Source: Chloroherpeton thalassium ATCC 35110 (GTDB lineage Bacteria > Bacteroidota > Chlorobiia > Chlorobiales > Chloroherpetonaceae). Taken from it: 64,000 nucleotides of DNA. The stretch covers positions 2,524,001 through 2,588,000 of the forward strand of contig NC_011026.1 of NCBI RefSeq assembly GCF_000020525.1, read 5' to 3'. Below the pieces are notes generated by a model. It worked only from the letters and a program-made list of their open reading frames with translations. It was not told where the DNA came from and searched no databases. Numbering within the stretch: position 1 is the first letter of the stretch; each line of letters begins with the position of its first letter. Positions 1-64,000 of the stretch are shown piece by piece. The translations under genes were made by a program, and so were the position numbers.

Positions 1-1
1 T

Positions 2-190
2 TTGCGCAATGGCGGTGTGCACAACGCCGTTGTCAAATTACATCGTCATGCGTGTAGCGGGTGCAATACGCGCGTCCCGACGAATCGTCATGCGTTTATT
101 TTGCAAGGTGGTTTTTATTCTTGCGAAACCTGCGGGCGAATTGTAGTCCACGAGCGTTTATTTGAAGAAGCGCTTTCAATGGAGGCATAA
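2..190 (+). CDS. C4-type zinc-ribbon protein, C-terminal fragment
   Basis: This is the C-terminal part of a gene that begins before the window; the frame is open to the left edge, so the TTG at position 2 is not a real start. Two Cys pairs are visible, CSGC and YSCETCGR, about 20 residues apart, forming a zinc ribbon. This matches the C-terminal zf-RING_7 ribbon of the CT398-like family, proteins that usually carry a long N-terminal coiled coil (not in the window). The role in this family is poorly defined; a link to nucleic acid or flagellar/secretion functions has been proposed in other phyla. The gene ends shortly before the RNase P RNA. The family call rests on the ribbon alone. Confidence 0.6.
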   Translation: MRNGGVHNAVVKLHRHACSGCNTRVPTNRHAFILQGGFYSCETCGRIVVHERLFEEALSMEA

Positions 191-210
191 ATCCATTTCT
201 TGTTTAGGTA

Positions 211-612
211 GAGCAAGGCTGTATCTTGGCAATCGCTGTATTGCATAGGCAATGCAGAGGAAAGTCCGAACATCATAGGGCAGGGTGCCGGACAAGATGT
301 TTCATCAAGTTCGGGCAAAAAGGCTGAAGAGCCTTTTTGACAGAAAGTGCAACAGAAAGCAAACCGCCATTCCGTTGGAATTGGTAAGGGTGAAACGGTG
401 GTGTAAGAGACCACCAGGCAATGTGGTAACACGTTGTGCTCGGTAAACCTCCCCGGTGCAAGGCTAAGTAAGAAAGCTTCCTTTTGGGAAAGAGCTGCCC
501 GCTCAATTTACTTCGGTAAAAGTTTTCGGGTGAGCCGCATTAGATAAATGGTTGCCGACTGCTTCATTATTGAAGTAGTACAGAATTCGGCTTAAAAGAT
601 GCAGCTTTGCAA
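211..612 (+). ncRNA. rnpB: RNase P RNA, bacterial class A
   Basis: This is the catalytic RNA of RNase P, which removes 5' leaders from pre-tRNAs. The conserved blocks are present in order: GAGGAAAGTCCGAACATC near 251-272, AGGGTGAAACGGTG near 388-400 with AAGAGACCACC after it, and ACAGAATTCGGCTTA near 580-594. The ends are set by helix P1: 213-227 pairs with 596-610 through a 15-bp helix with G-U pairs. A T7 run follows directly at 613-619, so P1 can double as an intrinsic terminator. The length of about 400 nt is normal for type A. Confidence 0.96.
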
Positions 613-635
613 TTTTTTTACACAAAGCCCCCGCT

Positions 636-1409
636 TTAAAGGCTAATTTGGACGTGCATATCACGAAATTTGGTGACTAAGTCATCAGCAGTTAGGCAAT
701 ACTTCTCATCATTAGATACGTCCCACGCCACTTTTCCCTGATTCATCATAATAAGTCGGTTTCCAAATCCAACAGCTTGTTCCATCGAATGCGTAACCAT
801 GAGAGCGGTTAGGCCATAAATGGCGATAATTTTTTCAGTCATGTATAAAACTTGTTCTGCGGAGGCCGGATCGAGCGCTGCGGTATGTTCGTCAAGCAGT
901 AAGATTTTGGGACGGTGCAGCGTAGCCATTAAAAGTGTAAGCGCTTGGCGTTGTCCGCCGCTTAAAAGGCCAATCGGTGTATCCATGCGATTTTCGAGTC
1001 CCATGCCAAACTCGGCAATGCGTTCTTGGAGATGTTTTCGCTGATGTTGGGTGAGACCAATCCGAAATTGTTTGGGTTGGCCTCGCAAGTAAGCTAATTG
1101 AAGGTTCTCTGCAATCGTCATGGAAGAAGCCGTTCCAAGGTAGGGATTTTGAAAAACCCTACCTAAAAATTTAGCGCGCTTATACTCTTGCCACGAAGTA
1201 ACATCGACATTATCGATGATAATTTTTCCAGCGTCTCCGAGAAAACTTCCAGCAATCGCATTCAGCAAAGTCGATTTGCCACTTCCATTTGAACCAATTA
1301 ATGAAACGAATTCGGCAGTTTTAATATCGATATCGACGCTGTTTAGCGCAGCTACTTCGTTCGGTGTTCCTCGACCGAATGTTTTTGAAAATTTGCTAAT
1401 CGATATCAT
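636..1409 (-). CDS. ABC transporter ATP-binding protein (COG1101 type)
   Basis: A 257-residue ABC ATPase. Walker A is GSNGSGKST (about residue 40), the signature is LLSGGQRQALTL (about 150), Walker B is ILLLDEHTAALDP (about 170), and a switch His lies in VTHS (about 206). The signature context and DEHTAALDP fit the COG1101 family, which pairs with COG4120 permeases and COG2984 periplasmic proteins. Some of those systems import tryptophan or other small organic solutes. A matching permease is at 5424-6299, four genes upstream on the same strand, but no substrate-binding protein is present. Substrate is unknown. The gene is last in the minus-strand run. Confidence 0.85.
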   Translation of the reverse strand: MISISKFSKTFGRGTPNEVAALNSVDIDIKTAEFVSLIGSNGSGKSTLLNAIAGSFLGDAGKIIIDNVDVTSWQEYKRAKFLGRVFQNPYLGTASSMTIAENLQLAYLRGQPKQFRIGLTQHQRKHLQERIAEFGMGLENRMDTPIGLLSGGQRQALTLLMATLHRPKILLLDEHTAALDPASAEQVLYMTEKIIAIYGLTALMVTHSMEQAVGFGNRLIMMNQGKVAWDVSNDEKYCLTADDLVTKFRDMHVQISL

Positions 1410-1506
1410 GAACTCGTGTGCCGGATGTAACTATATCGTTTTATGGCCAAATATTAAACGCCGGACTTTATGGTAGTTCATTTAAGAACACCGTCAAGCT
1501 GCTGAT

Positions 1507-3825
1507 TTATTTTCTTCTGTCGTCGCCAGAGCGTCTATCGCCATTTCCAAGCCAGAATCCGCCGATACGGCGCTCGCCTTGGGTGCGGCGTTCTTCGTCT
1601 GTTTCATCATACTCGTCTTGCACGATGACCTCGTTTGTTTCTGGGTGTATTTCAAACACGGCCTTATTATTTCTTTCTAACTCGATAAAGTTTTCAATTG
1701 GCAAAAGTGGGGCAGACCAGAGTTTAACTGTTTTATCACGGCTGGCGATCGCCAAGGTGCTGCCATCGGGACTAAATTGAACGCCATAGAAGTTGCCGGC
1801 AATTGTTTCATCCTCTTTTCCTGTGGCAACGTCCCAAAGCTTCACGATGCAAAGCTTGCCGCTTCTATTATAGCTGGTCGAAACAATGCGTTTTCCATCC
1901 GGGCTAAACTTGACAGATTCAACGCCGTTTGCATGTCCTGTAAGTGTTTTGATTTCTTCGCCTGTGCTAACGTCCCAAAGTTTAATGGTTTTATCCCAGC
2001 TGGCGCTTGCCAACAATGAGCCGTCAGGACTAAAGGCCAAATCATTAATGCTGTGCCCGTGTCCTTTGAGCTTTTTATATGCGTTGCCCTTTTTAATATT
2101 CCAAATGGTCACAATTTTATCCCAGCTGCCGGAAGCTAAAAACTCGCTATTCGGACTAAATGCGACGGCATTGATCCCATCTTTGCTGCCCTTGAAAGTT
2201 TTCAGCAGATCGCCTGTATTGGCATCCCAAAGCCTAATTTTGCCATCTGAACCAGCCGAAGCTAAAAAAGTATCTTCTTGGTTAAATACTACCGCGTTGA
2301 TGCTTTGCTTGTGTCCAAGCAAGGTTCGAAGTTCTTCGCCGGTTTTAACATTCCAAAGTTTAATGGTTTTATCGCTGCTCGCAGAGGCAAGCAATTTTCC
2401 ATCGTGGCTGAATGCAACCGAGTAAATGTATTCGCTAACAGAATGTCCCATTAACGTTTGAATTTCTTCGCCTGTTCTGGCGTCAGAAACAATCGTCTTC
2501 CAGCTTGCAGAAGCCACAAGACTGCTATCACGACTAAATGCCATAGAATTGACACGAAGACTGTGGCCAAAAACCATTTGTCTTTCCTCAAAAATAGTTG
2601 GCGATACAACCCATTTCCGCTGTTTTAAAAGCTCATCTTCGGTCGCAAAAATGTGAAGGAAACTATTTTTTTGATAGTCGTTTTGAATCTCATTTAAAAT
2701 CTCAGTGGCGGCACTTCCTGCCATAATCAGGCTCCGACATCTTTTTAGCCGATTTTCTACATCTTCCGACATCACGCTCATGATTTCCAGAAATAAATTT
2801 TCTATCAACTCCGATTGATAGAAATCCGCGTCAAAAGCCACTTTAATGGCATAAAATCTTTCTGCGTAAATAAGCTCTTTCAGCAAGCTTAAGGCTTGGG
2901 GTTTTTCTTTTTCGCGTATCAATGCTTTTGCGGCCAAGTAGTTGGCTTCTTGGAAGTTGAAATTCAGCTCAACCGCTTTGTCCGCATATGCTTTTGCCTT
3001 TGCATTGTTTGCTTTGGCGTAGCAGGCGATTCCAGCATGGAAATAGCTTTCAGCTGCAATCATTTGCGAAATGTCGCTAAAATCGTAGAGCATGATTTGC
3101 TGCGTTTCGTCAATCCCGGAAAGGCAGGCATAAACATGTTTGCTAAATCTTTCGCCAGTTGTTTGAAAGAGTTCAGCGGCGCTATTGAGGTAAGTTTCTG
3201 CAAGTTCTAAATTGAAAAGAGACGGCTGGTATAAATACAAAATGCCAATGCGCTGTTTTAAAAAGCAATCCATTTCATCGGCGTTGCTAAGCGCGAGCAA
3301 TTGATTCAGTGCTTCGCCATACGCTTCGTTAGAGGCCGCCGCCGCATAAGCTTTCAGCGCGCGTTCGTATTTTTGAAGCAACTCGGTATTGCCTTTGTAG
3401 CCGGGAAATTGTTCTTCGATAGGTTTTGCGAGAATGTTTGTGATGCGCAATTTCTCGATCCAGACGATCGAGCGCCAGTCGAGCATCAAGCTGGCTTGAA
3501 TGCCGACATCGCGCAATAGGCCAGATACCAAATGCTTTTGATGACCTAAATGCCGGAATACGGCAACTAATGGCGCAAAGGGCTCTGTTAATTTTCCGAT
3601 CACCAAAGCTGCCATTCTCAATAACTGCTTGGCATATACTTTTTCTGATGAATCAGTCTCGGAATTCAAAAGCTCTTTGGCGCTGTTGAGCTGGTTTTTG
3701 TAATAACGCTCTTGGAAGTCTAACTCGGAATGAATATCGGTTGTCGGTTCATTTCCGGTCAGATACAGTTTAAATTGCTCTTGAGTATTTTCTACAGCAA
3801 GCGGATTGATGAAAAAACTTGGCAT
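1507..3825 (-). CDS. TPR-like / WD40 beta-propeller protein
   Basis: A 772-residue protein. Residues 1-380 are helical with TPR-like stretches (AESYFHAGIACYAKAN, KAYADKAVELNFNFQEANYLAAKAL). Residues about 410-700 hold roughly seven WD40 repeats with GH...SPDG...LASAS.DKTIKLWD consensus, enough for one closed propeller. One blade (LCIVKLWDVATGKED) has an insertion and the last repeat lacks the GH dipeptide. The C-terminal tail is acidic and then Arg-rich (GERRIGGFWLG, GDRRSGDDRRK). No signal peptide is seen, so it is probably a cytoplasmic scaffold. It lies between a radical SAM gene and an ABC ATPase, and nothing in the sequence gives its partner. Confidence 0.8.
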   Translation of the reverse strand: MPSFFINPLAVENTQEQFKLYLTGNEPTTDIHSELDFQERYYKNQLNSAKELLNSETDSSEKVYAKQLLRMAALVIGKLTEPFAPLVAVFRHLGHQKHLVSGLLRDVGIQASLMLDWRSIVWIEKLRITNILAKPIEEQFPGYKGNTELLQKYERALKAYAAAASNEAYGEALNQLLALSNADEMDCFLKQRIGILYLYQPSLFNLELAETYLNSAAELFQTTGERFSKHVYACLSGIDETQQIMLYDFSDISQMIAAESYFHAGIACYAKANNAKAKAYADKAVELNFNFQEANYLAAKALIREKEKPQALSLLKELIYAERFYAIKVAFDADFYQSELIENLFLEIMSVMSEDVENRLKRCRSLIMAGSAATEILNEIQNDYQKNSFLHIFATEDELLKQRKWVVSPTIFEERQMVFGHSLRVNSMAFSRDSSLVASASWKTIVSDARTGEEIQTLMGHSVSEYIYSVAFSHDGKLLASASSDKTIKLWNVKTGEELRTLLGHKQSINAVVFNQEDTFLASAGSDGKIRLWDANTGDLLKTFKGSKDGINAVAFSPNSEFLASGSWDKIVTIWNIKKGNAYKKLKGHGHSINDLAFSPDGSLLASASWDKTIKLWDVSTGEEIKTLTGHANGVESVKFSPDGKRIVSTSYNRSGKLCIVKLWDVATGKEDETIAGNFYGVQFSPDGSTLAIASRDKTVKLWSAPLLPIENFIELERNNKAVFEIHPETNEVIVQDEYDETDEERRTQGERRIGGFWLGNGDRRSGDDRRK

Positions 3826-3908
3826 AGGCGATTAGAGTAGTTTCAATTCAAATTACTGAATAAGGACTGCTTAAGTTAGCTTCTTTGTGTTAACCAAAAA
3901 TAATCAAT

Positions 3909-5321
3909 TCAGACATTTAATGATGTTTGTAGCTGAAAATTCAAATCTTTCCGTGAGAGACCATACAAGTAAATATAAGCCAGATTGAACATCAAAATGA
4001 CGCTTTTTATTGTTGGGGCATTTTTCGCTCTCTTCAAAGCGTTAGAGAAGGTATAAACCTGCTGGGTTAAATCCGAGTAACTTTGGATAAAATTCCTAAC
4101 AGGAATATTTTTTGGCTTGCACTGCAACTCCTGTGCCCACGAATAGCGAAACGCATAAATATCATCTTTTGGAAAAAGCAAGCGGCCTTCTTCTGCAAAT
4201 CGTTCAAAAAGTGCCGTTCCAGGAATTGGACGAAGCAAATTGATGCCTGGAATATCAATATTCGATTTTTCCACAAAATTGAGCAGCGTATCGGCAGTGC
4301 GGAGCGTGTCGCCATCCAGTCCGTAGATAAAGCTGCCATAAACACAAATTCCCTGATCGCGAATGGCCTGAATATCGCTTAAAAGCTGGGTCGGTGAATT
4401 GTGCGTTTTATTGTGCAGCGTCAGCGATGCGTCGCTTAGGCCTTCAATTCCGACCAGCAAGCCTCGACAACCGGATTTAGCAAAGATTTCCAGCAATTTT
4501 TTCTGGCGACCGATTAGCGTGGTAGCTTGGCCAACCCATTTAATTTGGTAGGGAATCAGTGCGTTAAAGAGCGAAAATGCGTAATCTGGATCGGCGTTAA
4601 TGGTATCATCAACGAAAAAGAACACGCGTTGATCCTTTTCAAGAAACGAAGCCACTTCCGCAACAACTTGCTCAACCGGACGATGGCGAATTTTTCGTCC
4701 GTTCATCAGCGAGACGTTGCAAAAGTCGCATTGGTAAGGGCAGCCGCGTGAGGTTTGAATCAAATTGGTGGTAAAATAATCCGAAATTTGAATCACCTCT
4801 TTTTTGACCTGTGGCGTAAGACGCAAGTCTGGAAATGTTTTCGCTTCATATTTGGGCTTTAGTTTTCCAGACACCAAATCGCTGAGCACTTCTCTCCAAA
4901 TTTCATCAGCTTCGCCAACCACCAACGCATCTGCTTTTCCGATACAAGTTTCGGGAAATAAACTGACGTGTGGACCGCCAAGAACAACTTTCATGTTTTT
5001 GCGCCGAAATTGCGCGGCTATGTCAAAGGCTGTTTTTGCAATGCCTGTATGGACTGAAATGCCAACCAAGTCCCATTTTTCATCCAGCGGAAGCGCTTGG
5101 TAGCGCATGTCGCAAAGTTCGAACGCGACGCCGGGAATGTCATAAGAACTCAGCAAGAGCAACGCATAAGGTGGAACTGCAAACTGCGCTTTTTGAATAA
5201 CTCTTTGAAAAAAGGTTTCTTTAAGCTGCTGAAAGGCTGATGGCTTTTGCTGTTTATGTACCGACCGAGGCCCGTCGACACCACTATCAGAACGTGAAAA
5301 AACAAGCAAAACCCGTTTCAT
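3909..5321 (-). CDS. B12-binding radical SAM protein
   Basis: A 470-residue protein. Residues about 50-160 form a cobalamin-binding Rossmann-like domain (DLVGISVHTG, VVLGGPHVSLFPE), followed by a radical SAM core with the 4Fe-4S motif SRGCPYQCDFCNV (CxxxCxxC). Downstream motifs VFFFVDDTINAD and GLLVGIEGLSD are typical of this class, and the tail is about 120 residues. The class includes methyltransferases for hopanoids and, in green bacteria, bacteriochlorophyll (BchQ/BchR/BchE); the window does not allow choosing among them. B12 dependence is consistent with the cobalamin uptake locus that follows. The ATG at 5321 is used; no strong Shine-Dalgarno is seen. Confidence 0.88.
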   Translation of the reverse strand: MKRVLLVFSRSDSGVDGPRSVHKQQKPSAFQQLKETFFQRVIQKAQFAVPPYALLLLSSYDIPGVAFELCDMRYQALPLDEKWDLVGISVHTGIAKTAFDIAAQFRRKNMKVVLGGPHVSLFPETCIGKADALVVGEADEIWREVLSDLVSGKLKPKYEAKTFPDLRLTPQVKKEVIQISDYFTTNLIQTSRGCPYQCDFCNVSLMNGRKIRHRPVEQVVAEVASFLEKDQRVFFFVDDTINADPDYAFSLFNALIPYQIKWVGQATTLIGRQKKLLEIFAKSGCRGLLVGIEGLSDASLTLHNKTHNSPTQLLSDIQAIRDQGICVYGSFIYGLDGDTLRTADTLLNFVEKSNIDIPGINLLRPIPGTALFERFAEEGRLLFPKDDIYAFRYSWAQELQCKPKNIPVRNFIQSYSDLTQQVYTFSNALKRAKNAPTIKSVILMFNLAYIYLYGLSRKDLNFQLQTSLNV

Positions 5322-5423
5322 ACTAACTGCTTGAACTCATTTGAGGTAAATAAACTAACTAATAAAATAACGGTTAGTGTGACTTTTTCCTAATGGTCAA
5401 AAATGATTACCAAAAGCAGCGAC

Positions 5424-6299
5424 TTATTTTAGTCCGGTTTTGATTTGAGGCAATGCAACGGCAAGCAAGACAAAAAGCGCTGTAATGAGTTTCAAATCGA
5501 TTGGATTTAACCCGATCATCAGTGCAATGGCCACCAAAATCCTGAAAATGATGGCGCCCAAAATCGCACTTGCCATCAGGGCGCTGATGCTGGGCCGCTT
5601 TTGCATCACCGATAAAATCGATTCCCCGATAATCACGCTCGCAAGGCCAAACACGATAATTCCAATTCCCATGCTGATGTCGGCAAAGCCTTGATACTGG
5701 CTCACGAGTGAGCCGCTCAGCGCAATAATTGCATTTGACAAGCCAATTCCGACGATTTTCATGACGTTGGTATTGACGCCTTGCGCGGCAATCATGGTTT
5801 CGTTGTCGCCGGTTGCCCGCATGCTAAGGCCGAAATCCGTTTTGAAAAGAAGCGATAAAAGGAAATGAACAAAAATAGCCACGAGCGAGAAGTAAACGAG
5901 TGCCGCCACCCATCTTGATTCTGAGAATAAACTTTCGAACGGTGTCAAAACGCTTTCCACTTGAATCAGCGGCACATTCGAACGCCCCATGATATGTAAG
6001 TTAATCGAGTACAAGCCGGTTGTGACCAGTATCCCTGAAAGCAGCCCATTGACTTTAAATTTGGTGTGAATCGTTCCGGTCAGCGCACCCGCTATGAACC
6101 CCGCAAGCATAGACGAAGCAACCGCGAGATATGGATTGAATCCCATCACGAGCAAGGCCGAAGATACGCTTGCCCCGAGCGTTAAGCTGCCGTCGGCGGT
6201 AATGTCGGGGAAATTGTAAATTCTCATGGTAATAAAAACCCCCATCGCCAAAAAGCCATAGCATAGCCCAAGCGATGTGGCGCCAAGCCAAATTTCCAT
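5424..6299 (-). CDS. ABC transporter permease (COG4120, BPD_transp_2)
   Basis: A 291-residue, highly hydrophobic protein with about eight membrane segments, in the branched-chain/ribose permease superfamily. The N-terminal stretch MRIYNFPDITADGSLTLGA and the central MRATGDNETMIAAQGVN are characteristic of the COG4120 permeases that partner COG1101 ATPases. It is the first gene of the minus-strand run 6299 to 636, while its probable ATPase is the last, with a radical SAM gene and a WD40 gene between them. The periplasmic solute-binding subunit is missing from the window, so substrate is not assignable. Confidence 0.85.
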   Translation of the reverse strand: MEIWLGATSLGLCYGFLAMGVFITMRIYNFPDITADGSLTLGASVSSALLVMGFNPYLAVASSMLAGFIAGALTGTIHTKFKVNGLLSGILVTTGLYSINLHIMGRSNVPLIQVESVLTPFESLFSESRWVAALVYFSLVAIFVHFLLSLLFKTDFGLSMRATGDNETMIAAQGVNTNVMKIVGIGLSNAIIALSGSLVSQYQGFADISMGIGIIVFGLASVIIGESILSVMQKRPSISALMASAILGAIIFRILVAIALMIGLNPIDLKLITALFVLLAVALPQIKTGLK

Positions 6300-6547
6300 G
6301 TCACTACTTGTTTGGGAAGACCATTAGATGTTTGTTTGCCTTACTGCTTAAAGATAAGGATGATTTCACTCTAAAGAAACCGTATTTTCAACTTGTTTAT
6401 TAGCGGGAGCTCAGAAATTGTGTGTTTCTTTTGCTTCTTTTTGGGTGAAAGGGAAAATCGCCGTCCAAATTTTTGTTCCGCTCAGATAAGTGCAAGGGAG
6501 AAATGATTTTGAACTTTCGCGATTTCTTCTTAAACTGGCCACGCTTT

Positions 6548-6780
6548 AAGGTTCTTTAGAAACTGTTCGGTGCCCTTCATAAGGGAAGGGATAATAGGGA
6601 ATTGTGTGAAAATCGCAAACTGTTCCCGCAACTGTAATTTGTGGATGTCTGGTTTCCAAAAGCCAGATGAAAGCTTAGCCGTCACTGTGTGTTTGCCAGC
6701 CTTGGCAGCGCGGGAAGACTTAAGCTATAACCATTACTTCGCTTGAAGTAACCACAAGAAGTCAGGAGACCTGCCGAACT
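6548..6780 (+). promoter_or_regulatory. Cobalamin riboswitch (aptamer)
   Basis: This is an adenosylcobalamin-class riboswitch. Conserved blocks are GGTGCCCTTCATAAGGGAA (6569 onward), GGGATAATAGGGAA with TGTGAAAATC, CTGTTCCCGCAACTGTAA (about 6620-6637), GCCGTCACTG (about 6677), GCGCGGGAAGACTTAAG (about 6708), and the B12 box AAGTCAGGAGACCTGCC at 6759-6775. It sits upstream of the btuB-like gene and presumably represses it when cobalamin is abundant. No gene lies between 6300 and the aptamer. Confidence 0.96.
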
Positions 6781-6843
6781 GATTTTGCAAGCGCATCAAA
6801 GCGCAATAAACCAGACTAACGGGAATTTTAGTCTTGCAAAATC
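6781..6843 (+). promoter_or_regulatory. Nested hairpins after the riboswitch, probable expression platform
   Basis: GATTTTGCAA at 6781-6790 is exactly complementary to TTGCAAAATC at 6834-6843. Inside it are two smaller hairpins: GCGC at 6791-6794 with 6801-6804, and AGACTAA at 6813-6819 with TTAGTCT at 6828-6834. Together they can form a three-way junction. The structure is not followed by a T run, so it does not look like an intrinsic terminator; control of translation or of Rho access is more likely. Pairing is seen directly; function is inferred. Confidence 0.6.
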
Positions 6844-6925
6844 TCATCCAAAGCGTCAAAGTCGTTTTCGTTCGCAAGTTATTCTGAATGTTCTAAATCG
6901 CGTGTCCTGGGAGGGCAGCGCGCGA

Positions 6926-6955
6926 ATGTTTTTTTTATTTATTCATTTTGTCTGA
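6926..6955 (+). CDS. Possible 9-codon leader peptide before btuB
   Basis: ATG at 6926 follows a good Shine-Dalgarno, GGGAGGG at 6909-6915. It opens the tiny frame MFFLFIHFV, whose TGA at 6953-6955 ends one base before the ATG of the receptor gene (6957). The receptor ATG has no ribosome-binding site of its own at a normal distance. The frame crosses a T8 run (6929-6936). It could be a leader used for translational coupling, or a remnant of a longer N-terminus lost by one-base slippage. Existence as a translated peptide is not proven. Confidence 0.35.
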   Translation: MFFLFIHFV

Positions 6956-6956
6956 A

Positions 6957-8990
6957 ATGTGTAAGAGGATTTCGATTTTCGCGATCGTTTTGAGTCTGCT
7001 CTGTTTCACGCAAGTCAGTTACGCGCAAAGTGAACTGGGCAGGGGAGACGATTCCTTGATGATTTACCAGATGCAGCCAATTGAGGTCGAAGCTGAAAAA
7101 ACGGATGTGGAGATAAACGCCAGTGTGCCAATTCAAGAGCTGGCAGGCGAGCAAATTAAAAAGCTCAGCGTGAGTAATGTGGCTGAAGCGGTAAAATTTT
7201 TGCCTGGCGTAACGCTGAAAGATTATGGCGGAATTGGTGGATTGAAGACCATCTCGGTACGAAGTCTCGGCGCGGAGCACACGGCTGTTTTTATTGACGG
7301 CATCAAATATTCCGATTCTCAAACCGGCCAAGTCGATTTGGGGCGTTTTTCTACCGATAAATTAGCGCGAATCGAGCTGTTAAGTTCTGGTTTGTCGGAT
7401 GAGACCTGTCTTCCGGCCAAAGCCTATTTGATGACAAGTTCTTTAAACCTTCAATCAAAAATTAGCACGTTAAGTCAGCTAACACAGCCAGTCGGATTTG
7501 ATGCGGATGTTTCGCTTGGCTCGTTTGGCTATTCGGCATTTGGGTTGGCTTCCGAGATGAAACTTAGCTCTTCGCTTTTTGCTTCCGTGAGCGTTGAAAA
7601 AATAGATGCGACCGGCGAATATGATTACACATTTCAAAACGGCGAGCTCACCGAACATTTGCATCGTCAAAATACAGATGTGCATTCCACACGAATCGAG
7701 ATGGATGTTGTCGCTAAGTTTGCAGAAGCATCGACGTTAAGCGTAAAAGGCTACGCTTTCTTTTCGGAGCGAGGCTTGCCTGGCGCAGTTACGGTTGACT
7801 ATTACGATAAGTCGAAAGAGCGCATCTACAACGATGATTCGTTTTTGCAAGGTACTTATGAAACAAAGCTTTTCGAACGCATCAGCGCGAAATTTCGTGG
7901 CAAGTATGGCTATCATTTTTTGCGTTATGTTGATCCAGATTATTACACATCAGGCGGTTTAGATAATCGATATACGCAGCACGAATCGTATGCGTCAGCC
8001 AGTTTTGCTTATTCGGTGGCTTCGTTTCTTTCCGCATTTGCTTCAACGGACTTTTCGCTAAACACGATCGAATCTGGGCGCTTTGACGATTCGCCCGAGC
8101 GATTTTCATGGCTATTTGTGTTTGGGCTGAAAGCGTCTTTTTACGGAGTTGATGTTAATACAAGCCTGCTTTCTTCTCTGGTTGAAGAAAAAAGCTATGA
8201 TGATGCCGTTACGCCGCATCGTCATAATTTGCTCCCAGCCATATCGATGGGCTATTGGATAACAAATATTTTGCATTTGAGAGCCTCCTACAAACAAAGC
8301 CTGCGCCTGCCGAATTTCAATGAAATGTATTATCCGCAATATGGAAATGTGGATGTCCGCCCTGAATACACAACGCAATACAATGTTGGTTTGGGAATTG
8401 ATCAGCCCGATGTGTTGATGCTGGAACGCGTTTCGTTGCGTGTGGACGGATTCAGAATTATCACAACCGATAAAATTATGGCCGTGCCAAGAGGCAGTTT
8501 ATTTAATTGGTCCGTCACAAATATCAATCGTGTTGAAACAACGGGAATGGAGCTCTACGGCGAGGTAACCACGCGAAAAATCGGTTTGGCAAAAGTGAAT
8601 CTAACGGCAAGTTACGTTTATCAAGAAGCACTGGAAAAAACGCCGTCTACCTCGCCTTACTGGCAAGAAGTAACCGCCAACAAACAGATCGCTTACACGC
8701 CAAAGCAAACTGCCTCCGTAACCGGCGGATTGCTGTTCGAGCATTATCAATTGAATTGGCAGATGTCGTATGTCGGTCATCGTTATACTTCGGGCGAGCA
8801 AATCATTCAAAACTACCTTCCTGGCTACACGCTTCACGATGTCAATGCGCAGGTGTTTTTTAAGATTTTCGAATATGATGCCAAAATAAAACTGGCGGTG
8901 ACCAATATTTTTAATACGGAATATGTGGTCGTCAAAAGTTTTCCGATGCCTGGAAGAGGCGTTCGCTGTTCTTTTTCAATACACATCTAA
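6957..8990 (+). CDS. btuB: TonB-dependent outer-membrane cobalamin receptor
   Basis: About 677 residues. The signal peptide (MCKRISIFAIVLSLLC to the SYAQ cleavage region) is followed by a TonB-box-like segment (IYQMQPIEVEAE), a plug domain (NVAEAVKFLPGVTLKDYGG, ISVRSLGAEHTAVFIDGI) and a beta-barrel ending in an aromatic/hydrophobic strand (GVRCSFSIHI). The length fits the BtuB group. It should transport cobalamin across the outer membrane using TonB energy. Its control by a cobalamin riboswitch and the following BtuG-like and CobO genes support the substrate. The start was placed at ATG 6957 because it gives a clean signal peptide; the frame can also open at TTG 6948. Confidence 0.9.
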   Translation: MCKRISIFAIVLSLLCFTQVSYAQSELGRGDDSLMIYQMQPIEVEAEKTDVEINASVPIQELAGEQIKKLSVSNVAEAVKFLPGVTLKDYGGIGGLKTISVRSLGAEHTAVFIDGIKYSDSQTGQVDLGRFSTDKLARIELLSSGLSDETCLPAKAYLMTSSLNLQSKISTLSQLTQPVGFDADVSLGSFGYSAFGLASEMKLSSSLFASVSVEKIDATGEYDYTFQNGELTEHLHRQNTDVHSTRIEMDVVAKFAEASTLSVKGYAFFSERGLPGAVTVDYYDKSKERIYNDDSFLQGTYETKLFERISAKFRGKYGYHFLRYVDPDYYTSGGLDNRYTQHESYASASFAYSVASFLSAFASTDFSLNTIESGRFDDSPERFSWLFVFGLKASFYGVDVNTSLLSSLVEEKSYDDAVTPHRHNLLPAISMGYWITNILHLRASYKQSLRLPNFNEMYYPQYGNVDVRPEYTTQYNVGLGIDQPDVLMLERVSLRVDGFRIITTDKIMAVPRGSLFNWSVTNINRVETTGMELYGEVTTRKIGLAKVNLTASYVYQEALEKTPSTSPYWQEVTANKQIAYTPKQTASVTGGLLFEHYQLNWQMSYVGHRYTSGEQIIQNYLPGYTLHDVNAQVFFKIFEYDAKIKLAVTNIFNTEYVVVKSFPMPGRGVRCSFSIHI

Positions 8991-9016
8991 TTTAAAAAAC
9001 CAAAACACGATTAATT

Positions 9017-10132
9017 ATGAGGGAAAAGTCAATTACATGGAAAAACGCTGTCTTGAAAGTGCTCTCATTACTTTTGATCTTCGCGTTTGCCGGGTGCGAT
9101 GACGACGATTGTCCAACCCAGGAATGTTCTACAACAACTTGTGCGGGAGCGGACGCAGCTTTGGTCTTGAGCGAAGGCAATTACGAGTCGAATAATTCAA
9201 CGCTCACGCACTACGACATGGAAACGAATGTGGCTACTCAAAATTATTTTGAGCAGCGAATTGGGCGGCTTTTGGGTGATACGGGCAACGATATGATTTT
9301 GGTTGATAACATCCTTTATATTGTTGTTAATAACTCAAACAAACTGGAAGTCGTTGACACCGACACATGGACTTCCCTGGCAAAGATCACGTTGGAAAAG
9401 GATGAATCTGGCTCGTCGCCTCGTGAAATCGTTGAGTACAATGGCAAGCTCTTTATTTCCAACTTCAATGGATACGTGGCTGTGGTTGATACCGCAAACA
9501 GTTATGGAAATGAGATTGAATGGATTCAAGTCGGCACACAACCGAATGGGATTACCGTTTTAGATGGGAAAATTTACGTGGCAAACTCCAACTACGATAA
9601 TGGATACAATCCGGGTAGCATATCTGTGATCGATCCGACGACTTTAACCGTGACGCAAACATTGTCAGATATTGGCGTCAATATTTCAAGCATTGCCACA
9701 GATGACTACGGGGATTTATACGTGATTTCCAAAGGAAACTATTCTGATGCTTCTGCTAACCTTTACGTTGTTAATCCAACCACAGGTGCAATAACCAAGA
9801 CGTTTGATATTACCGCACAAAGTATTGCTATTCATGGCGATGTCGGATATGTCTCAGTTGGCGGATATGATGCCAATTGGAATTATGTTGCCAGCATCTA
9901 TAAAATCGACGTCGAAGCCGATACGGTTATGACAGAAGATTTTATCGAGTCGAGCAATTTTCAAACGTTGTATGGCTTAAACGTAGATCCAAATACCGGT
10001 GATATTTATTGCTTGGATGCGCTTGATTATTCTGTTTCGGGAACAGTCACCGTTTTTGATGAAGACGGTCAGCAAACAACAAGTTTCAAATCGGGTGTAA
10101 ATCCGTGTAAAGTGTTATTTTTAGAAGATTAA
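9017..10132 (+). CDS. BtuG-like surface beta-propeller lipoprotein
   Basis: A 371-residue lipoprotein with signal peptide and lipobox FAFAGC; the mature protein begins CDDDDCP, a Cys/Asp-rich linker of the type linked to surface export in Bacteroidota. The rest is a YncE-like seven-bladed propeller with repeats such as LEVVDTDTWT, GYVAVVDTANS, ISVIDPTTLTV and LYVVNPTTGAI. In Bacteroides, BtuG has this architecture, sits next to BtuB and binds cobalamin very tightly at the cell surface. The riboswitch, a 26-bp gap after btuB and the downstream cobO support the same role here. The assignment is by architecture and context. Confidence 0.75.
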   Translation: MREKSITWKNAVLKVLSLLLIFAFAGCDDDDCPTQECSTTTCAGADAALVLSEGNYESNNSTLTHYDMETNVATQNYFEQRIGRLLGDTGNDMILVDNILYIVVNNSNKLEVVDTDTWTSLAKITLEKDESGSSPREIVEYNGKLFISNFNGYVAVVDTANSYGNEIEWIQVGTQPNGITVLDGKIYVANSNYDNGYNPGSISVIDPTTLTVTQTLSDIGVNISSIATDDYGDLYVISKGNYSDASANLYVVNPTTGAITKTFDITAQSIAIHGDVGYVSVGGYDANWNYVASIYKIDVEADTVMTEDFIESSNFQTLYGLNVDPNTGDIYCLDALDYSVSGTVTVFDEDGQQTTSFKSGVNPCKVLFLED

Positions 10133-10145
10133 ATTTTAGTAAAGT

Positions 10146-10177
10146 AGAGATGGCTGTTGCTAGCCATCTCTTTTTTA
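10146..10177 (+). terminator. Intrinsic terminator after the BtuG-like gene
   Basis: A perfect 10-bp stem, AGAGATGGCT at 10146-10155 with AGCCATCTCT at 10162-10171, has a 6-nt loop and runs into a T-tract (T7 counting the last stem base). It lies between the BtuG-like gene and cobO, so cobO is reached by readthrough or by its own promoter. Confidence 0.85.
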
Positions 10178-10196
10178 TAAAACGCAAAATAGCTGT

Positions 10197-10757
10197 ATGA
10201 AAAATATTCACCTCTACTATGGTTATGGAAAAGGAAAAACCACAGCCGTGATTGGGTTGGCCATTAGGGCGCTTGGCGCGGGGCAGCGCGTTGCCATGGT
10301 TCAATTTGACAAGGGCTACGACGGGCAAAATGAGCATTATTCGGAGCGCAATATTTTGCGCAAACTCGCAAGTTTGGGTTATCCGGTTAAGCTGTTTCCA
10401 ACCGGTTGCGAGCGGATGAACGCTGATGGCACATTTCGTTTTGGCAATCAAGGGCAAGATTTGATGGAGGCCAAACGCGCGCTCGAAAAGTCCAAAGAGC
10501 TAATTGAAAATGGAGCGCTTGATCTCTTAATTTTAGATGAAGGACTTGCCGCGACGGCCTATCATCTGATTCAAAAAGAGGATTTAATGGCGGTGATCGA
10601 GCTATATGAACAGCAAAATCGTCCTTGTGAGTTGGTGATTAGTGGGCATAAAATTTGGCCAGAAATTGAAGCCAAAGCCGATTTGATTACCGAGATGCGG
10701 AAAGTCAAGCATTATTTTGACGAAGGTGTTCCGGCCAGGCTCGGCATCGAGTTTTAA
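10197..10757 (+). CDS. cobO: Cob(I)alamin/corrinoid adenosyltransferase
   Basis: A 186-residue CobA/CobO/BtuR-family enzyme. It attaches the 5'-deoxyadenosyl group of ATP to Co(I) corrinoids, making adenosylcobalamin. The N-terminal P-loop GYGKGKTTA (residues 8-16) is of the variant type seen in the family; RALGAGQRVAMVQFDKG and the Walker-B-like LDLLILDEGLA follow. The C-terminus (VKHYFDEGVPARLGIEF) is the usual end. It belongs to the cobalamin acquisition set: import by BtuB, then adenosylation in the cytoplasm. An intrinsic terminator separates it from the lipoprotein gene. Confidence 0.92.
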   Translation: MKNIHLYYGYGKGKTTAVIGLAIRALGAGQRVAMVQFDKGYDGQNEHYSERNILRKLASLGYPVKLFPTGCERMNADGTFRFGNQGQDLMEAKRALEKSKELIENGALDLLILDEGLAATAYHLIQKEDLMAVIELYEQQNRPCELVISGHKIWPEIEAKADLITEMRKVKHYFDEGVPARLGIEF

Positions 10758-10765
10758 ATGGCTTA

Positions 10766-11926
10766 CTAAAACGCTTCTAACAAGGTTAGGTAGAGTTGGG
10801 TGCTATTTTCACCAAATCCCAAATCGGCGCGAATGGCCAAACGCTCATCTGGTTTTAGGAAGTAGCGAAGGCCAACGCCGCCGCCATATTGCACTTCGCT
10901 GAGCTGAAATGTTTTGACGCGATGCGATACTTCTCCAACACCGCCAAATACAGCCAAGCCAAAATGCCACCAAAGCGGAAAGCGGTATTCCGCTTGACAC
11001 ACGGCCAGATGATTATCCCGAAATCTTCCCAAAAAATAGCCTCTCAGAAGCTGGTCGCCCCCGAGCAGCGAAAGCAGATAAAACGGCGGATTGCCCGCAA
11101 TAAAGCTGAAGTAGGTTTGAAACGCAATGATGTGATCTTTTGCAAACGCATAATAGCGCCTTGCATCGAACGTGTAGCGGTTGAATGTGTAATCGCTGCC
11201 GATGAATTTGGTATGGAAGGTCGCAGTCAGTTCATAAAAGCTCCCACAGGCAGTTGAAAAAACGTTATTGCGTGCGTCGCGATTGAGTGTAAACCCAAAA
11301 CCGGAAACGATTCCACCATTGATTCCTTTCACTGAAAGATTATTTAGTTGTCCATTTCGCTCAAGCTTAAGCAAGTGATCGAGCCGAAAGTGATAAGTCA
11401 GTCCAAAATTCCATCCTTGTCCAACCGGAAGTTTTTGGAACATATTCAAAAAATTTAGGTGAAGCTCGTAGGTTTCAGGTGAGTATTTTTCTTTATCCGA
11501 CTCCAAGCTGTTTCTGCCAATTCCATAAAAGAAAAACGGATATTTTTCGTAGCTCAAGCGACCGAACAGTCGATATTTGCCATGATTGAAATACACATCG
11601 AAATTTGTGATAAGGGAAAGTTGCTTGCGTTGGCTGTAGGAAATACCGCCGGTGAAGCTCGACGGGCGAAAAAAGGTTGAGTCGGTTTTGTCGCGAAAGT
11701 AATACATTCCGGCAATGCCGCCCAGCAATTTAGTTTCCGGCGTGTAGGCGATAAACGGGAAGCCAGCATTGCTGCTGCTTTCCAATTTGGCTTCGCGGTT
11801 CATGTAAATTTGGCAAATCGAAAGGGAGTCTTGTTGAAATTTCGGTGACTCGGCCACGGCAAAAGCAGCTTGGATAAAAGAAAAACTAAAAATGAGTGAC
11901 CAAATTCGAATCGGGCGTGTTGTCAT
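10766..11926 (-). CDS. Omp85/BamA-type outer-membrane barrel protein
   Basis: About 386 residues with a signal peptide (MTTRPIRIWSLIFSFSF, AAFA cleavage region) starting at 11926; an upstream frame extension to 11956 looks untranslated. The body alternates polar and aromatic strands. LLGGDQLLRGYFLGRFRDNHLAVCQAEYRFPL contains the RGY...GRFRD box of the bacterial surface antigen (D15) domain, and the end is a barrel-closing strand. No POTRA repeats are present, so it is a short barrel-only member, as often seen in Bacteroidota. Function is unknown. It is convergent with cobO, with 8 bases between the stops. Confidence 0.75.
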   Translation of the reverse strand: MTTRPIRIWSLIFSFSFIQAAFAVAESPKFQQDSLSICQIYMNREAKLESSSNAGFPFIAYTPETKLLGGIAGMYYFRDKTDSTFFRPSSFTGGISYSQRKQLSLITNFDVYFNHGKYRLFGRLSYEKYPFFFYGIGRNSLESDKEKYSPETYELHLNFLNMFQKLPVGQGWNFGLTYHFRLDHLLKLERNGQLNNLSVKGINGGIVSGFGFTLNRDARNNVFSTACGSFYELTATFHTKFIGSDYTFNRYTFDARRYYAFAKDHIIAFQTYFSFIAGNPPFYLLSLLGGDQLLRGYFLGRFRDNHLAVCQAEYRFPLWWHFGLAVFGGVGEVSHRVKTFQLSEVQYGGGVGLRYFLKPDERLAIRADLGFGENSTQLYLTLLEAF

Positions 11927-11999
11927 ATAGACAAAGGAAAAATCATTGAAAACCAAATTGTAGAAAAGGTAAGTAATTCGTTAATCATTCGCATAAAAA

Positions 12000-12485
12000 A
12001 TGTTTCTGGACTCACACTCTTACACTCGGCTGATGGAAATGGCCTTTCGCGAGGCGGAAAAAGCTTTTGAAAAAAATGAAGTTCCCGTAGGCGCGGTGGT
12101 TTTTGACTCAAACGGCGCAATTGTCGGAAGGGGATTTAATCAAGTGGAAATGCTTTGCGATACGACCGCCCACGCCGAAATGATTGCCTTAACCTCCGCC
12201 ATGAACACGCTCGGCGACAAATATCTAACAGACTGCACGCTTGCCGTCACAATGGAGCCGTGCCCGATGTGTGCAGGCGCGATGGTCAATGCCAAACTTG
12301 GCCGACTCATTTTCGGCAGCTACGATGCAAAAATGGGCGCAGCCGGTACGGTTTTTAACCTCACCACGTCAAAATTTCTCAATCATCAAATGGAGGTTAT
12401 TGGGGGAATTCTTGAAGAGAAAACAACCGAAATTTTAAAAAGCTTTTTTGCACAAAAAAGAATTTCGGCGAAGCGAATCGGATAA
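12000..12485 (+). CDS. tadA: tRNA-specific adenosine deaminase
   Basis: A 161-residue zinc deaminase of the TadA type, converting A34 of tRNA-Arg(ACG) to inosine. Zinc and catalytic motifs are HAEMIAL (His and the proton-shuttle Glu) and EPCPMCAGAM (two Cys ligands, PCxxC). N-terminal AFEKNEVPVGAVV and GSYDAKMGAAGT are standard for the family. Length is typical. It stands alone, starting close to the divergent Omp85 gene and ending one base before the stop of the convergent peptidase gene. Confidence 0.95.
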   Translation: MFLDSHSYTRLMEMAFREAEKAFEKNEVPVGAVVFDSNGAIVGRGFNQVEMLCDTTAHAEMIALTSAMNTLGDKYLTDCTLAVTMEPCPMCAGAMVNAKLGRLIFGSYDAKMGAAGTVFNLTTSKFLNHQMEVIGGILEEKTTEILKSFFAQKRISAKRIG

Positions 12486-12486
12486 G

Positions 12487-13377
12487 CTAAACCGCTTTTC
12501 CTTGCAAAATAAACTTTTCGTTCAGGTGGCTCACGGTTTCTTCGTTCGGGATGAGCAGCGTAATTGCGCCGTATTTTCCCAAACTAATCGATTGTTCGTA
12601 AAGCAAGACATCGACTAACGTATGTTCTTTCGGGGATTCGAACCAGTGATCGGCACTGATTTCAGATTCGAAAAATTTATCTTCACGAGCTCTTGCCCCT
12701 GAGAGCGCTTGAATGGTTGCCGATGATGATGGTAAAATTTTGCGTTGAACGATGAGATCACCGAATAAATCCATGATTTCTGGGCAGGACGAGTGCGCAC
12801 GGATGATTTGATTTTTGCGCCAGAGCAAAAACAAAAATGGGCGAATATTCAAGCCAACGTAGCGCAGCGCCGTGCTCGTAATGGATGTATTGAAGTACCA
12901 TTTCAACGCTAAAATGCCTTTCATGCCGATGGGCAGCGCATGTGCTTTGCTTTTAAAATAAGGGCGAGGCATCAACAGATATGACGCGAAGCAGTCGGCC
13001 TCTCGCTCTATTGGCATTTCAGATTCATGCTCGCAGATCGAAGGATGCGGTGAAGCAAAATTGGAAAGAAGCGCATTTCTATGTTCATCGATAAAGTAGT
13101 GTCCTAACTCATGAGCAATGGTAAATTTTGCGCGAGGTTCATAGTATTCGCCAACGCGATCGATGTTGCAATAAATGTGAAATGACTTGTTTTCGCACTC
13201 GAGCATGCCATCAAAAGCCTCTTCGTAGTGCCCAAAAGAAAAACTGATTTTTTTTCTTTTCGCAATGCTAAGCGGATCAACCCTGCCGGCAGCACCATAT
13301 TCCTCAGCAATAAACTCGGCTAACTCGGCAATTTCTTCCTCTCGTTTTATCGGCAGATTAGTCAAAAAGGTCATCAT
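12487..13377 (-). CDS. ImmA/IrrE-family metallopeptidase
   Basis: A 296-residue protein with a zinc peptidase site in FTIAHELGHYFIDEHR (HExxH near residue 90) and the second-half motif EREADCFASYLLMP, which supplies the third ligand in this family. Members cleave regulators of phage, mobile-element or stress operons (for example ImmR or DdrO). The C-terminal 150 residues resemble nothing I can name. The start overlaps the upstream small gene by 20 bp, and that gene follows a sigma factor, so the likely target is the small protein or the sigma factor. The target is inference; the peptidase fold is clear. Confidence 0.85.
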   Translation of the reverse strand: MMTFLTNLPIKREEEIAELAEFIAEEYGAAGRVDPLSIAKRKKISFSFGHYEEAFDGMLECENKSFHIYCNIDRVGEYYEPRAKFTIAHELGHYFIDEHRNALLSNFASPHPSICEHESEMPIEREADCFASYLLMPRPYFKSKAHALPIGMKGILALKWYFNTSITSTALRYVGLNIRPFLFLLWRKNQIIRAHSSCPEIMDLFGDLIVQRKILPSSSATIQALSGARAREDKFFESEISADHWFESPKEHTLVDVLLYEQSISLGKYGAITLLIPNEETVSHLNEKFILQGKAV

Positions 13378-13747
13378 AACCTGATTTGTTCTGGTGTTGA
13401 GAGAGACGCTTATCTTTTTTCATCTTCTGTTCAATTTCCTCAGAAATGTGTTTCCCAAGCCGAGCTGCTCTTGAAAATTGGAGAAGTGTTTCGGGGCTTG
13501 TGGCTACAGTTTCTGCCGCCTGCGAGCTTTGCTTGCGCGCATAAATTTTACTTTGAACGCTTGAAAAAGACTGTAATGCAGCAGGAAGTGCAAAATCTTC
13601 TTTTTGCGACTGTTCATCGTCCGAGTTTAAGCGGGATTCGCTCGTATCGGCAAGCCAGCCAAGTGTTTTCATTGAGCGATAAATAAAATCGTCCAAGGGT
13701 TCTACATTGCGGCTGTTTGGCGTTTGGTCAGAGGTTCCCTGGTTCAT
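13358..13747 (-). CDS. Small hypothetical protein between sigma factor and ImmA/IrrE peptidase
   Basis: A 129-residue, polar, Ser/Gln-rich protein with no recognised domain and no membrane segment. The first ATG is at 13747, two bases after the sigma-factor TGA; a TTG six bases upstream would overlap that stop. A short segment near residue 25 (DDFIYRSMKTLGWLA) is the only hydrophobic patch, and the C-terminal half is helical and charged (HISEEIEQKMKKDKR). Its 3' end overlaps the peptidase gene by 20 bp, implying coupled translation. Its position fits an anti-sigma factor or a peptidase substrate, but neither is shown by the sequence. Confidence 0.7.
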   Translation of the reverse strand: MNQGTSDQTPNSRNVEPLDDFIYRSMKTLGWLADTSESRLNSDDEQSQKEDFALPAALQSFSSVQSKIYARKQSSQAAETVATSPETLLQFSRAARLGKHISEEIEQKMKKDKRLSQHQNKSGYDDLFD

Positions 13748-13749
13748 AA

Positions 13750-14424
13750 TCAACTTTGTTGCTTGCTAATGTGTGATTTTAAATACGCTTCGATTTTTTG
13801 ACGAGCACGACTTCGAATCTTGCGAATGTTTTCCGGTGTTGTGTTGTATTGCTTGGTTAGCTCCTCAACAATGTGGCTGGGAAGCTTTGTGTGTGGTTCA
13901 TACCATTGATAAATCGTCCTCATAATTTCTTGCTCCTTCGGGCTCAGCGTATTTAGCGCTTCTTTCATCAACTGCATTTTTGGTGAATCAGCCTTTTCAG
14001 AATCATCAGTGATTTCTGTAAGCGTTTGCCATTTTTCCTCGTGAATAAGCGTCGTGCTCACGCTTTGGGCTGTTCTAAACGAGCTAAAAAAAAGATTGGC
14101 AGCAATTTTTCTGAGCCAGCCTTGCGTGCGCAGCCGAGCGTTTTCCTGCGCTAATGAATTGTCTGCACGATAAGTCGCAGCCTTTTCGAATGCTTTAACA
14201 AAGGTATCTTGAACCAAATCTTCAACGCCATCATTGCCAAGAGCTTTCCCATAATCCAGTTTACAAGCGTAATATAAATATTTTACATAACGATGATAAA
14301 ACACTTCAAAAGCTTGATTGCTGAGCTCTTGATTTGATCTATTTGCTGCAAGCTTAAGCAGTTCGGCATCTGATTTGGCTTGCAACTGTAAGTGTAAATG
14401 TGAGTCTCTGGCTTTTAAGTTCAT
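13750..14424 (-). CDS. RNA polymerase sigma-70 family (ECF-like) factor
   Basis: About 224 residues from ATG 14424; the open frame continues upstream to 14586 but that part is hydrophobic and atypical. Region 2 is seen in FEVFYHRYVKYLYYACK with GVEDLVQDTFVKAFEKA and LRKIAANLFFSSFR. Region 4 is LNTLSPKEQEIMRTIYQWYEP followed by a helix-turn-helix (PENIRKIRSRARQKIEAYL). Spacing and size suit an ECF factor. It heads a tight operon with a small protein and an ImmA/IrrE peptidase, so it may be released by proteolysis of a partner. No transmembrane anti-sigma gene is adjacent. Confidence 0.83.
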   Translation of the reverse strand: MNLKARDSHLHLQLQAKSDAELLKLAANRSNQELSNQAFEVFYHRYVKYLYYACKLDYGKALGNDGVEDLVQDTFVKAFEKAATYRADNSLAQENARLRTQGWLRKIAANLFFSSFRTAQSVSTTLIHEEKWQTLTEITDDSEKADSPKMQLMKEALNTLSPKEQEIMRTIYQWYEPHTKLPSHIVEELTKQYNTTPENIRKIRSRARQKIEAYLKSHISKQQS

Positions 14425-14630
14425 GAAGCATAAACGTTCAAAAATCCTTTGAAGGTTAATTTTGATGCTCCATAATATATAGATTTGCGATTGAACTCCC
14501 TTAAGCAAGCCAGAGCGTGCTATTGTCTCAAGGAATATCAAGATTAGTGACAGCGTTGGTGTCGCTGTTCTAAGGTCAGACGACAACCATTGTATAAGAA
14601 ATTAAGAGAGATGAGATTTTTTTAAATCGG

Positions 14631-15695
14631 TTAAGACTCAGGGTCTTCATGTTCGGAATAGCGCTTTTTTCTTTTTTCTGCGCGTTTTTCCAAAATCATA
14701 CTTCCGATTGATTTCGCAACTGTAGAAAAAATATCCTTAGCCGTATTGGTGCTTGATCGAGGGTCGCTGTTCGAGGTTTCGGTGAAAATCCTGCTGCTGG
14801 TTTGGCTCGCTGAAGCTTTAATAGCATCAGAAACAACACTTGAAGATTCTTTGACAACATCATATAAGAGTTCAGCGGCTTCATGATTTGCACGAGATAA
14901 AACATCTTTCATGCTTTGTTGAGACAGAGAACCACAAAGAATTTTACATACAACGCCAATTCGTAAAATGAAAAACGCATTGACGGTGCCATCTAAAATA
15001 GAATTAGTAAGAAGCGTCGCAACAATATTAATTCCAGGAATTGTTCCTGAAATGCCACTCGCAAACATACTTTTCACAATTGGACTCACCTGAATAGGAA
15101 TATCTTCTTCTTCTATTTCAGTAATAACAATCGCTGAAATGAAAATCTTTTTGTAGAGGTAATACAATTGAAATAAAGATGGCGACGGGAAGTAAATATG
15201 GACGATTCTCCAAAGCATTTTCATAAGCGTGATGGTAACAAACGATGTGTCCATTTTTCCATTTAGTGCGATCGCTGTTCCTATAAAGCAAGATGAGGCA
15301 GAGGTTTGTATAGCGAGAGTGGCTTCCTGATTAAGTTGCGTAATGGCTGTATCCAGGTCGGCACGCGTCTGGATTTCTGAGCGCTTCTCAAAAAGGAGCG
15401 GGTTTTTCTCAAGATGTTTAGAGAGCTTTTTTACGTATTTGGCGATGTCAACTTCGTCACCAGCATGAGGCGGTATGAACGTTTTGGAAGAGAAAATGAA
15501 GAGTAGTAATAGCGCAAAGAAAGAAACTGAATAAAAGCCTAAAATTGAAAAGAACACAAATTTTTCGAATAGCGGGTAATTGTCTCTAAAAAATTGATAA
15601 AAAGTCACGGTTTGATTGAACACAAAGAAGAATAAAATCGTGCCAATGAAAAATGCTCCAAAGCTCAGGATAAGACGATGAAATATATTTTTCAT
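14631..15695 (-). CDS. Membrane protein with DUF697-like C-terminal domain
   Basis: About 354 residues starting at ATG 15695. Two N-terminal membrane helices (residues about 8-30 and 45-68) are followed by a charged linker. A domain at about 190-260 has SGISGTIPGINIVATLL and LDGTVNAFFILRIGVVCKILCG. That pattern (IPG.n..a.ll...ldgt.na...LR.G) is what I know from DUF697/YcjF-like proteins. The tail is Ser-rich and ends with a basic stretch (EKRAEKRKKRYSEHE). The inner membrane is the likely location. No function is known. It is upstream of the sigma factor on the same strand, with 206 bases between this stop and the sigma start. Confidence 0.6.
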   Translation of the reverse strand: MKNIFHRLILSFGAFFIGTILFFFVFNQTVTFYQFFRDNYPLFEKFVFFSILGFYSVSFFALLLLFIFSSKTFIPPHAGDEVDIAKYVKKLSKHLEKNPLLFEKRSEIQTRADLDTAITQLNQEATLAIQTSASSCFIGTAIALNGKMDTSFVTITLMKMLWRIVHIYFPSPSLFQLYYLYKKIFISAIVITEIEEEDIPIQVSPIVKSMFASGISGTIPGINIVATLLTNSILDGTVNAFFILRIGVVCKILCGSLSQQSMKDVLSRANHEAAELLYDVVKESSSVVSDAIKASASQTSSRIFTETSNSDPRSSTNTAKDIFSTVAKSIGSMILEKRAEKRKKRYSEHEDPES

Positions 15696-15879
15696 AAGCA
15701 AGTCTCTTGTGGTCGTTATGATGAGTTAAAGGGTTTTTGACTATTTGTTTTGTTTGTGAATGTACTTACAAACTACCTTTAGACGTGACAACGAAACCCT
15801 TTTTACGATAGTAAAAATAATAGGTTATCGCGTTAAAAGGAAGCTTGAAGGAAAGTCGGGGAAGGGGGATTTTTATTTA

Positions 15880-16345
15880 TTATCCAACTTTTTCATCATA
15901 AGGTGGAATTAATTCCCCTTGTTCATTAAACCAATGGCTCAGGCCATACCAGAAGCCTCGTTTTTTCTCTTTGATTGGATATTTATTGACATCATTCATT
16001 TTTGCGAGTCTAAAAAGCGTTGCAGAAATGTTTGCCGTAAATTGTTTTTTTTCATCCTCTGTTAAGTCTAACACAAATTGTTCCATCGCCAATTCTGCGA
16101 AATCACTAACAACTAAGACTTCGTTTTTTTCTGTCAAAGTATTTTTGATAAAGCTGGTAATATCGATATGTGCGGTTTTGCTATTTTTTTCCTCTTTTTT
16201 CTATTACTTGCTTAGTTTGCCCAGACTTAAGTTTGTTAATCATTTCTTGAAGGGTTCTAACTCTCTCCTGGGCTTTCTCAAGTTCTTTTTCATAAAAAGA
16301 AACCATTTCTTGCGCTTCAATATCAGACAAGGATATATTTTTCAT
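15880..16345 (-). pseudogene. Small hypothetical gene broken by a one-base frameshift
   Basis: Two frames read as one protein if one base is removed from a homopolymer. The first opens at ATG 16345 (MKNISLSDIEAQEM, a coiled-coil-like region EKELEKAQERVRTLQEM) and stops at TAG 16181-16183 after an A7 run (T7 at 16184-16190 on the plus strand). The second, reading HIDITSFIKN and then EVLVVSDFAELAMEQFVLDL to the stop at 15880, has no ATG. Dropping one A joins them into about 147 residues. It may be a sequencing artefact, a real lesion, or slippage-dependent expression. No domain is recognised. Confidence 0.6.
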
Positions 16346-16439
16346 GTGGATGATGCTTTGTTTGTTTAAGATTACATTTTCTTAATATTAAGATATTAAA
16401 ACACCATCACTAAAACAATAATTTCTGAAAATAAAATAT

Positions 16440-17180
16440 CTATACAAAGAATTTATCCAGAAAAGAAAAGAACGAACGCGTTTCATTAATATTTAAAAGT
16501 GCCTTGGCTTTTCTTATTGGAATGTTAAGTTTCTCGTAGCCTTTTAAGGTTTCGTGAATATTATATTCAATTCGAAAATGATGGTACTCATAAAGTGACG
16601 AGTCGAAAATGCCGTAAGATGCGCGTAAGTCTCCATCACGACTTTGTCCGACGCTCCCAGGATTGATAACAAATTGGTAATCTGGAGATAGTTTGAAAAC
16701 GCCTAATTCGCTTGGTGCAAGAGCCGGTCGATGGGTGTGACCTACAAAGCAAATTTTATGTGAGATTTGTTTCAGAATTTCCCTACATTTGGCGGCAGAT
16801 TTTAAATAAGTCCATTTATGAGGGGAAATCGGTGAGGCATGAGCGGCTATCCAAAAATCCTCTGAATAAGTGAGCGGGGCTTGTTGTAAATAATGTAAAT
16901 TTTCCTGCGTTATGTTATTTTTTGTCCATGTGAGCACATCTATGTTTGTTCCTTTGAAGCTATGTAAAGGTTGTTTTCCAATAATAGCTGCGTCGTGGTT
17001 CCCGAGTACAGAAATAGTTTCGTGTTTTATAATGTCAAGGCATTCATTTGGAAAAGGTCCATATCCTACAGTGTCACCTAAGCAGATGATTTTTTGAACA
17101 CCTAAATTTTTTGCATGATCAAGGCAGTTAAGCAAGGCAGGTAAATTTGCATGTATGTCGGAAAAAATAGCTATTTTCAA
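16440..17180 (-). CDS. Calcineurin-like metallophosphoesterase
   Basis: A 246-residue protein with all the dinuclear metal motifs: FSDIHAN (residues 6-12), GDTVGYGP (about 35), LGNHDA (about 58), AAHASP and VGHTHRP. The GYGP element and overall length fit the YfcE/MJ0912-like phosphodiesterase group, soluble enzymes acting on phosphodiesters; the in vivo substrate is unknown. It is divergent from the polysaccharide locus, and the 158-base gap (17181-17338) must hold both promoters. The C-terminus (SFFSFLDKFFV) is unusually aromatic. Confidence 0.88.
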   Translation of the reverse strand: MKIAIFSDIHANLPALLNCLDHAKNLGVQKIICLGDTVGYGPFPNECLDIIKHETISVLGNHDAAIIGKQPLHSFKGTNIDVLTWTKNNITQENLHYLQQAPLTYSEDFWIAAHASPISPHKWTYLKSAAKCREILKQISHKICFVGHTHRPALAPSELGVFKLSPDYQFVINPGSVGQSRDGDLRASYGIFDSSLYEYHHFRIEYNIHETLKGYEKLNIPIRKAKALLNINETRSFFSFLDKFFV

Positions 17181-17338
17181 TTCAGTGGAAAAAAATTATA
17201 TTTAAAAAATTTTCGATATATGAGCAAGCGCAACTAAATATGGAATTTTCTTTTTGGATTAGAAAGTGCATTTTGTGCTTAAATACCTACACCCCACATG
17301 GTTATTACAAAATATTTCTGAAAGCAATCATTTAAAGT

Positions 17339-18079
17339 ATGTATAAATTTGTTGAAAAGCACACGGCTGGGGGAGTAAATAATACAAATTACATAACAGT
17401 CAGAGATAAAATTATTAATGAAGAGCAGTATGTCCTACAAGAACATGAAAAGCATCAGCCAATCATAGAGTTTTATTTTCATGAGTTAGTCAGGAGACAA
17501 ACAAAGCGTAATCGAATATTTGACATTGTCATATCTATGTTGGGTCTTATATTTTTGGTTGTATTGTTTCCAATTATTGCGATAGGTATTAAATTGTCTA
17601 CTAGTGAAAGTGTGATTTTAAGAAGAAAATGTATTGGGTATAGAGGTACTGAATTCTTACAGTATAAATTTCGAACCGCTCGCAATGAAGAAGATGATGA
17701 TAATCCTAATCAGCTAAATGCCCATCATGGAAATAATAAGCAAGACGTTTTTCCGTTTGGTCAATTTTTAAAAAAAGTAGGGTTCGATAAACTGCCTCAG
17801 CTAATTAATGTGTTAAAAGGCGAAATGAATCTTGTAGGCCCTTATGCTTATAGTGACGGTTGGACTAATTACTTTAATTCTATATTTAGGGATTTTTATA
17901 AAAGATATTCTATGCGGCCTGGTATAACCGGTTTAGCGCAGGCTAAAAAGCATAATGTGGATAATAAAGATATCACGACTATGAGAGATTTGTTGGCATG
18001 TGATATAGAGTATATGAAAATGAAGAAAAAAATGGGAGATATAATTCTTTTTCTTAAAAGCATTGGTGCATTTTTTTAG
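17339..18079 (+). CDS. Divergent initiating sugar transferase
   Basis: A 246-residue bacterial sugar transferase (PF02397) that would transfer a sugar-1-phosphate to undecaprenyl phosphate and start repeat-unit assembly. One membrane segment lies at about 60-82. The catalytic core has YKFRTA, DKLPQLINVLKGEMNLVGP and MRPGITGLAQ. Compared with the usual R-x-DELPQ and VGPRP, it has FDKLPQ and VGPYA, and the early FF.Q.R.G box is replaced by ILRRKCIGYRG. The family's catalytic Asp-Glu pair is therefore altered (DK), so activity is uncertain. It is the first gene of the polysaccharide locus. Confidence 0.75.
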   Translation: MYKFVEKHTAGGVNNTNYITVRDKIINEEQYVLQEHEKHQPIIEFYFHELVRRQTKRNRIFDIVISMLGLIFLVVLFPIIAIGIKLSTSESVILRRKCIGYRGTEFLQYKFRTARNEEDDDNPNQLNAHHGNNKQDVFPFGQFLKKVGFDKLPQLINVLKGEMNLVGPYAYSDGWTNYFNSIFRDFYKRYSMRPGITGLAQAKKHNVDNKDITTMRDLLACDIEYMKMKKKMGDIILFLKSIGAFF

Positions 18080-18141
18080 AAAAAAAGAGGTGTCTTTTTT
18101 ATGTGCACAATTACTTGTGAGTAAAATATAACGTTTAGTAA

Positions 18142-20532
18142 ATGTCAAAAGATTTTTTGAATGGTAACCAAGCTGTAGCCACTAACAGCGGGAGTAATTA
18201 TCCGGTATTTCAACGGGAAAGTGATTTTTTAGAATTAGAAGACGATTTTGATTTTAAGAGGATTTTTTCTCTGTTGCTTAGATATAAATGGCTCATTCTT
18301 TCCTCAGTGATTTTTTCCACGTTAATATCTGCTTTAGCTATCTATTTTAGCCTGCCAATTTACAAAAGTGAAGGGACTATGTTGGTTCAAGAGTCTTCAG
18401 GTAAATTAGGCCGTGGGGCAGGCAGTGATCTAAGCAATTTATTAGCAAGTACTTATGGTGTAGGTATGGGAAGCACAATTGCAAATGAGCTATTTGTGCT
18501 GCAGTCAAGGAAGATGTCTTACAAGTTGGCTAAAGTATTGCTTCAAGAAAGATGGCAAAAAGGTGGTGAGCTATATCCATTGCTCTGGGAAAAATATCCT
18601 GATGACTCAACGATTGTTTCAGAAGATGTCCTTGCACAAAGAATAAGAAAGCAATTGCAAGTGGCACAAGCGGATAAGAGTGCTGATGTGATAAATATCA
18701 GTTTTGAAAGTCCATCCCCATTTGAAGCATCAAGAATGGTTGACTTAACAATGGATACTTATTCGACGTTATCAACTGAGCAAAATAGATTAATGGCACG
18801 TTCTGCATTGGAGTTCCTAGAAAATGAAAAGCAGCGGGTTGAAAATAATTTACGCGTTACTGAAGAGCAATTAAGAGATTTTATGAATCAAAAAGGGTTG
18901 ATTCAAATAGACGCTCAAACGACTGATGTCATTAAAATATTAACTGATTTAGAATCAAAAAGTCAAGAAATAAAAGTCCAAAGAGTTGCTATTGATGCAG
19001 CGTTACAGAATTATAAGCAACAGTTAAATTCTTTTAAACCGGGTATAGCTGAGCAGTATACCGACGCATATGGTGCAACTCTTTCGCGATGTCAATATCG
19101 TTTGGCAGAGCTTGAAACTGAGAGGTTGTTGATTTTATCGAGAAATCCAGGATTGAAGCAAAAAGAAGAAAATTCTCCAGAATTGAAAAAAATTCAAGAT
19201 GAAATTAGCGTTTTAAGAAGTGAAATAAAAGTAATAACATCAAAGATGTTAAGTGATGATCAGGATCAACTATCGAGCATATTAAGCGCTACAAATGGTG
19301 ATATTGCGGCGGAGATATTATTAACTAAAAGAAAATTACTCGAGTTAGACATACAAAGGCGTCAATATGATGCTCAATCAGCTGTATTGGAGCAGGAATT
19401 GGAAAAGAAAAAGCTCTTTTTTGAAAAAATTCCTGACAATATGATAATCTTAGCAAGGTTAAAGAGAAATGTTGACGTCAATGAAAAATTATATTTGACT
19501 ATTTCTGAACGATATGCTGAAACGGCGCTTTGGGAACAAACTCAATTTGGTCTTGGTCGTCCAATTGATTATGGTTATTTGCCAGAAGCTCCAATAAAAC
19601 CAAAAAAACAAATTTTTTTGTTAGTTGGGTTTTTGTTCGGGTTAGCAGGCGCTGTGACTTTTATTTATGTGAAAGAGTCTTTAAATACTGGAATTGATGG
19701 TGCTGAAAAATTAAAGAAAAAACAATATCCTCTCTTGGCTGTTATTCCAGATATGGAAGAAGTAATTAAGGAATCTTATGATGAAGAAAAATATATTACA
19801 GTAAAAGGGAGCAAAATATCAACCAGGTTGGTTTCTTTTTTAGATGTTATTTCTCCAATCGCGGAATCTTTTCGTCGTTTACAAAGCAATGTAATCTATT
19901 CACATCCTGATGAAAAATTAAAACTAATTGTTGTTACAAGTCCTGGAAAAGGAGAAGGTAAGACAACCGTTATATCAAATTTTGCAGTAGCTTTGGCAGA
20001 AAGTGGAAAGAAAATTATTCTTGTGGATACTGATTTTAGAAGGCCATATGTCCATAAAATGTTTGGTTTAGATCAGCAACCAGGTTTGACAGAAACGCTC
20101 TTTGACGGAGTTCCTGTTGAAGAGGTCATAATGAAAAGTATTGTGCCAAATATAGATATATTAACAACAGGAAAAAGGCCTTCTAACCCAGCAGCAGTCA
20201 ATCAAAGTTTAAAGTTGAGAGAATTGCTGCAAAGTTTAAAGAAAAAGTATGATCATGTCTTAGTTGATACAGCACCTTTTGGAATAACCACTGATGCAGC
20301 ATCTATCATGAAATTAACAAATGGTGTTATATTGGTAGTCCGGTTTGGACAAACCTCAGAAACAGAATTAGATCAAACAGTTGAAAATCTCAGACAGGTT
20401 AATGCAAATATTATAGGTACAGTCCTTTCTGCTTTTGATTATAGAAAAACTTCTGACCATTATTATAATAGTGGTTATTACAAGTATTCTTACAAGCGTT
20501 ATACGGATTATCATGAAGAAAAAGAGGTGTAA
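18142..20532 (+). CDS. wzc: Wzc-like polysaccharide co-polymerase / tyrosine autokinase
   Basis: A 796-residue inner-membrane protein that controls chain length and export. Residues about 35-130 form the Wzz domain with a first membrane helix (KWLILSSVIFSTLISALAI). A long periplasmic coiled coil follows, then a second helix at about 493-510. The BY-kinase domain has Walker A SPGKGEGKTT (about 612), Walker A' ILVDTDFRRP (about 633) and Walker B HVLVDTAPFG. The C-terminus is a Tyr cluster (YYNSGYYKYSYKRYTDY), the autophosphorylation site. An SLBB protein and a flippase follow. Confidence 0.93.
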   Translation: MSKDFLNGNQAVATNSGSNYPVFQRESDFLELEDDFDFKRIFSLLLRYKWLILSSVIFSTLISALAIYFSLPIYKSEGTMLVQESSGKLGRGAGSDLSNLLASTYGVGMGSTIANELFVLQSRKMSYKLAKVLLQERWQKGGELYPLLWEKYPDDSTIVSEDVLAQRIRKQLQVAQADKSADVINISFESPSPFEASRMVDLTMDTYSTLSTEQNRLMARSALEFLENEKQRVENNLRVTEEQLRDFMNQKGLIQIDAQTTDVIKILTDLESKSQEIKVQRVAIDAALQNYKQQLNSFKPGIAEQYTDAYGATLSRCQYRLAELETERLLILSRNPGLKQKEENSPELKKIQDEISVLRSEIKVITSKMLSDDQDQLSSILSATNGDIAAEILLTKRKLLELDIQRRQYDAQSAVLEQELEKKKLFFEKIPDNMIILARLKRNVDVNEKLYLTISERYAETALWEQTQFGLGRPIDYGYLPEAPIKPKKQIFLLVGFLFGLAGAVTFIYVKESLNTGIDGAEKLKKKQYPLLAVIPDMEEVIKESYDEEKYITVKGSKISTRLVSFLDVISPIAESFRRLQSNVIYSHPDEKLKLIVVTSPGKGEGKTTVISNFAVALAESGKKIILVDTDFRRPYVHKMFGLDQQPGLTETLFDGVPVEEVIMKSIVPNIDILTTGKRPSNPAAVNQSLKLRELLQSLKKKYDHVLVDTAPFGITTDAASIMKLTNGVILVVRFGQTSETELDQTVENLRQVNANIIGTVLSAFDYRKTSDHYYNSGYYKYSYKRYTDYHEEKEV

Positions 20533-20536
20533 AAAC

Positions 20537-21106
20537 ATGCGTTTCATTTTATCTATGAAGATTTTCTATATAAAGCAAAAGTTGTTTTTTACTGTATTGT
20601 TTATAGTTATACTATATAGTAATACTGTGCTATCGCAAACGGGGAGTTATGTTGGTCAAAGTCAGTTATTTCGATTAGGCTCGGGAATTACACGAATTGC
20701 AGAGACAGGGCAACTTGCTGATACCGTAAATATATGGGGCGACGTTTTTTCTCCCGGTCGTTATTTAGTTCCAAGAGGTACTACAATCCATGAATTAATC
20801 TCTTATGCTAATGGTCCTATGCGATACACATCCGGTGAAACGGTTTTAGATTGGTCTGAATTAAGATTGGAGATAGGTATATCTCGCTATGATGCTTTAG
20901 AAAACGATCAAATCTTTAATCATTATACGTTTTCATACAATGAAGGACTACCGAAAGAATTATTTGAATATGCACTAAAAAATGAGGATGTGTTGTCTAT
21001 GCAAGTAAAAAGAAATCCTGCTTTTGTTGATTATTTGAGAGTTATAGCACCTGTTCTTACTGCAATTTCTACAACTGTGCTGGTTTATGTAAGGTTAAAA
21101 GATTGA
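20537..21106 (+). CDS. Small SLBB-domain protein of polysaccharide export
   Basis: About 189 residues from ATG 20537, five bases after the wzc stop. An N-terminal signal sequence/anchor ends near VLSQ. An SLBB-type beta-grasp follows (VNIWGDVFSPGRYLVPRGTTIHELISYANGP). A C-terminal hydrophobic helix (VIAPVLTAISTTVLVYVRL) ends in a short charged tail. There is no Wza/Poly_export domain, so this is not a complete outer-membrane exporter. It may be an adaptor between Wzc and a Wza encoded elsewhere. Confidence 0.7.
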   Translation: MRFILSMKIFYIKQKLFFTVLFIVILYSNTVLSQTGSYVGQSQLFRLGSGITRIAETGQLADTVNIWGDVFSPGRYLVPRGTTIHELISYANGPMRYTSGETVLDWSELRLEIGISRYDALENDQIFNHYTFSYNEGLPKELFEYALKNEDVLSMQVKRNPAFVDYLRVIAPVLTAISTTVLVYVRLKD

Positions 21107-21110
21107 GATT

Positions 21111-22559
21111 ATGTCGTTAAAACAAAAGGCGATTCATGGTTTTATATGGAGCTTTATTGATGCTTTTGCCGGTCAAGGGGTACAGTTTATAATTGGTATA
21201 ATTCTTGCCCGTCTTTTGTCTCCACATGAATTTGGAATTATTGGGATGCTAACTATTTTTATAGCTGTGTCTCAGTCTTTTATAAATAGTGGTTTTGCAA
21301 ATGCTCTTATTCGTAAAAAAAATTGCACTCAAGTAGATTATTCTACTGTCTTTTTTTTTAATGTATTTGTAGGAACTTTATTCTTTGTTTTAATCAATAT
21401 TGTATCTTCCTCAATAAGTGTTTTTTTTAATGAGCCAAAAATTGAGTTGGTTCTTAGCGTTTTATGTTTTGTATTGATTATCGATTCATTTTCAATTATC
21501 CAACGTACGATTCTTACCAAAAGGATTGATTTTAAATTACAAACAAGAATTTCTGTTATTTCTGGATTTATAGCAGGAATAATCGCTGTTTTAGCAGCTT
21601 ATAATGATTTTGGCATTTGGAGTTTAGTTTTACTTCAATTAATACGCCAAAGTTTAGTTGGTATCTTTTTGTGGTTATGGAATGATTGGCGCCCAACCAT
21701 CGTGTTTAGTTTCGACGCATTTAAAGAAATGTTTGGATTTGGAAGCAAGTTGCTTATTAGTGGTTTAATAGATACAATTTATAAAAATATTTATTATTTT
21801 GTAATTGGTAAGTATTTTTCTCCTGTTGAACTTGGATATTACTCAAGAGCGGATCAATTTAAAAATTTACCTTCACAAAATATAACAGGGATTATACAAC
21901 GAGTAAGTTATCCTGTTTTAGTAAAACAACAAGATGATATTCCTATGCTTAGAAATAGTTATCGTAAATTGATTCGAAGTATTATGTTTTTAACATTTGT
22001 TTTAATGTTGGGAATGGCAGCTTCGGCAAAGTATATAATTTTAGTTTTAATAGGTGAAAAATGGTTCAATTCTATTATATACCTTCAAATGTTGTGCTTC
22101 GTTGGAATGTTATATCCTCTTCACGCATTAAATCTCAATATGCTTAATGTACAAGGTCGTTCGGATATCTTTCTTTGGTTGGAAATTATAAAGAAAATAT
22201 TAGCTATTCCAATCATTATAATTGGAATTAGTTTTGGTATCAAATCTATGATTATGGGAATGATGATTAATACATGGATTGCTTATTACTTGAATAGTTA
22301 TTGGTCTGGAAAACTCATTGGTTATTCTATGTTAGAACAGCTAAAAGATATTTTCCCTTCATTTATTTTAGCTTCTATTAGTGCGATTGTGATATATCTC
22401 ACGGGTGAAATATTAAATACTTCAGATTTTATCGTTTTAGCAATACAGATTATTCTTGGAATTTTAGTTACAATTGGTGTATCTGAAGCAATTAAATTTC
22501 AGGATTATTTCTATTTAAAAGGAATTCTAGTGGAAAAATTTTCAACGCTTAAAATATGA
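21111..22559 (+). CDS. wzx: Wzx-type polysaccharide flippase
   Basis: A 482-residue integral membrane protein of the MOP/MATE-related family with about 12-14 helices. It should flip undecaprenyl-linked repeat units across the inner membrane. The N-terminus (GFIWSFIDAFAGQGVQFIIGI, ARLLSPHEFGIIGML) and YYSRADQFKNLP are characteristic of the MviN/WzxC subgroup. It overlaps the following aminotransferase gene by 4 bp (ATGA). Confidence 0.9.
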   Translation: MSLKQKAIHGFIWSFIDAFAGQGVQFIIGIILARLLSPHEFGIIGMLTIFIAVSQSFINSGFANALIRKKNCTQVDYSTVFFFNVFVGTLFFVLINIVSSSISVFFNEPKIELVLSVLCFVLIIDSFSIIQRTILTKRIDFKLQTRISVISGFIAGIIAVLAAYNDFGIWSLVLLQLIRQSLVGIFLWLWNDWRPTIVFSFDAFKEMFGFGSKLLISGLIDTIYKNIYYFVIGKYFSPVELGYYSRADQFKNLPSQNITGIIQRVSYPVLVKQQDDIPMLRNSYRKLIRSIMFLTFVLMLGMAASAKYIILVLIGEKWFNSIIYLQMLCFVGMLYPLHALNLNMLNVQGRSDIFLWLEIIKKILAIPIIIIGISFGIKSMIMGMMINTWIAYYLNSYWSGKLIGYSMLEQLKDIFPSFILASISAIVIYLTGEILNTSDFIVLAIQIILGILVTIGVSEAIKFQDYFYLKGILVEKFSTLKI

Positions 22560-23674
22560 CGCATCAAGACGATAAACCTGTTTATGTAACGCAGCCATTT
22601 CTTCCACCGCTTGAAGAGTTTATCCCTTATCTTGAAGATATTTGGGAAAGGAAATGGCTTACAAATAATGGCCATTACCATCAAGAACTGGAAAAATCTT
22701 TGTGTGAATATTTAGGGGTTAAACATATTTCTCTTTTTAGTAATGGAACACTTGCTTTAATTACCGCTCTTCAGGCGTTGAGAATTACAGGTGAGGTGAT
22801 TACCACACCTTACTCGTTTGTTGCAACCACGCATTCTTTATGGTGGAACAACATTAAGCCTGTATTTGTTGATATTGAACCTCAATTTTTTAATATCGAC
22901 CCTGAAAAAATAGAAGCAGCTATTACCCCAAAAACCACCGCCATTTTGCCTGTTCATGTTTATGGCAATCCATGTAACGTGGAGCGAATTCAAGAAATTG
23001 CTGATGCCTATGGTTTGCATATAATTTATGATGCAGCCCATGCATTCGGGGTAAAGTACAACAGCAGTTCTTTGATGAATTGGGGCGATTTATCTGTGAT
23101 AAGTTTCCATGCAACTAAAGTGTTCAATACATTTGAAGGTGGGGCGATTATTTGTCATGACGAAAGGACCAAAAAGCGGATTGATTTTTTGAAAAATTTT
23201 GGATTTGCAGGAGAAACGACCGTTGTCGCTCCCGGCATCAATGCAAAAATGAATGAAATTCAGGCAGCTTTTGGAATGTTACAACTTAAGTATATTGATA
23301 AAGCAATTTTAAGACGAAAAGAAATTACAAATTTTTATAGAGATAATTTAAAAAATATCCCCGGAATCTCATTTTTCGATGAATGCCCTAACGTAGTCCA
23401 TTCTTATACCTATTTTCCAATTACGATTGATTCAGCTATTTATGGAAAAACACGTGATGACGTATATTCTGAATTAAAAGCAAAAGGTATTTTTACAAGG
23501 CGGTATTTCTATCCATTAATTAGTCAATTTCCTACATATAAGGGTTTGCCTTCTTCAAATCGTGAAAATTTGCCGGTTGCAAATGCGGTATCTGAGAAAG
23601 TGCTGTGTTTGCCATTATATCCTGATATAGAATATGATACCATGAAAAAGATATGTCATCTTTTTCATTTTTAA
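22556..23674 (+). CDS. DegT/DnrJ/EryC1/StrS sugar aminotransferase
   Basis: A 372-residue PLP enzyme that aminates a nucleotide-linked keto sugar. The PLP Lys lies in SFHATKVFNTFEGGA. SNGTLALITAL and PYSFVATTHS form the phosphate and ring contacts, and YDAAHAFG carries the Asp that binds the pyridine nitrogen. Family and reaction type are clear, but the position aminated and the donor sugar are not. Start and stop are tightly packed between wzx and an ATP-grasp fusion gene. It is a second aminotransferase, distinct from the PglE-like one at 43373. Confidence 0.9.
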   Translation: MTHQDDKPVYVTQPFLPPLEEFIPYLEDIWERKWLTNNGHYHQELEKSLCEYLGVKHISLFSNGTLALITALQALRITGEVITTPYSFVATTHSLWWNNIKPVFVDIEPQFFNIDPEKIEAAITPKTTAILPVHVYGNPCNVERIQEIADAYGLHIIYDAAHAFGVKYNSSSLMNWGDLSVISFHATKVFNTFEGGAIICHDERTKKRIDFLKNFGFAGETTVVAPGINAKMNEIQAAFGMLQLKYIDKAILRRKEITNFYRDNLKNIPGISFFDECPNVVHSYTYFPITIDSAIYGKTRDDVYSELKAKGIFTRRYFYPLISQFPTYKGLPSSNRENLPVANAVSEKVLCLPLYPDIEYDTMKKICHLFHF

Positions 23675-23701
23675 CTGTATCCTGGTTTAAACTTCTTATT
23701 C

Positions 23702-25735
23702 ATGAATAATATGAAAAAATATAATATTGGTATTTCTTGTATTGGTAGCGGTGTTGGACAGTCGGTAATTAACTCGCTTCGTCTTTCAAGATTGCCAATA
23801 AAAACAATAGGTTTTGGTACAAATCCATTTGCTTATGGTGCGTATGATTGTGATGAATATGATTATACACCAACGATTTATCAAGAGAATTATATAGATA
23901 AGCTAATCGAAAAGTGTAAGGAATATAAAGTAGATTTGATAATACCAGGGATGGATGATGAAGCCCTAATCTTTTCAAATAACAAATCAAAATTTGAAGC
24001 GGCTGGCATAAAAGCAATTTTTTCTGAAGAGCCTCTCAATACTATATGTCGCGATAAGGAAAGAATGAGTGAGGAGTTAAATAAGGTTTGTGATGTTTTT
24101 GTTAAAAGTTATGATAAGGAAACATTAGAAAATGATATTTCCAAAGGATTGGTTCAATTTCCCTTTATAGCAAAACCACGAGGCGGTTTTGCATCTAAAG
24201 GTATTGAAATTATTAATGGAATAGATGATCTTACAAAAATCTCTGATGAACACATTCTTCAAGAACTTGCTATACCAACAAAGGATGACCCGAATTACGC
24301 CTTTTACATAGGACAAATTGCTAAAAATCGCAATCCGCAAGTATCAGAAATCTCAATTCAGTTGGTATATAGTCCGAAAGGGGAACTTATGGGGAGAATG
24401 GCTTCCTATAATAAATTGAACAATGGTATTCCTATTGAGATTGTTCCATATGAGAATGAGTATGTATGGCTGGTCATTGATCAACTCACCCCCACATTTC
24501 TTGAATTGGGTTTGCGAGGTCCATTAAATATTCAAGGCAGATTAACTGAAAATGGTTTAAAGATTTTTGAAATGAATCCACGCTTTACGGGGATAACCGG
24601 TCTGAGAGCTTTAATGGGATTCAATGAAGTTGAAGCGTGCGTGAAAGAATGGTTGGAGTTAGATAAAGGAAAAAACAAATTATCCTTTAATTATGGACGT
24701 TTTGGAATGCGCCAGACGGCTGATAAATCGGTTGCAATTGAGCGAAATCAAGAAGTAGCTGATTTGTTTAAACAGTTGAATAAAAGCAAGATTAAAAACA
24801 AAAAAGTTATTTTTATTACAGGTATTACTGGGTATTTAGGTCAAAATTTAGTGAATGAGTTAATAAAATATCCGAATTTTGAAATATGGGGTTTTGGAAC
24901 TGATAAAGATAAAACAACGCATTTATTTGAAGGGAAAATTCATTCAATATATGATAATGAGGATTTAAGAAAAGGATTTATTCAGTTTGGTAATGTAGAT
25001 ATTTTACTTCATCTTGGGTTTGCTCGGCCACATAATGGATACCAGAAAATTGCCGAGAGCCTTCAATTTACCCATGAGCTTTTTACGCGAGCTGCTTCTC
25101 ATCAAATTCCTGCAATTATAAATATTTCCTCACAAAGTGTATATGGTTTGGAAACGCCGCCTCTCTGGACAGAAAAAACTCCTGTTGCGCCACAGACTGT
25201 ATATGCTCAAGCAAAATATTCAACCGAATTGTTTTTAAAAACCTTGAAACAGACTAATGAACAACTTCATTGTAGTTCATTGCGTTTAGGTACTTTAGCT
25301 GGTAGTGGATTTGGTTTGACTGAGGTTGACTTCCTTTCAAAAATAGTACAACAAGCTTTATCAGGTCAACCTATCAAAATAATTGGAGGTATGCAGCAGA
25401 TGGAACGGTTTGATGTGCGGGATGCAGTTCAAGCAATATTTAAAATGCTTCAATCCGATTCAAGTACATGGAAGCCCATATATAATGTAAGTTCAGGAGA
25501 CGTTAATTCTTTAATTGATATTGCTAAAATGGTTATTAGTATAGCGTCGAAGAAAAATGATGGGAAAATATCGGAGATAATAATTGATAAAAAAGAGATT
25601 CAGATGAAATTTGGAATGGATTCTTCTTCCTTTTATGAAGATTTGTCATGGAACCCAACGTATAAAATCGAAGATACAATTAACTCACTGGTAAGTTATT
25701 TTATGAAAAATCAAAAAAAATCATATAGGATTTAG
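23702..25735 (+). CDS. ATP-grasp ligase fused to NAD-dependent sugar epimerase/dehydratase
   Basis: A 677-residue two-domain protein. Residues 4-340 resemble carbamoyl-phosphate-synthase-type ATP-grasp enzymes: a pre-ATP-grasp Rossmann part (GISCIGSGVGQSVINSLRLS), the ATP-binding FIAKPRGGFASKGIEI, and the metal-binding end GLKIFEMNPRFTGITG. After a linker, residues about 360-670 form an extended SDR (IFITGITGYLGQNLV, LLHLGFARPHNG, NISSQSVYG, and YAQAK with the catalytic Tyr and Lys). The fusion suggests a ligase step coupled to sugar redox chemistry on one substrate; the product is unknown. I see no frameshift at the junction. Confidence 0.82.
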   Translation: MNNMKKYNIGISCIGSGVGQSVINSLRLSRLPIKTIGFGTNPFAYGAYDCDEYDYTPTIYQENYIDKLIEKCKEYKVDLIIPGMDDEALIFSNNKSKFEAAGIKAIFSEEPLNTICRDKERMSEELNKVCDVFVKSYDKETLENDISKGLVQFPFIAKPRGGFASKGIEIINGIDDLTKISDEHILQELAIPTKDDPNYAFYIGQIAKNRNPQVSEISIQLVYSPKGELMGRMASYNKLNNGIPIEIVPYENEYVWLVIDQLTPTFLELGLRGPLNIQGRLTENGLKIFEMNPRFTGITGLRALMGFNEVEACVKEWLELDKGKNKLSFNYGRFGMRQTADKSVAIERNQEVADLFKQLNKSKIKNKKVIFITGITGYLGQNLVNELIKYPNFEIWGFGTDKDKTTHLFEGKIHSIYDNEDLRKGFIQFGNVDILLHLGFARPHNGYQKIAESLQFTHELFTRAASHQIPAIINISSQSVYGLETPPLWTEKTPVAPQTVYAQAKYSTELFLKTLKQTNEQLHCSSLRLGTLAGSGFGLTEVDFLSKIVQQALSGQPIKIIGGMQQMERFDVRDAVQAIFKMLQSDSSTWKPIYNVSSGDVNSLIDIAKMVISIASKKNDGKISEIIIDKKEIQMKFGMDSSSFYEDLSWNPTYKIEDTINSLVSYFMKNQKKSYRI

Positions 25736-25803
25736 CTTAGAATAATCATTTTTCTGAATGATATTCAATTTTTTTAGTTGATAGAAAGTTAAGAAAATAA
25801 TTT

Positions 25804-26853
25804 ATGAAAATGACTAATTTATTTTATCCATTAGTAAAATTCATACAAAATCGTAGCTTAGAAGAAGCGCGTGAAATTTATGAACAGCGAATCACAGATG
25901 CGATTGATGTTTATAATAAGCATCATGAAAATTTTATTCTAAGGGATTGCCCTTTTTGTGGAGCATCGGAATATGAGCAATGTGAGGATTTTCATAATTG
26001 TTATAAAGTAGTGAAATGTAAGCTATGCGGTAGTCAATATGTGAATCCAGCACCAAATATTGAGGCTCTTCAAGATTATTACAATAATTCAGAGTGTAAT
26101 AAAATGCTTGATAAGATTGTTAAGAATCGGCAAAAACACACATCCAGTAGTTTTATTTTAGATGATAGAATTAATGCTGTTATAGATTGTCTAACTCAAA
26201 ATAGCAAGCAAGATAACATAAATATTCTTGAAGTTGGTTGTGCATCAGGTGCATTTCTTGCAAAGTTGAAAAATGTTTTAATGGAAAAATTTCCGAGTAA
26301 AGAAATATCTTATTCAGGTATTGATATAGATGGAAATGCTATCAATACTAAGGTAGATGATTCATTAAACTTGATATGGTCTTCAGTTGAAGATTTTGTT
26401 AAAACGAATAAGCATTCTTATGATATTATATTGCACTTTGAGTTAATAGAGCATCTTGTTGAACCATTTGTGTTTTCAAGATATGTTCATGATATGCTCA
26501 AACAAGGCGGTTTTATGATTTTTACGACACAGAACGCAAATGGTTTGGAGATGAAACTTTCAAATTATAATGATTTCCGATTGATTGCTCATAGCATTTT
26601 TCCGCCGATGCATTTAAACGCATTTAGCACGACAAATGTTCTTCATTTTGCTATAAGAAGTGGATTTAAAGTTGTTAAAATTGAAACACCAGGCAAATTG
26701 GATGTTGATATGGTAACAATTACGAAAGAGCAAGCATTTGATGACGGCTTGAAAATGATTGCTAATTTGGATGATGCAACAAAAGGATTACTTCAATATT
26801 TGGTATCAATGTTGGGTTGTAGTAGCCATATGCAATGTGTTTTAAAAAAGTAA
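25804..26853 (+). CDS. Class I SAM methyltransferase with N-terminal zinc ribbon
   Basis: A 349-residue protein. An N-terminal four-Cys ribbon (CPFCGASEYEQC and CKLCGSQYVNP) precedes a Methyltransf_23-type SAM domain with INILEVGCASGAFLAKL (motif I), YSGIDIDGNAI and IILHFELIEHL. Such Zn-ribbon methyltransferases are common in sugar and capsule clusters. The target group is unknown. Its TAA stop at 26851-26853 is directly followed, in the same frame, by an FkbM methyltransferase remnant. Confidence 0.85.
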   Translation: MKMTNLFYPLVKFIQNRSLEEAREIYEQRITDAIDVYNKHHENFILRDCPFCGASEYEQCEDFHNCYKVVKCKLCGSQYVNPAPNIEALQDYYNNSECNKMLDKIVKNRQKHTSSSFILDDRINAVIDCLTQNSKQDNINILEVGCASGAFLAKLKNVLMEKFPSKEISYSGIDIDGNAINTKVDDSLNLIWSSVEDFVKTNKHSYDIILHFELIEHLVEPFVFSRYVHDMLKQGGFMIFTTQNANGLEMKLSNYNDFRLIAHSIFPPMHLNAFSTTNVLHFAIRSGFKVVKIETPGKLDVDMVTITKEQAFDDGLKMIANLDDATKGLLQYLVSMLGCSSHMQCVLKK

Positions 26854-27306
26854 ATCTTAAATAAGAAAGTAATAACTTTTCTGTATAAAATTATCTCTGA
26901 TAAAGAAACAAGGTATGCAGTCAATAATGTTAGTGTGGATTTTATAAAATTAGATACACAAGGCACAGAATTGGATATTTTAAAAGGAGGCGTTAAAACA
27001 CTAGGAAATGTTTTAGGAATAGAAGTAGAGGTTTCATTTAGTGAAATATATAAATATCAATCTTTATTTAGTGATGTGAGTGATTTTTTGAGAGAACAAG
27101 GATTTGAGTTCTTTGAATTTTTTAATCAATATAGATGGAGAAGAATGGAGTTCAAAAGTAAAAAAGGGCAGCTTGTTTTTGCTGATGCTTTATTTTTAAG
27201 AAATATAGAGGAAGTAATAACATTAGATATAGAAAAAAGATATACATTTGCCACTATTGCAAAAGCATACGGCAAAGAAGATTTGATTCCTTTCTTAAAT
27301 ATTTGA
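26854..27306 (+). pseudogene. FkbM-family methyltransferase remnant
   Basis: Only the C-terminal half of an FkbM domain is present: VDFIKLDTQGTELDILKGG, then VLGIEVEVSFSEIYKYQ and FADALFLRN. The SAM-binding N-terminus (VxDxGAxxG) is absent. The frame is open from the base after the preceding methyltransferase stop, and a GTG at 26935 is the only plausible start. An enzyme lacking the SAM site should be inactive, so this is most likely a deletion relic. Confidence 0.75.
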
Positions 27307-27319
27307 TGAGTTTTAATTT

Positions 27320-28852
27320 ATGAAAGTACTAGATTGCACTCTCCGTGATGGGGGATATTATACCAATTGGGATTTTGATGGCGAGTTGGTGCAAAAATAT
27401 TTTTCGTCCTTTGAAAAATTACCAGTAGACTATTTGGAAATAGGGTATAGAAGTCTTCCTGAAAAAGAGTATAGGGGAAGGTTTTATTACTTGCCAAATT
27501 TTGTAATTGATGAAATTACTCAGTTGAGCAAAAATAAATTGTTGGCAATTATGCTCAATGAAAAAAGTGTTCAGCCGAAAAATCTTGATAAAATATTGGA
27601 TGGCTTAGCACCCGTAATTTCATTAATCCGGTTGGCAGTTGATCCAAAAAATTTTGACAGTGCTCTTCTTTTAGGAGAAGCAATTAGGAAAAGGGGATTT
27701 GACGTTGCTTTCAATCTCATGTATATGTCAAAATATGCAAATGATGAAAGTTTTCTTGGAAAACTTTCATCACTTAATGGGCTTGCAAGTTATGTGAATA
27801 TGGTGGATTCTTATGGTGGTATGGTTCCAGAGCAAGTGAAAATATTGATTCATAATGTAAAATCATATTGTCGTGAAGCCATTGGTTTTCATCCGCATAA
27901 TAATATGGAGCTTGCTTTTGCTAATTCACTGGCCGCTATAGATGCTGGTTGTGAAATAGTTGATACCACAGTCATGGGTATGGGGCGCGGTGCTGGAAAT
28001 TTGAGGACTGAATTATTACTGACATATATGGCCTCAAAAAATAAGTTAGAATTGGATTTTAATGTTCTAGCGAGCTTAATTGAAGCATGGATGCCGTTAT
28101 ATAGAAAATATGAATGGGGAACAAATTTACCCTATATGTTTTCTGGGGGAAATTCATTGCCACAGAAAGATGTAATGGAATGGGTTTCACAACGATTTTA
28201 TTCATATAACTGTATTATTCAAGCTTTGCATAATCAAAAATCTGGAGAAGCGGATAATATCAGGCTACCGGTTTTTAATCCTAATAAAAGTTTTGACAAT
28301 GTTATTGTTGTCGGTGGCGGTCCAAGTGCTATCTTGCATGCTGATGCAATAAAAAGATTTATTGATAAATTAGGAAATGTTTGTGTTATTCATGCAAGTT
28401 CAAAAAATGCAAAAAAATATGACGATGTTGAAGTACCTCAATATTTTTGTCTAGTTGGTAATGAAGGTCATAGATTAGAGGTTACTTTTCAACAATTAGA
28501 GCATTTCTATGGTCAATGTATTTTACCACCGTATCCTCGTAAAATGGGGACTTACATTCCTGAACGGATAAAGAATTCCTGTTATGAATTGGAAGATATT
28601 TTATTCACAAATAAATACAAAGATGCTCATACGGCACTGGCTTTACAAACTGCATTGAACTTGAGTGCGAAACAAGTGTTTTTGGTGGGATATGATGGGT
28701 ATACAAATGAAGCAATGACAATGAGAGAGCAAGGCTTAGTAAATGAAAACGAATATTTATTTTCATCTTTTCAAAAGACGAAAATAGATTTAGTATCCTT
28801 GCTTCAGACGAATTATTCTATTAGAATAAATTCTGTATATGAAATGATTTAA
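27320..28852 (+). CDS. HMGL-like (DRE-TIM) aldolase fused to a C-terminal Rossmann-like domain
   Basis: A 510-residue protein. Residues 1-270 are a DRE-TIM metallolyase: VLDCTLRDGGYYTNWDF carries the RD...metal Asp pair, GFHPHNNMELAFAN the HxH metal ligands and DTTVMGMGRGAGN the closing loop. The family includes 4-hydroxy-2-oxovalerate aldolase and HMG-CoA lyase, which make or break bonds with pyruvate or acyl-CoA. Residues about 330-510 (VIVVGGGPSAILHADAIKRF, ALALQTALNLSAKQVFLVGYDGY) resemble the DUF115/MptE-like fold. A KdsB-like cytidylyltransferase and a HAD phosphatase follow, suggesting synthesis of a ulosonic-type acid. Substrates are inferred. Confidence 0.78.
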   Translation: MKVLDCTLRDGGYYTNWDFDGELVQKYFSSFEKLPVDYLEIGYRSLPEKEYRGRFYYLPNFVIDEITQLSKNKLLAIMLNEKSVQPKNLDKILDGLAPVISLIRLAVDPKNFDSALLLGEAIRKRGFDVAFNLMYMSKYANDESFLGKLSSLNGLASYVNMVDSYGGMVPEQVKILIHNVKSYCREAIGFHPHNNMELAFANSLAAIDAGCEIVDTTVMGMGRGAGNLRTELLLTYMASKNKLELDFNVLASLIEAWMPLYRKYEWGTNLPYMFSGGNSLPQKDVMEWVSQRFYSYNCIIQALHNQKSGEADNIRLPVFNPNKSFDNVIVVGGGPSAILHADAIKRFIDKLGNVCVIHASSKNAKKYDDVEVPQYFCLVGNEGHRLEVTFQQLEHFYGQCILPPYPRKMGTYIPERIKNSCYELEDILFTNKYKDAHTALALQTALNLSAKQVFLVGYDGYTNEAMTMREQGLVNENEYLFSSFQKTKIDLVSLLQTNYSIRINSVYEMI

Positions 28853-28890
28853 TCGTTGGATGAAGATTTTTTATCTCAAATATCAAATGG

Positions 28891-29619
28891 ATGAAAAACG
28901 TTTTAGTTATACCAGCAAGGTTGAAATCTACAAGGTTACCTCGAAAGCCATTAATAAAAATTAAAGGTAAAACTGTTATTGAGCGGACTTATACGCAATG
29001 TATAAAAGCAGTTGCCCCCGAGAATGTTTATGTTGTCACAGATAGCGATGAAATATTTAAGCATTGTCGAAGTTTTGGCGCAAAAGTAGTCATGACTTCT
29101 GAAAGTTGTTTAACAGGCACGGATAGAGTGGCTGAATTTTCAAAGGAAATAGAGGCTGATTATTATATTAATGTGCAAGGTGATGAACCGCTGATAAACC
29201 CTGAGGATATTACGAAAGTTAATGCGTCAATAGAGAATAATAAAGGTAAGATTATAAATGGTTATGCCCCAATAGACAATGAATTTGATTATAGAAGCAA
29301 AAGCATTCCGAAAGTTGTTTTTCGGCAAGATGGACGATTACTGTATATGTCAAGATCTCCGATTCCAAGTAATAAGGAAAACATATTTATAGAGGCTTGG
29401 CGGCAAATTTGTATATACGCCTTTCCTAAATCGGCATTAAATGATTTTTCCATATTAAAACAAAAAACAAGATTAGAAAATAATGAAGATATAGAGATTT
29501 TAAGATTTCTGGAAATGGGGTATGAAGTTTATATGATTGAATTATCATCTGAATCAATTGCAGTTGATACAATAGAGGACTTGCAAAAAGTCGAGAAAAA
29601 ATTAATGAATGAAAAGTGA
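28891..29619 (+). CDS. KdsB/NeuA-like CMP-sugar synthetase
   Basis: A 242-residue nucleotidyltransferase of the 3-deoxy-manno-octulosonate cytidylyltransferase type, which activates an acidic sugar as a CMP derivative. LVIPARLKSTRLPRKPL is the CTP-binding signature, YINVQGDEPLI is the metal-binding motif, and AVDTIEDLQKVE is the typical C-terminal end. It may act on KDO itself or on a KDO-like product of the neighbouring aldolase; its place in a variable capsule locus favours the latter. Confidence 0.88.
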   Translation: MKNVLVIPARLKSTRLPRKPLIKIKGKTVIERTYTQCIKAVAPENVYVVTDSDEIFKHCRSFGAKVVMTSESCLTGTDRVAEFSKEIEADYYINVQGDEPLINPEDITKVNASIENNKGKIINGYAPIDNEFDYRSKSIPKVVFRQDGRLLYMSRSPIPSNKENIFIEAWRQICIYAFPKSALNDFSILKQKTRLENNEDIEILRFLEMGYEVYMIELSSESIAVDTIEDLQKVEKKLMNEK

Positions 29620-29622
29620 TAA

Positions 29623-30240
29623 ATGAGGTTTAATTATAAAACAATATTTTGGGATTTTGATGGCGTTTTAATGGAATCTAATACGATTCGTGATATTGGT
29701 TTTCGTAAAGTTCTTCAAAATTATCCGTCAGAACAAGTTGAACAATTAATTGTTTTTCATAAGAAAAATGGAGGTCTCTCCAGATACGTAAAGTTTAGAT
29801 ATTTTTTTGAAGATATTCGTTTTGAGAAAGTAGATGAAGAAAAAATTTATCAATTAGCTGATGATTTTTCCGTATTGATGCGAAATCTTCTTATTGATAA
29901 TTCATTGTTAATCGATGAAACAATTGCTTTCGTAAAAGATAATTATGATAAATACGATATGTATATTGTTTCGGGATCAGATGAGAGAGAGCTGCGATTT
30001 TTATGCGAAAAATTATTCATTGATAAGTATTTCAAAGGAATTTATGGTTCGCCTACCCCAAAAACAGCGTTGATTGAAAAGGTTTTGCGTGAAAACACGG
30101 CTTATTTAAGAGAAGAATGCGTTTTAGTTGGGGATTCAATAAATGATTATGAAGCGGCAAAACAAAATAGTATTCATTTTGAGGCATATAATAGTGATGA
30201 ATTGAATAAATTTAATACAAATAAAGAAAGTATATTTTAA
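29623..30240 (+). CDS. HAD-superfamily phosphatase
   Basis: A 205-residue HAD hydrolase with the nucleophile motif FWDFDGVLMES (DxD), motif II YIVSGSDERE, a Lys in TPKTAL and motif IV CVLVGDSINDYEAA. An alpha-helical cap follows motif I, as in the beta-phosphoglucomutase group. It starts four bases after the stop of the CMP-sugar synthetase gene and is probably the 8/9-phosphate phosphatase of the same pathway, by analogy to KdsC. Confidence 0.85.
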   Translation: MRFNYKTIFWDFDGVLMESNTIRDIGFRKVLQNYPSEQVEQLIVFHKKNGGLSRYVKFRYFFEDIRFEKVDEEKIYQLADDFSVLMRNLLIDNSLLIDETIAFVKDNYDKYDMYIVSGSDERELRFLCEKLFIDKYFKGIYGSPTPKTALIEKVLRENTAYLREECVLVGDSINDYEAAKQNSIHFEAYNSDELNKFNTNKESIF

Positions 30241-30243
30241 GTT

Positions 30244-31182
30244 ATGTTGATTCAAATAGACGGTTGGTTTGGTGCAGGCAAAAGCGTTTTATGGATGTTA
30301 CTTGATGGCCATCCTGATGTTTTTTGTAGTCCGATACATGATTATGCCTATTGTGCATTTCTTGATCAATCCGATAATCTGGACTGGGTTAAAACAAAGC
30401 ATATAGAAATCCTTAGAAAAGCACTTGCCCGTACTCAATATTACAAATTTGAAAAAGTTTTCAGGGATGGCTTTATGACTTTTGAGTTTTCAACTGATGA
30501 TATCATGAAAATCCCTTATCAAGTTGACTACTATAAGTTTGATAAGCTATTTATTGATAAACTTTTACAAAAAGACAGCTGGACTCTCAGTGAAATTACT
30601 GAAACCCTCTATCATTCAATTTGGGAAAGTCATTATCGAAGTTCTGAAAATCTTGCAGAGCCGAAATTTTTTGCGAGCATGAGCAATGCGCTTTACATTG
30701 ATAAATACCATCACTTTCCTGTTATTTTTCCTGGAGGCAAAAGCATTCAGGTAAGAAGAAGGGTTGAAAAGATTATTGCAACCCGTTCAAAAAGAAAACC
30801 CAGACCTGAAGATTTTAAAACCTGGACTTTTTTTAGCGATCCTTTAGAGAAGCGAATAGCTGAAGGCGAAGTAGAGAAAATTCTCAGCTTTTATGACCAG
30901 TACGATGAATTGGTTAGTAAGTATCCAGATGTTTTTATGGTGGTTGACTTTTTAGACTTGGTGAACGATACTGAAAAAGCCATTGCCAAAGTTACTGAAT
31001 TTCTCAATATCCCTTTTCATCCTAATCTTAAAATCGCTTCATACAGTGGCAAAGAATTGATTAACAATGGGAAAAAGTATATTGGTCAAGAAAATGACAA
31101 TATTGACGAATTACTCACCAAACAAGAGCAAGCAATAATCCATGAGCGAATTGAACAATATTACAGCAATAAAAAGCAATAG
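30244..31182 (+). CDS. Sulfotransferase-like P-loop protein
   Basis: A 312-residue protein. It begins with a P-loop (IQIDGWFGAGKSVLWMLLDGHPDVFCSP), where G.GKS-L..lL..HP matches the 5'-PSB loop of PAPS-dependent sulfotransferases. The C-terminal part has FLNIPFHPNL, common in the same family. A sulfated exopolysaccharide is plausible for a marine bacterium, but no PAPS synthesis genes are in the window, and GxGKS could also indicate a kinase. It lies three bases after the HAD gene. Confidence 0.68.
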   Translation: MLIQIDGWFGAGKSVLWMLLDGHPDVFCSPIHDYAYCAFLDQSDNLDWVKTKHIEILRKALARTQYYKFEKVFRDGFMTFEFSTDDIMKIPYQVDYYKFDKLFIDKLLQKDSWTLSEITETLYHSIWESHYRSSENLAEPKFFASMSNALYIDKYHHFPVIFPGGKSIQVRRRVEKIIATRSKRKPRPEDFKTWTFFSDPLEKRIAEGEVEKILSFYDQYDELVSKYPDVFMVVDFLDLVNDTEKAIAKVTEFLNIPFHPNLKIASYSGKELINNGKKYIGQENDNIDELLTKQEQAIIHERIEQYYSNKKQ

Positions 31183-31202
31183 AATTGCATAAAGATTTAA
31201 AC

Positions 31203-32114
31203 ATGAACGAAGAGAATCAATACCAATATACCCCATTACCCGAGCCAATTCCTATTACCGAACAAGATTGGCCTGAAGGAACAAAACCTATGGTTACTAC
31301 ACGAACGATGACTTATATGCATGAGAATTATATAAGAGAGTGTATAGAGGGTATATTAATGCAAAAGACAACATTCCCCGTTCAAGTTTTAATCCATGAT
31401 GATGCTTCCACAGATATGACTGCTAACATAGTAAAGGAATACGCGGATAAATATCCAAAATTAATAACAGCTTATTTTCAAAAAGAAAATTCTTATACTA
31501 AATCTGATAAAATAGAAAGAAGAAAGCCATTTTTTGATTTAATAGCAGGTAAGTATATTGCTCTTTGTGAAGGTGATGATTATTGGATTGACCCTTATAA
31601 ATTGCAGAAGCAGGTGGGTTTTCTAGAGGCAAATTCTGATTACGGTTTAGTTTATACAGAAATAAACTGTTATCATCAAAAAAGCAGAAACTTGGAAGAA
31701 AAGGCTTTTAAAAATAGATTAGGTATTCATGATAATACATTTGAAGATTTTTTAATTCATGGTTGGTTTATAGCTCCATGCACTTGGTTATATAGGGAAA
31801 GATATAATAATTATAAGTTAAAAAATAACAATTTAATTGGTGATTTGCCGTTGTTATTAAATATTTCTTCAAAATCAAAAATTGGATTTTTGAAAGATGT
31901 AACATCTACTTATCGAGTTTTAAATAAATCTGCATCAAGTAGAAATGATATTATTAAAAGAATAAAAATCCAGTTTAATACTTTATCTATTAGAAAAGAA
32001 TATGCTGTGCAATATGATATTTATGACAAGCTTAAATATAAAATGAACTTAATGCTTGTAATTCAAATGATAAAAATATTGTATTTTTTTTTCCCTTTGA
32101 AGAAAAAAAAATAA
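31203..32114 (+). CDS. Family 2 glycosyltransferase
   Basis: About 303 residues from ATG 31203; an in-frame TTG at 31185 would add six residues. The N-terminus is Pro-rich. The GT-A fold begins at about residue 30 (VTTRTMTYMHENYIRECIEGIL), with FPVQVLIHDDASTDMT and YIALCEGDDYWIDPYKLQKQ carrying the DDAS and EGDDYW signatures. The C-terminus has one hydrophobic segment before a Lys run. A T9 tract lies in its last codons, close to a region of short indels. Sugar specificity is unknown. Confidence 0.88.
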   Translation: MNEENQYQYTPLPEPIPITEQDWPEGTKPMVTTRTMTYMHENYIRECIEGILMQKTTFPVQVLIHDDASTDMTANIVKEYADKYPKLITAYFQKENSYTKSDKIERRKPFFDLIAGKYIALCEGDDYWIDPYKLQKQVGFLEANSDYGLVYTEINCYHQKSRNLEEKAFKNRLGIHDNTFEDFLIHGWFIAPCTWLYRERYNNYKLKNNNLIGDLPLLLNISSKSKIGFLKDVTSTYRVLNKSASSRNDIIKRIKIQFNTLSIRKEYAVQYDIYDKLKYKMNLMLVIQMIKILYFFFPLKKKK

Positions 32115-32173
32115 GCCTAATGTGAAATCAATTTCGCATTTAATTTTAATAAAAAATGGTGTATACAGTAATA

Positions 32174-32323
32174 ATGCTTCATTTCTTTATTGTTCTGTAT
32201 ATGTATTTTAAAGAACAAAATTTTGGAATAAAAAGCATCTATTCTTTCTCTGTTATCTTGTTTGTTTTTGTCCCTATTTTTATAATTATTATTATCGTGT
32301 TTATGATCCAACATTATTTATGA
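32174..32323 (+). CDS. N-terminal piece of a Wzy-like polymerase, split by a frame change
   Basis: A 49-codon frame from ATG 32174, very hydrophobic (FFIVLYMYFKEQ, VILFVFVPIFIIIIIVFM). Its TGA at 32321-32323 overlaps the ATG of the next frame (ATGA, 32320-32323). Two membrane helices of this kind fit the start of a Wzy-type polymerase whose remainder is 32320-33342. Either the gene is broken by a one-base shift or the two parts are coupled. Confidence 0.45.
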   Translation: MLHFFIVLYMYFKEQNFGIKSIYSFSVILFVFVPIFIIIIIVFMIQHYL

Positions 32324-33342
32324 ATATCCCTCTGTTATTTGCGACGATTTTTTTGCATAATACGCATTTAATAGAAAAACATACCGATGGAAAATTAATT
32401 AAAATGATTGATTGGTATAGTGGATATAATGTATTTTATATATATGTGTTGCTGTTAATAATGGGTTTGTCGGCAATTATTCTAAATCTGCAAAATCTTA
32501 TATATTTTTCTGTGTTTGGTGTTTACGTGATTAATGTTTTTTGTCTTTATGCTTCTTATGTAAGAAAAAGATATATAGATGTTCTTTTTATATTGCTATT
32601 GATTTCAGCAACGGGGGGGCTTTTTATATTTATATACACTTGGAGCGGGTTTGGGCGATTATTGTTTGCTAAATATTTTATTGTTATATTATTCGTTTGG
32701 AGTCCGGTTTTGACTAAAAAAAGAAATACAATTATAAAAACATTAATATTGTTTCTTTTTCCTGTTATTGTTGGGGTAAGTGGGATTTTAAGAGTGCAAC
32801 AATTAAGACCAAATGAATATGATCTAAACAAATCAATAACTACTGGAGAGGGCGCAGGTAGTATATTTTCAACAATGGAACATTCTGAATTAGTTGTTAA
32901 TCATATTATGGATGAAAGATATGAGTTGCTTTATGGGGAAAGTTATTTGGCCACTATATTTTTTTGGATACCACGTAACTTATGGCCGAATAAGCCTGTG
33001 GGATTCGGGAAACAAATGGTAAAATGGATACAGCCAAATCTTTATCATACAAATCATTCATTAGCTGGTAATTATGTGGCAGAAGCTGTAGCTAATTACG
33101 GTTATTTTGGATATATTCTTGCAATAGCTATGATATATATAGTGATAAAGCTTATGAGCTATTATGTGAAATCTAATAATATTTATAAAATTATCATAGC
33201 TGTTATATATATAGTATCAATACCTGATTTAATATGGGGCGGTTTTTTTTCTTTTTTTGTTAGGGCTACATTATCATCTATGTTTTGTGTTGTAATTATA
33301 TTTTTTATGAAAAAAATAATTATCTATCTTTATCTGTTTTAA
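32320..33342 (+). CDS. wzy: Wzy-like O-antigen/capsule polymerase
   Basis: A 340-residue multi-spanning membrane protein with about ten helices (ISATGGLFIFIYTWSGFGRLLF, PVLTKKRNTIIKTLILFLFPV). A large periplasmic loop (LYGESYLATIFFWIPRNLWPNKPVGFG, LAGNYVAEAVANYG) is typical of oligosaccharide repeat-unit polymerases. It would join repeat units flipped by Wzx. The family is usually 400 residues or longer; the missing N-terminal helices appear in another frame at 32174-32323. The identification rests on topology, loop and context, since Wzy sequences are poorly conserved. Confidence 0.7.
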   Translation: MNIPLLFATIFLHNTHLIEKHTDGKLIKMIDWYSGYNVFYIYVLLLIMGLSAIILNLQNLIYFSVFGVYVINVFCLYASYVRKRYIDVLFILLLISATGGLFIFIYTWSGFGRLLFAKYFIVILFVWSPVLTKKRNTIIKTLILFLFPVIVGVSGILRVQQLRPNEYDLNKSITTGEGAGSIFSTMEHSELVVNHIMDERYELLYGESYLATIFFWIPRNLWPNKPVGFGKQMVKWIQPNLYHTNHSLAGNYVAEAVANYGYFGYILAIAMIYIVIKLMSYYVKSNNIYKIIIAVIYIVSIPDLIWGGFFSFFVRATLSSMFCVVIIFFMKKIIIYLYLF

Positions 33343-33349
33343 AGCGAAA

Positions 33350-33904
33350 AGACGATTTATATAAAAGTGACTTTCTGTGATGATGTTATTTATGTCGGTC
33401 AATTAAACGAATGGAAAAATATTCTCGTTTTGACTAAATTTTTTGTTAAAAACAAAGGGTTTGGTTTTGAAAAACAACGTCAAAGTGCTATGTCGTTTGC
33501 CTCATTCTGAAACAATTGAAAATATATCATAGTGTACATTGTTGGTTATTCCGTCTATATTTGACGGTTGGGGCGCGTTGTTGTAAATGAAGCTCTTTTA
33601 TGTGGATCGCCTGTGATAGCAAGTTCAAATATTGGTGCTAATGTGTTATTAATTATTAAGTGGGAAAAGAGGAGATGTTTTTGAAGCAGGAAATTTGCAA
33701 GATTTGAAAAGAAAGCCCATAGATTGGTCAAATAAAAAGATGAGTAATGAAGATTATGAAAATATAAAGAAGTGGGCGGAATTAAATATTCATCCAGTTG
33801 CAGCAGTAAGTTATTTTGAAGGAATTATCAATTATGTGTTTGGTGAAGATAAATCTAAAATCAAGCCTATTCCACCATGGTTAAGTAATTATAATGTTGA
33901 ATGA
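33350..33904 (+). pseudogene. Degraded family 4 glycosyltransferase (C-terminal half)
   Basis: The six frames show pieces of one GT4 C-terminal domain. VIYVGQLNEWKNI (about 33385-33420) is the start of the donor domain. VIPSIFDGWGAL (about 33546) is followed in another frame by VVNEALLCGSPVIASSNIGANVL, and in a third frame by GDVFEAGNLQDLKRKPIDW, running to the stop at 33904. At least two frameshifts and an internal stop separate them, and the N-terminal acceptor domain is absent. The last part (from 33695) remains open for 69 codons and overlaps the next gene by 4 bp. Confidence 0.8.
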
Positions 33905-34923
33905 TGCTTTTTCTTGATGCTTTATATATAAATAATAGTGGCGGTAAGGTTTTACTTGATTATTTAATCGAGCAATTTGAATTGTCTGGTTTCGCTGTTT
34001 TTTATCTATTAGATGAGAGAATAAAAAATACACACCCTCACATAGATTTATCTAAAAATAAAATTCATTACTTAAAAGCAAGTTTTTTAAAAAGACATCT
34101 TTTTTATCTAAACAATAAAACGGAATTTAGTCATGTTTTTTGTTTTGGTAATATCCCGTCAAGCGTAAAATTAAAAATTCCTGTTTATACATATTTTCAT
34201 CAAACTTTGTATATAAAAAAGTCTGGAAACGAATCGCTTAAAAAATATATGCTTTTATTGCTTAAATCTAATGTATTGGATTTTTACAAAAAGAATACGA
34301 ATAAATGGTTAGTTCAATCCAGTTCCGTAAAAAATGATCTGGTAAAACGATTTGCATTAAATACTGATGATGTTTTGGTTTTACCTTTTTACCCACCGTT
34401 ATCTGAATTTAAACATGATTCAAAATTAAAGAAGAAAAATTCTTTTTTATTTGTCAGTGGGGGGAATCCTCATAAAAATCATATTTTGTTATTGAAGGCT
34501 TTTGAGATAATTTATAAAAAAGGTTTTTCAGCAGAATTGCATTTGACTATATCTGATGATTTTTCTCTTTTAAAAGATGATATTGACTCTTTAAATAAGA
34601 TTGGCGTTCCAATTATTAATCACGGTTTTGTTCCAAGAAATAAAATAGCGGAGTTATATTCAAAAGTTGAGTATTGCATTTATCCATCATTGAGAGAAAG
34701 TTTTGGTTTAGGACTAATTGAAGCGATGGAAAGTAATTGTAAAGTTATTGCTTCTGATTTGCCTTATGTTCATGCTGTTTGCAAGCCTTCTTTGGTTTTT
34801 GACCCGTATTCAGTGGATAGTATTGAACAGGCAATAGAAACAGCTCTTACAAAAAATATTCCTGATACTCATCAATTAGTGCATAATCAAATAGATGATT
34901 TAATAGAATTATTTCAGAATTAA
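33901..34923 (+). CDS. Family 4/1 glycosyltransferase
   Basis: A 340-residue GT-B enzyme. The N-terminal half is divergent (LDALYINNSGGKVLLDYLIEQFE). The C-terminal donor domain has FLFVSGGNPHKNHILLLKAF and YPSLRESFGLGLIEAMESNCKV, where the EX7E pair (ESFGLGLIE) is intact. It overlaps the GT4 relic by 4 bp and the following oxidoreductase gene by one base (TAATG). The sugar is unknown. Confidence 0.88.
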   Translation: MMLFLDALYINNSGGKVLLDYLIEQFELSGFAVFYLLDERIKNTHPHIDLSKNKIHYLKASFLKRHLFYLNNKTEFSHVFCFGNIPSSVKLKIPVYTYFHQTLYIKKSGNESLKKYMLLLLKSNVLDFYKKNTNKWLVQSSSVKNDLVKRFALNTDDVLVLPFYPPLSEFKHDSKLKKKNSFLFVSGGNPHKNHILLLKAFEIIYKKGFSAELHLTISDDFSLLKDDIDSLNKIGVPIINHGFVPRNKIAELYSKVEYCIYPSLRESFGLGLIEAMESNCKVIASDLPYVHAVCKPSLVFDPYSVDSIEQAIETALTKNIPDTHQLVHNQIDDLIELFQN

Positions 34924-37043
34924 TGAAACAAATTATACAATCGTTCAAGACGGGAGAAACAATACTTGAAGAAGTTCCTGCGCCACAAGTAAAACAGGGA
35001 ACTGTTTTGATTAAAACGGCATATAGCTTGGTTTCGTTAGGTACTGAACGTATGTTAGTTGAGTTTGGAAAATCAAATTTGCTTCAAAAAGCCCGTCAAC
35101 AACCGGATAAGGTCAATCAAGTATTGGATAAAATGAAAACTGATGGGGTAGTGCCTACTCTTGAAGCAGTTTTTAACAAATTAGGTGAACCTCTTCCGCT
35201 TGGGTATTGCAATGTGGGGGAAGTAATTGCCGTCGGTCAAGGCGTCAGCGAGTTTAAAAAGGGGGATAGGGTGGCTTCCAATGGCCCTCATGCCGAGTTT
35301 GTATGCGTTCCGAAAAATTTAGTTGCGGGAATTCCTTCAGAAGTTTCATACGAGGAAGCCGCATTTACAGTTATCGGGAGCATCGGTTTGCAAGGTATTC
35401 GTTTATGTAATCCGACATTTGGCGAGACGATTGTCGTAACGGGGCTAGGACTCATCGGGTTGCTCACGGCTCAAATGCTTTTAGCTAACGGCTGTAATGT
35501 CATTGGCATTGATTTTGACGCCTCCAAATTGGAGCTTGCAAAGCAATGGGGAATTCAGACCATTAACCCAGCCAAAGGAGATGACCCCGTTAAAGTAGTG
35601 ATGCAATATACAAACGGTATTGGGGCTGACGGTGTGATTATTACCGCTTCGACGAAAAGCAATGAGGTGATTTCTCAAGCGGCTCAGATGAGTCGCAAGC
35701 GTGGGCGTATTGTGTTGGTCGGCGTTATTGGGCTTGACATTAGCCGTGCCGATTTTTACGAAAAAGAACTCTCGTTCCAAGTGTCTTGTTCTTATGGCCC
35801 CGGTCGTTATGACGATAATTATGAGCAAAAAGGGCAAGATTATCCGATCGGTTTTGTTCGCTGGACTGAAAAACGCAACTTTGATGCTATTTTGCAGGCA
35901 ATCGCTGTAGGGAAGCTCAATGTAAAGCCGCTAATTACAGAAGTTGTAGAATTGGAAAACTATCTTCGTGTTTACGGGGATATGAAAAATTCCGGTGCAG
36001 TTGCGTCGTTGCTAAAATATCAAGCCGATGAAAGCCGTTATAATAATACGATAAAAATATCGGAAAATAAGAATACCGGAAAAAATAATGGAATAGCAAT
36101 TATCGGAGCCGGCAATTTTACTAAAATGACCGTCTTACCTGCATTCAAAAATTGCTCTGCAAATCTTTCTCACATTGTCAGTTCGGGTGGTGTTTCCGGA
36201 ACAGCATTAGCTAAAAAGTTTGGGATTGTAAATAGCACGACCGATTATCATGCGGTTTTGAAAGATGAAAATGTTAATACTGTTATGATTACAACAAGGC
36301 ATAATTTACATGCCTCAATGACAGTAGATGCGTTACAAAATGGAAAAAATGTTTTTGTAGAAAAGCCCCTTGCTTTAAATAATGAAGAGTATGAAGCGAT
36401 TAAAGAGTCGTATAAAAAGAGTTCAAACACTATTACCGTCGGTTTTAATAGAAGATTTTCCCCTTTTGCGGCAAAAATGAAGTCATTATTAGGGGTAAGC
36501 AATAGCCCTATACATGTGGTTACGACAATGAATGCCGGTGCTATTCCAAGCAACGTATGGGTACATGATTTGAAAATAGGAGGTGGGCGTATTGTTGGAG
36601 AAGCATGCCATTTTATTGATTTGATTACTTTTCTTACGGGAAGTAAAGTGATTTCTGTTTGTATGACGGCATTAGGTGAAAATCCGGATGAAAGCACGGA
36701 CAATGCTACGATTCTTTTGAAATATGAAAACGGTTCCAACGGCGTTATTAATTATTTTGCAAATGGAAGTAAATCGTATGATAAAGAGCGAGTTGAAGTT
36801 TATTCGCAAGAAAGAACGTTAATTTTACAGAACTGGCGAAAACTTACCGGATTTGGTTTTAATGGTTTTACAAGTATGGCTTCTAAAATGGATAAAGGCC
36901 ATGAAGCTCAGTTTCGGTTGCTTACGGAACAAGTAAATAACGGAGGCCCCGCTCTTATCCCCTTTGAAGAAATTGAAAATACTACCAAGGCTACATTTGC
37001 TGCTATACAGAGTTTAAAAGAATTTCGTTGGATCGCAGTGTGA
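34923..37043 (+). CDS. Bi-domain oxidoreductase: MDR dehydrogenase fused to Gfo/Idh/MocA
   Basis: A 706-residue fusion. Residues 1-360 are a medium-chain (zinc-alcohol-dehydrogenase-like) reductase with YSLVSLGTERML, GDRVASNGPHAEF and NAD-binding TVIGSIGLQG/VVTGLGLIGLLTAQ. Residues about 385-706 are a Gfo/Idh/MocA domain with GIAIIGAGNFTKMTVLPAF, VFVEKPLAL (catalytic EKP) and GGGRIVGEACHFIDL. Such fusions sit next to heparinase-type genes in many capsule loci, as here. They probably oxidise or epimerise a nucleotide-bound sugar, but the reaction has not been assigned. Confidence 0.85.
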   Translation: MKQIIQSFKTGETILEEVPAPQVKQGTVLIKTAYSLVSLGTERMLVEFGKSNLLQKARQQPDKVNQVLDKMKTDGVVPTLEAVFNKLGEPLPLGYCNVGEVIAVGQGVSEFKKGDRVASNGPHAEFVCVPKNLVAGIPSEVSYEEAAFTVIGSIGLQGIRLCNPTFGETIVVTGLGLIGLLTAQMLLANGCNVIGIDFDASKLELAKQWGIQTINPAKGDDPVKVVMQYTNGIGADGVIITASTKSNEVISQAAQMSRKRGRIVLVGVIGLDISRADFYEKELSFQVSCSYGPGRYDDNYEQKGQDYPIGFVRWTEKRNFDAILQAIAVGKLNVKPLITEVVELENYLRVYGDMKNSGAVASLLKYQADESRYNNTIKISENKNTGKNNGIAIIGAGNFTKMTVLPAFKNCSANLSHIVSSGGVSGTALAKKFGIVNSTTDYHAVLKDENVNTVMITTRHNLHASMTVDALQNGKNVFVEKPLALNNEEYEAIKESYKKSSNTITVGFNRRFSPFAAKMKSLLGVSNSPIHVVTTMNAGAIPSNVWVHDLKIGGGRIVGEACHFIDLITFLTGSKVISVCMTALGENPDESTDNATILLKYENGSNGVINYFANGSKSYDKERVEVYSQERTLILQNWRKLTGFGFNGFTSMASKMDKGHEAQFRLLTEQVNNGGPALIPFEEIENTTKATFAAIQSLKEFRWIAV

Positions 37044-37067
37044 TTTTAAAATTACGTACACGCAATC

Positions 37068-38954
37068 ATGCGAAAAATCTATTTATACATAACTACTATT
37101 TTTAAACTTGGTATTTTCAACGTTTTTTACGTTGTCTGGTATAAGTTTTCTTTAAAAATAGGGGGGCGTAAATTTTTATTCAAAAAAGAAATTTTCAGAA
37201 ATGACGAACCTTTCTTTTCTGAAGCAACAATTGAACGATTGAATTATAATGAAGACTGGAAAAATGAGCTTCTTAATGATGCAAATAAAATAATTAACGG
37301 CGAAGTTCGATATTATGCTTATCATTGGAAAAATATCGGAAGCCCTCCTGATTGGTTTTTAAATCCTTTTAATAATACTCGTTATCCTAATTCAGAACAA
37401 CACTGGACATCGCTTCCCGATTTTGCCACATCGGTTGGTGATATTAAGAATGTTTGGGAAGCAAGCAGGTTTGAATGGGTTGTGACACTTGCGCGAGCCT
37501 ATGCTGTGACAGGAGAAAAAAAATATTTGAATGCGCTAAACACATGGTTAGCCGATTGGGTTGAGAAAAACCCGTTAAATATCGGTCCGAATTGGAAATG
37601 TGGGCAAGAAGCAAGCATTCGTTTATTTAATTTACTCAACGCGTCTTTTATTTTAAGACAAAATAATGCGCCGTCCGAGTCGTTAAAATGTTTTGTAAAT
37701 GCCTCTTTGCTTCGAATTAGCAAAAATATAAGATATGCTATTTCTCAGGATAACAATCATGGAACAAGCGAAGCAATCGGGCTTTTTATTGGTGGGTTAT
37801 GGTTGCAAACATTTGATGAGAAAAAATACGGGGACGCGAAAAAAATTGCAGAAAAAGGGCGATTTTGGCTTGAAAATAGAGTGAAAAAGTTGATAGCGGA
37901 TGGCGGTGGTTTTTCGCAGCATTCCGTTACTTACCATAGGGTTATGTTGGATTCGCTCTGTTTTGCAGAGTTTTGGCGTAGAGCATTGAGCGCCAAGCCT
38001 TTTTCCGAAGGTTTTTATCATAAAGTAAAAGCTTCTATTGATTGGTTGGCTTCTTTAACCGATGAGTATTCCGGAAATGCGCCGAATTTGGGTTCAAATG
38101 ACGGCGCGTTTTTATTAAATTTTCACTCATGTGCTTATCGTGATTTCAGACCTACGCTGCAATTTTCCGCTCACTTATTTTATGAAACTTCTTTGTTCCC
38201 GAGTGGATGTTATGACGAGACTTTGTATTGGATGGGATTAAAACGTCAAAAAGAAATGGCGAGCGAAAAGAAAAATTTTTCATCCGAAGGTTACACTGTA
38301 TTACGCAATGATAATTCATGGGCTTTGATAAAATGGCCTTTCTATAAATTTCGGCCTTCCCATAATGATGTATTTCATATAGATTTATGGTATAAAGGGC
38401 ATAATGTTTTTTGTGATGCAGGTTCTTTTTCATACAACCCGGATAATAATTTTAAACATGATTTGAAATCCGTTCGTTTTCATAATACCGTTTTTTTTGA
38501 CGGACATGAGCAAATGCCAAAATTAAGTCGGTTTTTACTTGCAAATTGGTTAAAGCCGGAAATAATAGCCCCAATTGACGCGACAAAGCAAAATTCGAAA
38601 AAATGGTCGGGTAGTTATAAGGATTCTTTTGGAAACAGGCATGAACGTTCGGTGGAAGTCTTTGATAGCGTATGGGAAATAACTGATTCTCTTACAGGAA
38701 ATTTCAAAGAAGCTGTTATCGGATTTAACCTCAATGTTTCAGATTGTATTATAAACGGAAGTAATGTGATGTCAGATTGTTTTGAGATTTTATGCCCTGA
38801 GAATTTGGAATTAAAGATTTTTGACACTGTTGCCTCTGATTATTATTATGAAGTCCATTCAATAAAAAAAATGGAAATGAAAATAAAGAAACAAGGTAAA
38901 TATATTACTAAAATCAAATTGAAAAATGAAGGATTTGCAGGGAAAGAAAGATAA
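37068..38954 (+). CDS. Heparinase II/III-like (alginate lyase family) protein
   Basis: A 628-residue protein with no signal peptide, only a hydrophobic N-terminus. It has an (alpha/alpha) toroid (WLADWVEKNPLNIGPNWKCGQEASIRL, SQDNNHGTSEAIGLFIGGLW with the NNH motif, SVTYHRVMLDSLCF) and a C-terminal beta-sheet domain (SHNDVFHIDLWYKGHNVFCDAGSFSY). Catalytic His/Tyr candidates are NNHGT and TYHR. In Wzy-type loci these proteins probably trim or edit uronic-acid-containing polymers. It is paired with the bi-domain oxidoreductase upstream. Confidence 0.85.
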   Translation: MRKIYLYITTIFKLGIFNVFYVVWYKFSLKIGGRKFLFKKEIFRNDEPFFSEATIERLNYNEDWKNELLNDANKIINGEVRYYAYHWKNIGSPPDWFLNPFNNTRYPNSEQHWTSLPDFATSVGDIKNVWEASRFEWVVTLARAYAVTGEKKYLNALNTWLADWVEKNPLNIGPNWKCGQEASIRLFNLLNASFILRQNNAPSESLKCFVNASLLRISKNIRYAISQDNNHGTSEAIGLFIGGLWLQTFDEKKYGDAKKIAEKGRFWLENRVKKLIADGGGFSQHSVTYHRVMLDSLCFAEFWRRALSAKPFSEGFYHKVKASIDWLASLTDEYSGNAPNLGSNDGAFLLNFHSCAYRDFRPTLQFSAHLFYETSLFPSGCYDETLYWMGLKRQKEMASEKKNFSSEGYTVLRNDNSWALIKWPFYKFRPSHNDVFHIDLWYKGHNVFCDAGSFSYNPDNNFKHDLKSVRFHNTVFFDGHEQMPKLSRFLLANWLKPEIIAPIDATKQNSKKWSGSYKDSFGNRHERSVEVFDSVWEITDSLTGNFKEAVIGFNLNVSDCIINGSNVMSDCFEILCPENLELKIFDTVASDYYYEVHSIKKMEMKIKKQGKYITKIKLKNEGFAGKER

Positions 38955-38957
38955 TTT

Positions 38958-40193
38958 ATGAGAATATTACTTATACATCAATATTTTCTTGAAGAAGATG
39001 ATGCCGGAGGTTCTCGTTTTAATGAAATGGCCAGGCAATGGGCTGAAAAAGGGCATCAGATCACGGTATTGGCCGGAACGATGCATGCAAATAAATCTGA
39101 AAAACGAGATGAATATAAAGGAAAGTTTTATGTGAGAAAAAAACAAGGCAACGTGATCGTTTGGCGTTGTCATGTTTCAGAATCATATAATTCGAGTTTT
39201 TTTGGCCGTTTGTGGGGTTATTTTTCTTTTGTTTTTAGCTCTATTTTTGTTGGTCTATTTAAAGCCGGAAATGGATATGATGTCATATTAGTTACTTCAC
39301 CGCCATTATTTGTTGGAATTACTGCTTATATTTTGTCCTTTTTAAAAGGAAAGCCTTTTGTTTTTGAGATAAGAGATTTGTGGCCGGAATCGGCAATAGA
39401 TACAGGGGTTATTACGAATGGTTTTATTATTAAGTTATCTTATTGGTTTGAAGGCTTTATTTACAAGAAAGCAAAGCTGATTAATGTTTTAACTCCTGCT
39501 TTTAGAAAAGCGTTGATAGAAAAGAAGGCTGTTCCTAAGGAAAAACTTATATTTATTCCTAATGCCGCCGATTTTAGTTTGTCCGACTCTATTTTAGCGT
39601 CATTTGACTCTATTTCTTTTAGAATAGAGCAAGGAATTAATGATAAGTTTGTAATTACTTACGTTGGGGCGCATGGTGTTGCAAATCACTTAATACAGAT
39701 TTTAGATACGGCAGAGCTACTTGTTGACACGAATGTGTTATTTCAATTGATTGGCGACGGTATGCAAAGGAGTGAACTAATAGAAGATGCAAAGAGACGG
39801 AATTTGAAAAATGTCAGGTTTTTGGACCCGGTTCCCAAAAAGGAAGTTTTTAAATATATCATTGCTTCTAATATGGGAACTTCTGTTTTAAAACGGGTTG
39901 ATACATTTAAAACGGTCTATTCCAATAAAACATTTGATTATATGGCTTGTAAAAAGCCTATTTTGCTTTTAATTGATGGTGTTTCAAGGGAGTTAGTTGA
40001 AGCGGCAGAATGCGGCATTTTTGCCGAGCCAGAATGTCCCGAAGATATTGCTTCAAAAATTAGGTTATATCTTGAAAACCCCGATTTATTAAGCATTCAA
40101 GGTGAAAATGGTTATAATTATGCAAAGAAATATTTTGATAGAGGTTTTTTAGCAAAAAAGTATATTCAATATTTGATGAATGTCCCATCGTAA
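38958..40193 (+). CDS. WbuB-like family 4 glycosyltransferase
   Basis: A 411-residue GT-B enzyme of the WbuB/ALG11-like group. ILLIHQYFLEEDDAGGSRFNEMARQWAEKGH is the family N-terminus, VFEIRDLWPESAIDTG a family hallmark, and the C-terminal domain has VTYVGAHGVANHL and CGIFAEPECPEDIASKI. WbuB transfers an amino sugar (FucNAc-type) to lipid-linked GlcNAc-type acceptors in E. coli O antigens. It lies four bases after the heparinase gene and just before a PglC-like transferase. Confidence 0.88.
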   Translation: MRILLIHQYFLEEDDAGGSRFNEMARQWAEKGHQITVLAGTMHANKSEKRDEYKGKFYVRKKQGNVIVWRCHVSESYNSSFFGRLWGYFSFVFSSIFVGLFKAGNGYDVILVTSPPLFVGITAYILSFLKGKPFVFEIRDLWPESAIDTGVITNGFIIKLSYWFEGFIYKKAKLINVLTPAFRKALIEKKAVPKEKLIFIPNAADFSLSDSILASFDSISFRIEQGINDKFVITYVGAHGVANHLIQILDTAELLVDTNVLFQLIGDGMQRSELIEDAKRRNLKNVRFLDPVPKKEVFKYIIASNMGTSVLKRVDTFKTVYSNKTFDYMACKKPILLLIDGVSRELVEAAECGIFAEPECPEDIASKIRLYLENPDLLSIQGENGYNYAKKYFDRGFLAKKYIQYLMNVPS

Positions 40194-40211
40194 ATTTTGG
40201 ATTTAATAAAT

Positions 40212-40745
40212 ATGCTTTATAAAATTTTCATAAAACGACTATTTGATTTAATGGTATCATTTTTGTTCCTTTCCGTTTTTGGTGTTTTTTTTATTCTTAT
40301 AGCTTTGGCGATTAAATTAGAGTCTAAAGGGCCTGTTTTTTTTAATCAAATAAGGTTAGGTCGGGAAGGCAAGACTTTTAATTTGTATAAATTTCGAACG
40401 ATGACCGATAATCCGGCGAGAGTCCACGGAAGCACCGAAGTATTTGAAAATAATCCTGAAGTGACCAAAGTTGGCAATATACTGAGGCGATATAAAATAG
40501 ACGAATTACCGCAGTTGATAAATGTTTTTAAAGGTGATATGTCTATCGTCGGACCTCGTCCGATGTTGCCTCAGCAAGAAGAGGTTTTTGATCAAAATGG
40601 AAAAAAGCGCTTGGATGTGTTACCCGGTTGTACCGGATTGGCTCAAGTAAATGGAAATATTTATTTGCCTTGGAATGAAAGATGGAAATATGATGCATAT
40701 TATGTAGATAACTTATCTTTGTTTTTGGATATAAAATATTATTAA
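40212..40745 (+). CDS. PglC-like initiating sugar transferase, C-terminus frameshifted
   Basis: About 177 residues from ATG 40212 (a TTG at 40197 is in frame). One N-terminal membrane helix is followed by YKFRTMTDN, DELPQLINVFKGDMSIVGPRPMLP and GCTGLAQVNGN, with the intact catalytic Asp-Glu pair. It would load a phospho-sugar, probably diNAc-bacillosamine type, onto undecaprenyl phosphate. The end is abrupt (LDIKYY). Adding one base in the A4 run at 40733-40736 restores the usual LDIKILLKTVGV... frame, which runs to TAA at 40796-40798. The core is intact, so it may still work. Confidence 0.88.
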   Translation: MLYKIFIKRLFDLMVSFLFLSVFGVFFILIALAIKLESKGPVFFNQIRLGREGKTFNLYKFRTMTDNPARVHGSTEVFENNPEVTKVGNILRRYKIDELPQLINVFKGDMSIVGPRPMLPQQEEVFDQNGKKRLDVLPGCTGLAQVNGNIYLPWNERWKYDAYYVDNLSLFLDIKYY

Positions 40746-40817
40746 AAACGGTGGGTGTTATTGTTTTTGGTGAAAAAAAATTCACGTCTAAGATTTAATT
40801 TTTTTGTGATATTAATT

Positions 40818-41810
40818 ATGAAAGATTATAAAATTGTCGTTATTGGTGCGGTAAAATCCACAGAGCGAATATTAAATGGTTTGTTACGAAATAATATAAA
40901 TGTAGTCGGCGTATTAGGGTTAGATAGATCCGTATCAAGAAAAGTGAGCGGTTATGTTGACTTGGGCGCTTTGTGTCAAGTTGAAAATGTACCTTATAAG
41001 TCATTTATCAATATTAACGACGATGAAAATATTAAGTGGGTTCGCAATCTCAAGCCCGATTATATGTTTGCCGTAGGTTTTTCTCAATTGCTTAAGCATG
41101 ATATTTTGGCAATTCCTCAGTTTGGAACGATTGGATTTCATCCTACCAAATTGCCCAAAGGTCGCGGTCGCGCTCCTTTAGCGTGGTTGACATATAACGC
41201 CGAAGACGGTGCGGCAAGCTTTTTTCTTATGACCGATGGGGCCGACAGTGGTGATATTTTTGTTCAAGAACCATTCACTGTCGATAAAGATGATCATGCG
41301 TTTCATGTTGAGGAAAAAATATTATCTGCCATAGATAAAGGTTTAGACAAATGGTTGCCTCTTTTTAAAGACGGGCGAACGAAGCCAGTCCCTCAATGTG
41401 ACGAACAGGCAAGCTATACGGGCATACGCAGGGAAATAGACGGATTAATAGATTGGGAAGAGCCGGGAGATATGACTTACGCCCGCATTAGAGCCGCTTC
41501 GAAACCGCATCCTGGTGCTTATACGTTTGCAAATGGACGAAAGCTTTTAATTTGGGAAGCCGCCATGATAGACAGGTGCAATTTTTGGGGAGCGCCCGGT
41601 AGAGTTTTAGAGGATGTGGCAGACGGATATTTAGTGCAAGCCGGCGACAAGGTTTTAAAATTATTACAGATGGAATATTTTGATAATCCGAAAGAGACGG
41701 TGAGTTTAAAGGTCGGTCAGTTGTTAGGATATCGCCCTCAACAAGAAATTCATAAAATGTATCAAGAAATAAATGCTTTGAAAAAGAAAATTGAAGAATT
41801 AAAAAAGTGA
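40818..41810 (+). CDS. Formyltransferase (Fmt/ArnA-like)
   Basis: About 330 residues from ATG 40818. The N-terminal formyl-transferase domain has GTIGFHPTKLPKGRGRAPLAW (catalytic Asn replaced within the usual NxHPSLLP.RG context, here FHPTKLPKGRG) and SFFLMTDGADSGDIF (HD-like motif with Asp). The C-terminal domain is OB-like (GRKLLIWEAAMIDR). It likely N-formylates an amino sugar with 10-formyl-THF. The Fmt-type HPS triad is only partly visible, so specificity is uncertain. Confidence 0.82.
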   Translation: MKDYKIVVIGAVKSTERILNGLLRNNINVVGVLGLDRSVSRKVSGYVDLGALCQVENVPYKSFININDDENIKWVRNLKPDYMFAVGFSQLLKHDILAIPQFGTIGFHPTKLPKGRGRAPLAWLTYNAEDGAASFFLMTDGADSGDIFVQEPFTVDKDDHAFHVEEKILSAIDKGLDKWLPLFKDGRTKPVPQCDEQASYTGIRREIDGLIDWEEPGDMTYARIRAASKPHPGAYTFANGRKLLIWEAAMIDRCNFWGAPGRVLEDVADGYLVQAGDKVLKLLQMEYFDNPKETVSLKVGQLLGYRPQQEIHKMYQEINALKKKIEELKK

Positions 41811-41817
41811 AAAAATA

Positions 41818-42483
41818 ATGGTTATAGCACCACATGCTGATGATGAAGTTCTCGGTTGTGGGGCTACTATTGCAAAACACACAAAATCTGGAGATGATGT
41901 TGTTGTTGTTATTGCAACGGATGCATCAAAAGGTGCACCTGAGATATATAATAAAAAAGCTATTGCTGAAGTTCGCTCAGAAGCTCTTAATGCACATAAA
42001 ACACTTGGTATAAGTAAAACACATTTTTTTGACTTTCCAGCTCCAGCATTGAGCGTCTACCCTTCTTATAAAATTGCAATCAAATTTACAGAAATTTTTA
42101 ATGATTATAAACCAGAGGTCATTTATTTACCTCATCCTGGCGATATACATTCAGATCATAAAGCTATATATATTGCTGGACTTGTTGCAGCTAGGCCCCA
42201 AGGTATTCATAAAATAACAGCAGTGTATTGTTACGAAACGATGTCAGAAACAGAGTGGGCTCCAATTCAAGGTGATAATGGTTTTCAGCCGAATCATTTT
42301 ATTGACGTAACGGATGTCTTTCAGACAAAAATTGACGCGATGAATTGCTTTAAATCTCAAATAAGAGATTTTCCCCATTCCCGTTCATTAAAAGCGTTGG
42401 ATGCGCTTGCAACATATAGAGGCGTGACCGTCGGTGTTGAAAAAGCAGAAGCTTTTGAAGTAGAACGACAAATTTTATTGTAG
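41818..42483 (+). CDS. LmbE/PIG-L family deacetylase
   Basis: A 221-residue zinc-dependent N-deacetylase. VIAPHADDEVLGCGATI holds the HxDDE metal motif, and YLPHPGDIHSDHKAIY the second His cluster. It may remove an N-acetyl group before formylation by the upstream gene; formyltransferase and deacetylase sit eight bases apart. The start at ATG 41818 places the active site right at the N-terminus, as usual. Confidence 0.88.
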   Translation: MVIAPHADDEVLGCGATIAKHTKSGDDVVVVIATDASKGAPEIYNKKAIAEVRSEALNAHKTLGISKTHFFDFPAPALSVYPSYKIAIKFTEIFNDYKPEVIYLPHPGDIHSDHKAIYIAGLVAARPQGIHKITAVYCYETMSETEWAPIQGDNGFQPNHFIDVTDVFQTKIDAMNCFKSQIRDFPHSRSLKALDALATYRGVTVGVEKAEAFEVERQILL

Positions 42484-42511
42484 AGAACGTTATCCTTTTC
42501 AATATAAAATT

Positions 42512-42733
42512 AGTCACGACGTAATGGTTTAGGCTCAAGTTAATGGACGTAATACAATTACGTGGGAAGAAAAGTTTAAATATGATGTATGGTATGTTGA
42601 TAATTATTCTTTTTTGTTAGATATAAAAATACTATTTTTAACTGTATTAAAAGTTTTTAAAAGAGAAGGTATTAGTGCAGCCCAGCATGAGACTATGCCT
42701 GAGTTTTTGGGGACAAATAATAATAAGTATTAA
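42512..42733 (+). pseudogene. C-terminal relic of a second sugar transferase
   Basis: The last 67 codons of a PglC/WbaP-like enzyme are still readable: [45 protein letters not shown] and the tail [14 protein letters not shown], ending at TAA 42731-42733. Just upstream the expected TGL-A junction is broken by an extra base (GGTTTAGGCTCAAG near 42526-42539), and everything before about 42512 is missing. An older gene was apparently replaced or truncated by the cassette 40212-42483. Confidence 0.8.
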
Positions 42734-42735
42734 AA

Positions 42736-43359
42736 TTGAGCGAAATAATTTACGTACTTGGAGCTGGTGGTCATGCAAAAGTTTTGATTTCAACGCTCTT
42801 AGACGTAGGGATTGTCCCTGATGGTGTATTGGATGAAGATGAAAAAAAACATGGCAAAAAAATATTAGATGTTTCTATCATCGGTGACTTCTCGTTATTG
42901 AAGAAACAAAAAAATATAAAAGCTATTGTTGCTATTGGTGATAATATTATTCGTTCTAAAATAGCGCAAAAATATGATGTGTTCGTAAACTGGCTGAATG
43001 TTATACACTCTAATGCGTATGTTCATCGTTCCGTTAAAATTGGACGAGGTTCTGTCATAATGGCCGGCGCAGTAATTCAGCCGGATGTTAAGATAGGGGA
43101 GCATGTTATTATAAATACTTCAGCAAGTGTTGACCATGATTGTATCATAAAGGATCATGTTCATGTAGCGCCAGGTGTTCATCTTGCTGGAGGGGTTGAA
43201 ATTGGTGAGGGGGCTTTTTTGGGAATTGCAAGCTCAGCTGTTCCTTATGTTACAATTGGAGATTGGTCTATTATTGGCGCAGGTGCTGTTGTGACAAGTA
43301 ATATTCCATCGAAAAAAATGGCGGTTGGTGTTCCTGCTAAGATTAAAAAAGAATTATAG
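42736..43359 (+). CDS. NeuD/PglD-type sugar N-acetyltransferase
   Basis: A 207-residue protein with a Rossmann-like N-terminus (IIYVLGAGGHAKVLISTLLD) and a left-handed beta-helix of hexapeptide repeats. The repeats contain HVIINTSASVDHDCIIKDHVHVAPG (catalytic His) and GVEIGEGAFLGIASSAV. PglD acetylates UDP-4-amino-sugars using acetyl-CoA. The start is TTG 42736, two bases after the sugar-transferase relic, as in pgl-type loci. Confidence 0.88.
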   Translation: MSEIIYVLGAGGHAKVLISTLLDVGIVPDGVLDEDEKKHGKKILDVSIIGDFSLLKKQKNIKAIVAIGDNIIRSKIAQKYDVFVNWLNVIHSNAYVHRSVKIGRGSVIMAGAVIQPDVKIGEHVIINTSASVDHDCIIKDHVHVAPGVHLAGGVEIGEGAFLGIASSAVPYVTIGDWSIIGAGAVVTSNIPSKKMAVGVPAKIKKEL

Positions 43360-43372
43360 AAAAATAATAGAA

Positions 43373-44500
43373 ATGAACAAGCGTATTTATCTTTCGTCCC
43401 CGCATATGGGAGTGAAAGAGTTAGATTTTGTACACGAAGCATTTGAAACGAATTGGGTTGCCCCTTTAGGAAAAAACGTAGATGGTTTTGAGCAAGATTT
43501 GTGCAATTATACGGGGGTTGAGTACGCTGCTGCGCTAACTACAGGTACAGCTGCAATTCATCTGGCGTTAGTATTATTAGGTGTTTTGGCGGGTGATGAG
43601 GTGGTTTGCCAATCTTTTACGTTTGCCGGTTCTGCAAATCCTATTACCTATCAAGGTGCTACGCCAATTTTTGTTGATAGTGAATCTGAGACATGGAATA
43701 TGTCACCGGATTTTTTACAGGAGGCGATCCGTGACCGAATAAGAAAAGGAAAGAAGCCAAAAGCTATTATTTATGTTCATTTATATGGAATGCCCGCAAA
43801 AATAGACGAGATTCATCGGATTGCAAATGAATATGAAATTCCTTTAATCGAAGATGCGGCCGAAGCATTGGGTTCTCTTTATAAAAATAAACAAGCTGGT
43901 TCATTTGGTGACTTTGGTATATTATCATTTAATGGAAATAAGATTATTACTACATCCGGCGGCGGTGCATTGCTTGGAAATGATAAGGGTTCAATTGAAA
44001 AAGCTCGTTTTTTGGCTACGCAAGCAAGGGATAATGCGCCTCATTATCAGCATTCTACAATCGGATATAATTATAGAATGAGCAACATTGTGGCAGGAAT
44101 CGGTCGTGGACAAATGATCGTGATAGATGAAAGAGTAAAGCAAAGAAGAGAAAATTATTCTTTTTATAAAGAAGAATTGAAAAATTATGAATGTTTTTCT
44201 TTTGTAAAAGAAGCTGAAAATGTAAAAGCTAATCGTTGGTTAACCACAGTTCTAATAGATCCAAAGAAGTCAGGGGGAAGTACTCGGGACGATGTAAGAA
44301 TCAAACTTGAATCTGAAAATATTGAATCAAGGCCTCTATGGAAACCCATGCATAAGCAGCCTGTTTTCAGAGATGCACCGTATTATGGTGATACCATTTC
44401 CGAATCTCTTTTCGAAAAAGGTCTTTGTTTGCCGTCCGGTTCTAATATGACTGACAATGATAAGCAACGTATAGTAGAGGTAATCAAAACTCTTTTTTAA
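43373..44500 (+). CDS. PglE-like UDP-4-amino-sugar aminotransferase
   Basis: About 375 residues from ATG 43373. A DegT-family PLP enzyme with IYLSSPHMGVKELDFV, TTGTAAIHLAL, EDAAEALGS and the PLP Lys in SFNGNKIITTSGGG. This subgroup aminates the 4-keto-6-deoxy sugar made by a PglF-type dehydratase, which is the next gene. With the PglD-like and PglC-like proteins it completes a bacillosamine-like pathway. Confidence 0.9.
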   Translation: MNKRIYLSSPHMGVKELDFVHEAFETNWVAPLGKNVDGFEQDLCNYTGVEYAAALTTGTAAIHLALVLLGVLAGDEVVCQSFTFAGSANPITYQGATPIFVDSESETWNMSPDFLQEAIRDRIRKGKKPKAIIYVHLYGMPAKIDEIHRIANEYEIPLIEDAAEALGSLYKNKQAGSFGDFGILSFNGNKIITTSGGGALLGNDKGSIEKARFLATQARDNAPHYQHSTIGYNYRMSNIVAGIGRGQMIVIDERVKQRRENYSFYKEELKNYECFSFVKEAENVKANRWLTTVLIDPKKSGGSTRDDVRIKLESENIESRPLWKPMHKQPVFRDAPYYGDTISESLFEKGLCLPSGSNMTDNDKQRIVEVIKTLF

Positions 44501-44535
44501 AGTTAGGTTGTTTTTTAACAAGTAAAGTGATTTTT

Positions 44536-46410
44536 ATGTCTAAATACAAAATACCTCTTTTTAAACATGCGATAGACTCAGCAATTATATTTCTTTCTAC
44601 TTTTATTGCATATACATTAAGATTGGAGCCCATCCAAGCTGATTATTTTTTTCCAGCTTTAGTTGTCTCGATTATTACATTTCCTATAAAAACAGGGATT
44701 GGTTTTTTGTTTGGTTTATATAGACAATCCTGGCACAATGTAGGAGTTAAAGATCTATCGGCTATTATAAAATTTGCAGCTGGTTATACCTTAATCAGCT
44801 TAGTTATAAGAGCGCTCTTAAGTGAATTAATATTTTGGCCGATAAGTATCGCATTCATTGAGGCTATGATATTGATATTTGGGTTATCTCTCATAAGACT
44901 TACACGACGGGTTGTTTATTCTCAAAGAAAAAAGGCTCTTATCAAATCGAAAGATAAGGTTCAAAAAAGAGTTTTGGTTATTGGGGCGGGAGAAGCAGGT
45001 ACTTTTATTGTCAGAGAAATGCAGCGTCATCCAGAGTCAGGGCTTTTACCTATTGGCTTTTTAGATGATGACGTTATTAAGCAAAAGCAGAACTTCCTTG
45101 GTCTTCCGGTTTTTGGAGCACTTTACGATTTAAAGCAGGTTGTCGACGCCGAGGATATCGACCAAGTGTTGATTGCTATTCCTTCAGTGACCGGTGATGT
45201 TATTACAAAGGTCGTTCATGATGCACAAGAAGCTTCCGTGCAATATCGGACTATTCCAGGATTTCATGAATTATTAAGTGGGCAAGCATCTATGTCTCAA
45301 ATACGAGAAGTTGATGTCCAAGATCTTTTAAGGCGAAAGCCAGTACAACTTGATTTAGCGTTAATAGCTCATTACCTCAAAGACCAAATTGTCCTGGTTT
45401 CAGGTGCGGGTGGATCCATTGGTTCTGAAATAGTTCGTCAAGTTGTGCGTTTCAATCCAAGAAAACTGATACTTGTTGGACGGGGAGAAAATAGTTTGTA
45501 CTTGATTAGTGAAGAATTACAAAAGAATTTTCATGGGTTAAACTTTCTTTGTAAGGTTATCGATGTTAGGGATAGGAATAGTTTAGAACATTTATTTTCA
45601 CGGGAGCAGCCGAACGTTGTGTTCCACGCAGCTGCGCATAAGCATGTTCCATTAATGGAGTTAGCGCCAGAGCAGGCGGTATTAAATAACGTGGGTGGGA
45701 CAAAAAATTTAGTTGAATTAGCCTTAAAATATAAAGTGAGCTGCTTCGTCAATATTTCCACGGATAAGGCGGTAAATCCTACATCTGTAATGGGTGCAAC
45801 AAAGCGTGTGGCTGAGTATACAGTTGAGCTTGCAAGTCGGCAAGCTCAAAGTAATCAACGATTTGTTTCAGTCCGATTTGGTAATGTGTTAGGGAGTCGA
45901 GGCAGTGTTATTCCAAAGTTTAAACAACAAATTTTGTCCGGTGGTCCTGTAACTGTAACTCATCCTGAAATGGTTAGGTTCTTCATGACGATCCCTGAAG
46001 CTTCGCAGCTTGTATTGCAAGCTGGGGGGATTGGTCAAAACGGCGAAGTATATGTTCTTGATATGGGAGAACCTGTGAAAATTGTTGATATGGCGACAGA
46101 GTTGATCAAACTTTCAGGATTAGTTCCAAATAAGGATATTCGAATTGAGTTTACGGGGATTCGTCCTGGTGAAAAGTTATATGAAGAATTGCTGACTTCG
46201 GAAGAGGGCACGAATTCCACTCATCATGAGAAAATATATGTTGCGAAGAAAGGTTCAATGGATAGCGAAGTGTTTGAAAATTACTTGGAATCGTTATTTT
46301 TTGCAGCATCAAGTGGTAATGGAGAAGATGTTAAACGGGTATTAAAGAAAATAATACCGACATTTTCATATACTGAAACAAAAAAAGATAATAGCCTCCA
46401 GAAAGTTTAA
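44536..46410 (+). CDS. PglF/CapD-like nucleotide-sugar 4,6-dehydratase, membrane-anchored
   Basis: About 624 residues from ATG 44536. Four to five membrane helices (residues 10-120) lead to a CoA-binding-like Rossmann (VLVIGAGEAGTFIV) and a C-terminal SDR of the polysaccharide_synt_2 type. The SDR has VSGAGGSIGSEIVRQV, HAAAHKHVPLME and STDKAVNPTSVMGATKR, in which the usual SYK is replaced by SxxMxxxK as in this family. It converts UDP-GlcNAc to a 4-keto-6-deoxy intermediate. Confidence 0.92.
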   Translation: MSKYKIPLFKHAIDSAIIFLSTFIAYTLRLEPIQADYFFPALVVSIITFPIKTGIGFLFGLYRQSWHNVGVKDLSAIIKFAAGYTLISLVIRALLSELIFWPISIAFIEAMILIFGLSLIRLTRRVVYSQRKKALIKSKDKVQKRVLVIGAGEAGTFIVREMQRHPESGLLPIGFLDDDVIKQKQNFLGLPVFGALYDLKQVVDAEDIDQVLIAIPSVTGDVITKVVHDAQEASVQYRTIPGFHELLSGQASMSQIREVDVQDLLRRKPVQLDLALIAHYLKDQIVLVSGAGGSIGSEIVRQVVRFNPRKLILVGRGENSLYLISEELQKNFHGLNFLCKVIDVRDRNSLEHLFSREQPNVVFHAAAHKHVPLMELAPEQAVLNNVGGTKNLVELALKYKVSCFVNISTDKAVNPTSVMGATKRVAEYTVELASRQAQSNQRFVSVRFGNVLGSRGSVIPKFKQQILSGGPVTVTHPEMVRFFMTIPEASQLVLQAGGIGQNGEVYVLDMGEPVKIVDMATELIKLSGLVPNKDIRIEFTGIRPGEKLYEELLTSEEGTNSTHHEKIYVAKKGSMDSEVFENYLESLFFAASSGNGEDVKRVLKKIIPTFSYTETKKDNSLQKV

Positions 46411-46485
46411 TGTGAATATTATAGAAAAAATAATAGATCTATTTTTATTAGAAATCTGCTCATTTCTAAGTTTTTATTTGTTTTA

Positions 46486-48042
46486 TTGATCCTGCCTTAT
46501 AAAGTCTTCGCAAACGGAGATACATTTCCCGCCAATCATTGGGCTTACAATATAATTGAGCAATTAATTTCCAGAGGATATTTATTAGATATTAATGATG
46601 CAACAAAACCGTATGAACGGTTTGCTATTGCTAAGTCTTTAATTGAAATCGATAAAAGTCGGATTGAAGAAAAGACAACATACTGGTTAATTCAAAAACT
46701 TGAAGATGAATTAAATTATGAAGTCTCAACGTTAAGAGACGGTGTCTATCCTGTTGCCGACTTACGTATCGGAACACAGATTAATGAAATTGGTAAGAAT
46801 GAAATAGATGATTTTTCTTTGAAATTAAAATCCTCCGTTCAAACTTCGTTATATTATGGTGAAAATATAAGTGTAAATATTAGAAATATTATACAGGAAA
46901 AAAATGCCTATGACTTTGTCGTAGGAAATAGAGTTTATGCATATCAAAATGCGTATACGGAACAAGCTTTTTTAGCGTATGTAAATAAAATAATTAAAAT
47001 TAAAGTAGGAAGAGATTATATAAGTTGGGGTTATGCAAAGAATAGCTTTAATATAAGCAATACAGCTGGGAGTTTTGACCAACTTTCTTTTCAGCTAATA
47101 ACGCCAGTTATACGGTTTTCTTACTTTACTGTTATTCTCGATAAAAAACTTCTTGATAGCACAGATAATGAAGATGATGTATTAGATTATGTGAATCGTT
47201 ATTATTCAGCAAGTCGGATTGATCTAAACTTGTTTTCTGGAAATGTAAAGATAGGGGTTTGGCAAAGTGTGATATATGGCGGAAAGCAAAGATCATTAGA
47301 TTTTGATTATGCTAATCCGATTATGGTATACTACGCAGTGCAATGGAATGATAGAAAAAGAGGTGATGGAAATATTTTGGCAGGATCAGATATGAGCGTG
47401 AACCTTGCAAAGGGTGTAAATATTTACGCAGGTTTTGTGATAGACGATTGGCAAATTAAAAATGTAGGATCGCAAGGTGAAGAAATCCCTAACAAATGGG
47501 GCGGCTATTTTGGCGGAAAGTTTGCAAATGTTCTCAAGCATCATGGTATAGAAGGAACAGATATTTTTTTTGAATTAGTTAAAGTGAACAACCGAACATT
47601 TAGTCATAAAAATTGGCACGAACGCTTACTATATGGTGATAATCCAATAGCTCATCCGTTAGGCACAGATTTTGAAACATTTTCATTAAAAGTTCAGCAC
47701 TGGATAAATAGTTCTGTTAGGTTGTCACTTGATTACGATGTTATAGCAAAAGGAGAAGGCACTGTTCAAGAGCATACAACACCCTGGTTAGAGAAAGATG
47801 CAGATGGAAACTATATATACGCAAATGGATACAGTGAATCATCGCCGTATGGAATCGTGGAGAAAACGCATTCGTTAGGCATAAGTCTATTTTACCAGCC
47901 TGCTACTACTCTGCATCTTGATGTTGGTTTAACGCATAATTGGATTCGAAACGTAGATCACCAAGATGGAAAAAATAATACTTTTCTTGAGGCGTATTTA
48001 AGCGCATGGTTTGAAATTAAACCCGTTTTTTCACTGTTTTAA
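46486..48042 (+). CDS. Wzi-like outer-membrane capsule assembly protein
   Basis: A 518-residue beta-barrel of the capsule assembly Wzi family, with an S-layer-homology-like N-terminal region (FPANHWAYNIIEQLISRGYLLD) and barrel strands such as VGRDYISWGYAKNSF and LSLDYDVIAKGEG. It would anchor or assemble polymer at the cell surface. From TTG 46486 the signal peptide is too short. The frame upstream, RNLLISKFLFVLLIL, makes a proper signal sequence but has no start codon; GTG 46412 becomes its start if one A is added to the A6 run at 46425-46430. It is the last gene of the locus. Confidence 0.78.
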   Translation: MILPYKVFANGDTFPANHWAYNIIEQLISRGYLLDINDATKPYERFAIAKSLIEIDKSRIEEKTTYWLIQKLEDELNYEVSTLRDGVYPVADLRIGTQINEIGKNEIDDFSLKLKSSVQTSLYYGENISVNIRNIIQEKNAYDFVVGNRVYAYQNAYTEQAFLAYVNKIIKIKVGRDYISWGYAKNSFNISNTAGSFDQLSFQLITPVIRFSYFTVILDKKLLDSTDNEDDVLDYVNRYYSASRIDLNLFSGNVKIGVWQSVIYGGKQRSLDFDYANPIMVYYAVQWNDRKRGDGNILAGSDMSVNLAKGVNIYAGFVIDDWQIKNVGSQGEEIPNKWGGYFGGKFANVLKHHGIEGTDIFFELVKVNNRTFSHKNWHERLLYGDNPIAHPLGTDFETFSLKVQHWINSSVRLSLDYDVIAKGEGTVQEHTTPWLEKDADGNYIYANGYSESSPYGIVEKTHSLGISLFYQPATTLHLDVGLTHNWIRNVDHQDGKNNTFLEAYLSAWFEIKPVFSLF

Positions 48043-48172
48043 AGTCTAAAAAGCGCTTCTCTTTCAGCATTAATTTGCTTTTTACCCTTCCCTGTGTAAC
48101 TTACAATTCTTTCCTCTTTCAATAATTTCAATCTTCATTTTATCAATTTAACTTTCCAAGAGAGGAGTGGCA

Positions 48173-50062
48173 ATGGCAACAATTGAAACACTCATTCAAG
48201 AACGCCGCAAAATAGTCCCCCCGGAATTTCTTCGTCAAGGCGCGATTGTTCAAGACTATGAAGCGCTGTATCAGTATTCAGTGGCTTCACCAGAGCGATT
48301 TTGGGATACGATTGCCTCTGAGCTAAGTTGGAACGAGCGTTGGGAAAAAGTTCTAGAATTTGTGCCCCCTTACCATAAGTGGTTTATTGGCGGTAAAACG
48401 AACATTACTATTAATGCTTTGGATCGGCATGTTCAAAGTTCAAGGCGAAATAAAGTCGCGTTGATTTGGACAACAGAAAATGGAAAAGAAATCATTTTGA
48501 CTTATGATCGGTTGCTCAGGCGAGTTAGCCAAGTGGCGAACGCGCTAAAAGATGTTGGGGTGAAAAAAGGGGATAGGGTAATTATCTACATGCCCCTAAC
48601 GGTAGAAGGTATTTATGCAATGCTTGCGTGTGCTCGTATTGGCGCAATTCATTCGGTTGTGTATGCGGGAATGGGCGTTCATGCGTTGCGCTCAAGAATT
48701 GATGATAGTCAAGCAAAAGTCGTCTTTTGTTCGGATGTGACTTATCGATCTGGCAAAACCATTCAGTTAAAGGGAATTGTCGATGAAGCCGTAGAGACTT
48801 GTGAATTTGTAGAAAAAGTGGTTGTATTAAGGCGTCAAGAGCCAAAAGTAGAGCTTAGCTCAGAGCGTGAAGCGGACTTCTTTGAGTTTATTGAAGGCCA
48901 GCCGCAATATTGTGAGCCTGAAATCATGGACTCTGAAGATCCTTTGTTCATTCTTTATACAAGTGGAACAACGGGCAAACCAAAAGGGGTTGTGCATGTT
49001 CATGGCGGTTACATGGTTGGGACTTATTATTTAACAAAAGCTTTTTACGACGTAAAAGAGCGCGATATTTTTTGGAGCACGTCGGATATTGGTTGGATTG
49101 TCGGACATAGTTATATCGTTTATGGTCCTCTAATTAATGGCGCAACGATACTGGCCAGGGAAGGCGCAATAGATTATCCAGATCCTGGTATTATATGGAA
49201 AACAGTGCAGCGTCATGGGGTCAATATCATGTTTACAGCGCCCACAGCGGTTAGAATGTTTATGAAGTATGGGGCTGATTTTGTAAAGAAATATGATACC
49301 TCATCGTTGCGACTGGTTGCCTGTGCTGGAGAACCATTAAATCCAGAAGCACATCAGTGGGCGCAGGATAATATTGTTGGTGAAAATGGGTATGTGGTTG
49401 ACAACTGGTGGCAAACAGAAAACGCAGCGCCAGTTTTGGGGACGCTACCGGCTTTTGATGCAAAGCTTGGTAAAGTCGGGCGTCCTATGCCAGGAGTGGT
49501 AGCAGACGTGGTCTCGCCGGATGGTAAGACGGTTGCCCCAAATCAGGGCGGGTTGTTGATTTTGAAGCGCCCTCTTCCGTATATGATGCGAACCATTTGG
49601 GGCGATGATGAACGGTATAAAAAATACTGGCAGGATTTTCCTGGTTGTTATACCAGTGGCGATGTCGCTTTTTATGATGAAGACGGTTACTTCTGTGTGT
49701 TGGGCAGAGCTGATGATGTCATGAATATTGCCGGTCATCGAATTGGTACTGCCGAAGTTGAAAGTGCGTTTATCACACATCCGGCGGTAGCTGAAGCAGC
49801 TGTGATTGGTTTGCCAGATGAAGTTAAGGGCGAAAGAATTAAAGGATTTGTTGTTTTGAAAGCAGGGCATAATGCCACCGAAAATCTCAAAGTGGTGCTG
49901 AGAGATCATGTGCGCAGAGAGCTGGGGCCAGTGGCGACACCAAGCGAAATTGAATTCAGAGATTCTTTGCCAAAAACCAGAAGTGGCAAAATTGTGCGAA
50001 GATTATTGAAAGCCCAAGATCTTGGAGAAGATGCGGGAGACCTTTCAACACTTTCTGATTAA
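48173..50062 (+). CDS. acs: Acetyl-CoA synthetase (acetate-CoA ligase)
   Basis: About 629 residues, an AMP-forming ligase of the Acs group. It makes acetyl-CoA from acetate, ATP and CoA. Motifs are LFILYTSGTTGKPKGVVH (P-loop), WWQTENAAPVLGT, YTSGDVAFYDEDGYF, LGRADDVMNIAGHRIGTAEVE, and the acetylatable Lys in KTRSGKIVRR. The Shine-Dalgarno AGAGGAG at about 48159-48165 supports ATG 48173 over GTG 48167. A strong terminator follows. It is monocistronic. Confidence 0.93.
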   Translation: MATIETLIQERRKIVPPEFLRQGAIVQDYEALYQYSVASPERFWDTIASELSWNERWEKVLEFVPPYHKWFIGGKTNITINALDRHVQSSRRNKVALIWTTENGKEIILTYDRLLRRVSQVANALKDVGVKKGDRVIIYMPLTVEGIYAMLACARIGAIHSVVYAGMGVHALRSRIDDSQAKVVFCSDVTYRSGKTIQLKGIVDEAVETCEFVEKVVVLRRQEPKVELSSEREADFFEFIEGQPQYCEPEIMDSEDPLFILYTSGTTGKPKGVVHVHGGYMVGTYYLTKAFYDVKERDIFWSTSDIGWIVGHSYIVYGPLINGATILAREGAIDYPDPGIIWKTVQRHGVNIMFTAPTAVRMFMKYGADFVKKYDTSSLRLVACAGEPLNPEAHQWAQDNIVGENGYVVDNWWQTENAAPVLGTLPAFDAKLGKVGRPMPGVVADVVSPDGKTVAPNQGGLLILKRPLPYMMRTIWGDDERYKKYWQDFPGCYTSGDVAFYDEDGYFCVLGRADDVMNIAGHRIGTAEVESAFITHPAVAEAAVIGLPDEVKGERIKGFVVLKAGHNATENLKVVLRDHVRRELGPVATPSEIEFRDSLPKTRSGKIVRRLLKAQDLGEDAGDLSTLSD

Positions 50063-50082
50063 GCGATAAAAACTCCTGGATA

Positions 50083-50120
50083 AAAAAGGCAATTATGAAC
50101 GAACTCATAATTGCCTTTTT
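50083..50120. terminator. Bidirectional intrinsic terminator
   Basis: A perfect 16-bp stem pairs 50083-50098 with 50105-50120 around a 6-nt loop. A5 flanks the left arm and T5 ends the right arm, so it can stop transcription from acs (plus) and from the convergent flavoprotein gene (minus). Confidence 0.92.
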
Positions 50121-50166
50121 CAATTTTCCGAACGCGCGTTGCTTTTATAAAAGAAAAAAGCGTTTC

Positions 50167-51447
50167 TTAAGCAGACGATGCTTTTCTAATAACCTCTTGC
50201 CCAATAGGATTGGGTAAGTGGATAGAATGATTATCGCTGTATTGGTAATCAAGAAATATGTCTTCAGTGGTAGGAATTTGATAGCTGCCGTCTGCCAAGC
50301 GGTTGGTGGTTTCTTTGAGGCGATATACTAATGCGCCGCATGTCCAGCAATTGTACTGTTGCATGTTTGTGCATAGGCAAAACTTTGTCGTCACTTTGGG
50401 TTTTTCGCCCGGATTTGCCTTGAGCGCCTCTTCATATTCTTTAATGTAATCGCATTTGCCTTCCCCATCTAAGATATAGCCCAAAGCTTCGCAATTTGGC
50501 TTCATGCTGGTTTGAAGCGCCGGTGATTGCTTGAGCATCCGCATCGGATAGCCTGTCGGTGAAACCATATTGACAATCACATCCTCTTTGGCAGTAGCCA
50601 AATAAGCCTGTTTCACATGCTCGGGTAAGCCAGCTTCCTCTGCGATCGTAAATCGAGTTGCAACTTGAACGGCAGAAGCACCCGCTTCCAAATACTCAGC
50701 ACCATCTGAACCTGTGAAAACACCACCAGCCGGGATAATCGGTATGGATAACCCTTCTTTTTGAAGAAAGCTGATCGTTTCAAGGACAATGTCTTTTAAG
50801 CTGTACTTATCTAAATCATGAATGTCGAAGCCAAGATGACCGCCCGCAAGAGGTCCTTCCACAACAATAAAATCAGGTAAGCGATTTAAACGAACAGCGC
50901 GATGCAGGAAAATTTTTAAGGCACGCGTTGAAGAAACCACAATTCCGATCATCACATCATGGAAGCGAGGATGGTCTTTCATTAACTCCAATGAGCGCAT
51001 ATGAAGGCCGGCGCTAAGCGTAATCCCATCAATGCCTGCACTCATTGCGGCGTGAAGTCGTGTGCGGAGCGTTTCCGCAGGATTGTTCATCAAAAGTTTT
51101 TCCATACAATTGATAAAAACCGCGCCACTGCCTTTTTTAGCCTCCATGGTTTTGGAAACGTAAAGTTTTTGTGCGGCTTCAATCGCAGCAAGGTCAAATT
51201 GAACTTTTGATTTATTCGAATCATTGCTGAACGCGCTATACTGATTGCGCTTTTCTTTAACAAAGGACGTCCCAAATTCGCTATCGGCAACGGCGCAAAT
51301 TTCAGCATCTGAAATGTGCCCAATCCCACCCAACCGAGCAGCTTCTAATGCTAATCGTGAAGTGGAAATATTTACACCCATGCCGCCAATCATAATTGGG
51401 ACATATTCCTTACCGCCTAATTTTAGGCGATAATTGTCTAATTTCAT
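50167..51447 (-). CDS. Nitronate monooxygenase-like flavoprotein
   Basis: A 426-residue FMN-dependent TIM-barrel protein of the NMO/2-nitropropane dioxygenase superfamily. MIGGMGVNISTSRLALEAARLGG, VVEGPLAGGHLGF, IIPAGGVFTGSDGAEYLEAGASAVQVATRF (phosphate loop) and PTGYPMRML are visible. A C-terminal extension of about 100 residues carries a Cys cluster (FCLCTNMQQYNCWTCGALVY) not usual in plain NMOs. It may bind metal or iron-sulfur. Substrate is unknown; other members act as enoyl reductases (FabK/PfaD). Confidence 0.82.
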   Translation of the reverse strand: MKLDNYRLKLGGKEYVPIMIGGMGVNISTSRLALEAARLGGIGHISDAEICAVADSEFGTSFVKEKRNQYSAFSNDSNKSKVQFDLAAIEAAQKLYVSKTMEAKKGSGAVFINCMEKLLMNNPAETLRTRLHAAMSAGIDGITLSAGLHMRSLELMKDHPRFHDVMIGIVVSSTRALKIFLHRAVRLNRLPDFIVVEGPLAGGHLGFDIHDLDKYSLKDIVLETISFLQKEGLSIPIIPAGGVFTGSDGAEYLEAGASAVQVATRFTIAEEAGLPEHVKQAYLATAKEDVIVNMVSPTGYPMRMLKQSPALQTSMKPNCEALGYILDGEGKCDYIKEYEEALKANPGEKPKVTTKFCLCTNMQQYNCWTCGALVYRLKETTNRLADGSYQIPTTEDIFLDYQYSDNHSIHLPNPIGQEVIRKASSA

Positions 51448-52036
51448 ATCGACTGATCTCCAGAAAGACGACTGTTATTTTATAACAAGTTCACAAGAGG
51501 TAATTTACTGTAAATAGAGATTAATTTACTCTTTTCATAAGAAAAAGTCGCCTGATTTTTGCGTTGTTCCTTGCTTTCCAAAAGAAATATTTCATAAATG
51601 AATTTCCTGTGCAATTTCATTTATGAAAAACCTCTATTTTTACAAATTTCCCTTGATGTACTAAAAAAGTCAAAATTACAATTAATCGTGGCTGATAAAT
51701 GAATTGATAAAACCAACGATGCGTCGCCGCATTTGCAGCAACTTTCCAGGATTTTAGGTTTTATCTTTGCGGTTTTTTTTTAGATTAGAGCCTCTTTGCT
51801 TGTCCAGCAAGACTGTTAGAGCTAAAATTCGGTTGGAATCGCCGTTTTTTCAAAGTGGAAAAGATGACTTTCCAATTGATAAAAGTAACTGAACTAATCT
51901 TTCTGAGAGAAAAAACGTTCAGTTTTCCACTGAAAAGCCAAAAAATAAATTATCACGAATTAATTGAAGGATCACTAAAGGGCTTTTGCATAGCCAAAAA
52001 AATCATTTTCATCTATAAATTTTTGGAGGTTTTATC
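51448..52036. other. 589-bp intergenic region upstream of gpmA
   Basis: Divergent promoters for the flavoprotein (minus) and gpmA (plus) must lie here. It is AT-rich and contains no gene I can support. It holds a 13-bp inverted repeat at 51590-51628 (listed separately) and the gpmA Shine-Dalgarno GGAGG at 52025-52029. A plus frame at 51855-52040 has no homology-like features. Confidence 0.7.
51590..51628. promoter_or_regulatory. 13-bp inverted repeat upstream of the flavoprotein gene
   Basis: TTTCATAAATGAA at 51590-51602 pairs perfectly with TTCATTTATGAAA at 51616-51628 across a 13-nt spacer. It lies about 140 bases upstream of the flavoprotein start. The half-site itself contains the palindrome TTCATAAATGAA with one central mismatch, which could suit a dimeric repressor. 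Function is not shown. Confidence 0.35.
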
Positions 52037-52786
52037 ATGATAAAATTAGTTCTCTTGCGGCACGGCGAAAGCGTGTGGAACAAGGAAAATCGCTTTACCG
52101 GCTGGAAAGACGTCGACCTAACCGAAAAAGGCGTTCAGGAAGCCAAACGCGCCGGCGAATTTATGAAAAAAGAAGGCTTGGATTTTGACATTGCCTACAC
52201 ATCCGTTCTGAAACGCGCCATTCGCACGCTCAACCTTGCGCTCAATGAAATGGATTTGCAGTGGATTCCGGTCAATAAAACTTGGCGCCTCAACGAACGC
52301 CACTACGGTGCGCTTCAAGGATTGAACAAATCCGAGACCGCCGAAAAGTTCGGTGAAGAGCAAGTGCTGATTTGGCGTAGAAGTTACGATACACCGCCGC
52401 CAGCTTTGGAAAAATCCGACGAACGCTATCCGGGACACGACCCGCGCTACAAAGACCTCACCGAAGCCGAACTTCCTTTGACCGAATGCTTGAAAGACAC
52501 CGTCGAGCGGTTTTTGCCGTACTGGCACGAAACCATTGCGCCGACCATCAAGTCCGGCAAGCGCGTCATCATTGCCGCACATGGCAATTCGCTTCGTTCG
52601 TTGGTAAAATATTTGGACAACATTTCCGACGAAGACATTGTCGGCCTGAACATTCCGACCGGCATGCCGCTCGTCTATGAATTGGACGACGACATGAAGC
52701 CGATTAAAAACTACTACTTGGGCGACCCGGACGATGTCGCAAAAGCGATGGCTTCGGTTGCGAATCAAGGTAAAGCGAAAGCTTAA
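52037..52786 (+). CDS. gpmA: 2,3-bisphosphoglycerate-dependent phosphoglycerate mutase
   Basis: A 249-residue glycolytic/gluconeogenic enzyme interconverting 2- and 3-phosphoglycerate. The phosphohistidine motif is [12 protein letters not shown] (His at about 8), with [31 protein letters not shown] and [17 protein letters not shown] (second His). All are standard for dPGM. A good Shine-Dalgarno (GGAGG, 7-nt spacing) precedes ATG 52037. Codon use is more GC-rich than in the neighbours, as for a highly expressed gene. Confidence 0.96.
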
Positions 52787-52815
52787 AATCGATTAATCGT
52801 AAATATTAATGCTTG

Positions 52816-52852
52816 AAAAACGACTGCGGCGAGAGGTTGCAGTCGTTTTTTT
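52816..52852 (+). terminator. Intrinsic terminator after gpmA
   Basis: AAAAACGACTGC at 52816-52827 pairs with GCAGTCGTTTTT at 52839-52850, with an 11-nt loop and a continuing T run. It lies 30 bases after the gpmA stop and before the potassium-channel gene start. Confidence 0.88.
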
Positions 52853-52922
52853 ATTTTATAACTTAAAGAAATGGTCATCTGGGATTTTAGAAGCTTCGAA
52901 AACCGCAAGAACTGATTTCTCC

Positions 52923-53996
52923 ATGTGTAAAAACATTGTTTCTGTTATTGCAATAATTCTATTCGCCAATTTTCCCGCACTTGCCAATTCCGCTTACGAT
53001 GAGAACAAAATGCTCATCATTGCGACAAAAGAAGCTGCGCCGTTTTCTATCAAAACAGATGAGGGTTGGTGTGGAATTAGCATCGAGCTTTGGCAGCAAA
53101 TTTGCCGCGATTTAGGAATTCATTACGAGTTCAAAGAAATGGGACTTGAGGAAATGTTGGAGGCCGTTTCGCATGGGAAGGTGGACGCCGCTGTCGCCGC
53201 AATTACCATCACGAAGGAGCGAGAAGAAGCGTTCAATTTTTCTCATCCGTACTACACGACCGGTTTGGGCATTGCGACCAAAAAGAAAAATGAGGGAAGA
53301 TGGATGAGCATCGTGAAGCAATTTTTTTCAGGTTCATTTTTGAGTGTGGTCGGGGTGCTGTCAGTTATTCTGTTGCTAACAGGAATTTTTATTTGGTTCT
53401 TTGAGCGAAAGAAAAACCCGGAACAGTTCGGTGAAAAACCCATCGAAGGAATTGGAGCCGGATTTTGGTGGGCAGCAGTGACGATGACGACCGTTGGCTA
53501 TGGTGATAAAGCGCCCGTCACGTTTGGCGGACGGCTTGTGGCTCTTGTTTGGATGTTTGCCGGATTAATTTTTATCTCCAGTTTTACAGCTGCTATCACC
53601 ACAGCACTCACGGTGGATGAACTGGGTTCGGTCATTCATGGGCCGAATGACTTGTTTAAGGTGCGAGTAGGAACGGTCGCCGGTTCAACCAGCGAGAAAT
53701 ATCTCATTCAAAAGCATATTGGCTACAAAAAATATCATTCCATTGATGGATGTCTTGCGTCGTTAAAGCAAGACAATATAGATGCAGTTGTCTATGATGA
53801 GCCCATTATTCGATATTTGATTTCAAAGGAAGATGCCACAGAGCTCAAGGTCTTGGAAAATACGTTCAAGAAACAATATTATGCTTTCGCCATTCCGGCG
53901 GGCAGCCCGCTCGAGGAGTCGCTGAATCGCAAGCTTGCAGAAATCATCGGCTCACAGGAGTGGCGAGATTTGCTATATAAATATATGGGACAATGA
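52923..53996 (+). CDS. GluR0-like ligand-gated potassium channel
   Basis: About 357 residues from ATG 52923; the frame extends upstream across the terminator, but only this ATG gives a signal peptide (MCKNIVSVIAIILF, PALANS). The periplasmic ligand-binding domain is split by a pore: lobe S1 (LIIATKEAAPFSIKTDEG, AAVAAITITKEREEAFNFSHPYY), helix 1, a pore loop with MTTVGYGDKAP, helix 2, then lobe S2 (VGTVAGSTSEKYLI, AVVYDEPIIRYLI). TVGYGD is the K+ selectivity filter. This is the architecture of bacterial GluR0, which gates K+ flow with amino acids. The ligand is not evident. Confidence 0.85.
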   Translation: MCKNIVSVIAIILFANFPALANSAYDENKMLIIATKEAAPFSIKTDEGWCGISIELWQQICRDLGIHYEFKEMGLEEMLEAVSHGKVDAAVAAITITKEREEAFNFSHPYYTTGLGIATKKKNEGRWMSIVKQFFSGSFLSVVGVLSVILLLTGIFIWFFERKKNPEQFGEKPIEGIGAGFWWAAVTMTTVGYGDKAPVTFGGRLVALVWMFAGLIFISSFTAAITTALTVDELGSVIHGPNDLFKVRVGTVAGSTSEKYLIQKHIGYKKYHSIDGCLASLKQDNIDAVVYDEPIIRYLISKEDATELKVLENTFKKQYYAFAIPAGSPLEESLNRKLAEIIGSQEWRDLLYKYMGQ

Positions 53997-53999
53997 GAA

Positions 54000-55004
54000 T
54001 TAACCTATTTTTCGGATGATTTCCGCTGTGAATTCCTCTGTCGAGGCGTGTCCGCCCATATCTTTTGTTAAGGCTTTACCTTCACGATAGACTTGATGAA
54101 CCGCTTTGATAATCGCGTCCGCTGCTGGCTTTTCGCCGATGTGTTCCAGCATCATCACAGCGGAAAGTAAGAGGGCGGTTGGGTTTGCAAGTCCTTTTCC
54201 TGCAATGTCGGGTGCTGAGCCGTGCACCGCTTCGAAAACGCACGCATCTTCCCCGAGGTTTGCACCTGGCACTACGCCAAGTCCGCCAACCAGTCCCGCG
54301 CACAAATCTGATAACACGTCGCCGTAGAAATTTTCCATCACCAATACATCAAAACGATGCGGATTCATCACAAGCTGCATGGCGCAGTTATCCACAATAA
54401 TTTCATTGTATTCGATGTCGGGATAATTTTTGGCGACTTCGCGGCAGCAGTCCAAAAACAGCCCGTCCGAGAGTTTCATGATGTTGGCTTTGTGAACAGC
54501 GGTCACTTTTTTGCGTCCGCGTTGCCGAGCAGTTTCAAAGGCGAAATGAGCAATTCGCAGTGAGGCGGTTCGCGTGATAACCTTCAAGGCTTGCACGACG
54601 CCCGGCGTAATCTCGTTTTCGATGCCCGTATAAAGACTCTCGGTATTTTCACGAACAATGATAAGGTCAATGTCGGTATAGCGCGAGCGAATTCCTTCAA
54701 TGCTTTTCGTAGGGCGAAGGTTTGCATAAAGTCCCAGCGCTTTGCGAAGTTGCACATTCACCGACTTGAAGCCTTTGCCGACTTCGGTGGTAATTGGCGC
54801 TTTGAGCGCAACTTTGTTTGCTTTGATGGAATCCAAGATGGCGCGCGGTAGGGGTTCGCCAAATTTTTCAATGGCCGTTTTGCCTGCGTGGAATTTTTCC
54901 CACTCGATTGAAACGCCAGTGGCTTTGATGATTTTCAAAACGGCTGAAGTGATTTCTGGGCCGATGCCGTCGCCTGGCAGTAGGGTGATTTTGTGCTGTG
55001 CCAT
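54000..55004 (-). CDS. Isocitrate/isopropylmalate dehydrogenase family, probable NAD-type isocitrate dehydrogenase
   Basis: About 334 residues from ATG 55004 (another ATG at 55013 adds three). KITLLPGDGIGPEITSAV is the family start. LRPTKSIEGIRSRYTDIDLIIVRENTESLYTGIE includes the substrate Arg and the REN(T/S)E region of the short IDH type, and VMENFYGDVLSDLCAGLVGGLG binds Mg and cofactor. Lys and Asp ligands are present (AVHKANIMKLSDGLF). The NTESLYTG segment favours isocitrate over isopropylmalate. It converts isocitrate to 2-oxoglutarate, and the stop is 3 bases from the channel gene. Confidence 0.83.
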   Translation of the reverse strand: MAQHKITLLPGDGIGPEITSAVLKIIKATGVSIEWEKFHAGKTAIEKFGEPLPRAILDSIKANKVALKAPITTEVGKGFKSVNVQLRKALGLYANLRPTKSIEGIRSRYTDIDLIIVRENTESLYTGIENEITPGVVQALKVITRTASLRIAHFAFETARQRGRKKVTAVHKANIMKLSDGLFLDCCREVAKNYPDIEYNEIIVDNCAMQLVMNPHRFDVLVMENFYGDVLSDLCAGLVGGLGVVPGANLGEDACVFEAVHGSAPDIAGKGLANPTALLLSAVMMLEHIGEKPAADAIIKAVHQVYREGKALTKDMGGHASTEEFTAEIIRKIG

Positions 55005-55013
55005 GAGGAACAT

Positions 55014-55371
55014 TTTTGGTTAAACAATAACAAAGTAAGAAAATAGACTGAGAAAAATAGGAACGGCTAAACGGATTGACGATTAAAATCAAAAAGGCGC
55101 GTCTAACGCTGAAACAGTTGTCGTTAAGAAAACCGTTTTAACGCATAAAAAACAGCGTCAAGTTTTCTAATGAGCGTTTCACAGTTAGAAAAATCGTATT
55201 TCTAAGCTAAGCGTATGTAAATCATTCACACTTTTTTTGCTCAATACGAGCGTTAGCTTTTGCTTGGGTTTTTGACTACTAATTAACGAAAAGGAAACAC
55301 CTTCTTAACATCTAAACCCTAACTTTCCCGCAAAAAAATATTCGAAAATTCATAATCGATATAAAAAATTT
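55014..55371. other. 358-bp intergenic region upstream of pstS-like gene
   Basis: No coding sequence is supported. Several short inverted repeats are visible: CGTTAA 55122-55127 with 55138-55143, and three TTAGAAA/TTTCTAA-type segments (55163-55170, 55185-55193, 55199-55205) that can pair in alternative ways. The promoter of the phosphate-binding protein should be here. No Pho-box of the E. coli type is recognisable. Confidence 0.5.
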
Positions 55372-56289
55372 ATGTCCAAGAAAATCACTCGAAAAATCTC
55401 AAACTGGTTGATTTTGTTCGTTGTTGCTTTTGGGTTTGTTGGCACGGTTGGATGTAGCAAATCAAGTGGGGATGAAAAAGAAGCGTCTCACATTATCACC
55501 AACGGTTCAGAAACCATGAAAAAGCTTGCCGAAGCTTGGGCAAAGGAATACATGGAGAAAAAATCTACCATTACAATAGATGTTTTGGGTGGCGGTTCTG
55601 GCACGGGCATTTCCTCGTTGATTCATGGGAATGCCGACATTGCAAATGCCAGCCGAAAAATGAACGAAGAAGAGCAGGGGTTTGCAGAAAAGCATTTTGA
55701 AAAACTCCCAAAAGAATATGTCGTCGCATACGACGCCGTCGCTATTTTCGTTCATAAAGACAATCCGTTAGAAAAAATATCCATGGAGGAGCTGGCCGAA
55801 ATTTTTGGCAATGGCGGAAGCATCGAGCAGTGGTCGCAATTGGGCATTCAAGAAAAAGACGATGATATCATGGTGGTGAATCGTTTGTCGAACTCAGGAA
55901 CGTATCAAACTTTTCGTGAAATGGTTTTGGGTGAGCAAGGCCAATTTCGCAAGCTCACGCACGATGTGGAAACCGCTGAAGAAGTGGTGAAAATTGTTGC
56001 GAAAAATCCAAGCGCCATTGGTTATAGCGGCATCGCGTTTGATCGTGAAGATGTGAAAATGCTGAAAGTCTCAAAAAAAAGAGGCGGCGAAGCATTTGAT
56101 CCAAAGGTGGAATTTTCGAATTCCAGCACGGTTTCCATGTATCCAATTACGCGTCCGCTTTACCTTTACACCATTGGAGAACCGGAGAAAACGGTTCAGC
56201 GCTACATCAATTGGATTCTCTCCAAAGATGGGCAAGCGATTGTAGAAAAGGAAGGCTATGTGCCGCTAACCAATTTAGATGTTCATTAG
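55372..56289 (+). CDS. pstS: PstS-like phosphate-binding lipoprotein
   Basis: A 305-residue PBP-like protein with signal and lipobox GTVGC (mature CSKSSGDEKE). Ligand-loop motifs are IITNGSETMKKLAEAW, GGGSGTGISSLIHGNADIANASR and VVNRLSNSGTYQTFREMVLG. In PstS the SGTG and nearby Ser/Thr bind phosphate. It is an orphan: no pstCAB follows. It may serve transport genes elsewhere or a sensory role. A terminator ends the unit. Confidence 0.87.
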   Translation: MSKKITRKISNWLILFVVAFGFVGTVGCSKSSGDEKEASHIITNGSETMKKLAEAWAKEYMEKKSTITIDVLGGGSGTGISSLIHGNADIANASRKMNEEEQGFAEKHFEKLPKEYVVAYDAVAIFVHKDNPLEKISMEELAEIFGNGGSIEQWSQLGIQEKDDDIMVVNRLSNSGTYQTFREMVLGEQGQFRKLTHDVETAEEVVKIVAKNPSAIGYSGIAFDREDVKMLKVSKKRGGEAFDPKVEFSNSSTVSMYPITRPLYLYTIGEPEKTVQRYINWILSKDGQAIVEKEGYVPLTNLDVH

Positions 56290-56317
56290 TTGATGGCTGC
56301 TTTGTTTTGACATGATG

Positions 56318-56345
56318 AGGGGCGTTTTTCGCCCCCTTTTTTATT
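56318..56345 (+). terminator. Intrinsic terminator after pstS-like gene
   Basis: AGGGGCG at 56318-56324 pairs with CGCCCC at 56330-56335 (T5 loop, 6-bp core) and is followed by C and a T6 tract from 56337. It separates the phosphate-binding gene from the T9SS sortase gene. Confidence 0.78.
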
Positions 56346-56470
56346 TCGAGCCGCTTGCAGTCAGGCTGTGGCGGGCGCATCATTTTCTGGTTGTCATTTC
56401 GGCTTGCCTTGAAAAACGCCTCCGGCATAAGTATATTTTCCCTCTTTCAAAGCAGCCATCGGAAATTTTA

Positions 56471-59400
56471 ATGAAAAAGCCTCTTCTAATATTCTTCTGG
56501 TTTGGACTTCTATATTCCGTTTTTGGAAAAAGTGTATTCGCGCAAGAAAACGCCAGCGATTCTGCCGATGTGAAAATCATCTCGTCGAGCGATTCGCGAG
56601 TCGTTTTTGAGTACACGCCAGTTTGGCAAACGCCGCGCGAAATCACGATTCATAACCAGACTTTTTATGAGTATAAAGCAACCGAAACCGCAGTCGAGAT
56701 GGCGCGAGCCGGGTTGCCAGTCATTCCTGTGAAAACCGTGCCGGTGATTATCGGAACTTCGCAGTCGCCGGTGGTTCAGGTCATTTCCGCCGCAACGCAG
56801 AAAGTGGAGGGCGTTCGCCTTGCGCCGTTGCCAAAATTCAATTTGGAGGAAAATGCGTGGGACTATGAAGAGGGGCGCGCGTATAGCACATTTTCATTTA
56901 GCAAAGTGGCGGAGGTGGCTTCGGTTGGGACGGCGAGAGGTTATCACGTGGCGTATATAAATATATATCCGCTCAGTTATGATGCGCAAACCAAAGTCTT
57001 GAAGAAGCGCACGCGAGTTGTGGTCAGCGTGTCATTTTCTTCGCCGAAGAAATCGGTGGTAAAGACAATGAAAACGACTTGGTCAAATCAGGTGGTTTCC
57101 GGTGCGATAAATTATGATGATGCAAAAAATTGGCAGGAATCTCGGGATAGATCGTCTCGCAAAACCAGCGCGCTCTCGGAAAGTGTCTTGCGCTCGGGAC
57201 GTTTTTATAAGCTTGAGGTTGCAAAAGAAGGCATTTATAAGCTCGATAAAACTTATCTGAATTCTATCGGCATTAGCACCAGCGCGATTGACCCCAAAAA
57301 ACTGAAGGTTTTCTTCAACGATGGCGAAGAGCTCGATCCCGCATTGGATGCCGAGAAAATTGATGACCTCAATGAATCGGCGATTTATGTTCATGGCGAA
57401 GCCGATGGCTCATTCGACGATGAGGATTATTTGCTTTTTTATGCGAAAACGACCAGCGGTGTAAAGTACGCAGTTCCAAAATATCCGCCTGGCGAAAGCA
57501 CAGCCAATGATGATGACGCACGCCTAACGCATTACAGAAATCGGCAAGCCGAAAGTGCGTATGCTTTTTTAGCGCTGGATGGCGATGACGGCCAGCGAAT
57601 TTCCACCACAAATTCGCTTACCGCGGCAAATCCGGTGCAAGCTGAAAGTTTTCAGAATTTGGTGTTTGTTGAAAATGAGTACAGAAATTTTGCAAACAGC
57701 GGCGGCGATTTGTTTGATGAGCCGCTCGGAAATTCGGACAGAGAAACAACCTACAAAGTCAGCCTTCCTGGAATTGACAAAACGGAAAACATCAACTATT
57801 TTTTTAAAGCCGTTTCCACCGGCGGATATGAAACGATTGCGATTTATGAAAACACCACGTTGCTCTCGTCCCAAAAAACAGGGTCGAAGCCAACCGGCTA
57901 TCTTGTTGGGCGATATGTTTGGGCAAGTGCCGAAGTTGCGGCAAGCGTTGTTTCCAGCGAGCAGTCGAATTTTCAAATCACGTATAGCCCAAGCCCTATT
58001 TCGGCACGTCTTTATCCCGATTGGCTTGAAATTACCTATCATCGGGATTTTCAGGCGGATGACGATGTGCTGAAATTCAATTCGTTGGTTTCGCTCACAA
58101 ACGGCGCCACAGTTGCTTATGAATTGACAAACTTTGAAAGCGAGCCGCGAATTTGGGAAATCACGGATATAAATAATATTCAGGAGATTGAGCCGCTAAG
58201 CCAAACAAAGTCGAGCGCGAAATTTCAAGCACAACTTTCTCCCGATACCTACCGCGAGTTTTTCGCTTTTTCAGATGCCGCTTCGTTTAACGAGCCGGCT
58301 TCAGCGGAGCTTTTGGACAATCAAAATTTGCATGGGTTCATCAGTGCGACAAGCTCGAGCAGAAATCCTGAGTATATAATAATATACGCCACCGATTATA
58401 AGTCTGACGCCGAACGCTTGCTTGCGCATCGAAGCAGCACTTCAATTTGGGGAAGCCATGCGTTAAGTGGAATTGCGGTAGATGCGCAGCAAGTCTACAA
58501 TGAGTTTTCCGGTGGCAAGCAAGATTTTACAGCCATTCGCGATTTTCTAAAGTTTTTATATGACAATGCTTCGAGCCTTGATGACGCGCCCAAATACGTA
58601 TTGCTTTTTGGCGATGGCGATTGGGATTTTCGCTCGATAAAAAATGATGATTACGAAAAGTTGGTCACGTATCAGTCCGACGAAGTTTTGGAGTTAGTAA
58701 ATGATGTTTCCATCGCGGATGATTTTTTTGGATCGGTTGATGGCGATGAGATTCCCGACGATATGGTGCCCGACATTGCCGTGGGGCGTTTGACGGTGCA
58801 ATCCGCAGATGAAGCCGCGCTGGCAGTTGACCGAATCATCGCTTATGAAACCGAGCATTCGCAAGGAAGTTGGCGAAATCATGTGGCGCTGGTGGCTGAT
58901 GATGGCCTCAACGGTGGTGCGACGGATGGCAGTTTATTTAGTGAGGATAGCGAAAATGTAGCTGCCGTTTTGCCCGATTATATCATGCCGGTGAAAATTT
59001 ATTCGGCTTTTTTTCCATCAGAAAGCGTGGTGGGCGGCAGTCGCAGGCCAGAAGCTTATGAGGAAATTATCAGTCAAATCAATCTTGGCGCGCTCTTCAC
59101 AAATTACGTTGGGCATGGAAGCCCTTCGCTTTGGGCAACAGAGCAGATTTTTGTGGCGTCGACTTCCATTTCAAAGCTAACAAATTCGGATCGACTCACA
59201 ATTGGCGTCGCGGCCACTTGCGATTTTGGCCGCATGGATGATCCGCTCGTGCAAAGCGGTGCTGAACAAATGTTCATTGCAAGCAATGGCGGAGCGGTTG
59301 CCATGTTCAGCACGACTCGTTCGATTTACATTTCAAGTGGAAGTGCGTATCCGCCGATTTTATTTCGGGAGATTTTTAGAAGAAATTCAGATGGTGAGTT

Positions 59401-60607
59401 GCAGCGGCTTGGCGATGGGTTTGTTGCGTTTAAAGCGCTGCGAGGTGGAGAAGTCGATGCAACCAAATTCGCCTTGATTGGCGATCCGGCCTTGCAACTT
59501 GCGGTCGGTAAACAAACGGTGGCAATTGACTCGATTAATGGCGCAGCGCTTTCGGATGAAGCGCCTGTGCAGATCGGTGCGCTCAGCAAAACCACTATTC
59601 AAGGATCGGTGCGCGATGAAGCGGGCAGCCGCTTGTCCGATTTTAGCGGCTCGGTGGCGGTTGTGGTCTATGACGCAGCGGAGGATAAAGGCGCCGACCA
59701 TTTTGCCACGAGCGAGTATGACGAATATTACGAGGTGCAAGATTCGAAAGTGTATAAAGGAACGGCGACCGTCGCAAATGGAAAGTTTCAGGTTAAGTTT
59801 ATTGTGCCAAGAGATATTAAGTATGACAGTGTAAAAACAGGTAAAATCAATCTTTATGCGTGGCCGGAATCGGGAACGCCGCTTGAAAATGCTTCGGGTG
59901 GAACAACGGCGCTTACCTTTTTCGGAACGGACGAAAGCGCGATCGATGATACGGAAGGGCCGGTGGTTGAAATGTTTTTAAACGATAATTCCTTTCGCTC
60001 CGGTGGGATAACCGATGAAAATCCGGTTTTCTTGGCTGAGCTTTACGACGAAAGCGGAATTAACTTGACGCAAACCACGGGAAAGTTTATGTCGTTGGTG
60101 ATCGATAGCGACGAGGCAAATCCGATCATGCTGAATGATTATTATGAGGCCGTTTCGGAAAGTTTAACGGAGGGAAAAATTCAATACCCGATGCACGATT
60201 TGAGCGCCGGAACACACCATTTGGCATTTAAGGTTTGGGATAACTACAACAATTCTTCTGAGTCGGAATTGTACTTCACGGTTCAGAGCAGCGATGCGCT
60301 GAGCTTGGCCGAGCCGCTAAATTTCCCGAACCCATTTTCCAACAAAACGATTTTTATGCTTTCGCACAATCGCACCGGCGATAATATTCAAACCACCATT
60401 AAAATTTATACCATTGCAGGCCGGCTCATAAAAACCTTGAAGCAAACCGATTATACCGCGCCCGCGATGATACAAATTCCTTGGGATGGCCGCGACGATG
60501 ATGGCTCAAAAATTGCAAACGGCATTTATTTATATAAAGTGATGATGAAAAGTCTCTCGGGCAATTTTCATGCGGAAGCGCTGCAAAAATTGGCGGTGGC
60601 GAGGTAA
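56471..60607 (+). CDS. porU: PorU-like C25 (gingipain-type) peptidase, T9SS sortase
   Basis: About 1378 residues from ATG 56471, where a signal peptide begins (MKKPLLIFFWFGLLYSVFG, FAQ). An N-terminal propeptide-like region (to about 230) is followed by immunoglobulin-like parts and the C25 domain (about 680-1010). Catalytic residues are His882 in NYVGHGSP and Cys917 in ATCDFGRMDDP, the C25 dyad with PorU-like TATC.F spacing. The C-terminus is a T9SS sorting domain (FPNPFSNKTIFML, IYTIAGRLIKTL, ANGIYLYKV). PorU cleaves the sorting domain and attaches cargo to the surface. A PorV/PorQ-type tail and an M6-like cargo gene lie nearby. Confidence 0.82.
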   Translation: MKKPLLIFFWFGLLYSVFGKSVFAQENASDSADVKIISSSDSRVVFEYTPVWQTPREITIHNQTFYEYKATETAVEMARAGLPVIPVKTVPVIIGTSQSPVVQVISAATQKVEGVRLAPLPKFNLEENAWDYEEGRAYSTFSFSKVAEVASVGTARGYHVAYINIYPLSYDAQTKVLKKRTRVVVSVSFSSPKKSVVKTMKTTWSNQVVSGAINYDDAKNWQESRDRSSRKTSALSESVLRSGRFYKLEVAKEGIYKLDKTYLNSIGISTSAIDPKKLKVFFNDGEELDPALDAEKIDDLNESAIYVHGEADGSFDDEDYLLFYAKTTSGVKYAVPKYPPGESTANDDDARLTHYRNRQAESAYAFLALDGDDGQRISTTNSLTAANPVQAESFQNLVFVENEYRNFANSGGDLFDEPLGNSDRETTYKVSLPGIDKTENINYFFKAVSTGGYETIAIYENTTLLSSQKTGSKPTGYLVGRYVWASAEVAASVVSSEQSNFQITYSPSPISARLYPDWLEITYHRDFQADDDVLKFNSLVSLTNGATVAYELTNFESEPRIWEITDINNIQEIEPLSQTKSSAKFQAQLSPDTYREFFAFSDAASFNEPASAELLDNQNLHGFISATSSSRNPEYIIIYATDYKSDAERLLAHRSSTSIWGSHALSGIAVDAQQVYNEFSGGKQDFTAIRDFLKFLYDNASSLDDAPKYVLLFGDGDWDFRSIKNDDYEKLVTYQSDEVLELVNDVSIADDFFGSVDGDEIPDDMVPDIAVGRLTVQSADEAALAVDRIIAYETEHSQGSWRNHVALVADDGLNGGATDGSLFSEDSENVAAVLPDYIMPVKIYSAFFPSESVVGGSRRPEAYEEIISQINLGALFTNYVGHGSPSLWATEQIFVASTSISKLTNSDRLTIGVAATCDFGRMDDPLVQSGAEQMFIASNGGAVAMFSTTRSIYISSGSAYPPILFREIFRRNSDGELQRLGDGFVAFKALRGGEVDATKFALIGDPALQLAVGKQTVAIDSINGAALSDEAPVQIGALSKTTIQGSVRDEAGSRLSDFSGSVAVVVYDAAEDKGADHFATSEYDEYYEVQDSKVYKGTATVANGKFQVKFIVPRDIKYDSVKTGKINLYAWPESGTPLENASGGTTALTFFGTDESAIDDTEGPVVEMFLNDNSFRSGGITDENPVFLAELYDESGINLTQTTGKFMSLVIDSDEANPIMLNDYYEAVSESLTEGKIQYPMHDLSAGTHHLAFKVWDNYNNSSESELYFTVQSSDALSLAEPLNFPNPFSNKTIFMLSHNRTGDNIQTTIKIYTIAGRLIKTLKQTDYTAPAMIQIPWDGRDDDGSKIANGIYLYKVMMKSLSGNFHAEALQKLAVAR

Positions 60608-60612
60608 AATTG

Positions 60613-60634
60613 GAGCGGGTTTTGCAGCCCGCTC
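60613..60634. terminator. Hairpin between convergent T9SS genes
   Basis: GAGCGGG at 60613-60619 pairs with CCCGCTC at 60628-60634, loop of 8. No clear T run follows on either strand, so it may be a weak or Rho-assisted terminator for both porU (stop 60607) and the M6-like gene (stop 60684, minus). Confidence 0.45.
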
Positions 60635-60683
60635 ACAACTCATATTCCAAAGCCTGGTGTGGAAAACAGAAATCCTAACGCCG

Positions 60684-63600
60684 TTACTTGACAACAGCGA
60701 CTTTCAGTTTCACAAGGTGTTCTGCATCGCTGTTTTTCGCCTTCACAATGCCGAAATAAATTCCGCTTGCAACATTGCCGAGCGACCAAACCACTTCGTT
60801 GTCAATATTGGCCACACCGCGAACACTTTTTTTCCAGACTTCATTTCCCGTTAGGTCATAGACTTTGATGTCCACATCGCAAGCTTGTGTGAGGTAAAAT
60901 CTGAACCGTGTTTCATCTTTTGCCGGATTTGGCCAGTTATAGACGCTTTTTTCCGGCATGAGCGATGTGATGGAAACTTGCTCACGATCGCTTGTGGTTT
61001 GCGGCGTATAGACGTTTTGATTGGTTGAATTGGCATAAAGTCCGCTCCACTGAATGTTGGCCGTTCCTTTCGGCAGAGTAAACGCGTTTAAAAAGCCGCC
61101 GTGATCCACCGCGAAGAGATAAAGCGCCTGTGCGTTTTCGTCAAAATAAACGGATGGCGTCGCTGATGAACCGGCAGAGAGGGCGTATTCCAAAATTTTG
61201 TCGCCATCACGGTTGTAGCCGAGCAATTTTCCGTCGGGCGTTTGAATTAAAATTTCCTCGTAGGTGTCGCCATCTATATCGAGGACAATAGGGCTGGACG
61301 CAATCGCGCTGTCGGCATGTGTTTCAATCGGGAAGTTCGTGACGAGAAAGCCTTGCTCGTTGTAGGCATAAAGCTTATCCGAAGCGGGGAAGAGAACGCA
61401 GAGCGCCTTGCGATGCTCAAGGTCGGCAATGGCTGGCCAAGCTTGAAGCGCGTTGTTGCATGGCACGCTGACCGTGCGACTCGTCCCATCGGCGAAAAGC
61501 AAAAAGAGCTTTTTTTCTTGCGTTAAAACGGCGGCCAGCCAACCTTCGCTGTTGCCGGTTCCTGCAAATGAAACGGCGGTATTGTTGCCGAAGTCCCACG
61601 ATATGCTGTTTAAAATCGCTTTTTGTTCAGTGACAATCATATCGTCGGCAAAGCCCAAAATTTTGCCCGACGAGAAATGTTGCACTGTTGAGTCTGCCGT
61701 GAATTGGCCATCTTCAATTTTAAATTCATAGGTTTTTCCGGCTACGGTTCCAACTTTTAGCGAGGTGCCATCGCTGTTCAAAACGGGCGGCGTAGAAATG
61801 GCGTCGCTGGTGGTAAGCGAATCGATGGTGTAGGTCGAACCGGTTTTTGCCATCAGATAAATGGATTTGCCGTGAACCGTTGCGATGCTGCCGTTTTCCG
61901 AAATTGCCGGTTTGCGCGAGGCGATTTGCGGTTCGTCGGTCAAGAAGGTCGCGATCGAAAACGCGTCCGAAAGGAAATAAACTCGAGCGGAATCGTTTGC
62001 ATCATTCAAGAGCAAGGCGAGTTCGCTCCCCGAAGGGTTTTGCAAAATGCTGATGCCGCTTTGCTCTGAAAATTTGCCAGAAAGTTCAACTGGAAACCCT
62101 TCGATCGCCTTGAGCAAGTTTTGGCTTCGAAGCACTTGCACGGTCATGATTGTGCCTTGTTCTGAGAAAGCGGTGAACTGAATGCCAGTTTCGGCGCCGT
62201 TGTTTGCATTGGTGTTTGGGTAAGTCTCGGCGTCGATTTCATTTTTATAAATGGGAGAAAGGTTGCCTTCAAAAAAATAGTCCAGCGGGCTGCCTGATTG
62301 TGTGCCGTAGCCGGCGTCGGTTAAGCTATAATCCTCCCCAATGTCGTTCGAGCCGTCGGCCTCTAAAAGCCGAACGCCGTGAACCTCGCCGGCATTGACT
62401 TTATTTTCCGCTAATTGATTGTCTATAACGCTCTCATCGATGTGCCAAATGAGAATGCCACCGTCGACTTGGATTTGATTGCCATTGTCGTCTTCAACGA
62501 GTCCGGCTGGAATGGTCCAATCGTAGTTGGAACTTGCGATCACATCGCCGTCGAGGGCGGCCGCGCTGTAGAACTCGAAATCATCTTCATCTTTTGTGAA
62601 CGTGTCGGTCAGTTCTTGACCGTTGAAATAGCGCGTAATGGTAACGCCGTTTCCTTTGGCGTTGCGATGGCGATTTTCAATGAGAAAATATTCTGTGGAA
62701 GAAATAGGTACTTTATAAATCACCGAATCGGGATTTTGGTGCAAGCCTTGCGCGGGCAAGGAAATGACCTCGTCTAAGCTTTGAACAAGAATCGGGTTTG
62801 CCCAGCCTAAAAAAATGCGTTCCCACGCGGACGGCTCGGGGGGCAAAATGCCGCTATAATTGAAAATGCCTTCGCCATCGGCCAGGCCAAAACGGCCAAT
62901 GCCGCTGCTGCCGTCTTCTGTGTTGAAAAGATCAGGCAGGCCAAGAATGCTCGCAAAACTTGCCGCAGCAAGGCCATTGATTGAAAGCTCCAAAAGCACA
63001 TCGCCGCCGATAGCCTCAATTTCGCGCGATTCCGTCTGAGGCAAAACCGCCGTGTTGGTGATTTTTACGGTGCCATTTTCAACGGAAATGCCGTCGAAGT
63101 CCTCGCCATAGACATTTTGAAGCGTAGCTAAATTGAAGGTAATTGACGGAATGTCGTAAGGCGTGGGATCGACGCCGGTGGATGCAACCATATCTACATC
63201 GCGGCCAATACCGGCATGAAAAATTACAAACGCCTGATATTTCGAAAAGTCGATGTCCGCGCTGCTGGTATCTACCATCTGCCAAACTTCTTTTACCATC
63301 TCAGCCAAGTTGGTCATATCGTCGCTGTCCTTCGGCGGTGCATAGTTGCTCATCGATTGGCTCAGCCGATAAACGGTGTCGGGCACGGTATATTCTATCA
63401 TCAAATTGCCATCGCTAACCGTTTTGAAATAGTGCTGGACAAACTGAAGTTTTCTTTCAAAATAAGAGCAGTTGTGAGGCAAAGGGTCTATGATGTTTTC
63501 GCCGTGTTGGGGTAAAAAATCCAGTCCGTCGAACTGGCCGTTGCCGGTGGTTTTCGAATCATCGTCTTCTTGAAAATCAACCATAACCGCCAAGATGTGA

Positions 63601-63770
63601 TAAGTGCCAACAGCCGGCGTGGCCAACGTGGAGCTGGAACTTTGGTTCAGGCGGTGTGAGAGTTTGTAGTTTGAGTCAGGATTTTTCGCATGTGCGTTGG
63701 CAAAAGAGAGGACAAAAATCACGCAAAAAAAGCTCCGAAGAAAGCGATAAAAGCAGGGTTGTTTCGGCAT
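60684..63770 (-). CDS. M6-family metalloprotease-like T9SS protein lacking the zinc site (pseudopeptidase)
   Basis: A 1028-residue secreted protein: signal peptide (FFCVIFVLSFANAHA), an M6/immune-inhibitor-A-like region (about 50-540), a PQQ/propeller-like C-terminal region (about 590-930) and a T9SS sorting domain (VYNWPNPAKDETRFRFYL, GNVASGIYFGIVKAK). M6 proteases have AHEFGHxLGLPDL; here residues 269-281 read AASFASILGLPDL, so both His and the Glu are replaced. Downstream GILIWHIDE is still conserved. It is probably a non-catalytic surface protein. Its frame is intact over the whole length, so it is not decaying. Confidence 0.85.
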   Translation of the reverse strand: MPKQPCFYRFLRSFFCVIFVLSFANAHAKNPDSNYKLSHRLNQSSSSTLATPAVGTYHILAVMVDFQEDDDSKTTGNGQFDGLDFLPQHGENIIDPLPHNCSYFERKLQFVQHYFKTVSDGNLMIEYTVPDTVYRLSQSMSNYAPPKDSDDMTNLAEMVKEVWQMVDTSSADIDFSKYQAFVIFHAGIGRDVDMVASTGVDPTPYDIPSITFNLATLQNVYGEDFDGISVENGTVKITNTAVLPQTESREIEAIGGDVLLELSINGLAAASFASILGLPDLFNTEDGSSGIGRFGLADGEGIFNYSGILPPEPSAWERIFLGWANPILVQSLDEVISLPAQGLHQNPDSVIYKVPISSTEYFLIENRHRNAKGNGVTITRYFNGQELTDTFTKDEDDFEFYSAAALDGDVIASSNYDWTIPAGLVEDDNGNQIQVDGGILIWHIDESVIDNQLAENKVNAGEVHGVRLLEADGSNDIGEDYSLTDAGYGTQSGSPLDYFFEGNLSPIYKNEIDAETYPNTNANNGAETGIQFTAFSEQGTIMTVQVLRSQNLLKAIEGFPVELSGKFSEQSGISILQNPSGSELALLLNDANDSARVYFLSDAFSIATFLTDEPQIASRKPAISENGSIATVHGKSIYLMAKTGSTYTIDSLTTSDAISTPPVLNSDGTSLKVGTVAGKTYEFKIEDGQFTADSTVQHFSSGKILGFADDMIVTEQKAILNSISWDFGNNTAVSFAGTGNSEGWLAAVLTQEKKLFLLFADGTSRTVSVPCNNALQAWPAIADLEHRKALCVLFPASDKLYAYNEQGFLVTNFPIETHADSAIASSPIVLDIDGDTYEEILIQTPDGKLLGYNRDGDKILEYALSAGSSATPSVYFDENAQALYLFAVDHGGFLNAFTLPKGTANIQWSGLYANSTNQNVYTPQTTSDREQVSITSLMPEKSVYNWPNPAKDETRFRFYLTQACDVDIKVYDLTGNEVWKKSVRGVANIDNEVVWSLGNVASGIYFGIVKAKNSDAEHLVKLKVAVVK

Positions 63771-63815
63771 ATTGATGAAAGATGAAAGAAATGGATTGAC
63801 AAGCCGTCACGCGTC

Positions 63816-63856
63816 AGCGTGCTTTCGCTCGTATGGGTGACGAACGGAAGCACGCT
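63816..63856. repeat. Imperfect inverted repeat upstream of the M6-like gene
   Basis: AGCGTGCTTTCGCTCG at 63816-63831 pairs with CGAACGGAAGCACGCT at 63841-63856 with two non-Watson-Crick positions. It lies between the PorV/PorQ-type gene stop (63877) and the M6-like gene start, so in minus-strand RNA it could be a processing or attenuation hairpin. Confidence 0.45.
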
Positions 63857-63876
63857 TTCATGTAAAACATTTGCGG

Positions 63877-64000
63877 TTATATACCAGCTTTCGGGAAGTT
63901 AAGCAAGACTGAGAAGCGAACCGTGCCGTCAAGTGGATGGTTTTCTTCAATGGCGCTAAGGTAGCTGAAGTCAACCCCGAAGCTGGAGTAGCGAACGCCA
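63877..64000 (-). CDS. PorV/PorQ-family outer-membrane protein, C-terminal end
   Basis: Only the last 41 codons are inside the window, continuing past the right edge. They read GVRYSSFGVDFSYL, EENHPLDGTVRFSVLLNF and end KAGI. The HPL..T.RFSL.. closing strand is the hallmark of the PorV/PorQ (FadL-like) barrels used by T9SS to carry sorting-domain proteins to PorU. The short length means PorV and PorQ cannot be told apart. It is likely the first gene of a minus-strand unit with the M6-like gene. Confidence 0.68.
   Translation of the reverse strand, partial: GVRYSSFGVDFSYLSAIEENHPLDGTVRFSVLLNFPKAGI

Follow-up and report, generated by a model that had tools for sequence, protein, structure and literature searches.

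A conserved three-gene cassette that probably makes a nucleotide-activated acidic sugar through an aldolase in place of the usual phosphoenolpyruvate synthase

To our knowledge, the established routes to CMP-activated ulosonic acids (Kdo, sialic, legionaminic and pseudaminic acid, and Kdn) all begin with a phosphoenolpyruvate (PEP)-dependent synthase. Cytidylyltransferases of the KdsB/NeuA type take cyclic 2-keto acids as substrates and activate them at the anomeric hydroxyl. The cassette described here resembles the Kdo pathway (KdsA, KdsC, KdsB) in its KdsB-type cytidylyltransferase and HAD hydrolase, from which we infer a CMP-activated acidic sugar. It differs in having no PEP-using synthase, a HAD protein that is not KdsC-like and a KdsB-type enzyme with altered sugar-side residues, and the genuine KdsA and KdsB of the home genome sit outside it. 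The cassette probably makes its nucleotide-activated acidic sugar via an aldolase step that replaces the usual PEP synthase.

The genes lie on the + strand of the window, the 64,000-nucleotide stretch of the Chloroherpeton thalassium genome that was analysed, within a surface-polysaccharide locus (17339..46410, +). This locus encodes a sugar transferase, Wzz/Wzc-like, Wzx flippase and Wzy-like proteins, glycosyltransferases, aminotransferases, and PglD-like and Polysacc_synt_2 proteins. The first cassette gene (27320..28852) encodes a 510-aa fusion of a metal-dependent HMGL/DRE-TIM aldolase (residues ~1-310; PF00682) and an MptE/Maf/GT42-like Rossmann-type domain (residues ~315-510; 28262..28852, +). 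It is followed by a KdsB-like cytidylyltransferase (28891..29619, 242 aa), a putative CMP-sugar-acid synthetase whose initial annotation is borne out by PF02348 (153.9 bits, cut-off 22.6), and by a class-I HAD hydrolase (29623..30240, 205 aa). The three genes are tightly packed, as first described, with gaps of 38 and 3 nt. Further gaps of 3 and 2 nt lead to a sulfotransferase-family gene (30244..31182, +; PF13469 29.9 bits, cut-off 27) and a GT2 glycosyltransferase (31185..32114, +; PF00535 53.2 bits), neither of which is a constant member of the cassette.

The triplet is conserved well beyond C. thalassium. We compared 80 of 81 loci holding relatives of the fusion; one (L108), in which no fusion ORF was called, was dropped, and another (L093), whose stretch ends after the fusion, was set aside from downstream counts. 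By HMMs built from these same loci, a cytidylyltransferase (a label verified for a sample by comparison with Pfam or NCBIfam) adjoins the fusion in all 79 loci with any downstream gene and in 64 of 64 at <85% identity, and a HAD protein of the window's family is present in 59 of 79 (48 of 64 at <85% identity). In 2000 gene-order shuffles within the 80 loci, fusion-then-cytidylyltransferase pairs, of which 64 are observed, reached a mean of 6.5 and a maximum of 15. Runs of fusion, cytidylyltransferase and HAD number 44, against a mean of 0.35 and a maximum of 4 in within-locus shuffles of the same loci. Chance adjacency is ruled out by these shuffles. The hosts include Phocaeicola vulgatus, Dysgonomonas, Pedobacter, Flavobacterium, Marivirga and others. 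A remote version with all three genes in the same order occurs on the alphaproteobacterial Leisingera plasmid NZ_CP081038.1 (fusion 28% identity over 69% of the query, cytidylyltransferase 42%, HAD 30%). The initial annotation had named lack of co-occurrence elsewhere as a possible refutation, and the neighbourhood search found the triplet in many loci and on this plasmid. No paper on the cassette was found in the CC-licensed PMC literature; subscription papers lay outside this search, which makes it weak evidence of absence.

More distant relatives of the aldolase have other neighbours. HMGL aldolases on Priestia and Legionella plasmids are found in other gene surroundings and have no cassette. 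Six of seven distant relatives (L013-L019) likewise have other surroundings, and no cytidylyltransferase was seen by eye in the short stretches examined. The seventh differs: the 3.5-kb contig of L014 carries an aldolase-MptE-like fusion beside a class-II-type HAD protein and a thiamine-diphosphate-type enzyme (names assigned by eye).

The aldolase domain scores 82.7 bits against PF00682 (HMGL-like, cut-off 29) and matches PDB 3dxi over residues 1-308 (1.4e-109). R9, D10, H191, H193 and N227 are invariant in 80 of 80 fusions, so that the R-D, HxH and N residues of DRE-TIM/HMGL-like enzymes, equivalent to R17, D18, H200, H202 and N236 of DmpG, are kept. After 3dxi, the closest folds among the matches listed are HOA-type aldolases (Z ~31 over 308-311 residues); homocitrate/isopropylmalate synthases are less close (Z 25-26). 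The domain was initially called an aldolase of the hydroxy-oxovalerate type, a description that the fold supports. A 4-hydroxy-2-oxovalerate aldolase proper is not accepted, with 84.3 bits against the TIGR03217 equivalog cut-off of 286. His21 of DmpG, regarded as a catalytic residue of HOA-type enzymes, is replaced by Tyr13 in all 80 fusions, and HOA-like chemistry may therefore not carry over. The system also differs from DmpG/BphI in that the cassette has no aldehyde dehydrogenase partner and the fusion carries an extra C-terminal domain.

The structure 3DXI is the N-terminal domain of BVU_2661 from P. vulgatus, a "putative aldolase" that belongs to this family (50% identical across the 294 residues of the model alignment) and whose full-length homologue is encoded in locus L098. 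This P. vulgatus cassette differs from that of the window in its PseF/NeuA-like synthetase and in a KDG-kinase-like gene that stands in place of the HAD gene. A search of the CC-licensed PMC literature yielded no function or paper for BVU_2661/3DXI. At nine of the 80 loci the cassette is accompanied by a second aldolase, of the class II pyruvate type (HpcH/HpaI); this favours a pyruvate-aldolase pathway but leaves the role of the first aldolase in question.

The third gene encodes a HAD protein (PF13419 HAD_2 49.8 bits, cut-off 23.8) with conserved D11, D13, S117, K147, D171 and D175. The HAD part of the original call of a HAD phosphatase is secure, whereas phosphatase activity is putative, and the KdsC model is far from reached (TIGR01670 17.1 bits, cut-off 106.95). 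The HAD gene is absent from 19 of 78 loci with 3 kb downstream; six of these encode a KDG-kinase-like protein in its stead, and the remaining 13 lack both. A simple phosphatase step leaves this pattern unexplained. With the HAD protein as bait, 394 genomes yielded 22 places, of which 10 match at ≥50% identity and eight of these lie beside a fusion; the other two (G119 and G368) are outside any cassette. A match at 38% in G203 adjoins a fusion and has a broken reading frame. Seven of 11 weaker matches were examined, and a cytidylyltransferase occurs in all seven stretches and an HpcH aldolase in five. Loci L083, L092 and L116 are probably contigs of genomes G054, G123 and G203, so co-occurrence in the locus set and in the genome set is not independent.

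The product of the aldolase could instead be no sugar acid at all. It might be a small hydroxy-keto acid, for instance, or a substituent of branched or acyl type, which is activated by the cytidylyltransferase or decorates the polysaccharide, with the cytidylyltransferase and HAD protein acting in an unexpected way, for example to give a CDP-linked product through phosphate. DRE-TIM enzymes catalyse many reactions, the tyrosine at the His21 position would be consistent with a different one, related HMGL aldolases occur in other contexts, and the six KDG-kinase-like genes fit a phosphorylated substrate. We consider such a product unlikely, as cytidylyltransferases of KdsB/NeuA type activate cyclic 2-keto acids and as GT29 and polysialyltransferase-family genes keep company with the cassette.

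The cytidylyltransferase of the window is distinct from the housekeeping Kdo enzymes. Two KdsB subfamily models recognise it (NF009905 311 bits, cut-off 255), but it stays below the TIGR00466 equivalog cut-off (134.6 versus 155.2 bits). The genome encodes a separate KdsB above that cut-off (214.6) and a separate KdsA (TIGR01362 351.9, cut-off 314). The window enzyme is thus not the sole KdsB serving normal Kdo, the second outcome that the initial annotation had named as fatal to its reading. K162, Q172, C174 and I203 on its sugar side correspond to R, H, G and Q in housekeeping enzymes, and we take R, H and Q to be Kdo contacts. Of the 29 KdsB-like enzymes from cassettes, 25 share the combination K, Q, C and I/V/L, four odd proteins (L047, L071, L072 and L075) having been set aside from the site comparison. 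R, H, G and Q occur in 31 of 31 housekeeping KdsBs, a set that leans canonical because it comprises the 30 best TIGR00466 scorers given loci and the home enzyme.

Three classes of cytidylyltransferase occupy the cassette (45 NeuA-like, 29 KdsB-like and five of a third class), and at least 17 changes of class map to the tree of the fusions; the product may therefore differ between loci. NeuA-like synthetases, in 45 of 79 cassettes, recall the nonulosonic acid pathways (NeuB/LegI/PseI with a NeuA-type enzyme), as do sialyltransferase-related neighbours. GT29 sialyltransferase-family genes lie alongside cassettes at 14 of the 80 loci and score above the cut-off in none of the 394 sampled genomes, and polysialyltransferase-family genes are also found near cassettes. 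In contrast to those pathways, no NeuB cluster is present in 62 of the 80 loci, and 60 of these 62 have exactly one cytidylyltransferase. Where NeuB lies in the stretch, 15 of 18 loci have two or more. The window locus has no NeuB-type (PF03102) synthase. The best PF03102 match of the home genome (3092750-3093460) is separated from the end of the window by ~500 kb, and the second (359691-360269) overlaps a PF00793 match.

It could be argued that the polysaccharide receives ordinary Kdo from this cassette, or that the cassette feeds a NeuB product into it. The KdsB-like protein would then be one more KdsB of the kind seen in capsule loci, and the aldolase and HAD protein would serve something unrelated. 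The KdsB subfamily scores agree with this, and the home genome has a NeuB-like gene beside a KdsC-like gene in an 18-kb stretch among whose ORFs no cytidylyltransferase was seen. Yet the TIGR00466 cut-off is not reached, the changes at the sugar-side sites are fixed, NeuA-like enzymes fill the same slot in other loci, most NeuB-bearing loci carry an extra cytidylyltransferase, and G112 carries two cassettes and no TIGR00466 match. This explanation is therefore quite improbable. The CMP-activated 2-ulosonic-type acid that we favour as the best reading would be neither Kdo nor a NeuB product.

The C-terminal domain of the fusion was initially described as DUF115-like and perhaps a transferase. 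Its PF01973 (MptE-like) match is below the family cut-off (18.3 versus 34.6 bits), whereas the AlphaFold2 model (pLDDT 95.5) places it in the MptE-like/Maf/GT42 fold group among the matches listed. It aligns with the Maf glycosyltransferase 5mu5 (Z 13.5, rmsd 3.6, 182 residues), archaeal HPPK/MptE 8sd5 (Z 12.1, rmsd 3.1, 159 residues), the sialyltransferases CstII/CstI (Z ~11) and thiamine pyrophosphokinase (Z ~10). The predicted fold is of a transferase (Maf/GT42) type and also serves kinases. Compared with Maf and the GT42 sialyltransferases the domain has the fold in common but only 13% identity, it is fused to an aldolase, and its transferase role is putative. Neu5Ac and Kdo are reported to serve C. 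botulinum Maf as donor sugars (PMC11339370).

Less probably, the domain taken by itself may instead be an MptE-like kinase or pyrophosphokinase, adding a phosphate to the aldehyde ahead of the aldol step. The HPPK and thiamine pyrophosphokinase matches and the invariance of E382 and D459 in 80 of 80 fusions are compatible with it, and the added phosphate would account for the HAD protein. The domain also remains part of the aldolase protein in the 21 of 62 NeuB-free loci that encode sialyltransferase-family proteins separately. Against this, the Maf score is equal or higher, CstII/CstI follow at Z ~11, and a common fold decides nothing.

With moderate confidence, we conclude that these three genes form the heart of a pathway dedicated to supplying the surface polysaccharide with a CMP-activated 2-keto-3-deoxy sugar acid. 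The pyruvate aldolase would build a 2-ulosonic-type acid, the HAD protein would take off a phosphate and the KdsB-like cytidylyltransferase would link CMP to the keto acid. The Maf/MptE-like domain at the C-terminus of the fusion may bind a nucleotide or nucleotide sugar and is most likely a CMP-sugar-dependent transferase or a handler of the product. Each reaction, the aldehyde, the carbon number, the product and the role of this domain are our interpretation of the computed domain content, folds, gene-set conservation, independence from the Kdo enzymes, altered KdsB sugar side and sialyltransferase-family company.

We speculate, more tentatively, that the cassette represents a widespread and undescribed class of CMP-ulosonic acid pathway, with a pyruvate aldolase taking the place of the PEP-dependent synthase and a single protein serving both to build the acid and to handle or transfer its CMP form. 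A sister type may combine an HpcH/HpaI aldolase, a cytidylyltransferase and a related HAD protein. Such pathways could yield acidic sugars so far unrecognised in bacterial polysaccharides, possibly with six carbons, as KDG-kinase-like and KDG-type aldolase genes hint. If true, this would change the genome-based prediction of CMP-ulosonic acids, since the usual markers KdsA and NeuB would miss the aldolase route and the cassette cytidylyltransferase can carry a KdsB label, as in the Leisingera plasmid record. The structure 3DXI, released in 2008, would acquire a function, and the cassettes would provide a source of aldolases and CMP-synthetases with new specificity.

The cassette comprises three plus-strand genes that encode an aldolase fusion (27320-28852, 510 aa), a KdsB-like cytidylyltransferase (28891-29619, 242 aa) and a HAD protein (29623-30240, 205 aa), which exceed the Pfam cut-offs for HMGL-like, CTP_transf_3 and HAD, respectively. 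The coordinates agree exactly with the three tightly packed genes of the initial annotation, with intergenic gaps of 38 and 3 nt. A sulfotransferase-family gene (3 nt gap) and a GT2 gene (2 nt gap) follow. Gene content identifies the surrounding region (17339-46410) of the single-contig genome (3,293,456 bases) as a surface-polysaccharide locus with an initiating sugar transferase, a Wzz/Wzc-like protein, a flippase, a weak Wzy match and glycosyltransferases. This locus also encodes a 677-aa protein that joins an ATP-grasp/PylC-like N-terminal region to an NAD-dependent epimerase (23702-25735), and a fused zinc dehydrogenase and GFO/IDH/MocA oxidoreductase (34923-37043) followed by a heparinase II/III-like protein (37068-38954). 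Directly upstream of the cassette, a short FkbM-type methyltransferase ORF (26935-27306, 123 aa, GTG start) aligns with no more than the final part of its Pfam model (positions 115-173 of 173) and is possibly a remnant.

A search of 394 genomes from the phylum located near-full-length fusions with at least 43% identity at nine places in eight genomes, home genome included. At each of the eight places outside the window, the fusion is followed by a cytidylyltransferase-type ORF and a same-family HAD; the L039 member was assigned via 60% identity to the window protein, and in genome G203 the HAD reading frame beside the fusion is broken. We then examined 80 loci chosen by fusion sequence alone (81 with the window), of which 80 had a called fusion ORF and 79 any downstream gene. 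In 79/79 loci the fusion has a cytidylyltransferase no more than three genes downstream or one gene upstream, and in 64 this gene follows it directly; a same-family HAD is at most four genes away in 59. Below 85% identity, the corresponding counts are 64/64, 52 and 48. Gene-order shuffling within loci gave means of 6.5 fusion-cytidylyltransferase pairs and 0.35 complete triplets, versus 64 and 44 observed, so the triplet singled out initially recurs far above chance order. Among Alphaproteobacteria, Leisingera sp. M527 carries the triplet in the same order on a plasmid, labeled 'aldolase catalytic domain-containing protein', '3-deoxy-manno-octulosonate cytidylyltransferase' and 'HAD family hydrolase' (28% identity over 69% of the query, 42% and 30%, respectively), and its fusion has a related C-terminal domain (hhalign probability 97%).

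The 394-genome search found no full-length fusion relative in other genomes listed under the window's order, save a distant L014 type in G319, and the nearest relative (59%) is a Bacteroidetes MAG; the cassette was thus likely acquired from Bacteroidota. The distant aldolase-MptE-like fusion at L014:838-2634, also from this order, represents another use of the same fusion type; its neighbors look by eye like a HAD of class II and an enzyme of the thiamine-diphosphate kind.

In fold, the N-terminal domain of the fusion corresponds to 3DXI (Z 44.5), the P. vulgatus protein BVU_2661, followed by 4-hydroxy-2-oxovalerate (HOA) aldolases (Z about 31 over 308-311 residues) and, more weakly, by homocitrate/isopropylmalate synthases (Z 25-26) and HMG-CoA lyases (Z about 23.5). 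R9, D10, H191, H193 and N227 are invariant (80/80) and align with DmpG R17, D18, H200, H202 and N236, whereas DmpG His21 is replaced by an invariant Tyr13. The C-terminal domain, initially suggested to be perhaps a transferase, resembles Maf (Z 13.5, rmsd 3.6, 182 residues), SteA (Z 12.8), archaeal HPPK (Z 12.1), CstII/CstI (Z about 11) and thiamine pyrophosphokinase (Z about 10). Both transferase and kinase folds are among these matches, and the domain may have either role.

The KdsB-like enzyme is not the sole KdsB of the genome, which encodes a separate KdsB and KdsA above the TIGR00466 and TIGR01362 cut-offs. It falls below the kdsB equivalog cut-off and above two KdsB subfamily cut-offs. 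Alignment revealed constant differences from 31 housekeeping KdsBs in 25 of 29 cassette KdsB-like proteins; the other four resemble neither group and were left out of the site comparison. R162 to K, H172 to Q and G174 to C occur in 25/25, Q203 is I, V or L in these 25, and T123 is N in 24. All altered sites fall in the C-terminal part matching residues 100-210 of Aquifex KdsB, a domain to which PMC3149649 (section 6) ascribes Kdo binding and dimer contacts. The residues for CTP and metal appear to be retained, and the Leisingera enzyme carries the same QVC and EDIEILRF signature. The cassette is independent of the home KdsA and KdsB and its synthetase is altered; judging from sequence, it would not be the Kdo pathway.

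A NeuB-type gene is present in 18/80 loci, 15 of which hold two or three cytidylyltransferases, versus just one in 60/62 loci lacking NeuB (Fisher p 2e-12 for the table 15, 3, 1, 60, relatedness among loci ignored). Because NeuB loci usually hold this extra gene, the simplest bookkeeping would assign one synthetase to the NeuB product and another to the cassette's own, which would not itself be a NeuB product. GT29 genes accompany 14/80 cassettes (two tested, both over the Pfam cut-off); PF00777 exceeds its cut-off in none of the 394 genomes, only eight of which have the fusion, making this contrast indicative. Eight further loci hold a gene from a sequence cluster whose tested member scores 26.3 bits against the polysialyltransferase family (cut-off 23.3), and MptE-like genes occur in nine. 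One of these three types occurs in 31/80 loci, 21 of them without NeuB. Elsewhere in the home genome, a NeuB-like synthase below NCBIfam cut-offs adjoins a KdsC-like phosphatase (L128:8696-10164), and none of the ORFs in the surrounding 18-kb stretch was seen to be a cytidylyltransferase.

Any explanation must account for the variation among cassettes. The cytidylyltransferases comprise 45 NeuA-like, 29 KdsB-like and 5 third-class proteins. The tree of the fusions requires at least 17 switches between classes; for the two larger classes, branches with good support force 9 and 10. An HpcH/HpaI aldolase lies within the cassette in 9/80 loci, including all five third-class loci. HAD is absent from 19/78 loci with 3 kb downstream; six of these have a PfkB kinase and 13 neither, and kinase and HAD never share a cassette. 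KDG-kinase-like PfkB genes take the HAD's place in L098, L043, L101, L106, L107 and L113, that of L098 being nearest to KDG kinase 2afb (5e-89).

HADs about 30% identical to the window's are accompanied by a cytidylyltransferase in 7/7 stretches read and by HpcH in 5/7. Such fusion-less sister cassettes of HpcH/HpaI aldolase, cytidylyltransferase and HAD occur in L180 (G019), L182 (G252), L183 (G165), L184 (G317) and L186 (G054:C6). HpcH would be their aldolase, possibly forming a second aldolase-based ulosonic acid route. By eye, L182 and L183, from the window's order, also hold D-2-hydroxyacid dehydrogenase-like and phosphoheptose-type isomerase-like genes, and L183 a transaldolase.

Beyond the established gene content, conservation and folds, we propose a route that keeps the pyruvate aldolase initially suggested. 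Pyruvate would be the aldol donor, given the HOA fold and the HpcH company, and a phosphorylated aldehyde the acceptor, given the HAD. The 2-keto acid would be activated with CMP, as the synthetase is of KdsB/NeuA type, and transferred by GT29-type or other enzymes. The company of KDG-kinase and KDG-type aldolase hints, at low confidence, at a six-carbon product. The cassette is best read, with reasonable probability, as a new form of CMP-ulosonic acid biosynthesis. Its parts are ordinary; their conserved combination is unusual.

Follow-up and report, generated by a model that had tools for sequence, protein, structure and literature searches.

The 64,000-nucleotide stretch of Chloroherpeton thalassium ATCC 35110 DNA analysed here (the window) encodes M6i, a secreted M6-like protein whose cutting site, judged from aligned sequences, has long since been lost throughout the sampled family, and whose gene, m6i, is joined to porV in almost every locus examined. 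M6i may be, with nearly even chances, a dedicated surface partner of PorV, namely a pseudoprotease that would bind through its dead cleft and its propeller. On that reading, the partnership would extend over much of the Bacteroidota/Chlorobiota/Ignavibacteriota group. The features of the locus are:

56312..60607, plus strand: porU, T9SS sortase (C25); NF033707 969 bits, PF01364 E=1.8e-95
60684..63770, minus strand: m6i, T9SS-dependent M6-like inactivated metalloprotease, 1028 aa; NF052323 838 bits, residues 17-1028
60687..60944, minus strand: type A C-terminal sorting domain, residues 943-1028; TIGR04183, PF18962; predicted all-strand fold, pLDDT ~95
61056..62054, minus strand: probable beta-propeller region, ~residues 573-905, fast evolving; strand pattern of the model, Foldseek matches to WD40-type propellers
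62115..63614, minus strand: M6-like domain, residues 53-552; predicted fold, Foldseek against InhA2 zymogen 4yu6, TIGR03296 below cut-off
62919..62978, minus strand: pseudo-active-site motif NGLAAASFASILGLPDLFNT, residues 265-284; HExxH absent there in all orthologues
62949-62963, minus strand: ASFAS in place of HEFGH, within the pseudo-active-site motif
63687..63770, minus strand: signal peptide, ~residues 1-28, MPKQPCFYRFLRSFFCVIFVLSFANAHA; by eye, helix 8-26 in the AlphaFold2 model
63877..64000, minus strand: 3' end of porV, the gene running on to ~64989 beyond the window; NF033710, PF19572, NF033709

The m6i frame reads through without an internal stop, and the plus strand at 60684-63770 is full of stops. 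On the grounds of dN/dS in relatives and conservation over 19 families, we regard m6i as a genuine gene. M6i matched the NCBIfam model NF052323 (T9SSA_dep_M6i) over model positions 6-1043 of 1043, scoring 838 bits where the cut-off is 600, and its sorting domain matched TIGR04183 (E=9e-07) and PF18962 (E=6.4e-07), both of the type A T9SS. The intact 1028-codon frame with signal peptide and sorting domain given in a preliminary description of the locus is confirmed. With a signal peptide (by eye) and a C-terminal sorting domain, in a genome where SprA, PorV, PorU, PorZ and PorQ are all present, M6i has the marks of a type A T9SS cargo. Since NCBIfam already holds NF052323, an equivalog named 'T9SS-dependent M6-like inactivated metalloprotease', the reported loss of the site is a correct rediscovery, and its novelty falls away with the family already curated by NCBI as inactivated. 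The match to TIGR03296 reached 56.8 bits against a cut-off of 110.8, while PF05547 (Pfam M6) gave no match in M6i and matched only 6/49 orthologues at E<=0.001.

Residues 269-281 of M6i read AASFASILGLPDL and WHIDE lies at 442-446, as previously described, with the minus strand left unstated. HEFGH of M6 proteins aligns with A270-S271-F272-A273-S274, after which an intact LGLPDL follows, so that both histidines and the catalytic Glu are indeed replaced. No HExxH was found anywhere in the 1028 residues. At the M6 site it was likewise absent from all of more than 100 orthologues in 19 families, drawn from 40 wide loci plus a few others and from 80 named loci, with genomes partly shared between the sets. 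Both proposed checks, for an alternative HExxH in the protein and for orthologues with an intact site, therefore came out in favour of the loss. The orthologue site reads NGLlxASxgSxLGLPDLF-like, and the four of 80 named loci that fall outside the simple motif pattern also encode proteins without HExxH. A restored or alternative HExxH was considered in the orthologues and rejected, the sole candidate being a HEMAH (locus L064) around residue 139, well away from the site. When genome contigs were searched, the M6i alignment as query gave 417 matches and the single protein none. In one orthologue (L011, G011:C94), close to the end of the contig, the C-terminal part lies in a second frame; a broken assembly or a local mutation is the probable cause.

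Active M6 paralogues of the same genomes keep HEFGH/HEYGH..GLPD. In a maximum-likelihood tree, for which the tool warns of long branches, 20 M6i rows were split from nine active M6 rows by a 100/100 branch. Apart from M6i, the genome of the window gave no further M6 match.

The M6 fold is predicted to be retained. AlphaFold2 modelled full-length M6i with a pLDDT of 87.2 and a pTM of 0.86, and Foldseek likened the middle region of this model to beta-propellers; this region matched PF13570 below cut-off (E=3.4e-06). Because the propeller matches swamped the full-length fold search, the M6-like domain was modelled alone (pLDDT 92.9, pTM 0.93), and its best solved match was the InhA2 peptidase zymogen 4yu6 (E=3.7e-14). 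Sequence searches against solved structures returned nothing credible.

Whole-gene dN/dS in close pairs was mostly 0.04-0.18 and fell to ~0-0.03 around the dead site; these values come from other genera, as the nearest relative of the window's m6i is 49% identical, and saturated pairs were left out. Mean conservation was 3.2 bits at residues 260-300, the highest in M6i, compared with 2.4 elsewhere in the M6 domain, 1.1 in the propeller and 2.5 in the sorting domain. Mean identity of the sorting domain was 0.46 in M6i and 0.45 in PorU, the comparison covering these two proteins. By these measures m6i is under purifying selection, strongest around the dead site, and the changed site is preserved as such, with no decay. 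The dN/dS measurement that had been proposed thus returned purifying selection, and the earlier reading of a secreted pseudopeptidase kept by selection is supported by the shared loss, the secretion signals and this constraint.

The porV gene (NF033710, 284 bits at G000:C1:2587895-2588929) lies directly upstream on the same strand with a spacer of 106 bp; sitting at the window edge, it had been overlooked. In relatives, porV likewise stands directly before m6i on the same strand in 39/40 fetched loci (spanning 19 families) and in 74/75 of the named loci that extend far enough, two sets that overlap by about a dozen genomes. Distances in the 40 fetched loci were taken between stop-to-stop frames rather than as exact spacers, and therefore show that no gene fits between porV and m6i. 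At the window locus porU is inverted, being convergent with m6i at 76 bp, and the order porU-porV-m6i holds in 29/40 loci; linkage to porU is looser than that to porV. The statement that the protein is kept next to the T9SS sortase is accordingly weakened: the stable neighbour is porV, and M6i and PorV persist after loss of PorU in seven genomes. No paper on the M6i family or its porV linkage was found in the open-access papers searched, and the linkage is apparently unreported there.

Several further observations concern this locus. The listed porU frame starts ~53 codons too early (56312-56470); the signal peptide opens with MKKPLLIFFWF near 56471, where the true start likely lies. In 15/19 families, m6i is directly followed by a propeller protein that matches Peptidase_MA_2 weakly (e.g. 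L086:5412-8639 (-)), and a DUF5683 protein often lies downstream of it (13/19 families). The porV-m6i spacer contains a strong hairpin of 16 pairs (63816-63856, minus strand; spacer -30.3 kcal/mol, z -3.5) without a T run, possibly a site of RNA processing or attenuation. A second hairpin (GAGCGGG...CCCGCTC, 60613-60635), again without a T run, comes immediately after the stop of porU in the gap separating it from the convergent m6i, and is perhaps a terminator. Scans for promoters and terminators stayed at chance level.

M6i was detected in 94/248 genomes sampled across the GTDB phylum (89 over the cut-off and five weaker), and PorU in 167/248. Within the 19 families that have M6i, it occurs in 87/88 PorU-positive genomes, compared with 0/79 PorU-positive genomes of other families, so M6i behaves like a fixed component that is passed on vertically. 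M6i is absent from many of the phylum's T9SS-bearing families, and in Chlorobiaceae-like relatives (f4) PorU, PorZ and M6i are all absent. Active M6 is patchy, over the cut-off in 7/18 genomes, all 18 of which have M6i.

All M6i genomes without PorU belong to one family, f18. Seven of its genomes keep M6i, SprA and PorV and have 7-32 sorting-domain matches, and neither PorU, nor a C25 peptidase (E<=0.001), nor PorZ was found in them; PorQ was absent from the four of these seven genomes tested, with weak PorV-family matches only (4/4). At least two separate losses of PorU are likely, because genus g46 has relatives with PorU. Since G174 and G233 (genus g56, same family) keep SprA and PorV without M6i, M6i is not essential to the machine.

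Across nine genomes (G107, G122, G142, G150, G189, G213, G240, G174 and G233), SprA, PorV and sorting-domain proteins occur without PorU or any C25 peptidase; by gene content, a type IX system seems to be kept there without its sortase. Replacement of PorZ by M6i was also considered, and was rejected on the presence of PorZ in genomes that have M6i.

How M6i would work with PorV can be outlined as follows. The type A sorting domain of M6i would take it out through SprA, and PorV, which collects type A sorting domains (PMC12618676), would then pick it up. M6i would remain in contact with PorV, perhaps held there by an uncleaved sorting domain, for which P. gingivalis, where uncleaved substrates stay PorV-bound, offers a precedent (PMC5562754). 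The dead M6 cleft (NGLlxASxgSxLGLPDLF) and the propeller would serve as binding surfaces, for example holding newly exported substrates at PorV. The linkage to porV, the near-fixed presence, the persistence without PorU or PorZ, the purifying selection and the conserved sorting domain all support such a partnership, and the most economical reading has M6i working together with PorV rather than the sortase.

The main rival, possible though doubtful, takes M6i as a normal, if conserved, cargo of the T9SS: a surface binder (adhesin, or capture of polymers or peptides) with its gene carried along in the porU-porV operon. Its sorting domain is of standard type A, its propeller diverges fast, as expected of a surface binder, and gene linkage alone could, by analogy, place a cargo with its shuttle, as in type B cargos, which are often linked to shuttle genes (PMC12618676). 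However, M6i is near-universal in 19 families with conserved linkage, unlike the patchy active M6 proteins, and linkage to a single cargo needs a reason because PorV serves all type A cargos. Nothing we found points to the adhesin or the decoy offered in the preliminary description. It is improbable that M6i belongs to the PorU-PorV-PorQ-PorZ attachment complex as a clade-specific subunit aiding the sortase: the gene order seen in 29/40 loci and the likeness to PorU and PorZ as surface proteins with a sorting domain would fit, but M6i is present in seven genomes without PorU or PorZ, of which the four tested also lacked PorQ.

The remaining readings concern the site itself. Conservation of the third-ligand position D280, and of H185 and H443, would agree with a metalloenzyme that has rearranged its metal site, yet every orthologue has small or polar residues in place of both zinc histidines and the catalytic Glu, and the HAG motif (H185) predates the change because it is common to active M6 proteins; this we consider very unlikely. 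A strain-level pseudogene or sequencing error, in favour of which nothing was found, is refuted by a loss common to more than 100 orthologues, and the intact frame and purifying selection leave it virtually no room.

Type IX secretion is known mostly from Porphyromonas and Flavobacterium, and the sampled families on that side of the group mostly have no M6i. If M6i works with PorV, the T9SS of a large and mostly uncultured branch would contain one more component, and lineages without PorU would provide a natural test of how PorV functions in the absence of a sortase.

Compared with known systems, M6i is a full member of NF052323, with the same architecture and sorting domain, and the name of that model gives no function, partner or operon. 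With peptidase M6 / immune inhibitor A (InhA2 zymogen, PDB 4yu6) it shares the predicted fold and the LGLPDL, HAG and WHID-like motifs, but it differs in the absence of HExxH and the catalytic Glu, in scoring below the TIGR03296 cut-off and in forming a separate clade. Like M6i, PorU (C25 sortase) and PorZ, both of the attachment complex, are surface proteins bearing a sorting domain of type A, and PorU is encoded with porV; M6i is neither, as separate genes encode them in this genome (window 56312; G000:C1:1934723) and M6i outlasts the loss of both. In type B cargos linked to their shuttles (SprB/SprF and the like), the gene of a secreted protein stands beside that of its shuttle, as for M6i, whereas M6i carries a type A domain and adjoins the general shuttle PorV.
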